Positions 1-39,568 are shown, counted from the stretch's first letter. The stretch is 39,568 nucleotides of DNA from Comamonadaceae bacterium (GCA_947476015.1 CANJOS010000009.1:1-39568), one strand, 5' to 3'. Notes: generated by a model not told the origin, from the letters alone. Numbers and translations: made by a program.

Positions 1-2
1 CC

Positions 3-233
3 TTCAATTTGGCATTGCTGAAAGGCGCCTCCATCGTGGGGGTTTTCTGGGGTGATTTTGCGCGAAGAGAACCTCAGGCCAATGCGGCCATGATGGCTGA
101 ATTGGCAAAGTGGTACGCTCAAGGAAAAGTCAAACCCATGATTGACAGAACCATGCCGATGCGTGAATTGAAGGCTGCTTTTGCCCACATGGGATCGCGT
201 GGAGTGATGGGCAAATTGGTGATGGTGAATTGA
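3..233 (+). CDS. NADPH:quinone oxidoreductase / zinc-type alcohol dehydrogenase family protein, C-terminal part (5' end outside window)
   Basis: Open frame from window edge to the stop at 233; C-terminus ...GKVKPMIDRTMPMRELKAAFAHMGSRGVMGKLVMVN is typical of MDR quinone reductases. Confidence 0.75.
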   Translation, partial: FNLALLKGASIVGVFWGDFARREPQANAAMMAELAKWYAQGKVKPMIDRTMPMRELKAAFAHMGSRGVMGKLVMVN

Positions 234-270
234 GTTTGCTTGACTGATGCGCTTGGCAAGTGACGGGGCG

Positions 271-609
271 TCAAATAGGCCTTGCATCGAAAAAATCTCG
301 CTCAACCAGCCGATCGATTGCTTGGGCAAGGTCAAAGTCTTTGCTTGTGAGGCCCCTCACATCGTGCGTCCACAATGTGATTCGAATCAGGGTATGGGCC
401 GAAACTATTTCAGGATGATGGTTGTGGCTTTCAGCCAATTCGCTCACCTTCACCAACATCTCTATGGCCTTTTTGAAATTCTCAAAGCGCCAAGCCTTAA
501 CGATGCTTGAATCTGCGATGTTGCACGTCCATTGCTTGAGACTTGCCATAGACGCTTCAACTTCAGCGTCATTGAGTCGATCGTTTGACATCGGATCAAA
601 TACCTTCAA
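271..609 (-). CDS. 4a-hydroxytetrahydrobiopterin dehydratase (pterin-4a-carbinolamine dehydratase)
   Basis: AESHNHHPEI motif and short ~110 aa length characteristic of the PCD/PhhB family. Confidence 0.88.
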   Translation of the reverse strand: MKVFDPMSNDRLNDAEVEASMASLKQWTCNIADSSIVKAWRFENFKKAIEMLVKVSELAESHNHHPEIVSAHTLIRITLWTHDVRGLTSKDFDLAQAIDRLVERDFFDARPI

Positions 610-612
610 AAA

Positions 613-1683
613 CTACACGTTTGCATGAACTTCTTGCATGTGACCGGCTTCGCTATTTCCAATCTCGCAACGGGAAGCATCTGGCAGAAGTGCACTTAAA
701 ATTTCATGGATTTGAACCAGTCTCGGATCGGAGTCCTGAGCATCGTCCGTGGTGTCGTTGATGCAAAAGAAATCTAGCCCGCCAAACAGCTTTTTGAGGT
801 GCTTCAAAGATTGTGTTTCTAAAGATTGTCCCGTCGCGATGTACAAATGTGAATGGTCTATTGTTTTGGCAAAGCCATGCGCCAAAGCCCAACGCAACGC
901 AAAGTCAGAAATGATGGTCGGCTTATTCCAAGTTCGAAACACAGTTGACCTGACCCGCTCAAATAACTCGGGCGCATCTTGTTCAATTTCTAACATCACT
1001 GACTTCAACATGGGGCGTGGAGAATGCGAGAAAGTTCTGGGAGTATGTTGGTAAAGCGGGTCCATTTTTCGGTCCCTTGAATCAGTGCTCACATTCGCGT
1101 GATCTGATTTTGCTTGAAGCCACTGTTTGGACAGGCGACTGGCATTTTCGAGGGAAGTCGATTCAGCTTGCAACTTGTGACCCTTGACGACTGGTTCATC
1201 AGACCATGAGACATAAATGCCCTTGCCAAAAAACCAATCATTCAAACAAACAGGTGCGCCAAAGAATACATCGTCGTTCAAATAAAAGTAGCGTTCTGAC
1301 AGGCCTGGAATGTGGTGAATATAAGATTCGATATTGCCTGAATCGAATGTGGGCAAGGCTGAATGGGGAATCAGTTGATGATGATCGACCAAGGTGATTT
1401 GATCTGAGGCTTGGAACCAATCGGGCACTTGTCCATCCGTGACGATGTAAATGTGACCGTGTTCAGGAAAAAACTTTTCAAGAGCTCGCAAGCTAAATCG
1501 CAACTCATCGTTGTCGCGGTACCGTCCTTCAACGTTACCGAACTTGGCAAAGTTGAAGTGATCGGTGGCTTCTAATTTCTCGGCATATTTTTGACGCTTT
1601 GCGCGCCACTCACCATCGTTGCCGTTGACCCAGAGGTAGACGATGTCGATCTTTGAGTTTGAAGTCTTTGAAAATTGATTCAA
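613..1683 (-). CDS. Stealth-family protein (capsular polysaccharide phosphotransferase-like)
   Basis: N-terminal IDIVYLWVNGNDGEW (Stealth CR1-like), central FRDNDELRFSLRALEKFFP-type block (here YRDNDELRFSLRALEKFFP) and YFYLNDDVFFG (CR2-like). Confidence 0.85.
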   Translation of the reverse strand: MNQFSKTSNSKIDIVYLWVNGNDGEWRAKRQKYAEKLEATDHFNFAKFGNVEGRYRDNDELRFSLRALEKFFPEHGHIYIVTDGQVPDWFQASDQITLVDHHQLIPHSALPTFDSGNIESYIHHIPGLSERYFYLNDDVFFGAPVCLNDWFFGKGIYVSWSDEPVVKGHKLQAESTSLENASRLSKQWLQAKSDHANVSTDSRDRKMDPLYQHTPRTFSHSPRPMLKSVMLEIEQDAPELFERVRSTVFRTWNKPTIISDFALRWALAHGFAKTIDHSHLYIATGQSLETQSLKHLKKLFGGLDFFCINDTTDDAQDSDPRLVQIHEILSALLPDASRCEIGNSEAGHMQEVHANV

Positions 1684-1805
1684 GATGATACTTTTTCACT
1701 AAACTGAAATTAAACCACGTTTGAAAAAATCAAAAGCTGAACAGACAGAGTCGATGCCAAAACAAAGGGCGGCCGGCAATCTCAGGTGATCAATTTCAGT
1801 GATCC

Positions 1806-1835
1806 TTGACACCGATTTGAATAAGGTGCTATAGT
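1806..1835 (+). promoter_or_regulatory. Putative sigma70 promoter for the ABC/GH51 operon
   Basis: TTGACA (1806-1811), 18-nt spacer, TATAGT (1830-1835), upstream of the CDS at 1953. Confidence 0.6.
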
Positions 1836-1843
1836 TTTTTCGC

Positions 1844-1880
1844 GGATACCATATCCGATTTTCTGATACAAATCAGAAAA
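1844..1880. promoter_or_regulatory. Two tandem palindromes, candidate operator
   Basis: GGATA-CCA-TATCC (1844-1856) and TTTTCTGAT-ACAA-ATCAGAAAA (1859-1880), both just downstream of the putative -10. Confidence 0.55.
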
Positions 1881-1952
1881 ATGGTTTTAATAACGAAATC
1901 AATCCATTTAGACCGGCCCCCCTCTGGTTGCAATGGGCATTAGGAGACAACA

Positions 1953-3854
1953 ATGAAGATCAAACGCATCATGTCACGGGTTGTTGCCGCAATTGGCATT
2001 GGTCTGTGCACACTTCCGGCTATTTCGACAGCTCAAACTGCATTTTCCGATTTGCCGCGTAACGAGACCTTGATTTTAGAAAATCCCGAGGGAACGATCA
2101 AAAACGCAGGCTGGTTCAACATCTGGGCGATCAGCGGCGGTGGACAGTCAACCGGACTGCACCAGGTCGGGATGGACACCTTCTGGTACATCGATCCAGA
2201 AAAAGGCCTCGATGGGGTCTGGGATAACTCCCTCGCAAGCGACAAGCCAATTTACAACGCAGATTTCACTGAAATGCGTGTGAAATTGCGCAAAGGCATT
2301 TTCTGGAGCGATGGCGTTGAATTCACGGCGGCTGATGTGGTTTACACCGTTGAAACTCAAATTAAAAATCCGGCCATGCGTTGGGGTGCGGTTTTCAACC
2401 TGAATGTGGCAAGCGTCACAGCGACAGATCCAACGACAGTCGTTTTCAAACTTAAAAAACCCAACTCAAGATTCCACGCTTTGTTTACGGTTCGCTGGAA
2501 CGGTGCTTGGATCATGCCCAAACATGTGTTTGAAAAAGTAGCAGATCCATTGAAATTTGATTTTGCCAATCCGATTTCATTGGGTGCTTATGTCATGAAG
2601 AGCTTTGACCCCGATGGCAAATGGTACATATGGCAGTTGCGCGATGACTGGCAGCGCACTTCATTGGGTCGATTTGGCAAGCCAGGTCCAAAATATTTGG
2701 TTTACATGGATCCAGGCCCACCAGAGAAACGGGTGATTGCCCAGTTAAATCACCAACTCGATGTGGTGCACGATATCGCTCCCGAGGGGATGTTCACCTT
2801 GGCAAAGCAATCCAAGACTTCACTCGGTTGGTTTAAAGGCTTTCCTTACGGTCACCCTGATCCAACACTGCCAGCACTTATTTTCAACACCCAAAATGAG
2901 ATGTTCAAAAACAAGGATGTGCGTTGGGCACTGGCTTTGTTGATTGACATCAAAGGGGTTTCTATGGCGTCGTACCGGGGCGCTGCAACCATCTCTGCGA
3001 TTGGAATACCGCCCACAGGAACACACCCCAGCGTTTACCACGGACCGATGCAGGACTGGTTAAAGGCTTTTGAGGTGGACACGGGAAAACGAAAAATCAA
3101 ACCTTATGACCCCAACATGGGCAAAGAAATCGCTGACTCGTTGCGCCCTTCCATGGGTGCCCAAATCCCAACGGACCGCAAGCAAATCGATGCAGCTTTT
3201 GGCATGGGTTGGTGGAAGCCCAACCCAACAGCCGCAAAGGAACTCCTAGAAAAAGCGGGCTATAAAAAAGTTGGTGCGCAGTGGATGACACCGGAAGGTA
3301 AGCCTTTCACGATCCGTGTGATGGTGGAGGGCGATACCCGCCCCATCATGACCCGGGCAGGCTCGATGATTGTTCAGAACTGGAAGCAGTTTGGTATCGA
3401 TGCAAAAGTTGACGTCGCGCAGGGTACCTTGCTCACTCGCCGCAGCGCAGGAGATTTTGACACCTTTATTGGTTGGAGCGTCGAGACCTGGGGTGGCCAC
3501 CCCGATTTGTCCTACTTCCTTGACAGCTGGCACAGCCAGTTCGTGGCCGAAGTGGGCAAACCACAACCAGCGAGAAACTGGCAACGATGGGCCAATCCTG
3601 AGCTCGACAAAATCATAGAAACAATTCGCACCATAGGTTTTGACGATCCGCGTGGCATTGAACTCGGCAAAGAGTACGTCAAACTGATTACGCGTGAGAT
3701 GCCCATCATTCCACTGATGGCCTACAACGTCTTCACAGTCATGGACGAGACTTACTGGAAAGGCTGGCCTAACTCAGCCAATCCCTATGCCAACCCCGTA
3801 CCCAATTGGGGTAATTCACGGTACATGCTGGTCAAGCTGAAGCCAGCCAAGTAA
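1953..3854 (+). CDS. ABC transporter substrate-binding protein, family 5 (peptide/oligosaccharide type)
   Basis: Signal peptide MKIKRIMSRVVAAIGIGLCTLPAISTAQTA; KLRKGIFWSDGVEFTAADVVYTVE motif; ABC permease/ATPase genes follow. Confidence 0.9.
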   Translation: MKIKRIMSRVVAAIGIGLCTLPAISTAQTAFSDLPRNETLILENPEGTIKNAGWFNIWAISGGGQSTGLHQVGMDTFWYIDPEKGLDGVWDNSLASDKPIYNADFTEMRVKLRKGIFWSDGVEFTAADVVYTVETQIKNPAMRWGAVFNLNVASVTATDPTTVVFKLKKPNSRFHALFTVRWNGAWIMPKHVFEKVADPLKFDFANPISLGAYVMKSFDPDGKWYIWQLRDDWQRTSLGRFGKPGPKYLVYMDPGPPEKRVIAQLNHQLDVVHDIAPEGMFTLAKQSKTSLGWFKGFPYGHPDPTLPALIFNTQNEMFKNKDVRWALALLIDIKGVSMASYRGAATISAIGIPPTGTHPSVYHGPMQDWLKAFEVDTGKRKIKPYDPNMGKEIADSLRPSMGAQIPTDRKQIDAAFGMGWWKPNPTAAKELLEKAGYKKVGAQWMTPEGKPFTIRVMVEGDTRPIMTRAGSMIVQNWKQFGIDAKVDVAQGTLLTRRSAGDFDTFIGWSVETWGGHPDLSYFLDSWHSQFVAEVGKPQPARNWQRWANPELDKIIETIRTIGFDDPRGIELGKEYVKLITREMPIIPLMAYNVFTVMDETYWKGWPNSANPYANPVPNWGNSRYMLVKLKPAK

Positions 3855-3888
3855 TGCGGATTAAAAGTCTCTCCACTTAGTCAATCAG

Positions 3889-4893
3889 ATGCGTGCATTT
3901 ATCATCTACGGGCTCAAGCGATTGGGCCAGTTTTTGCTGGTGGTTTTTATTGGCGTCAACATCGCCTACATCATCACCCATGCAACACCGATTGATCCGG
4001 TGGAACAGTCGATTGCCGCTGTGACTGCTTACGGCAATACAAGTCCCGAAGCGATTGATTTGATGCGTGAGTCGCTTCGGGAACTCTATGGCTTGAAGGG
4101 CAGTCCGCTGGAACAATACGCCACTTTCTGGCGGCGCATTGTGACGGGTGATTTCGGTCCATCGCTGTCCTCTTTTCCGACGCCTGTGATGACTTTGATA
4201 GCAAGAGCGTTGCCGTGGACTGCGGGTCTGTTGTTGACGTCAACCCTTTTGACATGGATGCTAGGCAACTTGTTGGGCGGGCTGGCAGGCTACTACCGAG
4301 ATAACAAAACTTTGAAGCTGATCGGTGTGATTGCCATGGGGCTTCATCCGGTACCTTATTACATCTCTGGATTTGTATTGCTAGTGGTTTTTGGATATAT
4401 CTGGCCCATCTTGCCGATCACGGGTGGTAGCGATATCAATATCAATCAACAATTCGACTTGAACCATGTGGTGAGCATCCTCAAGCATTCCATACTGCCT
4501 GCTGCAAGTTTGATGTTGATTGGAATTGGAAGTTGGTTTCTAGGCATGCGATCACTTGTTTCGAATGTCGTCACAGAAGATTATGTGACTTATGCACAAC
4601 TGGGTGGTGTCTCACATCAAAGAATATTGTTTTCATACGTCATGCGCAATGCCATGGTGCCACAAGTGACTGGCTTGGCCATGACTCTTGGCACCATATT
4701 CAATGGCGCCATCATCACTGAGCAGATATTTGGTTATCCGGGCATTGGCGCCTTGTTGGTAGGCGCTGTCTATGCTGGTGATTACGGACTGGTTTTGGGA
4801 GTGACCACTTTTTCAATTATTGGCGTTTCTGCTGCGGTACTTTTGATTGATCTGATTTATCCCCTGCTGGATCCTCGAGTGGAGGCAAGCTGA
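3889..4893 (+). CDS. ABC transporter permease (DppB-like)
   Basis: Multiple hydrophobic segments; EDYVTYAQLGGVSHQRILFSYVMRNAMVPQVTGLA EAA-loop; GAIITEQIFGYPGIG motif. Confidence 0.92.
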   Translation: MRAFIIYGLKRLGQFLLVVFIGVNIAYIITHATPIDPVEQSIAAVTAYGNTSPEAIDLMRESLRELYGLKGSPLEQYATFWRRIVTGDFGPSLSSFPTPVMTLIARALPWTAGLLLTSTLLTWMLGNLLGGLAGYYRDNKTLKLIGVIAMGLHPVPYYISGFVLLVVFGYIWPILPITGGSDININQQFDLNHVVSILKHSILPAASLMLIGIGSWFLGMRSLVSNVVTEDYVTYAQLGGVSHQRILFSYVMRNAMVPQVTGLAMTLGTIFNGAIITEQIFGYPGIGALLVGAVYAGDYGLVLGVTTFSIIGVSAAVLLIDLIYPLLDPRVEAS

Positions 4894-4898
4894 AGAAC

Positions 4899-5768
4899 AT
4901 GGCCGCTCTTAAAGTCCTGCGTGATCTGCTCAAAACGAATACCGAATTCTCGATTGGCATGGCATTGACTGTGATCGTATTGGTGATAGCAGCATTGTCT
5001 TTTTGCTCTCCTTACCCACCGATGGACATGTACGTTGTCCCACTAGACTTACCCCCTGGCTGGCCGCATCTATTCGGCACGACCAGTCGCGGACAAGATC
5101 TTTTTTGGTTACTGACATACGCAATTCGCAATACGCTTCTATTTGGTTTGAGTGTTGCGCTGATGAGTCGCGTGCTTGCGTTGGTAGTTGGCTTGGTCGC
5201 GGGTTACAAGGGGGGATGGATTGATCGGGTGCTGATGTCAATTAACGACACCTTCATTGTCATTCCCCTGCTGCCGATTTTGGTGCTATTTTATTTTGTG
5301 ATGCGTGACAACCTGACATGGGGTTGGCTAGCCTTGATCATGGCTATGCTGGGCTGGGCATACGATGCGCGACTGATTCGATCCATTGCAATTAGCTTGC
5401 GCAACCGGGACTTTACCCGAACCAGTATTTTTTCAGGAATGACGACGCGTGAAATTTTGCAGCGCGAACACTTCCCCTACGTGCTGCCCATCGTATTCTC
5501 CACCACACTCAACAACATCAACTGGTCCATTGGACTGGAGGTGACGCTGGCTGTACTGGGGTTTACCGACATCAATACACCATCGATTGGTGGATTGATT
5601 TATTGGGCAAATCAGCACACAGCCATGGTGGCCGGTGTCTGGTGGTGGATCGCATTTCCAGTGCTTTTACTGGTGATGGTCTTTATCGGATTGTATTTGC
5701 TTGCTGTATCAATGAATGAATACATTGATCCGCGCAGCCGTTTGAACCGAATGGGTGGTGCGGCATGA
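4899..5768 (+). CDS. ABC transporter permease (DppC-like)
   Basis: FGTTSRGQDLFWLL motif, membrane segments, GLEVTLAVLGF; overlaps the next gene by ATGA. Confidence 0.92.
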   Translation: MAALKVLRDLLKTNTEFSIGMALTVIVLVIAALSFCSPYPPMDMYVVPLDLPPGWPHLFGTTSRGQDLFWLLTYAIRNTLLFGLSVALMSRVLALVVGLVAGYKGGWIDRVLMSINDTFIVIPLLPILVLFYFVMRDNLTWGWLALIMAMLGWAYDARLIRSIAISLRNRDFTRTSIFSGMTTREILQREHFPYVLPIVFSTTLNNINWSIGLEVTLAVLGFTDINTPSIGGLIYWANQHTAMVAGVWWWIAFPVLLLVMVFIGLYLLAVSMNEYIDPRSRLNRMGGAA

Positions 5769-6778
5769 AAAGCAAGGACGTGAATAGCATCAAGAGTGAC
5801 CATCAAAGTGACACCGTCCTGTCCGTCCAGGGTCTCAAGGCTTACTACCGAACCACGCATTTTGGTGTCAATCGGGAAGTGAAGGCAGTTGACGGTGTGG
5901 ACTTCCAAGTGCAACGCAATGAAATATATGGTCTTGCTGGCGAATCTAGTTCAGGTAAAACCACACTCATCAAAACAATTGCAGCGGCCTTGAAACCACC
6001 ACTTGAAATAATTGCCGGTCGAGTTGATTTCGCATTTGCTCCCGATATTCTTAAAATGCAATCGTCCGATCTGGATGATTTGCGGTGGCGGCATTTGTCC
6101 TACATTGTTCAGGGATCCATGAGTGTCTTCAATCCCGTTCGGCGTATTCGACAGTCATTCGTTGACTTCGCCTTTCGCCACATCAACAAGTCGCGGCCTG
6201 AGTTCGATAAATTATTAGATGCACACTTGGCCAGGGTCAAACTCGACCCAGGTATTTTGAATGCCTACCCTCACGAACTCTCTGGTGGCATGCGTCAACG
6301 TGCGACCATTGCACTGGCCACAATTTGCCGTCCCGATTTCATCATTGCGGACGAACCCACGACCGCTCTGGATGTGATTGTTCAAAAGAACGTGCTTGAC
6401 ATGATCAAGGAAATTCAAAAGGAAATGCGCTCTTCTGTCTTACTTGTCACGCATGACCTGGGAGTGCATGCGCACGTGGCCGACAGACTGGGCATCATGT
6501 ACGCGGGTCGAATTGTCGAGGAGGGACCAACCCAGACCCTCTTTCGCAATCCACGGCATCCTTACACCACCCATCTTATTTCCAGTTTGCCGCGGATTGG
6601 GGATGACACGATGCGCAAAGGCTTAGAGGGTGCCCCCCCCAGTTTGGCATCGCCACCAAATGGTTGCCGCTTCCACCCACGCTGCCCGCTTGCCATGGAG
6701 CGTTGTCGCCACGAGGTCCCCGCAATGACAACAATCGGTACTGAACACCGCGTCGCCTGTTTTGCAATAACGACTTGA
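5765..6778 (+). CDS. ABC transporter ATP-binding protein (DppD-like)
   Basis: Walker A-like GESSSGKTT, signature LSGGMRQR, Walker B FIIADEPTTALD, C-terminal CRFHPRCPLAMERC oligopeptide-type tail. Confidence 0.93.
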   Translation: MKSKDVNSIKSDHQSDTVLSVQGLKAYYRTTHFGVNREVKAVDGVDFQVQRNEIYGLAGESSSGKTTLIKTIAAALKPPLEIIAGRVDFAFAPDILKMQSSDLDDLRWRHLSYIVQGSMSVFNPVRRIRQSFVDFAFRHINKSRPEFDKLLDAHLARVKLDPGILNAYPHELSGGMRQRATIALATICRPDFIIADEPTTALDVIVQKNVLDMIKEIQKEMRSSVLLVTHDLGVHAHVADRLGIMYAGRIVEEGPTQTLFRNPRHPYTTHLISSLPRIGDDTMRKGLEGAPPSLASPPNGCRFHPRCPLAMERCRHEVPAMTTIGTEHRVACFAITT

Positions 6779-6792
6779 AGACACTGAAGCCC

Positions 6793-7593
6793 ATGACAAC
6801 GCCATTGCTTGAAGTTGACCACGTTACGAAGGACTATGTACGGGGTGGCCTCTTTTCACGTCAGAACGTTCGCGCAGTTTGTGATGTCAGTTTTCAAATT
6901 GATTCTGAAAAGCCTGAAATTTTCACAATCATTGGTGAGTCTGGCAGCGGAAAATCCACACTCGCCAGCATGATCTTGAATCTGAATCAACCCAGTGAAG
7001 GAACGGTGCGGTTCCTAGGCAACAATCTCTCAGAATTGCGCAGCCAAGAAGATCGAACACGATTTATGGCACAGGTCCAACCTATTTTTCAGAATCCTTT
7101 TGAAGCATTCAATCCACTGAAACAACTCGACCACTACCTGTTCATGACGGCACGGCGATTCACCCAAGCCCATGATGATGAAACTGCGATGCGGTGTGCA
7201 GATGCCGCACTGGTCAAAGTAGGTCTGTCTTTGGCGGAAGTGCGAGGTCGCTACGCCCATGAACTCTCGGGTGGTCAACTTCAGCGCATTGCGGTAGCAC
7301 GGGCCTTGATTCCTTCGCCCCGGTTGATCGTTGCCGATGAGCCAGTCTCTATGGTCGATGCTTCTCTGAGAATGTCCATTGTCAACCTGTTTAAAACACT
7401 CAGGGATGATTTAGGTATTTCAATCATTTACATCACGCACGACTTGGCCACGGCCTACTACATTTCTGACCGAATTATCATCATGCAGCATGGCAAGGTG
7501 GTTGAGGCTGGTGAGGCCAAAACTGTACTCGCCAACCCACAACATGAATACTCCAAGCAGCTGAAGAATGCTGTTTTGATTCCGCTCATCTAA
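6793..7593 (+). CDS. ABC transporter ATP-binding protein (DppF-like)
   Basis: Walker A GESGSGKST, LSGGQLQRIAVARAL, LIVADEPVSMVD; ATG at 6793 preferred over the TTG at 6775. Confidence 0.92.
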   Translation: MTTPLLEVDHVTKDYVRGGLFSRQNVRAVCDVSFQIDSEKPEIFTIIGESGSGKSTLASMILNLNQPSEGTVRFLGNNLSELRSQEDRTRFMAQVQPIFQNPFEAFNPLKQLDHYLFMTARRFTQAHDDETAMRCADAALVKVGLSLAEVRGRYAHELSGGQLQRIAVARALIPSPRLIVADEPVSMVDASLRMSIVNLFKTLRDDLGISIIYITHDLATAYYISDRIIIMQHGKVVEAGEAKTVLANPQHEYSKQLKNAVLIPLI

Positions 7594-7626
7594 ACCATAT
7601 ACAAACCACTCAGGGAGACATTACAT

Positions 7627-9180
7627 ATGCCAAGTACTCGCACAGCCAAAGTCTTGATTGATAGAGAATTCTCTATCGGTGACACAGACCCCCGTCTTTT
7701 CGGTGCATTTGTTGAACACCTGGGTCGATGCGTTTATGGGGGTATCTATGAGCCCGGACACAAGACGGCAGACGCTCAGGGCTTTCGACATGACGTGCTA
7801 GACCTTGTCCGTGAACTTGGCGCAACCATCATGCGTTACCCAGGGGGTAATTTTGTTTCTGGTTACAACTGGGAAGACGGCGTTGGCCCCGTAGAAGATC
7901 GTCCGAAACGACTGGATCTGGCCTGGTTTTCAACTGAGCCCAATACCTTTGGTACCAATGAGTTTATTGACTGGTGCCGGATCGCCAGCGTGGAGCCCAT
8001 GTTTGCCGTCAATTTGGGAACGCGCGATGGGGATGCAGCGCGCAATATGCTCGAATACTGCAACCACCCCGGTGGTACGGCTTGGTCTGACTTGAGACGT
8101 TCTCACGGTTGGGAACAGCCACACAACATCAAGTTCTGGTGTCTTGGCAATGAGATGGATGGGCCGTGGCAAATGGAGATGAAGACCGCCACTGAATACG
8201 GCCGCATCGCCACAGAAGCTGCAAAGATGATGCGGTGGATTGACCCCACCATTGAGTTGGCAGCATGCGGTTCTTCAAGTCGGAACATGGCCACCTATGG
8301 CGCTTGGGAAGATACAGTTTTAGAACATACCTTTGACCATGTCGAGTACATCTCGCTTCACACCTACCTGAATAACTACGCAAGCGACACACCTGCGTTC
8401 TTGGCCTGTCCTGACCTGATGGACAGTTTCATTGAAGAGGTGATTGCCATTGCAGATGCGGTCGCTGCCAAGCGCAGGTCCCCAAAACGCATCATGCTCA
8501 GTTTCGATGAGTGGAATGTCTGGTACCGAACAAGACGCGTGCGCAGTGACCGTGTGAAAGAAGGTTGGCCCGTTGCACCCCCTATTCTTGAAGAAATTTA
8601 CAGCATGGAAGATGCCTTGTGCTTCGGAGGTGCCTGTATTTCTCTGCTGAACCACGCTGACCGCGTCAAGTCGGCTTGTTTGGCTCAATTGGTTAACGTC
8701 ATTGCACCGATCATGACGGAGACGGGTGGACCTGCCTGGCGTCAAACGATTTTTCACCCCTTCGCTCAGATGGCCCGTTACGGCCGTGGTAGCGTGTTAA
8801 GGGCACACGTTCAATCTGAGACCTATGCCAGTCGCTATTTCGACCCGCGGGGTGCCAATGATCATTACTACGAAATTCCCAATGCGCCCTATCTTAAATT
8901 GTCTGCTGTCGCCAACGAGGGGGGTGGCTTGAGTATTTTTGCGTTGAACCGTGATCTTGAAGGCGAGATGCGCGTCACCATTTCAGCACGTGGATTCGCG
9001 CCCTTGAAAGTGGGTGTCGCGCAACAGTTGCACCACAATGATTTATCAGCCATCAATTCAAAAGAAAAGCCAGACAATGTGGCACCAACAGCAATAAACG
9101 GCATTGCCATCGCAGGTGATCAAATTCAGTTCACGCTGTCACCCGCCTCATGGAATTTGATCAATCTTGTTCCCGCATGA
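7627..9180 (+). CDS. Alpha-L-arabinofuranosidase, GH51 family (no evident signal peptide)
   Basis: DPRLFGAFVEHLGRCVYGGIYEPGH, LRELGATIMRYPGGNFVSGYNWEDGVGP, KFWCLGNEMDGPWQ, LSFDEWNVWYR are hallmark GH51 motifs. Confidence 0.95.
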   Translation: MPSTRTAKVLIDREFSIGDTDPRLFGAFVEHLGRCVYGGIYEPGHKTADAQGFRHDVLDLVRELGATIMRYPGGNFVSGYNWEDGVGPVEDRPKRLDLAWFSTEPNTFGTNEFIDWCRIASVEPMFAVNLGTRDGDAARNMLEYCNHPGGTAWSDLRRSHGWEQPHNIKFWCLGNEMDGPWQMEMKTATEYGRIATEAAKMMRWIDPTIELAACGSSSRNMATYGAWEDTVLEHTFDHVEYISLHTYLNNYASDTPAFLACPDLMDSFIEEVIAIADAVAAKRRSPKRIMLSFDEWNVWYRTRRVRSDRVKEGWPVAPPILEEIYSMEDALCFGGACISLLNHADRVKSACLAQLVNVIAPIMTETGGPAWRQTIFHPFAQMARYGRGSVLRAHVQSETYASRYFDPRGANDHYYEIPNAPYLKLSAVANEGGGLSIFALNRDLEGEMRVTISARGFAPLKVGVAQQLHHNDLSAINSKEKPDNVAPTAINGIAIAGDQIQFTLSPASWNLINLVPA

Positions 9181-9203
9181 CGATGGGGTCTTAAGGGGCT
9201 AAT

Positions 9204-10163
9204 TTGGAAGATGTAGACAACAAGCGACGGAACTTTTTAAATGTTGACCCGGAACTGAATTTTTCAGTCATCAGGGGAATGTCTTCGCCAGTTCGGATAC
9301 AGATCCTGAAGCTTCTTCGACAAAAGGGGGCGATGAATGTGAATCAAATTAGCGATGCGGTTGCATTACCGCAATCAACAGTTGCCACGCATATCCAAAT
9401 TTTGCAGGAATCAGGGCTGATCGACACGCAGACTTTGAAGGCCAGCAAAGGACAGCAAAAAATTTGCACGGCCCGCTATGATGAAGTCGTTATTCGCCTA
9501 GCCGAAGAGCACAAGCAACCATTCGAAAATATCGTCGAAGTTGCCATGCCCCTCGGGCTCTACACGGGGTGCGGTGTCAGTGCACCTTGCGGTATGTGCT
9601 CCACGCAGCGCGTCATTGGCATCTTGGACGTCCCTGATTTGTTTCTTGATCCAGGCCGAATGCAAGCGGCCTTGCTTTGGTTTGGTCGTGGGTATGTAGA
9701 GTACAAATTCCCAAACAACGCCAAATTGCTGAATACCGAAATAGAGGCGATAGAGTTCTCTCTGGAGTTGTCTTCTGAAACGCCTGGCACCAACAGCAAC
9801 TGGCCCAGCGATATCAGTCTGTGGGTCAATGACATCAAAATTGGAACTTGGACCTCACCCGGTGATTATGGCGATAAGCGTGGCACTTACACACCGCATT
9901 GGTGGAAGCTCAAGGGCTCGCAATATGGCGAATTAACAAGCTGGAAAATCTCTGACATGAACACCACCGTGAATCAAACGAAAGTTTCAGATGTCGGCCT
10001 CTCTCAGCTCGCTTTAGACCAGCACCACTCCATCCGCCTCAAGATTGGCATTGACGACGAGGCGAAGAATCCGGGTGGTATCAATATTTTTGGCAAAGGT
10101 TTTGGTAACCAAAACCAAGACATTGTGATGCGACTCCATCTGAAGGACGCCCTGGCGTCATAA
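9204..10163 (+). CDS. ArsR-type winged-helix transcriptional regulator with long C-terminal domain (TTG start)
   Basis: N-terminal SSPVRIQILKLLRQKGAMNVNQISDAVALPQSTVATHIQILQESGLI wHTH; C-terminal ~220 aa contains CGVSAPCGMC and LWVNDIKIGTWTSPGDYGDKRGTYTPHWW. Confidence 0.75.
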   Translation: MEDVDNKRRNFLNVDPELNFSVIRGMSSPVRIQILKLLRQKGAMNVNQISDAVALPQSTVATHIQILQESGLIDTQTLKASKGQQKICTARYDEVVIRLAEEHKQPFENIVEVAMPLGLYTGCGVSAPCGMCSTQRVIGILDVPDLFLDPGRMQAALLWFGRGYVEYKFPNNAKLLNTEIEAIEFSLELSSETPGTNSNWPSDISLWVNDIKIGTWTSPGDYGDKRGTYTPHWWKLKGSQYGELTSWKISDMNTTVNQTKVSDVGLSQLALDQHHSIRLKIGIDDEAKNPGGINIFGKGFGNQNQDIVMRLHLKDALAS

Positions 10164-10218
10164 GTCCACCAAGCGCAACTCTAATTTTTTCATTTCGCAT
10201 TGACCTTAAAGTAGCACT

Positions 10219-10983
10219 GTGACACCATTTGCCTCATACCCAAGTCTGATCGATAGAAACGTCTTTATCACGGGGGGCGCTACCGGTATCGGCGCCTGCT
10301 TTGTCAAGCAATTTGTCGCCCAAGGCGCCAGGGTTGGCTTTGTGGACATCGATCTCGCTTCGGGATTCGCGCTGGCCAGAAGTCTGACTGATGCAAGGCA
10401 TGCGCCGCAATTTTTGCAGGCTGACCTGACCGATATTGCAGCACTGGAAAGTGCCATGGCGCAATTTCGCAAACAAGCTGGCCCCATCAAGACCCTCATC
10501 AACAATGCTGCAAATGACCTGCGTTGCCCGATCGAGGAGACTACGCCAGAATCTTGGGATGCCGGCATGGCAGTCAACCTAAAGCACCAGTTTTTTGCTG
10601 CGCGCAACGTAGCGCAAGACATGCAGAAATCTGGCGGAGGTTCCATCATCAATTTAGGCTCCGTCAGTTGGAAGTTGAAGCAAGGCGGAATGCCGGTTTA
10701 CACCACGGCTAAAGCCGCAGTTCAGGGACTCACCCGCAGTCTTGCCCGCGATTTCGGGCCTTTCAATATTCGGGTCAATACTTTGGTGCCCGGTTGGGTC
10801 ATGACTGAAAAGCAAGTTCGCTTGTGGGTGGATGACGCTGCGCGGGAAGCTATTGCGCGCGGACAATGCATCAACCAACCCTTGATGGCAGAGGACCTTG
10901 CCCGCATGGCACTTTTTTTGGCGGCAGATGACAGTGCCATGTGCACGGCGCAAGACTTTGTCGTTGATGGAGGCTGGACGTGA
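10219..10983 (+). CDS. SDR-family oxidoreductase (candidate sugar/L-arabinose 1-dehydrogenase from context; GTG start)
   Basis: VFITGGATGIGACFV cofactor motif, YTTAKAAVQGLTRSLARDFGP active site, C-terminal QDFVVDGGWT. Confidence 0.88.
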   Translation: MTPFASYPSLIDRNVFITGGATGIGACFVKQFVAQGARVGFVDIDLASGFALARSLTDARHAPQFLQADLTDIAALESAMAQFRKQAGPIKTLINNAANDLRCPIEETTPESWDAGMAVNLKHQFFAARNVAQDMQKSGGGSIINLGSVSWKLKQGGMPVYTTAKAAVQGLTRSLARDFGPFNIRVNTLVPGWVMTEKQVRLWVDDAAREAIARGQCINQPLMAEDLARMALFLAADDSAMCTAQDFVVDGGWT

Positions 10984-12071
10984 CAACAGCGCACCCCGGG
11001 ATCACTTGTCGTGAATTTGGCCGCTTGAGCAGTGGCCGTGTCGTTCATGAATACACGCTGAACAATGGTTCTGGCTTGTCTTTAAGCGCTATCAACCTAG
11101 GTGGCATCGTTAGCTCGATCCGCTTTCCCGATCGCAAGGGAAAGCTTGACAATATCGTTCTTGGATTCGCGTCACTGCAGGACTATGAGTTGCGCAACCC
11201 TCACTTTGGCACCATCGTGGGTCGCTTTGCCAACCGGATAGCCAATGGGCAGTTCAAAATTAACGGGAACAGCGTTCAGCTCGATCTGAACGATGGTGTC
11301 AATGCCTTGCATGGCGGGCGCGCTGGTTTTGGATCACGGTGGTGGCAGATCTCGCCGCTTCCCGCCTCCGAAGACGGTGAGGTCGGGATAGAGTTAAGCT
11401 ACGTCAGCGAACATGGCGAAGAGGGTTACCCTGGAAAAATGAACGTTCAGGTGCGTTACACGCTGACGCTAGACAACGCTTGGCGCATTGACTATCAGGC
11501 AAGCTGCGACCGCGCCACGGTAGTCAACCTCGCACACCATGATTACTTTAATCTGGCTGGTTCGGGCAGTATCCTTGATCATGATCTGACAATTTCTGCA
11601 AGCAAGTTTTGCCCAGTCGATAGTGGCCTTATTCCAGAGGGCATTGCGGACGTGACCGATACACCCTTTGATTTTCGTTCGCCAACCCGCATCGGAGAAC
11701 GAATCCGCAAAGCGAGCCCTCAGCTTACTCGGGCCCAAGGCTATGACCATAACTGGCTGCTTGACGCTGTAGACAAACCCGGCTTGCGATTTGCAGCCCG
11801 ACTTGCAGATCCGACCTCTGGGCGCGTGATGGTGATTGAAACAACCCAACCTGGCCTGCAGTTCTACTCAGGCAACTTTCTGGATGGCAGCCTAGTTGGC
11901 GCATCGGGTCAGGCGTACCGGCAAAGTGATGGACTTTGTTTGGAGACTCAACATTACCCAGATTCACCAAACCAAGCGTCATTTCCTTCAACTGAACTGT
12001 GGCCTGGTCAGCTCTATCAAAGTGAGACCTTGTACCGCTTTGCTGTTACCAATGATGTTTCTAAAGATTGA
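10980..12071 (+). CDS. galM: Aldose 1-epimerase (mutarotase; GTG start)
   Basis: GRFANRIANGQF, LNDGVNALHGG, NLAHHDYFNLAGSG, GLCLETQHYPDSPNQASFP motifs. Confidence 0.92.
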   Translation: MTTAHPGITCREFGRLSSGRVVHEYTLNNGSGLSLSAINLGGIVSSIRFPDRKGKLDNIVLGFASLQDYELRNPHFGTIVGRFANRIANGQFKINGNSVQLDLNDGVNALHGGRAGFGSRWWQISPLPASEDGEVGIELSYVSEHGEEGYPGKMNVQVRYTLTLDNAWRIDYQASCDRATVVNLAHHDYFNLAGSGSILDHDLTISASKFCPVDSGLIPEGIADVTDTPFDFRSPTRIGERIRKASPQLTRAQGYDHNWLLDAVDKPGLRFAARLADPTSGRVMVIETTQPGLQFYSGNFLDGSLVGASGQAYRQSDGLCLETQHYPDSPNQASFPSTELWPGQLYQSETLYRFAVTNDVSKD

Positions 12072-12072
12072 T

Positions 12073-13035
12073 ATGAAACAAATGCGTGAAATTCAACCAC
12101 ACCGAAACACTGAAAAGTCTGAGCAAGGACCTTCTGTTTCTTTCGCCAATTTGGCCTTGAAGCAAGTCTGCACTTTGGGCGAGTGCTTGTTGTGGGACGC
12201 GCGGGGCCAACGCTGGTGCTGGACTGACATCGAAGAAGCCTGCGTCTTCACTTGGACTGGTGGCAAAGACTTCCCCCTGCGCCATGCTTTACCCGACCGT
12301 TCGGGCTGCTTCGCAATCGCAAAGTCTGGCAGATGGCTCATAGGTCTTGCAAAAGGTCTTGCATGGGGCGATTGGGAAGGACAGTCCTTGGTGGTCACGC
12401 CACTCTGCCCAGTCGAAGCCGAACAGCCCGAAACACGCATCAATGACGGTAGGACTGACCGAAGCGGTCGCTTGGTATTTGGAACGCTGCATGAAGCAGC
12501 GGAGAGACTGCCGACAGGTCGCTTTTACCAATACTCTTTGGATCATGGTTTAAGACGCCTTGATCTGCCGCCGGTGCGCATCGCTAACAGCATTTGCTTC
12601 AGCCCAGACGGCCGAACGATGTATTTCACGGATACCCCAACCGGCATGATTCAGCAATGCAGCTACGACAGTGATACCGGCCAAGTAGGCGAGCCTCGCA
12701 CCTTTGCACATGTCACTGCACCCGGTTATCCCGATGGCTCTGTTGTGGACGCGCAGGGGTGCCTTTGGAATGCGCAGTGGGGAGCCTCGCGCGTGCAACG
12801 CTTTTCTCCAGAAGGACAATTGTTGTTTGAAGTTTTGTGCGAGGCGCCACAGATCACCTGCCCAGCTTTTGGTGGTGCTGACTTGGACACGTTGATGATC
12901 ACCAGCGCAAGGGAACACATGGGCCCACAAGCTTTGGAGCAGTCACCTTTGTCTGGCAGCCTCTTTTGTCATCAGGCGCTTGGTGGCTTGGGGCTACAGG
13001 ATGCATTTTTCGATGACCAACCAAGCACAACCTAA
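12073..13035 (+). CDS. SMP-30/gluconolactonase/LRE family protein (candidate sugar lactonase)
   Basis: LGECLLWDARGQRWCWTDIEE, RINDGRTDRSGRLVFGTL, ANSICFSPDGRTMYFTDT, GYPDGSVVDAQGCLWNAQWG motifs; ATG at 12073 preferred over upstream ORF start 11896. Confidence 0.92.
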   Translation: MKQMREIQPHRNTEKSEQGPSVSFANLALKQVCTLGECLLWDARGQRWCWTDIEEACVFTWTGGKDFPLRHALPDRSGCFAIAKSGRWLIGLAKGLAWGDWEGQSLVVTPLCPVEAEQPETRINDGRTDRSGRLVFGTLHEAAERLPTGRFYQYSLDHGLRRLDLPPVRIANSICFSPDGRTMYFTDTPTGMIQQCSYDSDTGQVGEPRTFAHVTAPGYPDGSVVDAQGCLWNAQWGASRVQRFSPEGQLLFEVLCEAPQITCPAFGGADLDTLMITSAREHMGPQALEQSPLSGSLFCHQALGGLGLQDAFFDDQPSTT

Positions 13036-13157
13036 ACAGTTGCCATCTCCAGTAACATCCAAAAAGAAAAAGGGTCTGCAAAGTCTCACGGGGAAACGCA
13101 GTCCCTTGTCTTTAATCCAGTTTCATCAAGACCACTCGATGCACGTCACTTAATTGC

Positions 13158-13889
13158 TCATTGTGGTACTTTTTTTTGGCTCGCAGAACGAAGTTTTCTG
13201 AACTTGATATTGAGCATTTCAACGCATACTGAAAAAGCCATCGCAAAATAAATAGAGCCTTTTGGGATATGGTGCTCGAAGCCTTCAGCAATGAGCACGA
13301 CGCCAACGACAACCAGAAAGCTCAGTGCCAGCATTTTGATAGAAGGGTGATTAGATACAAACTCACCAATTGCGCGAGCAAATACCATCATCAAAGCGAC
13401 CGAAGCGATCACAGCCGCAATCATGATTTCAACTTCATCAACCATGCCAACAGCAGTGATGATGGAGTCAAGGGAAAAAACCAGGTCAATCACCATGATT
13501 TGAAAAATAACAGAAGCAAACGTCACTTTTTTACCAGTGGCCTGTGCATGCTCCGCACCTTCAATCGAATCGTGAATTTCAGTAGTGCTTTTCCATATAA
13601 GGAATAGGCCACCCAAAATCAAGATGGCATCTCTTCCTGAGATGGCATGCCCTTGCACGGTCAGCATGGGTTCTACCAAGCCCACAATCCAAGATAAAAC
13701 CAAAAGCAATCCAATTCTCATGAACATGGCCATGAACAAGCCAATTTTTCTTGCAAGCTCTCGTTTTTCTAATGGAAGCTTGTCTACCAAAATTGAAATA
13801 AAAATGATGTTATCAATACCAAGAACTAACTCTAGGGCTGTCAGTGTTGCAAATGCAACCCATGCTTCTGGCGAGGTAAGGATTTCCAT
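13158..13889 (-). CDS. TerC family integral membrane protein
   Basis: ALELVLGIDNIIFISIL and MVIDLVFSLDSIITAVGM TerC/YkoY signatures. Confidence 0.92.
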   Translation of the reverse strand: MEILTSPEAWVAFATLTALELVLGIDNIIFISILVDKLPLEKRELARKIGLFMAMFMRIGLLLVLSWIVGLVEPMLTVQGHAISGRDAILILGGLFLIWKSTTEIHDSIEGAEHAQATGKKVTFASVIFQIMVIDLVFSLDSIITAVGMVDEVEIMIAAVIASVALMMVFARAIGEFVSNHPSIKMLALSFLVVVGVVLIAEGFEHHIPKGSIYFAMAFSVCVEMLNIKFRKLRSASQKKVPQ

Positions 13890-13957
13890 TTTTAATGACT
13901 TTTGGGGTTGAGGTTTTGACTGATTAATTATGGATTACAAAAATCTCGGGTATGACG

Positions 13958-14023
13958 GGCTAAATGCTTGATTCATATGGGGTGGCTGATGGGGCTTGAA
14001 CCCACGACAACAGGAATCATAAT
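13958..14023. repeat. Direct repeat copy 1 (candidate att site, left end)
   Basis: 66-nt block matching 26803-26868 with 4 mismatches by eye. Confidence 0.8.
13978..14023 (-). pseudogene. Partial tRNA-His (3' half only, from anticodon loop to CCA)
   Basis: Reverse complement ATTATGATTCCTGTTGTCGTGGGTTCAAGCCCCATCAGCCACCCCA matches the 3' half of tRNA-His at 26823-26899; no 5' half present. Confidence 0.85.
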
Positions 14024-14267
14024 GCCACTATTCAACCCAGTATCCATGCAGGTTTAAGGGGAGTTCATGGAAATAAATACCCCGATTTACCCCTGAATTC
14101 GCCTTGGTTCTGGGGATTTTATTTCCACGTAAAATTACCCGAGAATTGACGCTAATTAGAAAGCTCAGCTTCCTTTTGCAGGCTAACTGCACCCTACCCT
14201 CATTTAAGCCCCCAGTGCAAAGCATCAAGTCAAGATTGAAGCGCCGCCGCAGGATATCCCCCTAGAG

Positions 14268-14570
14268 GTGTTGCCCGACTGGTATGGCTCAATTTCGGAT
14301 TTAGGCCTTAAGCATGAGCGTCGTCAAAAACTCAGCAACCAAATTCATGAACAGATAAAAATGGTCAAGGCCGTTCAATCTCGAACTGAGTTTTTACCAG
14401 TCAAGATCCACAGCATTAAAGGTGAGGTTCCAGGGGAGACGCGCAAAGTCGAGATCTCCAAGCGCTTAAAACCTTGGAGGTGGCCCAGGGATAGCGGCAA
14501 GATGTGTATCACGGTACGCTATGGTGCTAGCACACTCGAGGTTGTCGAAGGCAAAAAGCCATTGAGATAG
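14268..14570 (+). CDS. Small conserved hypothetical protein, possibly a truncated accessory gene
   Basis: ORF of 100 aa with KVEISKRLKPWRWPRDSGKMCITVRYGASTLEVVEGKKPLR; resembles accessory/plasmid-borne small proteins I recall in Burkholderiales (family not verified). Confidence 0.4.
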   Translation: MLPDWYGSISDLGLKHERRQKLSNQIHEQIKMVKAVQSRTEFLPVKIHSIKGEVPGETRKVEISKRLKPWRWPRDSGKMCITVRYGASTLEVVEGKKPLR

Positions 14571-14651
14571 AGAACATTTCAAGCGTTATCAGTTGAAACT
14601 GCGTCATACGTGAACTATCGATCATCTGTGTCTGCTTACTTCTTGAGATAC

Positions 14652-15656
14652 CTACTGAACAAGCTTCTTTGGATCAATTTGCGCCACTGACTCTTTCCAG
14701 CGTTGTCTGTCTTCTCGCAAGAAGGCCGCAAAACGCTCGGGCGTGATGGCGGAGTTAAGTTCAAACCCTATCTTGAGCAGAACGTTGTCAATGAAGTCTT
14801 TTGACGAAACCGCAGCCCAAACTACGCTGGACATGTGCTTGACGATTGCAGTCGGTGTAGCAGCTGGCGCGAACATTCCGAACCAGGCGCTGATCACATA
14901 ATCCGCAATGCCCTGCTCCATAAATGTGGGTACTGCTGGCAACAGTGGGTGGCGCTGGGCTCCCGTCACGGCCAACGCCTTAACCTTGCCGGTCGCGATA
15001 TGCGGAAGTGGCAGCGTAAGGGCTGCAAAGAGAATTTTTGTGTCGCCAGCCAATAGTGAGTTGAATGCTGGGGCGATCCCTTGATAGGGCACGTGGATCA
15101 TTTCGATACCGACCTTGCCAATGAATCTTTCCATAGCGATATGGTGCTGACTTCCGATTCCTGCAGAGGCGTAGGCGATTTTGCCTGAATTGGCCTTGGC
15201 GTAGGTTACGAGTTCCTGCAGATTTCTAGCCGGGAAGTCGCTCGCCGTGACCAGCGCTAGCGAAGCCTGACAAAGGAGACTCACAGGTGCAAAATCAGTT
15301 TCGGGATTGAACTGCATTGGCGTGCCAAGTGCTGGAATGATTGAGAAGGCTGGGTCATTTCCAAGCAAGAGGTTATAGCCATCGGCCGGCGCGCGCGCAG
15401 CAATAGAGGCAGCAAGTTGGCCAGCCGCGCCGGGCTTGTTCTCAAAAACCAGGGGTTGACCCAGTTGTGCCTGGACCCGCTGACCGACATGGCGGCCAAT
15501 AAGCTCCAGTGTGCCGCCGGCAGGGAATGGAACGAGGCACTTGATTGGTCGAATGGGGAACGCGGCCTGGGCCAAGGCGAACTGACCTAAGCCCGATAAC
15601 GGCACAGAGGCAGCAAGACTTGTGAAGCTTCGGCGGTTAATGTTGAAAGACATCAT
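14652..15656 (-). CDS. Bug/TctC-family tripartite tricarboxylate transporter substrate-binding protein
   Basis: YPxRPIK-like FPIRPIKCLVPFPAGGTLE, VFENKPGAAGQLAA, HVPYQGIAPAFNSLLAGD, WFGMFAPAATP motifs. Confidence 0.93.
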   Translation of the reverse strand: MMSFNINRRSFTSLAASVPLSGLGQFALAQAAFPIRPIKCLVPFPAGGTLELIGRHVGQRVQAQLGQPLVFENKPGAAGQLAASIAARAPADGYNLLLGNDPAFSIIPALGTPMQFNPETDFAPVSLLCQASLALVTASDFPARNLQELVTYAKANSGKIAYASAGIGSQHHIAMERFIGKVGIEMIHVPYQGIAPAFNSLLAGDTKILFAALTLPLPHIATGKVKALAVTGAQRHPLLPAVPTFMEQGIADYVISAWFGMFAPAATPTAIVKHMSSVVWAAVSSKDFIDNVLLKIGFELNSAITPERFAAFLREDRQRWKESVAQIDPKKLVQ

Positions 15657-15686
15657 CGGGTGTTTCCAATCAGTAGCTGAGCAAGT

Positions 15687-16739
15687 TCACGGCACAAACT
15701 TTTTAGGATTGATCATGGCCACAGACTCGCGCCACTTACGTCGGTCCTCACGGATGAACGCAGCAAATTGCTCTGGGGCGACTGAAGGATATGGGTCAAA
15801 GCCGGCTGGAAGAAGCACGTTATCGGTAAACTCTTTAGTAGACGCAGCCTCCCAGATCAAGGTTGAAAGACGTTTGGTGATTTCCATCGGTGTGCCAGAG
15901 GGTGCAAACATGCCGAACCAAGCGCTGATGACGTAGTCGGGGAAGCCCGATTCACGAAATGTTGGCACATTGGCAAGGTTCGGATGGCGTTGTGCGCCGG
16001 TGAAAGCCAACGCCTTGAGACGGCCTGATTTGATGTGTTCTCGTGGCAGAGCGATGGCTGCGAGCATCACGTTGGTGTCGCCGGCCAGAAATGCATTGAA
16101 GGCTGGCGCAATGCCTTGGTAAGGCACATGAAGCATATCTATTCCGGTACGCGCCATTAGCCTTTCAATCGCCACGTGGTGCTGGCTACCTACGCCTCCC
16201 GTGCCGAAGCTGAGTTTGCCGGGGTTGGCCTTTGCGTAAGCGATGAATTCTTGTAGGGTGTTGGCTGGAAAGTTGGCACTTGTAATGAGCGCCAATGACA
16301 CCTGGGTGAGCAATGACAGCGGTACGAAATCGCGGTCAGGATCGAATTGCATTGGCATACTCAAGGCCGGAAGAATTGAGAATGGAACATCGTTTGCTAG
16401 AAGTAGCGTGTAGCCATCGGCCGCAGCGCGGGCAACAAACTGGGTTCCAAGCATCAATGATGCGCCGGGCTTGTTGTCGATTACAAATGGCTGACCCAAC
16501 ACCGGTTGGGTCCTCAAGCCTAGAGGTCGAATAACAGCGTCGAAGGCGCTGCCGGCTGGCACAGGGATTACAACTCGGATAGGTCGATTGGGGTATGTGC
16601 TTTGAGCGTGCACAGGTGCTGCGATGCCGGCCAGCGCAGCCGCGGCTAAACCAATAGCACTGCGACGACTTAAGTCATTGGGCAAACCGTTTAGCGGCAT
16701 GCCTTCGCCGCTGATGTGTGCGAGAGAGTGACTTTCCAC
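15687..16739 (-). CDS. Bug/TctC-family tripartite tricarboxylate transporter substrate-binding protein (paralogue of the neighbour)
   Basis: YPNRPIRVVIPVPAGSAFD, VIDNKPGASLMLG, HVPYQGIAPAFNAFLAGD, ISAWFGMFAPSGTP. Confidence 0.93.
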   Translation of the reverse strand: MESHSLAHISGEGMPLNGLPNDLSRRSAIGLAAAALAGIAAPVHAQSTYPNRPIRVVIPVPAGSAFDAVIRPLGLRTQPVLGQPFVIDNKPGASLMLGTQFVARAAADGYTLLLANDVPFSILPALSMPMQFDPDRDFVPLSLLTQVSLALITSANFPANTLQEFIAYAKANPGKLSFGTGGVGSQHHVAIERLMARTGIDMLHVPYQGIAPAFNAFLAGDTNVMLAAIALPREHIKSGRLKALAFTGAQRHPNLANVPTFRESGFPDYVISAWFGMFAPSGTPMEITKRLSTLIWEAASTKEFTDNVLLPAGFDPYPSVAPEQFAAFIREDRRKWRESVAMINPKKFVP

Positions 16740-16853
16740 GGTATCTCCTGGTACTGGTTGGGCCCAATTTAGTTAAATCATAGCGAGCGGTATGCTGACT
16801 TGCAAATTAATTCTTTGCTTTCTGTCATAAGTATTCTCGATTAGCAATTTCGC

Positions 16854-17777
16854 TCAAGCCTTGAGACGCGCAGGTGCTGGTGGTCGACCCTGTTCTACCA
16901 AAGAGGCCTCCACCAAATCGACGAAGGCCTGTGCTGCCGCTCCCAATACACGCGAAGTTTGCCACACAAGATGGATCGGGCGCCCTAAATCAGCAGCGAC
17001 GATTGGAATCACCACTACTTTGTCGGGTTCAAAGAAGGGCGCCGCTACGCTGGGCACCACGCTGACGCCTAAGCCAGCGGAAACGAGTCCGGACACAGTC
17101 GGTAGTTGCTCCACTTCCATCACTTCGTTCAAAGCAATACCCCTCATCGCCAATTCCAAATGTTGGCCAAGTATCCCCGATCGGGCATAGCGGATAAGGT
17201 CGACGCCCAAAAGATCTTGCAGCTTCAAGCGTTTGCGCCTAGCCAAGGGGTGGTCGTGTCGGCAAACCAAAACAAAGGTCTCGTGAAACAGAACCCTGTA
17301 CTGCAGCCCGGCCAGGGGCCCAGGTGCACTCAGAATGGCAAAGTCTGCCTGTCGCTCTCTTACCAACTCAAGGCAGCGGGTCGGCTGCAGGTCGAACAGT
17401 TCAAATCTAATGCCTGGGTAGGTTGCGCGGTAGTCAGCAATCAACTGCGGCAACCAAAGCGCGGCAAACGGCAAGGTCGCGCATACTGCGACGCGGCCCT
17501 TGCGCATATTGGAGCGGTCGCGCAGGTCAGTGCCGATTTCGTCTAACTCTGCCACCATGCGACGGGCAGAGGCGACGAAACGATCACCATCGGGCGTTAG
17601 GCCTACGCGGCGTCGGTCGCGATCTACCAACCGTACGCCAACGTCGCTTTCCAGTTTTGCGACCATCTGGCTGAGCGCTGATTGGGTCACGTTGCACTGC
17701 TCTGCCGCCAAAGAAAAGTGGCGCAACTCATCCAGCGCGATCAGAGCGCGCAGTACCCGGGTGGAAACATTAATCAC
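16854..17777 (-). CDS. LysR-family transcriptional regulator
   Basis: N-terminal HTH ALDELRHFSLAAEQCNVTQSALSQMVAKLESDVGVRLVDRDRRRVGLTPDG. Confidence 0.95.
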   Translation of the reverse strand: MINVSTRVLRALIALDELRHFSLAAEQCNVTQSALSQMVAKLESDVGVRLVDRDRRRVGLTPDGDRFVASARRMVAELDEIGTDLRDRSNMRKGRVAVCATLPFAALWLPQLIADYRATYPGIRFELFDLQPTRCLELVRERQADFAILSAPGPLAGLQYRVLFHETFVLVCRHDHPLARRKRLKLQDLLGVDLIRYARSGILGQHLELAMRGIALNEVMEVEQLPTVSGLVSAGLGVSVVPSVAAPFFEPDKVVVIPIVAADLGRPIHLVWQTSRVLGAAAQAFVDLVEASLVEQGRPPAPARLKA

Positions 17778-17864
17778 AGTTACTAATCACAGAAGGAAAG
17801 AAATTAATTGTACTGGCGCGTACGGTTTGCCTAAGATGAGCAAATCTTAAGGAAAAAGCGCGCC

Positions 17865-19943
17865 ATGCACCAGAATTTGCATTACCTCGTCGCCATCGAT
17901 ATTGGCGGCACTTTTACCGACATGGCGGCATTTGACCGCCGTACGGGTGAGGTCCATGCGGCCAAGCAACTTACTGATTACGCCGCCTTCTTCGACTCTA
18001 TCGGCCGATGCCTCCAAGACCGCAAGATTTCGCTCAAAGATGCGGAGAGTTTCAAACACGGCACTACTCTTGTGATCAATGCACTGCTTGAACGTCAAGG
18101 CGCTAGAACAGCGCTGGTATCGACGCGCGGTTTTAGTGATGTAGTTGAAATAGGAAGGGGTAATCGCCCATTGCAGTTTGAACTTGAGTACAACCGCAAG
18201 GAGTCACTCATACCCCGCGAGTTGCGTCTAGAGATTGATGAGCGTATGAGCGGACAAGGCGAGGTTATCACCGCACCCGCAGAGGCAAGCGCAGACATCC
18301 TTGCTGCGCAGTTGCGCGCGGTCGGGGCTGAGTCTGTCGCGATTTCCTTTATCAACAGTTATGCCAACGATGCGCACGAGCAGCAGGTCGCCGCCTGGTT
18401 GCGCGCGCGACTACCAGGGGTGTTTGTGTGCACTGGCTCAGAGCTATCGCGTGAGTGGTATGAATACGAACGCAGTTGCACTGCCTGTGCCAACGCTTTT
18501 GTCGGTCCACAGATGGGCCGATATGCAACAGGGCTTGATTCAATCTTGGACCAGCAGGGGTTCACCGGTAAGCGCTTTTTCATGGGCTCTGGCGCAGGCG
18601 CCATCTCACTTGCCCAAGCCGCACGACAGCCGATCAGGCTGGTAGAGTCAGGGCCTGTTGGCGGCCTAGTCGGCGCGGCGGCCTATGCTCGTGCACTGGG
18701 TATTTCCAGCATGGTCGCTTTCGACGTTGGCGGCACGACTGCCAAATGCGCGCTGGTCAAGGCGGCAACCTTTGAGATAAACACGACTTACTGGGTCGGC
18801 GGCTACGCAAGAGGTACCCCTATTCGCAGCAGCATCATTGACATCGTTGAAGTCGGCGCGGGGGGGGGCTCCATAGCCTACGTTGATTCCCTCGGTAGGC
18901 TGCACGTTGGCCCACGCAGCGCCGGCTCCAACCCCGGTCCTGTGGCCTATGGACGTGGCGGCAAAGAACCTACTGTTACGGACGCCAATGTGGTGCTTGG
19001 TCGTATCAACCCTGAAAACTTTCTTGGCGATGGCCTGCATTTGGATGTACAGGCTGTGAACGATGCGCTTCGTTCTAAGTTGGCCGAACCGCTTGGTTTA
19101 AGTGATTCTCCCAACTTGGCAGCGCTCGCATCGGGTATCTTGACGATTTCATCGGTGCTGATGGCTGGAGCCATCCGCAAGGTCACCGTTGAGCGCGGCG
19201 AGGATCCGCGCGACTATGTACTGTTTGCCTATGGCGGCGGTGGTCCATTGCACGCGGTAGAACTGGCTCGGGAGATTGGAATTCCGCGCGTTGTGATTCC
19301 GCCCCGTGCCGGTATCTTCGCTGCGCTCGGCATGCTGTTTGCAGACCTTGAAAACGATTCCTCAGCCACCTTCCTTCAACCACTTGAAGATGACAGTATG
19401 CAAAGCGCGCAGGCGGCCCTTGGCAAACTTGATGCAGAAGCTGTGGCGGGCTTGGGTGAGTCGGCGAAGGGCGAGCCTTTCACCATTACCCATTCGGCGG
19501 AGCTGCGCTACCGCGGACAAATGCATTCACTAAAAGTCCCGCTTGATATAACGTCGGGTGCAGCTGCAATTCGATCAAGCTTTGAGAAGCTCTATGCAAA
19601 GCGCTTTGGCTACGCCAGTAGCACCGGGGCCGTGGAGTTTGTTGCACTCGGCGCCACGGCTACTGCAGCCGCACCCAAACCCGAGCTAGCAGCAATCACG
19701 CCTGCACCGTCTGGAGGCGATCCGCTTATTGGTTCGCGGCGAGTTTACCTTTCGGACAAGGAAGGTTGGGCCAATGTTGCGGTTTATCAGCGAAGTCGAA
19801 TGACCGAGGGCTTTAGCGCAACTGGACCGGCCATTGTTGAGGATTTTGGCTGCAGTTGCTTTGTAGACGCAGCCTCTTCCATGCGGGTGGGTAAGTACGG
19901 AGAGCTTTGGCTTGAGTTGCATACCCTAGGAGACAAGTTATGA
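17865..19943 (+). CDS. hyuA: Hydantoinase/oxoprolinase family protein, subunit A (HyuA-like)
   Basis: AIDIGGTFTDMAAFD, FKHGTTLVINALLER, VAFDVGGTTAKCALV, EVGAGGGSIAYVDSLGRLHVGPRSAGSNPGPVAYGRGG. Confidence 0.94.
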   Translation: MHQNLHYLVAIDIGGTFTDMAAFDRRTGEVHAAKQLTDYAAFFDSIGRCLQDRKISLKDAESFKHGTTLVINALLERQGARTALVSTRGFSDVVEIGRGNRPLQFELEYNRKESLIPRELRLEIDERMSGQGEVITAPAEASADILAAQLRAVGAESVAISFINSYANDAHEQQVAAWLRARLPGVFVCTGSELSREWYEYERSCTACANAFVGPQMGRYATGLDSILDQQGFTGKRFFMGSGAGAISLAQAARQPIRLVESGPVGGLVGAAAYARALGISSMVAFDVGGTTAKCALVKAATFEINTTYWVGGYARGTPIRSSIIDIVEVGAGGGSIAYVDSLGRLHVGPRSAGSNPGPVAYGRGGKEPTVTDANVVLGRINPENFLGDGLHLDVQAVNDALRSKLAEPLGLSDSPNLAALASGILTISSVLMAGAIRKVTVERGEDPRDYVLFAYGGGGPLHAVELAREIGIPRVVIPPRAGIFAALGMLFADLENDSSATFLQPLEDDSMQSAQAALGKLDAEAVAGLGESAKGEPFTITHSAELRYRGQMHSLKVPLDITSGAAAIRSSFEKLYAKRFGYASSTGAVEFVALGATATAAAPKPELAAITPAPSGGDPLIGSRRVYLSDKEGWANVAVYQRSRMTEGFSATGPAIVEDFGCSCFVDAASSMRVGKYGELWLELHTLGDKL

Positions 19944-21640
19944 AAAATGAAATATCAGTCGCGTCCATCGACGCCGTGACCGTTGAAGTTTTGCGCCACA
20001 GACTCTACGCCATCACCGACCAGATTGAAGCCAACATCATCCGTACGGCATTCAGCCCGCTAATTTACGCTTACAAAGACTTCGCAGTCGGAATGGTGGA
20101 CGCAGACGGCCAGCTCGTCTGCATGGCACGAGGTGGTATACCGCTGTTCTGCTCGACTTTGCTTAGTGTTGCGGTCAAGGACGGCATTGATCTGTATGGT
20201 CATGACGGCATCAAAGACGGCGACGTCATCATCTGTAACTACTCTGGGGTGATCGGCCAGCACCTGAATAATGTGGCCATGTACGCGCCTATTTTCGAGC
20301 CTGGTGCGACAAGGCCATGCGCCTTCATGGTGGTGGTTGTCCACTGGATGGATGTAGGCGGGCGTGACATCGGTTCGGCTTCATCCAACACCACGCAGAA
20401 CATTTTCCAAGAAGGTATCCAGTTCCGTACGGTCAAGCTGTGGAGCGAGGGCAAGCCAGTAGCCGATATGTACCGCATGATCGAATACAACACGCGGTTT
20501 CCGCAGATGGTTCTAGGTGATATCGGCTCGCAGTTGGCTGGCTGCATGCTTGGGCGCGAGCTGTATGGCCAGATGTTGGCTCGTTACGGCCTGCCGACTG
20601 TTACAGCTGCTATTGCACGCATACTGAATGACTCTGAACGCATCGCGCGCGATGTCGTTCGCGGTATGCCTGACGGCAGTTATGTGGCCGAAACCTTTCT
20701 GGATGACGACGGCGTTGATTTTGGCAAGCCCGTGGTGATACGCGCGACTGTAACAATCAAGGGCGACAACATCAATATAGACCTGTCGGGCTGCGCCCCA
20801 GTGCTGCGTGGCGCCATCAACTCCGGGCGCCACGGCGGCGGTGAGTCTGTCGCTGGTATCGGTCTGGCTTTCATTGTCGGTGGCGAGGATGCGCCCAATG
20901 CTGGCACCTTCCGCGCTCTTACTGTGACCTTGCCCGAAGGCACATTTCTAAGCGCCCCAGCCACTGCACCCATGGCACGCTACAGCTCACCGATGGCCAC
21001 GGTAGTCGATGTCGTTCTGCAGGCCGCTGGCCAGGCCCTTCCGCAGCGGGTCACGGGGGGTCATCACGGCACCTTCGGTATTCATGCGTTTTCAGGGTAC
21101 GACAGCAAGGGGCACTTATTTCGTATTGTCGACACCAGCCAGGGGGGCTATGGGGCGAGTGCTCGCGCCGACGGACCTGGACCATTCAAGACGCTGGTAC
21201 ATGGCGACTCGGCCAATGTGCCGGTTGAGTTGCAGGAGGCGCTGTACCCGTACCGCTTTGAGTCAGTTAGGTTGCGTCAAGATTCTGCAGGCCCGGGACG
21301 CTATCGCGGTGGATTGGGCGTGATCAAGGACTACCTTGTAACTGCGCCGTGTCGCCTGAACTGTGCATTTGACCGCGTTTTGTGCCCCCCCTGGGGAGTG
21401 CAAGGTGGCGGTGACGCTATCCCAGGCAAGGTCACCATTCTCAGGGCCAACGGTACTGAGGAACTCATGTTGAAGGGCGATACAGCCATGTTGCCAGGCG
21501 ACAGAGTCCGCATCGAAACGGCAGGCGGCGGTGGCTTTGGCAATCCACGTGAGCGGCCCCGTGAAGAGGTGCTGCATGATCTGCGGCGCGGATACATCAG
21601 TGAGACGGCGGCGCGCACAGACTATTTTTTCAGGAGATGA
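19940..21640 (+). CDS. hyuB: Hydantoinase B/oxoprolinase family protein (HyuB-like)
   Basis: DAVTVEVLRHRLYAITDQIEANIIRTAFSPLIYAYKDFAVGMVD, C-terminal GGGGFGNPRERPREEVLHDLRRGYIS; ATGA overlap with hyuA. Confidence 0.94.
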   Translation: MKNEISVASIDAVTVEVLRHRLYAITDQIEANIIRTAFSPLIYAYKDFAVGMVDADGQLVCMARGGIPLFCSTLLSVAVKDGIDLYGHDGIKDGDVIICNYSGVIGQHLNNVAMYAPIFEPGATRPCAFMVVVVHWMDVGGRDIGSASSNTTQNIFQEGIQFRTVKLWSEGKPVADMYRMIEYNTRFPQMVLGDIGSQLAGCMLGRELYGQMLARYGLPTVTAAIARILNDSERIARDVVRGMPDGSYVAETFLDDDGVDFGKPVVIRATVTIKGDNINIDLSGCAPVLRGAINSGRHGGGESVAGIGLAFIVGGEDAPNAGTFRALTVTLPEGTFLSAPATAPMARYSSPMATVVDVVLQAAGQALPQRVTGGHHGTFGIHAFSGYDSKGHLFRIVDTSQGGYGASARADGPGPFKTLVHGDSANVPVELQEALYPYRFESVRLRQDSAGPGRYRGGLGVIKDYLVTAPCRLNCAFDRVLCPPWGVQGGGDAIPGKVTILRANGTEELMLKGDTAMLPGDRVRIETAGGGGFGNPRERPREEVLHDLRRGYISETAARTDYFFRR

Positions 21641-21641
21641 C

Positions 21642-22592
21642 ATGAAAATAGCAAGATATGAACTTAGCGGAGAACAGCCAAAGGGTAAACGAGAGCGACT
21701 GGGGATTGTGTTGCTTCAGGACGGCCATGAGATGCTGCTCGACTTAGACCGTGCCGCCGCCGCGCGTGGTGGCCCATTGACAACGCCATCAACAGTCATC
21801 AGTCTTGTTGAGGGACAGAGTCGCTCCATGGACGCCACGCGTGAGTTGCTCCAGTGGGTTACGGGCCGCATGGACCCTCATTGGCTGGACGATCCCGCAC
21901 AAGTTTGTTGGCTCACGCCAGTACCCCCCAAGTCGATGATCAGTGCCGGTCGTAACTTTGGCCGTCACAAGATGGAGTCGATCAAGGGGAACCCGGCCAG
22001 CGGCAGTAAGCTACACAGCGATTTCCCAACCGGCTTCATCAAGCTTGCTCGCACTCTGGTGCCGCACAAGAGCCATGTGAAAAGGCCCAGTGATGTTTTG
22101 TTACTGGACTACGAAGTTGAGATCGTTGTCGTTATTGGTAAGACCATTGACGCCGACAGTAATGCCGATCCGGCTTCGGCCATCTTTGGTTATACGGTTT
22201 TCAATGATCTTTCCGCGCGCGAGTGGCAGATCAAGGAAATGAACAACAACATGCTCATGCTGGGTAAAAACTTTCCCGGGTTCGGCCCCCTTGGTCCCTA
22301 CATCCTCACTGCTGACGAGGTACAAGATCCAAAATCACTGGTGCTTTGGTTGAAGGTCAACGGCGAGTTACGCCAGCACTCTGACTGTCGCGATCTGATC
22401 TTCGACTTCGAGGAGATGGTAGCTTTCTGGTCGCGCTTTGGTTTGGTGCCAGGCGACTTGATTAGCACCGGCACACCTGAAGGCGTGGCTCTGCACCATA
22501 AACCAGACCCCATGGATTGGTACTTGAAACCTGGCGATATCGTGCAAGCTGGCGTGGACGGAATTGGTGTTTTGGAGACTACGATAGTTTGA
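21642..22592 (+). CDS. Fumarylacetoacetate hydrolase (FAH) family protein
   Basis: SAGRNFGRHK, LDYEVEIVVVIGK, FNDLSAREWQ, GDLISTGTPEGV, LKPGDIVQAGVDGIGVLE; ATG at 21642 in the frame of ORF 21531. Confidence 0.92.
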   Translation: MKIARYELSGEQPKGKRERLGIVLLQDGHEMLLDLDRAAAARGGPLTTPSTVISLVEGQSRSMDATRELLQWVTGRMDPHWLDDPAQVCWLTPVPPKSMISAGRNFGRHKMESIKGNPASGSKLHSDFPTGFIKLARTLVPHKSHVKRPSDVLLLDYEVEIVVVIGKTIDADSNADPASAIFGYTVFNDLSAREWQIKEMNNNMLMLGKNFPGFGPLGPYILTADEVQDPKSLVLWLKVNGELRQHSDCRDLIFDFEEMVAFWSRFGLVPGDLISTGTPEGVALHHKPDPMDWYLKPGDIVQAGVDGIGVLETTIV

Positions 22593-22659
22593 CGGCGCCT
22601 TTCTCGTGCACTAAATGCCTCAGGAATTTTTCTACATTCCATCCTTAGATTGTTTTCAT

Positions 22660-22747
22660 CATGGAATAGGCCTTGGTGCATGCTTGCTAGGCGTGATAGC
22701 CACGCAGACCAAGCCCACGACTGAGTTCGCGGTTGATGGTGCTGTGG
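22660..22747 (-). pseudogene. Possible IS30-family transposase fragment
   Basis: Reverse strand reads HSTINRELSRGLGLRGYHA-stop-QACTKAY, similar to IS30 HTH STISRELRR...GYR. Confidence 0.4.
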
Positions 22748-23163
22748 CACATCGTCTTACGTGATGCAGCCTTTGAGGCCATGGCCTATGATTTCTTCCA
22801 AAGGCACACCCAATTCGCGAGCTAACTTGCGTGTCTAAGGAGACGCGTGGGGCAGGCCCAGAAGAGGGCTTGCCGCAGGGTTATGTGCAGGAGTCGTCAC
22901 GGTTGTAATCAGCTTCGCTGCAGGAAATGAATTTGTGATGGCCCTCGCAGACTCAACCGAAAAGGGATGAATTGCAGATTGAACTAGCACGGTGACATCT
23001 TGGATCGGTGGTGTAGTCGATGACGCTGCGTCGTCTGTTACAGATTCCAGCAACAAAACCACCACCCCTGCTTGTCCTTGTCGTCAACCTTGACCAACAA
23101 TTCAATGATCGAAACTTCGCCTAAGTCACCGATGTTAGGGACTTTTACTTCCTTCAATTTCAT
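22748..23163 (-). pseudogene. aceF: Degenerate aceF (pyruvate dehydrogenase E2): lipoyl-domain start, linker and E1/E3-binding-domain remnant
   Basis: MKLKEVKVPNIGDLGEVSIIELLVKVDDK, then a frame change to GVVVLLLES plus linker, then TRKLARELGVPLEEIIGHGLKGCIT*DDV with in-frame stops; no catalytic domain. Confidence 0.8.
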
Positions 23164-25754
23164 GCACTTACTTCCAACTCAGCCAAAGCGCGAGAAACGA
23201 TGCTTTGTGCATCGACTTGGAAAAACGAACGCAAAACAGCACGTGTATCGCTGCGGCCAAAGCCATCAGTACCCAGCGTACGGTAGCCACGGCCTTTCGG
23301 CAAATAGGCACGGACAGTTTCGGGAACGGCTCGAACGTAGTCGGTGGCAGCCAATATAGGGCCTGAACTGCCCCCAAGCAAATGGGCCAGGTAGGGCTCA
23401 TCACCATCGCATTCGTGCGCCATCCCGTCACGCGCCAATTCGCTCCAGCTAGTAATGCTGTAAACGTCTGCACCGATGCCCTTATCGGCAAGTTGCTGAG
23501 CCGCCTGAATCACTTCGGTGAAGATGGCACCGGAGCCCAGCAAGGTCACACGCTGGCCGCCTACGGGGCCGTAGCTGCCAAAATTGTAGCCCCCACGCAG
23601 CACACCATTCGCCGCACCCTCTGGCAAATCAGGGTTGGCGTAGTTCTCGTTCATGAGCGTGACGTAATAGAAAACGTCCTGCTGTTCAACCAGCATCTCT
23701 CGCATGCCGGCGTCCAGGATCACCGCGAGTTCGCCTGCAAAGGCCGGATCGTAAGCCTTGCAATTTGGGATGGTTGAAGCCATTAGGTGACTGCTACCAT
23801 CTTGGTGTTGCAGGCCCTCACCGGCCAAAGTGGTACGTCCCGAAGTGGCACCTAGCAAGAACCCCCGTGCACGTTGATCGGCAGCAGCCCAAATGGCGTC
23901 GCCGACGCGTTGAAAGCCGAACATGGAGTAGTAAATATAGAAAGGCAGCATGGCCAAACCGTGCACGCTATAGCTTGTGGCAGCTGCTGTCCAGCTGGCA
24001 ATCGCACCGGCCTCGCTGATACCTTCTTCCAAGATCTGTCCATCCCGCGCCTCACGGTAGGAGAGAACTGAGCCGATGTCTTCAGGTGAATAGCGTTGGC
24101 CTACGCTGCTGTAAATGCCGACCTGTTTGAACAAATTGGCCATGCCGAAAGTTCGAGCCTCGTCGGCAACGATGGGGACGACGCGCGGACCGAGATCCTT
24201 GTCCTTGAGCAAGGTACCGAGCATGCGAACAAAGGCCATGGTGGTGCTCATCTCTTTGCTGTCAGCTTTGAGGGCGAACTGTGCATAGCTCCCGATAACT
24301 GGCACCGGCACTACGGCGCATACCGTCACTCGCCTCGGCATGGCACCGCCAAGCGCCGCACGATGCTCGCGCAAATAACGCATCTCAGGGCTATGGTCGT
24401 CGGGCTTGAAGAATTCCAGCCCTTTAGCCTGCTCATCGGTAAGCGGAAGGTTGAATCGATTTCTAAATTCGATCAAATCGGTTTCATCGAACTTCTTCTG
24501 ACTGTGCGTGGTCATCTTGCCTTGGCCGGCTGATCCCATGCCGTAACCTTTCTTAGTCTGCGCCAAAATCACGGTCGGCTGACCTGTGTGGGCGGCGGCG
24601 GCGGTGTAAGCGGCATGGATCTTCACCAAATCATGACCACCGCGCTTGAGGCGATCGATCTGCTCGTCAGTCATGCCTTGTGCCAAACGGGCGAGTTCTT
24701 CGTTCTGACCAAAGAAGTTGTCGCGGTTGAAGCGCCCGTCTTTGGCTGCGAAGGTCTGCATCTGACCGTCCACTGTTTGAGCAAAGGCACGTGCCAATGC
24801 GCCGGTGTTATCCCGCGCAAACAAGCCATCCCAGTCGCTGCCCCAGACCAACTTGATGACGTTCCAACCCGCACCTGCGAAGAGCTTTTCCAGTTCGTCG
24901 ATGATGCGGCCATTGCCGCGTACAGGCCCATCAAGACGCTGGAGGTTGCAGTTGACTACCCAGACCAAGTTGTCAAGCTTTTCACGTGCAGCAAGTGTCA
25001 ACGCACTTAAACTCTCAGGCTCATCCATCTCGCCGTCGCCAAAAACGCCCCAGACTTTTCTGGTACTGCAATCGATCAACTGGCGATTCGTGAGGTAACG
25101 CATGAATCGCGCGTGGTAAATCGAGCTTATGGGGCCGATGCCCATTGAGCCAGTGGGGAACTGCCAAAAATCGGGCATCAGCCACGGATGCGGATAGCTG
25201 GACAGGCCACGAGCACCACTGGCTGGCGCGCTGATTTCCTGGCGGTAGTGCAGCAGATCAGCTTCGCTCAAACGACCCTCCAAGAATGCACGAGCATAGA
25301 CACCGGGAGCACTGTGCGGCTGGAAAAAAACCAGATCGCCACGGTGCACTTCATTGCGTGCATGGAAAAAATGATTGAAGCCTATCTCAAACAAATCTGC
25401 AGCGCTGGCATAGCTGGCGATGTGTCCACCAAGTTCGCCATAGGCTTGGTTAGCGCGCACCACCATAGCCAGCGCATTCCATCGCATGAGGGAAGCCAGG
25501 CGCTCCTCTAATGCGAGGTCGCCAGGAAAGCCGGGTTGATCTTCGACCGCAATAGTGTTGATGTAGGGCGTGTTCAACTCTGGCTGCCAACCGATGCGCT
25601 GTTCGCGCGCCAAGCGTGCCATCTCATCCAAGATCTGCCTTACCCGAGCTGGCCCCTCGCTGACAGCGAGCGATAACAAAGCATCGCGCCACTCTTGGGT
25701 TTCTGCTTGGTTTGAATCGGGACAAGGCGAAGCGGGGTTTTGCAATGGTTTCAT
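23160..25754 (-). CDS. aceE: Pyruvate dehydrogenase E1 component, homodimeric AceE type
   Basis: LSSYPHPWLMPDFWQFPTGSMGIGPISSIYHARFMRYL, VWGVFGDGEMDEPESL, NCNLQRLDGPVRGNGRIIDELE (ThDP motif), C-terminal SDTRAVLRSFFQVD; Met at 25754 or 25796. Confidence 0.95.
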   Translation of the reverse strand: MKPLQNPASPCPDSNQAETQEWRDALLSLAVSEGPARVRQILDEMARLAREQRIGWQPELNTPYINTIAVEDQPGFPGDLALEERLASLMRWNALAMVVRANQAYGELGGHIASYASAADLFEIGFNHFFHARNEVHRGDLVFFQPHSAPGVYARAFLEGRLSEADLLHYRQEISAPASGARGLSSYPHPWLMPDFWQFPTGSMGIGPISSIYHARFMRYLTNRQLIDCSTRKVWGVFGDGEMDEPESLSALTLAAREKLDNLVWVVNCNLQRLDGPVRGNGRIIDELEKLFAGAGWNVIKLVWGSDWDGLFARDNTGALARAFAQTVDGQMQTFAAKDGRFNRDNFFGQNEELARLAQGMTDEQIDRLKRGGHDLVKIHAAYTAAAAHTGQPTVILAQTKKGYGMGSAGQGKMTTHSQKKFDETDLIEFRNRFNLPLTDEQAKGLEFFKPDDHSPEMRYLREHRAALGGAMPRRVTVCAVVPVPVIGSYAQFALKADSKEMSTTMAFVRMLGTLLKDKDLGPRVVPIVADEARTFGMANLFKQVGIYSSVGQRYSPEDIGSVLSYREARDGQILEEGISEAGAIASWTAAATSYSVHGLAMLPFYIYYSMFGFQRVGDAIWAAADQRARGFLLGATSGRTTLAGEGLQHQDGSSHLMASTIPNCKAYDPAFAGELAVILDAGMREMLVEQQDVFYYVTLMNENYANPDLPEGAANGVLRGGYNFGSYGPVGGQRVTLLGSGAIFTEVIQAAQQLADKGIGADVYSITSWSELARDGMAHECDGDEPYLAHLLGGSSGPILAATDYVRAVPETVRAYLPKGRGYRTLGTDGFGRSDTRAVLRSFFQVDAQSIVSRALAELEVSA

Positions 25755-25821
25755 AGGACAAAACTTTAGCGTTTGTGCTGCCGCATGTGCTACCATAGTT
25801 CACTGAAAAATGTGGGCAAAT

Positions 25822-25836
25822 CAGAATATTAATTCA
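25822..25836. promoter_or_regulatory. Lrp-box-like sequence between aceE and the divergent Lrp/AsnC gene
   Basis: CAGAATATTAATTCA, about 12/15 to the E. coli Lrp consensus YAGHAWATTWTDCTR by eye. Confidence 0.35.
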
Positions 25837-25849
25837 ATAAAATAGAGAA

Positions 25850-26329
25850 ATGCAGCATATTAGTCTTGATTCCATGGATTTACGCATCCTTGACCAATTA
25901 CAGCGTGACGGCGCTCTTTCTAACGTTGAGCTGGCCAAACGGGTCTGCCTTTCTCCATCTCCTTGCTTGGCGCGTGTGAAAGCAATGGAGAGTGCCGGCG
26001 TGATTCACCGCTATGTGGCCCTGGTCAGCGCTGCGGCACTGGGACTTGGTTTGACTGTTTTCATTTCCATCAGCCTCAAGGCTCAAAGCAAGGCAACGTT
26101 GGCTGAGTTTGAGTCTCATATTGGCAGGCACAACGAAATCATGGAGTGCTATCTGATGACAGGTGACAGTGATTACCTGCTAAGGGTCGTTATCAGTGAT
26201 ATGGCCGCGTTGGAACGTTTTATTTTGGAACAGCTTTCGCCAATTCCAGGGGTGGAAAAAATCCGATCGAGCTTCGCGCTCAAACAGGTTCGCTACAAGA
26301 CGGCATTGCCGTTGCCGCAACAGAATTAA
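25850..26329 (+). CDS. Lrp/AsnC-family transcriptional regulator
   Basis: LDSMDLRILDQLQRDGALSNVELAKRVCLSPSPCLARVKAMESAGVIHRY HTH and CYLMTGDSDYLLRVV RAM domain. Confidence 0.95.
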   Translation: MQHISLDSMDLRILDQLQRDGALSNVELAKRVCLSPSPCLARVKAMESAGVIHRYVALVSAAALGLGLTVFISISLKAQSKATLAEFESHIGRHNEIMECYLMTGDSDYLLRVVISDMAALERFILEQLSPIPGVEKIRSSFALKQVRYKTALPLPQQN

Positions 26330-26639
26330 AGTGCGCATTTGCTGCCGATAATGTGATGTCGCGTTGCTAAACTTCAAATCAACCCAGTGGACGTAAGGCA
26401 GGTTGAGGCAACAACTTGCTTTGTCCGTTAATTGGCCTGGTGGTTAACAAACACCTTGATCAGTCAATCACTGTTTGCTACAAACCATCAAAGTTCGAAG
26501 CGAGTGTCCGCTTCTTAAAGATGTAGCTTTGCCACGGCTGCTTTGGAGAAGAAAAATTACCGATTAGTCATCACTTTCGGTTCTGAAAATGAAAATCAAT
26601 GAAAGAATGCTTTCGCGACATTTGAGTCACTGAAGCCCA

Positions 26640-26683
26640 AAAGTCAAACTGCCGCTTTAGATCGAAATCAGCAGTTTAACTTT
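26640..26683. repeat. Intergenic inverted repeat / hairpin
   Basis: AAAGTCAAACTGC (26640-26652) and GCAGTTTAACTTT (26671-26683), 13-nt arms with one mismatch, 18-nt spacer. Confidence 0.6.
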
Positions 26684-26776
26684 GGCTGATAGATGACCGA
26701 TTTAAGCGTGAAGTCACCTCAGACTGAACTTCAAACAAACTCAAAGAACGGTATAGCGGCGGTATTGGCTTGACAC

Positions 26777-26806
26777 AAAAAAGCCCCACTCTTGTGAAGT
26801 GAGGCT
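26777..26806 (-). terminator. Rho-independent terminator downstream of tRNA-His
   Basis: Reverse strand AGCCTCACTTCACAAGAGTGGGGCTTTTTT. Confidence 0.75.
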
Positions 26807-26868
26807 AAGTGCTTGATTCTTATGGGGTGGCTGATGGGGCTCGAACCCACGACAACAGGAATCACAAT
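26803..26868. repeat. Direct repeat copy 2 (candidate att site, right end, overlapping tRNA-His 3' half)
   Basis: Matches 13958-14023 at 62/66 positions by eye. Confidence 0.8.
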
Positions 26869-26899
26869 CCTGGACTCTACCAACTGAGCTACAGCCACC
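26823..26899 (-). tRNA. tRNA-His (GTG)
   Basis: Reverse strand GGTGGCTGTAGCTCAGTTGGTAGAGTCCAGGATTGTGATTCCTGTTGTCGTGGGTTCGAGCCCCATCAGCCACCCCA; extra G-1 pairing, GTG anticodon, encoded CCA. Confidence 0.96.
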
Positions 26900-26933
26900 G
26901 CAGAAGCGGAATTATAGCCGAAAGAACTTTTGC

Positions 26934-28889
26934 TTAGGCGCCCTTAGTCTCTTGCCCAGGCTTAGCGAGAACGGGTTTGGTCACCAAAATTTCGGCCTTC
27001 ATCATCCGTTTCAATTGTGCCAAATAGGCCTGGGTTTCAGCAGAACCCCACAGCTGGGTGAACTGTTGTTGAGCTTGCGCAATCAATACTTTGCTGTCAG
27101 CTTCCGGCGCTAGAACCTTGGTCACGCGAACCACAGAATAGCCCTGAGCACCTAAATCGACACCATTTAAAACAGGCAACTGATTGGGGTCGGCCCTCAA
27201 GGCTGCGTCGATCACTTGAGGCCGTTGATTTTGTGTCTTTTCGCGTGAAATCACAATAGCACCTGGCAAACTGTCAGCATTGATTTTCAAGGCAGCGAGC
27301 TTTTGCTCGCCTTGCGTCTTGGCCATTTCGGCGGCTTTGTCTTGCGTCAAATTGCGCTTGACCAGGTCCTTCACCTCTGCCAATGGCAAGGCGGCCGCAG
27401 GCTGGTGCTTCACAACACGCGCTGAAATCAAGGTGCTGGGTGCCACCTCAACAGCCTCCGTGTTGCGCTGTTTTTGCAGCGACGCCTCGCTGAACAAAGC
27501 CTGTAGCAAGGTGGGATGCGCCAATGGATTTTTGGCCTGCTGTGCAGAAGCCAAAGGTTGGCGAATAACTTGATTCGCCTTTTGAATGCTGAGTTTGAGT
27601 TTGTCCGCCACGGGTTTCAAACTGTCGGATTGCTCGTAAACCATGTTGGTGAAAGTCTCAGCAGACTCAGCAAACTTGCGCTGTGCTAATTGCTTTTTCA
27701 AATCAGCCTCGAGCGCTGGTCGCATGGACTCAAAGCTCTGAGCCTTAGGTGACTTGATGTCGGTGAGTTGAATGATGTGAAAACCAAACTCAGACTCCAC
27801 AACTTCGCTGATATCGCTCTTTTTCATGCTGAAGGCAGCATCTTCAAAGGCCTTGACCATGGCACCCCGGGCAAAGAAATCTAAGTCCCCACCTTTCACT
27901 GCAGAGCCAGGATCTTGGGAGTTTTTACGGGCCACCTCGGCAAAACTGGCCGGCTTGGCTTTCACATCCTTAAGCAAGGCCTCAGCTTTGGCGCGAGCTG
28001 TTTTCTTGTCGGCTTCTGGGGCATCTTTCGCCGCAGTGATCAGAATGTGGCTGGCGCGGCGCTCTTCTTTGCTCGACAAGCGCTGCAGGTTTTGTTCGTA
28101 GTAAGTTTTAAGCTCTTGCTCATTGACCACCACAGTTTGGCGCAAGCTCTCTATGTCCAGGATGACATACTCGATGTCAGCAGATTCTGTCGATTGAAAC
28201 TTGGCCGTATTTTTGTCGTAGTAAGCCTGTAAATCGGCATCGCTGAGACTCACCTTGCTGAGGTAATCAGCCGCTGGAAAGTTCAAAACTTGGACTTCAC
28301 GGCGCTGCATAAAGGCATTCATGGCAGTTTGCGTTTGGGCTTGTGTGGCGTAAGCGGAAGCTTGCACGCCCTGAATCACTTGGCGATTGGACAAATCGGC
28401 ACGAACTTGCATCTCAAACATTTCAGGTGTCATGCCCTGAGATGCTGCCAACTGCTTGTAGCGCTCCATGTCTAATTTGCCATCGGCTGTGCGCAAGGCT
28501 GCAATGGCAGGGCTTTGCTGCAGTTCACGGGCCAGACGTGTATCGCTGGCCACCAACTGCATTTTTTGAGCCGCTGCAGCAATCACTTGATCGCGAACAA
28601 GTCGCTCAAGGGTGGCGTATTTCGCTTCAGGGGTGTCAAAAATTTTGACGTCGATGCTGGGCATGGATGCGCGAATGCGATCGACTTCCCGCTTGTGGGC
28701 TGCGTCCCATTCAGCTTGATTGATTTTGTTGCCATTGACTTTGGCCACCACAGCGCCTTGGTCATTGAATCGGCTGTAGCCTTCAAGACCAAACAAAACG
28801 AAGGAAGGGATGATGAGCAGGAACAAAATGCCCATCATGATCTTGGTGTTGTTTCGGACAAAATCAAACATGTAATAACTCTCTGTCAA
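26934..28889 (-). CDS. ppiD: SurA N-terminal/parvulin-type periplasmic folding chaperone (PpiD-like)
   Basis: N-terminal MFDFVRNNTKIMMGILFLLIIPSFVLFGLEGY anchor; parvulin domain ASHILITAAKDAP...GGDLDFFARGAMVKAFEDAAF...SEFGFHIIQLTDI. Confidence 0.93.
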   Translation of the reverse strand: MTESYYMFDFVRNNTKIMMGILFLLIIPSFVLFGLEGYSRFNDQGAVVAKVNGNKINQAEWDAAHKREVDRIRASMPSIDVKIFDTPEAKYATLERLVRDQVIAAAAQKMQLVASDTRLARELQQSPAIAALRTADGKLDMERYKQLAASQGMTPEMFEMQVRADLSNRQVIQGVQASAYATQAQTQTAMNAFMQRREVQVLNFPAADYLSKVSLSDADLQAYYDKNTAKFQSTESADIEYVILDIESLRQTVVVNEQELKTYYEQNLQRLSSKEERRASHILITAAKDAPEADKKTARAKAEALLKDVKAKPASFAEVARKNSQDPGSAVKGGDLDFFARGAMVKAFEDAAFSMKKSDISEVVESEFGFHIIQLTDIKSPKAQSFESMRPALEADLKKQLAQRKFAESAETFTNMVYEQSDSLKPVADKLKLSIQKANQVIRQPLASAQQAKNPLAHPTLLQALFSEASLQKQRNTEAVEVAPSTLISARVVKHQPAAALPLAEVKDLVKRNLTQDKAAEMAKTQGEQKLAALKINADSLPGAIVISREKTQNQRPQVIDAALRADPNQLPVLNGVDLGAQGYSVVRVTKVLAPEADSKVLIAQAQQQFTQLWGSAETQAYLAQLKRMMKAEILVTKPVLAKPGQETKGA

Positions 28890-28917
28890 TTGACGCTGTG
28901 AATGTCACAAAATGACA

Positions 28918-28942
28918 AAAGGCGAACAACCTGTTCGCCTTT
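28918..28942. terminator. Perfect hairpin, bidirectional terminator after tRNA-Val
   Basis: AAAGGCGAACA-ACC-TGTTCGCCTTT, 11-bp perfect arms, T-tract on the minus strand. Confidence 0.75.
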
Positions 28943-28954
28943 GTTTGGGGGTGG

Positions 28955-29030
28955 TGGGTGATGACGGGGTCGAACCGCCGACCTACGCCTTGTAAGGGCG
29001 CCGCTCTACCAACTGAGCTAATCACCCCCC
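28955..29030 (-). tRNA. tRNA-Val (TAC)
   Basis: Reverse strand GGGTGATTAGCTCAGTTGGTAGAGCGGCGCCCTTACAAGGCGTAGGTCGGCGGTTCGACCCCGTCATCACCCACC; boundaries approximate by a few nt. Confidence 0.93.
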
Positions 29031-29041
29031 TTAATCAAAGA

Positions 29042-29314
29042 TTAATTCAAGGCGTCTTTGAGGGCCTTACCAGGACGGAACTTAGGTACTTTGGCAGACT
29101 TGATCTTGATGGCAGCGCCGGTACGCGGGTTGCGACCCGTGCGAGCCGCACGCTTGGTCACTGCAAAAGTACCGAAACCTACCAAGGCGACAGTGCCGCC
29201 CTTTTTCAATGTGGTGCGAACGGCACCAATGGTGGCTTCCAATGCACGGCCAGCAGCAGCTTTGGAAATGTCTGCTTGTTTAGCAATGTGCTCGATCAAT
29301 TCTGTTTTATTCAT
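29042..29314 (-). CDS. HU-family DNA-binding protein
   Basis: [66 protein letters not shown]. Confidence 0.96.
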
Positions 29315-29580
29315 ACAAAGAGCCTTCGAAAAATTTGGATCACTCAAAAAAGAGTGAATCATTCTTGTTAAAAATTTGATTTAAGTTATAAAACTTATTA
29401 GACAACGAATTGTCCCCGCAATGAACTTTGTCAGCTTCAATTTAACCAGACATAACGCATCTGTCAAATGAATTTAAGCTTAGAAACCGCAGTGCGGATG
29501 GAATTCTAGACGCAAAGTGATTAGCTGCGGGGGGCTTAACGAAAAAAAATCCTAAACTCAAGACTTGTTAAATAAAGTTC

Positions 29581-30666
29581 TCACAAAGCTGCAGCGATGG
29601 CTTTGCCCATATCTTGCGTATTGGCAGAGCCTCCAATATCAGCAGTGCGTGGCGCGCCACTTTGAGGTGCGAGTACTTTCTCAATGGCACGCATGACCGC
29701 ATCGTGGGCGGGCTTGGAATCTAAAAATTCGAGCATCATTGCACCGCACCAAATTTGACCAATGGGGTTGGCGATATTCTTGCCCGCAATGTCAGGGGCG
29801 GAACCATGAACGGGTTCAAACAATGAGGGGTATTTGCGATCTGGATTCAAGTTGGCGCTGGGCGCAATGCCAATGGTTCCAGTGCAAGCGGGACCTAAAT
29901 CACTCAAAATGTCGCCAAAAAGATTGCTAGCGACCACGACGTCAAAGAAGTCGGGGCGTTGCACAAAGTGCGCTGTGAGAATGTCAATGTGAAACTTGTC
30001 GACGTTGATGCCGGGATAGTTTTTTGCCATTTCCACGACGCGCTCATCCCAGTAGGGCATGGTAATAGCGATGCCGTTTGATTTGGTCGCGCTGGTTAAA
30101 TGCTTTTTTGGACGCGATTGAGCCAATTCGAAAGCAAATTTCAAAACGCGGTCAACGCCAATGCGCGACATCACTGTTTCCTGCATGACAATTTCACGTT
30201 CAGTGCCAGGGTACATTCGACCACCGATACTGGAGTACTCACCCTCCGTATTTTCACGCACGATGTACATGTCGATTTCGCCAGGTTGCCTTGGACTGCC
30301 GTCGCGCCGAACCACAGGTGCAATGATGCCAGGCATCAGACGCGCAGGTCGTAAATTGATGTACTGATCAAACTCTCTGCGAAACAACAACAGGGAGCCC
30401 CACAACGATACGTGGTCGGCAATTTTTTCAGGCCAACCCACCGCGCCAAAGTAAATAGCGTCATGTCCGCCAATTTGATCTTTCCAGTTGTCTGGCAGCA
30501 TTTGCCCATGCTTTTCACAATAATCCCAGCTGGAAAAATCGAAATGATCAAACTGCAAGTCCAGATTGAATTTGCTGGCGGCAGCTTCCATGACCCGCAA
30601 ACCTTCGGGCATGACTTCTTTTCCAATACCGTCACCGGCAATCACTGCAATGCGTTTTTTTGTCAT
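29581..30666 (-). CDS. Tartrate dehydrogenase / isocitrate-isopropylmalate dehydrogenase family protein
   Basis: IAVIAGDGIGKEVMPEGLRVM, YFGAVGWPEKIADHVSLWGSLLLFRREFDQYINLRP, ENTEGEYSSIGGRMYPGTEREIVMQ. Confidence 0.9.
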   Translation of the reverse strand: MTKKRIAVIAGDGIGKEVMPEGLRVMEAAASKFNLDLQFDHFDFSSWDYCEKHGQMLPDNWKDQIGGHDAIYFGAVGWPEKIADHVSLWGSLLLFRREFDQYINLRPARLMPGIIAPVVRRDGSPRQPGEIDMYIVRENTEGEYSSIGGRMYPGTEREIVMQETVMSRIGVDRVLKFAFELAQSRPKKHLTSATKSNGIAITMPYWDERVVEMAKNYPGINVDKFHIDILTAHFVQRPDFFDVVVASNLFGDILSDLGPACTGTIGIAPSANLNPDRKYPSLFEPVHGSAPDIAGKNIANPIGQIWCGAMMLEFLDSKPAHDAVMRAIEKVLAPQSGAPRTADIGGSANTQDMGKAIAAAL

Positions 30667-31595
30667 AGTTTTGACTCCACGGGTTCACTTGAAATTTTAG
30701 GCGGCCGAACCACCCAACTGACACCCAGGGCTGTCAGCGCAATGCCCGCCAGGGTAAGGGCTGTAATAGGCTCATCAAATAAGATCCACGCAAGCAGGGC
30801 GGTACAGGGCGGGACCAAGTACATCAAACTGGCCACTGATGCAGCCGCACCCTTCTGAATGAGCAGGTACAAAAGCGAACTGCCCCCTAAGGTTAAGCCC
30901 AAGACAGACCAGGCCATGGCGCCGATGAGTTCTGCCGTCAAATCTACAGATTCTGTTTCGAACAGAGCCAAAGGCAGGGTGACTGTCAATGCCGCCATGA
31001 GCTGAACTGTATTGGCCGTTCGCACATCGCAGGGTTTGACAAAGCTTTTTTGATACAAGGTGCCCAAGGTGATGGCAAACAAGGCAGCAAGCGCAAAACT
31101 CAAATTTTGCAAGTTGACGTGGTCCAAAGCGCTGCCCTGCGTTAACTTGTGCCAAACCACCAACATCAAGCCGAAAAAGCCCAAAAGCAAGCCCATCCAT
31201 TGGCGTTGACTGACTTTGTTCTCGGCTGACTTTCCATGCGTGGAGAGCCAAATGGCTGTGAGCACGGGTTGAAAACCAACGATGAGGGCGGACAAACCCG
31301 ACCCCATGCCAAACTTCACGGCAGCCCACACGCCACCTAGGTAACCCGCGTGAAGCAAGACCCCCGTCACAGACAAATGAAACCATTCGCGCGCATTTTT
31401 GGGCCAACTGACTTTGGCCCAAAAAATCCAAAGCAGAAAACAAACAATGGACAGTAAATAACGCAAAGCCAAAAATGAAAAGGGAGGTGCATGCGGCATG
31501 CCAAAGCGCGCTACGATGAACCCTGTGCTCCAGATCAGGACGAATACCACGGGCATGGCACGGACCCATGATACCGTCGACTCAGCTTGATTCAT
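30663..31595 (-). CDS. EamA/DMT-superfamily transporter
   Basis: Two ~5-TM repeats; FVLIWSTGFIVARFGMPHAPPFSFLALRYLLS and VPPCTALLAWILFDEPITALTLAGIALTALGV; ATGA overlap with the downstream gene. Confidence 0.92.
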   Translation of the reverse strand: MNQAESTVSWVRAMPVVFVLIWSTGFIVARFGMPHAPPFSFLALRYLLSIVCFLLWIFWAKVSWPKNAREWFHLSVTGVLLHAGYLGGVWAAVKFGMGSGLSALIVGFQPVLTAIWLSTHGKSAENKVSQRQWMGLLLGFFGLMLVVWHKLTQGSALDHVNLQNLSFALAALFAITLGTLYQKSFVKPCDVRTANTVQLMAALTVTLPLALFETESVDLTAELIGAMAWSVLGLTLGGSSLLYLLIQKGAAASVASLMYLVPPCTALLAWILFDEPITALTLAGIALTALGVSWVVRPPKISSEPVESKL

Positions 31596-31601
31596 GAACG
31601 C

Positions 31602-32168
31602 TCATTTCACACGCGCACGAATTTCAGGCAATGCCTTTTGCATGTAGTAAATCATGGACCAAATGGTCAGGATCGAAGCAATCCAAATGAGCACAGTCCC
31701 CCAAAGGTGCGTATCGATCACACCAAAGAGTTGGCCATTGAAAAGCAGAAAAGGAATGGCCACCATTTGGACGGTGGTTTTTAATTTGCCCACAAAATGG
31801 ACGGCCACACTCTTGCTGGCGCCAATTTGGGCCATCCACTCTCGCAAGGCTGAAATGGCAATTTCACGGCCAATGATGATCAGGGCCACCCACACATGCG
31901 CTCGGTGCAAATGAACCAGCATGAGCAAGGAAGCGCAGACCAAAAACTTATCGGCCACGGGATCCAAGAATGCCCCAAAGGAGGAGGCTTGGTTGAGTTT
32001 GCGAGCCAAATAGCCATCGAGCCAATCGGTGATGGCAAAGATCACAAACATGGTGGTGGCCAAGAAGTTTTGCGACTCGGGTGGTAAATCGGAATAAAAC
32101 ACCCCCACAATGAAAGGGATGGCAACAATGCGCGTCCAGGTCATGAGGGTGGGGATGGTGAAAAACAT
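31602..32168 (-). CDS. pgsA: CDP-diacylglycerol--glycerol-3-phosphate 3-phosphatidyltransferase
   Basis: DWLDGYLARKLNQASSFGAFLDPVADKFLV CDP-alcohol phosphotransferase motif. Confidence 0.95.
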   Translation of the reverse strand: MFFTIPTLMTWTRIVAIPFIVGVFYSDLPPESQNFLATTMFVIFAITDWLDGYLARKLNQASSFGAFLDPVADKFLVCASLLMLVHLHRAHVWVALIIIGREIAISALREWMAQIGASKSVAVHFVGKLKTTVQMVAIPFLLFNGQLFGVIDTHLWGTVLIWIASILTIWSMIYYMQKALPEIRARVK

Positions 32169-32210
32169 GGTGCTTATTGTGGCATGTCTTGGCTTGCATT
32201 AACTGACGCC

Positions 32211-34166
32211 TTAGCGCAAAGCCTGGTAAATGGACTCGGCCAATTCTTTTGAAATACCATCGACCGACATCAAGTCTTCCACGCTGGCATCCTCCACCCC
32301 CCGGACACCCCCAAAGCGTTGCAGCAATTTGGCTCGCTTACGCGGTCCAATGCCTGGAATTTCTTCCAAGCGGCCGCCGCCCACCCGAACCTTGGCCCGT
32401 TGTGCGCGCATGCCTGTGATAGCAAAACGGTGCGCCTCATCCCTGACTTGTGCAACCAACATCAAGGCCGCTGAGTCTTTGCCCAGGTAGACTTTGTCTC
32501 GACCATCGGCAAAGACCAACTCTTCTAAGCCGACCTTTCGGCCTTCTCCTTTTTCAACGCCCACGATCAGGGAAAGGTCAAGGCCAAGCGTTTCAAAGAC
32601 CTCTCTGGCCATCGAGACCTGACCCTTGCCGCCATCAATCAAAACCAAATCCGGCATGCGCAACTTCACATCGCTGGCTCCCTCTTTCATGGCCTCCGCC
32701 AATTTGCCATAACGGCGCATCAAGACTTGACGCATGGCGGCGTAATCATCACCCGCCGTGACACCCTCAATTTTGTAACGGCGGTATTCGCTGCTTTGCA
32801 TTTTGTGATTTTGAAACACCACACAGGAGGCTTGCGTGGCCTCACCCGAAGTGTGTGAAACATCAAAACACTCCATGCGCAGGGCATCAATGTCATCAGG
32901 GGCTAAGTCCAAAGCCTCCACCAAGGCTCTGGTTCTGGCTTGTTGCGAACCTTCTTCTGCCAACAATCGCGCCAATTGAATGGCTGCATTTTTTTCTGCC
33001 ATTTCAAGCCATGAACGCCTTTGTTCTCGGGGGTTGTGAACCACCGACACCTTGGTGCCTGACTGTGAGGCGATGGCATCCACAACTTTGGTGTTGATTT
33101 TTTCACTGGTAATTAAGGCAAGCGGTACCGGAATGTTCAAGTAGTGCTGGGCAATGAAGGACTCCAGCACTTTCACTTCAAGGCTTTGTAGTTCTGTGCC
33201 CACATCATCTTCAATCTCCACATTCACCATGGCGTGACCCTCTTCTACGTGGGAGGGAAAATAGGGGCGATCGCCCAAATGACGCCCACCTCGAACCATG
33301 GCCAAGTTGACGCAAGCTCGGCCGCCCTGCACTTTCACCGCGAGGATGTCTACATCGGTATCTTTCACGTTGTCCACCGATTGCTGATGCAACACCCTTG
33401 ACAGTGCATTCATCTGATTCCGAACTTCCGCTGCCATCTCAAACTCAAGCCTGTCAGAGTGCGCCATCATGCGCACTTCCATGTCTTTCAAAACAGCTTG
33501 TGTTTCGCCTCTGAGAAACGCCTCAGCCTGCGCCACATCATGCGCATACTGCGCCATCGTAATGGCCTCCACACAAGGTCCGGAACAACGTTTGATTTGA
33601 TAAAGCAAGCAAGGCCGTGTGCGGTTGGCAAACACTGTGTCTTCACAGGTTCTCAATCTGAAAACCTTCTGCAACAACTGAATGGTTTCCTTCACGGCCC
33701 AAGCACTGGGATAGGGTCCGAAATACCGGTGTTTTTTTTCGACGCCCCCGCGGTAGTAGGCAATGCGAGAATACACCTCAGGCTTGACCCCTGTCCCAGC
33801 GGTGGAAGCACCAGGCTTGAATGCCCCGCCCGTGCCAGAGACTTTGAGATAAGGGTAACTTTTGTCATCCCTGAACAAAATATTGAATTTGGGACTCAGC
33901 GTTTTGATCAGGTTATTTTCTAGCAGCAAGGCTTCGGCTTCAGACCGAACCACCGTGGTTTGCATGCGCCGTATTTTGCTGACCATGTGGCCAATGCGAG
34001 TGCCACCATGGTCTTTTTGAAAATAACTGCTGACACGTTTTTTCAAATTTCGTGCTTTGCCAACATACAAAACCTGATCTTCAGCATCGAAATACCGATA
34101 CACCCCCGGCAAACCGGGGAGTGCGGCCACTTCGGCCAACAAAGATTCGGGGTGAACGCTTGACAT
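32211..34166 (-). CDS. uvrC: Excinuclease ABC subunit C
   Basis: GIY-YIG domain [58 protein letters not shown]-terminal HhH. Confidence 0.97.
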
Positions 34167-34205
34167 GGGGGCTATTGTGTCTCGAAGCGCGCGACAATAT
34201 CACGC

Positions 34206-35306
34206 ATGCTTTGGGACATTTTTTGCCGCGTCATCGATAACCATGGAGATTTGGGGGTCTGTTGGCGCCTGAGCGCCGATTTGGCTTCGAAAGGGCACGA
34301 CGTTCGCCTGTGGGTTGACGACGCCAGCGCGCTGACTTGGATGGCGCCAGAAGTCCACCTTGATCAAAATGCTTGGGGAATGCTTCAATTTCAGCGCGCA
34401 CAAGTCATGGTCAGACCCTGGCAGACACCTCTCTCGGTACAAGAACCCGTATCAGACGTCTGGGTTGAAGCCTTTGGCTGCGAATTACCTCTGCATTTCA
34501 TCTCTGGGGAACAGGCGTGCACGCCAGACGGTGCGAGGTCCGCCCTACCGGTTTGGTTGAACTTGGAATATTTGAGCGCAGAGCCTTATGTTGAGCGAAG
34601 CCATCGGCTGCCCTCGCCCGTCATGAGTGGCCCACTGAAAGGACGAACCAAGTGGTTTTTCTATCCAGGCTTCACAGACAAGACCGGCGGATTGATTCGA
34701 GAGCCTAAGCTTGAAGAAGACCTGAAAATCAGACTGAGCAAGCCCCGTAAACAAGGCCAAAACCAAATCAGTTTGCAAAAAACTCTGCTGTTTTGCTATG
34801 AACCCGTGGCATTGGCGGAGGCCCTGCAATTAAACGCCTTTCGCGCGGATGGCCATCAATGGCAGGTAGCGCAGGGTCGGGGGGCTTTGGCCTTTGACGA
34901 AGCCATGGCCAGTCTGCCAAAAGACTCTCAGAACCTTAGGTTCTCCAAAATTCCGCCCCTTTCGCAGTCAGAATTTGACAAATGCTTAGCGGACAGCGAT
35001 TTCAATTTTGTGAGAGGCGAGGACTCTTTGGTTCGCGCTTTGTGGGCTGGAAAAGCCTTTGTTTGGCACATCTATCCGCAAGAAGATGGTGCCCACGCCC
35101 CCAAATTGAATGCTTTTTTAGACTGGCTTGAAGCCCCAGAGAGTTTGCGGCGCTTTCATCTTCGCTGGAACGGCTTGTCTACAGAGCCCCTGCCAGATGT
35201 TGATCTGCCAGCATGGGAGGCATGCGCCGTAGCGGCCAGACAGCGTTTGATGGGACAGATGGATTTGGTCAGTCAGCTGCTTCAATTTGTAGAAGAAAAG
35301 CGCTAA
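34206..35306 (+). CDS. earP: Elongation factor P maturation arginine rhamnosyltransferase EarP
   Basis: DIFCRVIDNHGDLGVCWRLSADLA and FNFVRGEDSLVRALWAGKAFVWHIYPQEDGAHAPKL; immediately upstream of efp. Confidence 0.95.
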   Translation: MLWDIFCRVIDNHGDLGVCWRLSADLASKGHDVRLWVDDASALTWMAPEVHLDQNAWGMLQFQRAQVMVRPWQTPLSVQEPVSDVWVEAFGCELPLHFISGEQACTPDGARSALPVWLNLEYLSAEPYVERSHRLPSPVMSGPLKGRTKWFFYPGFTDKTGGLIREPKLEEDLKIRLSKPRKQGQNQISLQKTLLFCYEPVALAEALQLNAFRADGHQWQVAQGRGALAFDEAMASLPKDSQNLRFSKIPPLSQSEFDKCLADSDFNFVRGEDSLVRALWAGKAFVWHIYPQEDGAHAPKLNAFLDWLEAPESLRRFHLRWNGLSTEPLPDVDLPAWEACAVAARQRLMGQMDLVSQLLQFVEEKR

Positions 35307-35352
35307 AATCGGGGGCTTTGGGCCAGATCTATCTTGTGCCCTTTAATTCAAT

Positions 35353-35394
35353 GATCCTTCAGGGGATCGCCCCGAATGGGCGTCAACATTCGGG
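35353..35394 (+). promoter_or_regulatory. Two tandem hairpins in the efp leader
   Basis: GATCC-TTCAGG-GGATC (35353-35368) and CCCGAATG-GGCGTCAA-CATTCGGG (35371-35394). Confidence 0.5.
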
Positions 35395-35411
35395 ACAACA
35401 CTGGACACCTT

Positions 35412-35966
35412 ATGAAAGTAGCTCAAGAAATTCGCGTCGGCAACGTCATCATGCAAGGCAAAGACCCCATGATCGTTCTGCGCACTGAATACAGCCGTGG
35501 CGGCCGCGGTGCAGCCACCGTTCGCATGAAGCTCAAAGCATTGCTGAGCAACATGGGAACTGAGTCTGTGTTCAAAGCCGATGACAAAATGGACCAAGTT
35601 ATTTTGGACCAAAAAGAGTGCACCTACTCTTATTTCGCCGACCCCATGTATGTGTTCATGGACCAAGAATTCAACCAGTACGAAGTGGAATCTGAGAACA
35701 TGGGCGACGCCCTGCACTACCTGGAAGATGGCATGTCTGTTGAAGTGGTGTTCTACGACGGCAAGGCTATTTCTGTTGAGTTACCCACCAGTGTGGAACG
35801 CGAAATCACTTGGACCGAGCCTGCTGTCAAAGGTGACACATCGGGCAAGGTTCTCAAGCCTGCCAAGATTGCGACTGGCTTTGAAGTGCCTGTTCCTTTG
35901 TTTGTAAACCAAGGCGACAAAATTGAAATTGACACGCGCACAGGCGAGTACCGCAAGCGCGTTTGA
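35412..35966 (+). CDS. efp: Elongation factor P
   Basis: [47 protein letters not shown]... full-length EF-P; Met at 35412. Confidence 0.97.
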
Positions 35967-35987
35967 TCAAGTGGGCCAGGCATTAAT

Positions 35988-37166
35988 TTAATTCGAAAGC
36001 GTTTTGGAAGGCCGCAGGCGCCATGCCTGGGGTGAGCCTCCCATGACGCCTAAGCCCACCACCCAGAAAACAACGGAGACGCCGGCCACCGCACCTGCCG
36101 CACCAAAAATTAGCGGCATCACAAAACTCGAAGCATTCACCGCCATGATGCGCAGTCCGAGAGCCTCACCTTGCCGGTTTGATGGGGTAATTTGATACAA
36201 GGTACTCATGATCATGGGTTGAACCACACCCAAAACCAAACCCAAGACCACTGAACAGATCCCCATGGCCATGGCTGATTCAAAAAATGGATAAATGCCG
36301 AAGATGAGGCCGGCCAGAATCATGGCCCCTGCGAGCAGCCGATACTCTTGTAAACGTCGTGCGATCCATGGCAAGAGCACGCGAATCACCGCCGAGGCCA
36401 CAGCAAAAGCGCCCAAGATGGCACCCACCACTGAAGCGCTGAACCCGCGTTCATGGCCCAGCACTGGCACCACAAAGGTATGCACATCCCAGCAAGAGGA
36501 GAGCAGCCAATTGACAAACAAGAGTCGCCGCATCAAAGGGTCCCGCAACAAATCCCAAACGCGGCCCGGCGTCATGTCAAGATCCAAAGGCGCCATAGGT
36601 TGCTCCTTGATTCTTCGAAGCCACAACCAAGCCAGCAAGGGAAAAACAAACAGCATGACAAAGGCGGCACGAAAACCGCCCTCGTCTGCCGGAACAGCGC
36701 CTGCGTGATCAATGAGCAAACCTGCGAAAAATGGTCCCATGAAATTTGACACGGAAGGACCGATGGCCAGCCAACTGAAGGTTTCTTTAAGCTGATTGGC
36801 ATCGGAAGACATTCGGCCCACGTGTCTTTGGAGAGCAATCACGGTCACCCCCGACGCACCACCTGTCGCCAAGGCGGTCAAACACAAGACTGGAAAGAGA
36901 GGCCACACCACAGCAATGCCGGCGCCCAAGCAAGCCAACACCACGCAAAAACGGACTGGTTTTTTCAAACCATGACGATCGGTGAAACGCCCCGCAGGAA
37001 TGGCCATGAACACTTGCGAGAGCGAAAAGAGCGCCAACAAGACGCCCACAGCCATGGCGCTGTAGCCCTGCTGAAGGGCCAACAATGGGGTCGCCATTCG
37101 CATCCCCGTCATGCAAGCGTGAAAAAAAATCTGCCCCACGATCAGTTGGGTCAACTCTTTCTTCAC
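35988..37166 (-). CDS. MFS transporter (GTG start)
   Basis: Twelve-TM-like hydrophobic pattern; FMAIPAGRFTDRHGLKKPVRF MFS loop motif; GTGA overlap with rmuC. Confidence 0.9.
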   Translation of the reverse strand: MKKELTQLIVGQIFFHACMTGMRMATPLLALQQGYSAMAVGVLLALFSLSQVFMAIPAGRFTDRHGLKKPVRFCVVLACLGAGIAVVWPLFPVLCLTALATGGASGVTVIALQRHVGRMSSDANQLKETFSWLAIGPSVSNFMGPFFAGLLIDHAGAVPADEGGFRAAFVMLFVFPLLAWLWLRRIKEQPMAPLDLDMTPGRVWDLLRDPLMRRLLFVNWLLSSCWDVHTFVVPVLGHERGFSASVVGAILGAFAVASAVIRVLLPWIARRLQEYRLLAGAMILAGLIFGIYPFFESAMAMGICSVVLGLVLGVVQPMIMSTLYQITPSNRQGEALGLRIMAVNASSFVMPLIFGAAGAVAGVSVVFWVVGLGVMGGSPQAWRLRPSKTLSN

Positions 37167-38566
37167 TGAGACTCGCCGCTGACAGTGGGCGCTTCATCCT
37201 CTAAGGGGCCCGCATCGAGTTCTTGCGCCAGCAAACCTGGCACCTGCCCCTCAGGCAGGGCCTCGACTTGTCGCAAGGCACGGTGCATCACATTGCTGCG
37301 TGTTTGTGCCTTGTCAAGTGTGTTCAAAACTGTTTGGGTTTGCTCTTTGACTTTGGCCAGCACATCGCCAAACTTTCCAAATTCTGTTTTCACCGCACCC
37401 AAGACTTGCCATACTTCGCTCGACCTTTTCTCGAGCGCCAAGGTTCTGAATCCCATTTGCAAAGAATTCAACATGGCCATCAGCGTGGTAGGGCCCGCCA
37501 ATGTGACACGGTAATCTCGTTGAAGAGATTCAATCAAACCCGGACGGCGCAAGACCTCGGCGTACAAACCTTCGGTGGGCAGAAACATGATGGCGAAATC
37601 AGTGGTGTGCGGCGGCTCAATGTATTTTTCTGTGATGGATTTGGCTTCCAATCGAACACGCGCTTCTAAAGCTTTGCTGCAAATTTCAGCTTGGGCTGCA
37701 TCTGCCCGCGATTGTGCATCGAGCAATCTTTCATAGTCTTCGTTCGGAAACTTGGCATCAATGGGCAGCCACACGGGCTGGCCATCATCAGAGCGACCTG
37801 GCAACCGAATGGCAAAGTCGACCCGATTTTTACTGCCAGGAATGGTGGCGTGTTGCATGGCATATTGGTCGGGTGCCATGACTTGCTCTAGCAAAGATGC
37901 CAATTGCGCTTCACCAAACATGCCTCGCGTTTTCACGTTGGTCAACAAGTGTTTCAAGTCACCCACGCCCTGCGCCAAGGTGTTCATCTCGCCTAGGCCT
38001 TTGTGCACTTGCTCCAAGCGATCGGCCACCTGTTTGAAACTTTCGCCCAGACGCGCTTGCAATGTGGTTTGTAATTTTTCATCAACCGTTTGACGCATTT
38101 CATCCAACTTCGCTGCATTGTTTTGCTGCAACTGCGCCAACTGAGTTTCCAAAGTGCCGCGCATTTCAGACAAACGGCGTGCATTGGCTTCAGACAGCTG
38201 TTGAACTTGCAAGGTGAGTGTGTCTGACAATGTTTTTTGCAACAAAGAGAGTTGCTGCGCAAACGCATCCATCTGACTGTTTTGGGTGCGCGTGGCCTCT
38301 GCACTTTGCTGAACCAAGGATTGCTGGAAAGTTCCCAATGTTTGAATGAGTTCTTGTCGCCCGCCCCTGGCAGACTCATGGATGGCACTTCTCAGTTCAC
38401 GCTCAAGACGCTCGTTGGCAGACTGCAAGTTGGCGGCCCATTGAGCGACTTCTTCAGACGACTTTGACGGGTCTGAACTTTTCCACCATAAACTTCCCAT
38501 CAACACCAATGCGATGGCATTGAGTGCGAGCAATAACCACAGCAGAAAAGAAATGTCCAAGGCCAT
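37163..38566 (-). CDS. rmuC: DNA recombination protein RmuC
   Basis: N-terminal TM, coiled coil, then VKTRGMFGEAQLASLLEQVMAPDQY, LPIDAKFPNEDYERL, FLPTEGLYAEVLRRPGL, GPTTLMAMLNSLQMGFRTLALEKRSSEVW. Confidence 0.96.
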   Translation of the reverse strand: MALDISFLLWLLLALNAIALVLMGSLWWKSSDPSKSSEEVAQWAANLQSANERLERELRSAIHESARGGRQELIQTLGTFQQSLVQQSAEATRTQNSQMDAFAQQLSLLQKTLSDTLTLQVQQLSEANARRLSEMRGTLETQLAQLQQNNAAKLDEMRQTVDEKLQTTLQARLGESFKQVADRLEQVHKGLGEMNTLAQGVGDLKHLLTNVKTRGMFGEAQLASLLEQVMAPDQYAMQHATIPGSKNRVDFAIRLPGRSDDGQPVWLPIDAKFPNEDYERLLDAQSRADAAQAEICSKALEARVRLEAKSITEKYIEPPHTTDFAIMFLPTEGLYAEVLRRPGLIESLQRDYRVTLAGPTTLMAMLNSLQMGFRTLALEKRSSEVWQVLGAVKTEFGKFGDVLAKVKEQTQTVLNTLDKAQTRSNVMHRALRQVEALPEGQVPGLLAQELDAGPLEDEAPTVSGESQ

Positions 38567-38595
38567 TCTTTATGCCAATTTAAGAGGGATCAGCC

Positions 38596-39568
38596 TCATC
38601 GAGCGGCAACTTGGTTGAGGGGTGTTAGTGCGCGACCCGTTTTGAAAAAGGCAATGAGGTTATCAGCCGCCAGTTGCGCCATGGCAAGGCGAGTTTTTAC
38701 CGTTGAGCTGGCGATGTGCGGTGTAAGCACCACATTGGGCACTGTCAACAAGCCGGGATGCACACTGGGCTCGCCCTCATACACGTCCAATCCTGCTGCC
38801 GCGATTTGTTTATTTTGAAGGGCTACTGCCAATGCGGCATCGTCCACAATACCGCCTCTGGCAATGTTCACCAAGGTGGCTGTAGGCTTCATTTTTGCGA
38901 TCTCTTTGGCACCGATAGCATGGTGTGATTCTGCACTGTAGGGCAGCACCAATACAAGGTGATCACAGGTGGTGAGCAGTGTTTCTTTGTCGACATAACG
39001 GGCTTTGCATGCTACTTCAGTGACCGCATCCAGTTTGCTTCTGTTGTGGTAAATGACGTTCATGCCAAAACCTAATGCGCCGCGCTTGGCAATGGCCTGA
39101 CCAATGCGTCCCATGCCCAAGATGCCCATCGTGCTGCCATGCACTTCGGCCCCAGCAAACATGTCGTAACGCCACTGTTTCCATTGACCTGCTCTTAAAT
39201 AATGTTCACTCTCGGTCATCCGTCTTGCGGTGGCCATCAGCAAGGCAAAACCGAAATCGGCAGTAGTTTCTGTGAGGACATCTGGCGTGTTGCTGGCCAA
39301 CACCCCCAAAGAGGTCATGGTAGGTACATCAAAATTATTGAACCCCACGGCCATGTTGGCTGCCATTTTAAGTCTGGGTTTTGCACCCAACACGCCGGCA
39401 TTGATGGGATCTGAACCTGTGGTCAGAGCGCCATCCTGACTTTCCAGTGCTTGCTTCCACGACGCTGGCGTCCAAGGTGTGTCAGCTTGATTGGATGTCA
39501 CTTCAAATGACGGAGTCAAAGCATCAATGACCGATTGAAATATGGGCCGTGCAACCAACAACTTAGGC
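38596..39568 (-). CDS. D-isomer-specific 2-hydroxyacid dehydrogenase (glyoxylate/hydroxypyruvate reductase-like); N-terminus beyond window
   Basis: TMGILGMGRIGQAIAKRG Rossmann motif, NIARGGIVDDAALAVAL, GLDVYEGEPSVHPGL; frame stays open to the window end. Confidence 0.92.
   Translation of the reverse strand, partial: PKLLVARPIFQSVIDALTPSFEVTSNQADTPWTPASWKQALESQDGALTTGSDPINAGVLGAKPRLKMAANMAVGFNNFDVPTMTSLGVLASNTPDVLTETTADFGFALLMATARRMTESEHYLRAGQWKQWRYDMFAGAEVHGSTMGILGMGRIGQAIAKRGALGFGMNVIYHNRSKLDAVTEVACKARYVDKETLLTTCDHLVLVLPYSAESHHAIGAKEIAKMKPTATLVNIARGGIVDDAALAVALQNKQIAAAGLDVYEGEPSVHPGLLTVPNVVLTPHIASSTVKTRLAMAQLAADNLIAFFKTGRALTPLNQVAAR

Follow-up and report, generated by a model that had tools for sequence, protein, structure and literature searches.

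In Dehalococcoides, tandem islands targeted to ssrA are stacked behind a single RNA gene; a copy of the gene's 3' end bounds each of them, and 15 of these ssrA islands carry no integration module (PMC3146451). Streptococcal CIMEs likewise show accretion and occur in tandem with ICEs and IMEs, the most decayed elements lying farthest from the target gene (PMC7563491). The locus described here resembles the Dehalococcoides islands in its stacking, its 3'-end copies, its integrase-less members and its catabolic cargo, which in Dehalococcoides is respiratory. It differs from them in the target (tRNA-His instead of tmRNA), the repeat (45–52 nt in the genus studied here instead of 20 bp) and the enzymes (tyrosine instead of serine recombinases) (PMC3146451). 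A stacked, integrase-less island at a tRNA gene is a well-known type of event, and the present site is a further example.

The window, a stretch of 39,568 nucleotides, belongs to a metagenome-assembled genome (MAG; 2.8 Mb in 218 contigs, 79% complete) of a freshwater Limnohabitans-type bacterium. ARAGORN located an intact tRNA-His(GTG) gene at 26823–26898 on the minus strand. It is the sole intact tRNA-His gene of its genome, and its 76 nt are identical in most genomes of the genus. A repeat search of the window returned exactly the 66-nt direct repeat of the original prediction, at 13958–14023 and 26803–26868, with 62 of 66 positions identical (94%) and a start-to-start spacing of 12,845 nt. 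It is by far the longest direct repeat of the window, and a search of all contigs found no third match. The right copy, on the minus strand, comprises nucleotides 31–76 of the intact tRNA and the next 20 nt downstream, which lead into a terminator-like hairpin. The left copy, on the same strand, consists of the corresponding 46-nt 3' half (44 of 46 positions identical to the intact gene) and 20 nt of flank, and ARAGORN called no tRNA there. The earlier description of the two copies is confirmed. The 3' end of the tRNA points toward two segments, which we call island A (14024–26822) and island B (approximately 1740–13957). Attachment sites lie at both ends of A and at the inner end of B, so that only A has an intact tRNA at one end and, at the other, a direct repeat of the tRNA's 3' portion.

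The gene order PpiD (26934–28889), tRNA-His is conserved throughout the genus. Close relatives then carry, directly after tRNA-His, a Stealth-family gene homologous to the one at 613–1683 on the minus strand of the window (Pfam Stealth CR1/CR2; synteny), which is here the first backbone gene past the islands. Thirteen distinct tRNA-His/Stealth junctions were found in relatives; in 12 of these empty sites only 1–169 nt separate the tRNA 3' end from the Stealth start, and in the remaining one 1,100 nt. In the window approximately 25 kb separate the two genes, and near position 1740 homology to the region upstream of the relatives' Stealth gene ends. Thus, the insertion extends from approximately 1740 to 26822, twice the 12.8 kb originally proposed. 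The 12 short junctions indicate that all of this DNA was acquired, with the TerC gene and the arabinoside cluster as cargo. Of the two flanks first regarded as backbone, the right one is, but the left one, from about 1740 to 13957, is accessory. This includes TerC, which had served as the backbone marker; in close relatives Stealth, not TerC, adjoins tRNA-His. None of the 35 other genus genomes searched shows the predicted adjacency of TerC and tRNA-His, since none has a true TerC homologue (none above about 28% identity). The proposed compositional comparison of 14.0–26.8 kb with its surroundings gave only modest differences (coding GC 0.560 in A, 0.508 in B and 0.520 in the right flank). We regard GC content and codon bias as too weak to prove foreign origin.

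Island A, 12.8 kb long and enclosed between tRNA-His and the displaced half, carries catabolic cargo and no integrase. Two TctC/Bug-type solute receptors (14652–15656 and 15687–16739, minus strand; PF03401) and a LysR-family regulator (16854–17777, minus; PF00126 and PF03466) are followed on the plus strand by HyuA-like (17865–19943; PF01968) and HyuB-like (19940–21640; PF02538) hydantoinase/oxoprolinase genes and an FAH-family hydrolase (21531–22592; PF01557), whose real start is probably near 21645. The ORF originally read as aceE (23160–25796, minus) does encode a homodimeric 2-oxoacid dehydrogenase E1, but its top score is to the MdeB-like AKGDH_not_PDH subfamily (NCBIfam TIGR03186), with 1439 bits versus a curated cutoff of 1408. 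Divergent to it lies an Lrp/AsnC regulator (25850–26329, plus; PF01037), and no E2 or E3 gene was identified beside E1 in the island. The E1/Lrp pair (23160–26329) is reminiscent of mdeB-mdeR of Pseudomonas methionine degradation.

The cargo of A (14652–26352) is colinear with a locus in a distant congener (G066, contig C18) at 93–94% DNA identity, and the HyuA-like proteins share 96% of their amino acids. The PpiD sequences of the two genomes are just 64% identical, and the difference points to a recent transfer of the cargo. The ends of A are not common to the G066 locus, in whose flanks, as far as fetched, no tRNA was present, and no integrase was seen among the neighbouring ORFs listed. 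Between the FAH and E1 genes, the otherwise colinear G066 copy lacks a stretch of 478 nt (22610–23087); the one ORF checked in this stretch (22835–23065) had no Pfam or PHROG match. In a megablast search against plasmids, only the E1 gene (76–77%) and the tRNA were matched by the island.

The frame around this cargo has different relatives. At 0.25 kb inside the left end lies a truncated relic of a DUF6641/phrog_31551 gene (14268–14570, plus; 21.9 bits in Pfam against a cutoff of 27; PHROG E = 9.5e-6). It shares 69–73% DNA identity with nine genus loci, and in five genomes (G010, G030, G062, G076 and G075) intact homologues lie approximately 1–8 kb from PF00589 matches, which suggests that the frame of A descended from an integrase-bearing element. 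The non-coding tRNA-side end (26600–26749, plus) is matched at 88–90% identity over 135–150 nt beside the displaced half of G112 and beside tRNA-His of G075. At 14036–14049, 12 nt from the displaced half, the motif CCCAGTATCCATGC occurs in inverted orientation; it equals the first bases of the flank behind tRNA-His in G066, G008 and G112, and is possibly a scrap of another element's end.

Island B, whose left bound is approximate, is missing from 12 of the 13 comparator junctions. According to Pfam, it encodes a peptide/sugar-type ABC transporter, an arabinofuranosidase (7627–9180), a regulator, an SDR, an aldose epimerase, an SMP-30 lactonase and, as its first gene, the TerC-family membrane protein (13158–13889, minus; PF03741). 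The best relative of TerC comes from another family of the order (69%). The arabinofuranosidase gene is absent from all 89 other genus genomes, and its best plasmid match (78%) is from Alphaproteobacteria, with an ABC transporter gene alongside as in the window. Taken with the G066 identity of A, the absence of these marker genes from the other genus genomes searched leads us to conclude that both segments were acquired.

They could have arrived as one 25-kb event with internal rearrangement, or as a pre-formed composite enclosing a tRNA-His fragment. Neither segment has an integrase, no tRNA half exists at the outer left end near 1740 (even when only its 20-nt tail was sought with one mismatch), and transfer of entire composites is allowed for in the CIME literature (PMC7563491). 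Nevertheless, the cargo of A occurs without B in G066 and the B marker gene is missing from the rest of the genus, and we consider a single composite arrival unlikely.

The sequence next to the displaced half bears on the borders of the two segments. This flank (TATGAATCAAGCATTTAGCCCG...) is similar to the DNA behind the tRNA-His sequences of G075 and G112 (TATGAATCAAGCACTTAGCCCGG... and a terminator) and unlike the terminator native to close relatives (TCAAATTCAAAGGGTTTACAAG...). The half at 13958–14023 is best interpreted as an internal boundary where two islands are stacked, and not as a junction with the chromosome. The original reading, a single 12.8-kb island at 14.0–26.8 kb beside a native TerC and arabinoside cluster, has in its favour that A alone has whole or half tRNA copies at both ends. 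It is largely refuted, and very improbable, given the mismatch of this flank with that of close relatives, the Stealth gene in the place of TerC in close relatives, and the lack of TerC and arabinofuranosidase in the rest of the genus searched.

A search for tRNA-His in 90 genomes, that of the window included, followed by inspection of the regions, revealed displaced 3' halves of 45–52 nt in five other genus genomes, in direct orientation wherever tRNA and half lie on one contig. The half is 4.3 kb from the intact tRNA in G023, 6.5 kb in G093, 11.5 kb in G112 and 23.7 kb in G111; in G010 it is on a separate contig. An intact tyrosine integrase (PF00589 and Arm-DNA-bind_3) lies just inside the half in G112, G023, G010 and G093. 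These integrases are 66–83% identical to each other and, judged by this likeness, would form a dedicated family. The four islands match the window in tRNA, approximate size of the half and orientation, and differ from A and B in keeping an integrase beside the displaced half. The closest likeness to the window is G111, a long catabolic island with no integrase-like ORF among the ORFs listed. Integrases of other families adjoin tRNA-His in G034 and G078, the latter in what looks like a prophage. Matches in G004 and G109 were rejected as displaced halves, as they run off contig ends. The congener halves and integrases, the empty-site junctions and the G066 identity together bear out the central claim of the original prediction, a tRNA-His-targeted island with acquired cargo.

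Across the different islands the identity block begins between tRNA nucleotides 25 and 32, which fits a crossover within the anticodon arm. The integrase-bearing tRNA-His islands (L239:3096–3180, L211:1427–1510, L243:519–600) have in common an inverted motif next to the half (GTTGATTTGTAT...ATCAACAC), a candidate integrase arm site. On the element side of the G093 attachment site (L240:8789–8873), tandem CATGTAGCCAC units run into the half tRNA. Several genus contigs end inside or at tRNA-His (L036, L046, L244, L245), a pattern that a tRNA acting as a repeated or variable junction in the sample should produce. Such breaks, and the 218 contigs of the MAG, might prompt the view that the displaced half is a chance match or a binning and assembly artefact, which we hold to be extremely improbable, because 44 of 46 matching positions with a common 20-nt flank are not chance, copies that differ at four sites are not an assembly duplication, and G093 shows the same architecture on a 2.58-Mb contig.

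An integrase within the element is usual, though not universal, for tRNA-targeted islands. As first noted for the island, the window contains no integrase ORF. Nor did a search for relics by phmmer, by tblastn and with an HMM made from seed integrases yield anything below E = 0.07; the home-made HMM was weak and found its own seeds only, so that the real test is the search of the genome with Pfam. An integrase on contig C148 of that genome was rejected as a supplier in trans, because its identity with the tRNA-His integrases is only 21–31%. At 14024, on the element side of A, the motif common to the integrase-bearing islands is lacking.

We consider it likely that two acquired, integrase-less islands were stacked at the 3' end of tRNA-His, a recurrent insertion site, by a tyrosine-recombinase route. 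Island B would have been the earlier arrival, entering between tRNA-His and the Stealth gene, presumably by the same mechanism as A; its site-specific entry is our inference, as no half-tRNA is left near 1740. In the simplest reading, the half now at 13958–14023 once completed the tRNA in front of B. Island A would then have entered the anticodon-arm/3' half of tRNA-His by recombination, catalysed by a tyrosine recombinase. The 3' half of its own attP would have restored the gene, and the resident half, with the first 20 nt of flank of B, would have been shifted to 13958–14023. The order of these steps is likewise deduced. The integrase may have been lost from both islands or never have been in them, with loss or supply in trans as the two routes, and the enzyme most likely belonged to the family that still lies beside the congener tRNA-His halves.

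If stacked in this way, A and B share with CIMEs a cargo without recombination or transfer genes, bounded by att sites on both sides in A and on the inner side in B, the accretion, and a most decayed member, B, at the greatest distance from the target gene. Unlike CIMEs in tandem, they have no ICE or IME stacked with them, and B has one recognisable boundary (PMC7563491). The main ORFs of both segments are metabolic, transport and regulatory only (Pfam), with none for recombination, mobilisation or conjugation, and the ORFs checked with Pfam and PHROG contained no conjugation relic, the DUF6641 relic being the only remnant seen. From their gene content, A and B appear CIME-like; as full members they are only candidates, since B has a single recognisable boundary and descent from an ICE or IME is putative.

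The effect of the two islands is probably niche expansion, as their cargo is catabolic: HyuAB, FAH, a 2-oxoacid dehydrogenase and Bug receptors in A, and arabinoside uptake and breakdown in B. None of the open-literature papers found for Limnohabitans, genomic islands and tRNA concerns the tRNA-His site, to go by their titles and abstracts. The locus marks tRNA-His out as a site of repeated integration in an abundant freshwater genus, with a candidate integrase family, and provides a concrete case of catabolic genes that apparently spread between distant congeners. More speculatively, tRNA-His might be a genus-wide docking port, served by a dedicated family of tyrosine integrases that moves catabolic cassettes lacking an integrase, either in trans or by accretion. 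If this tentative idea is true, cassettes such as A and B would represent a common pool of freshwater substrate-use genes.
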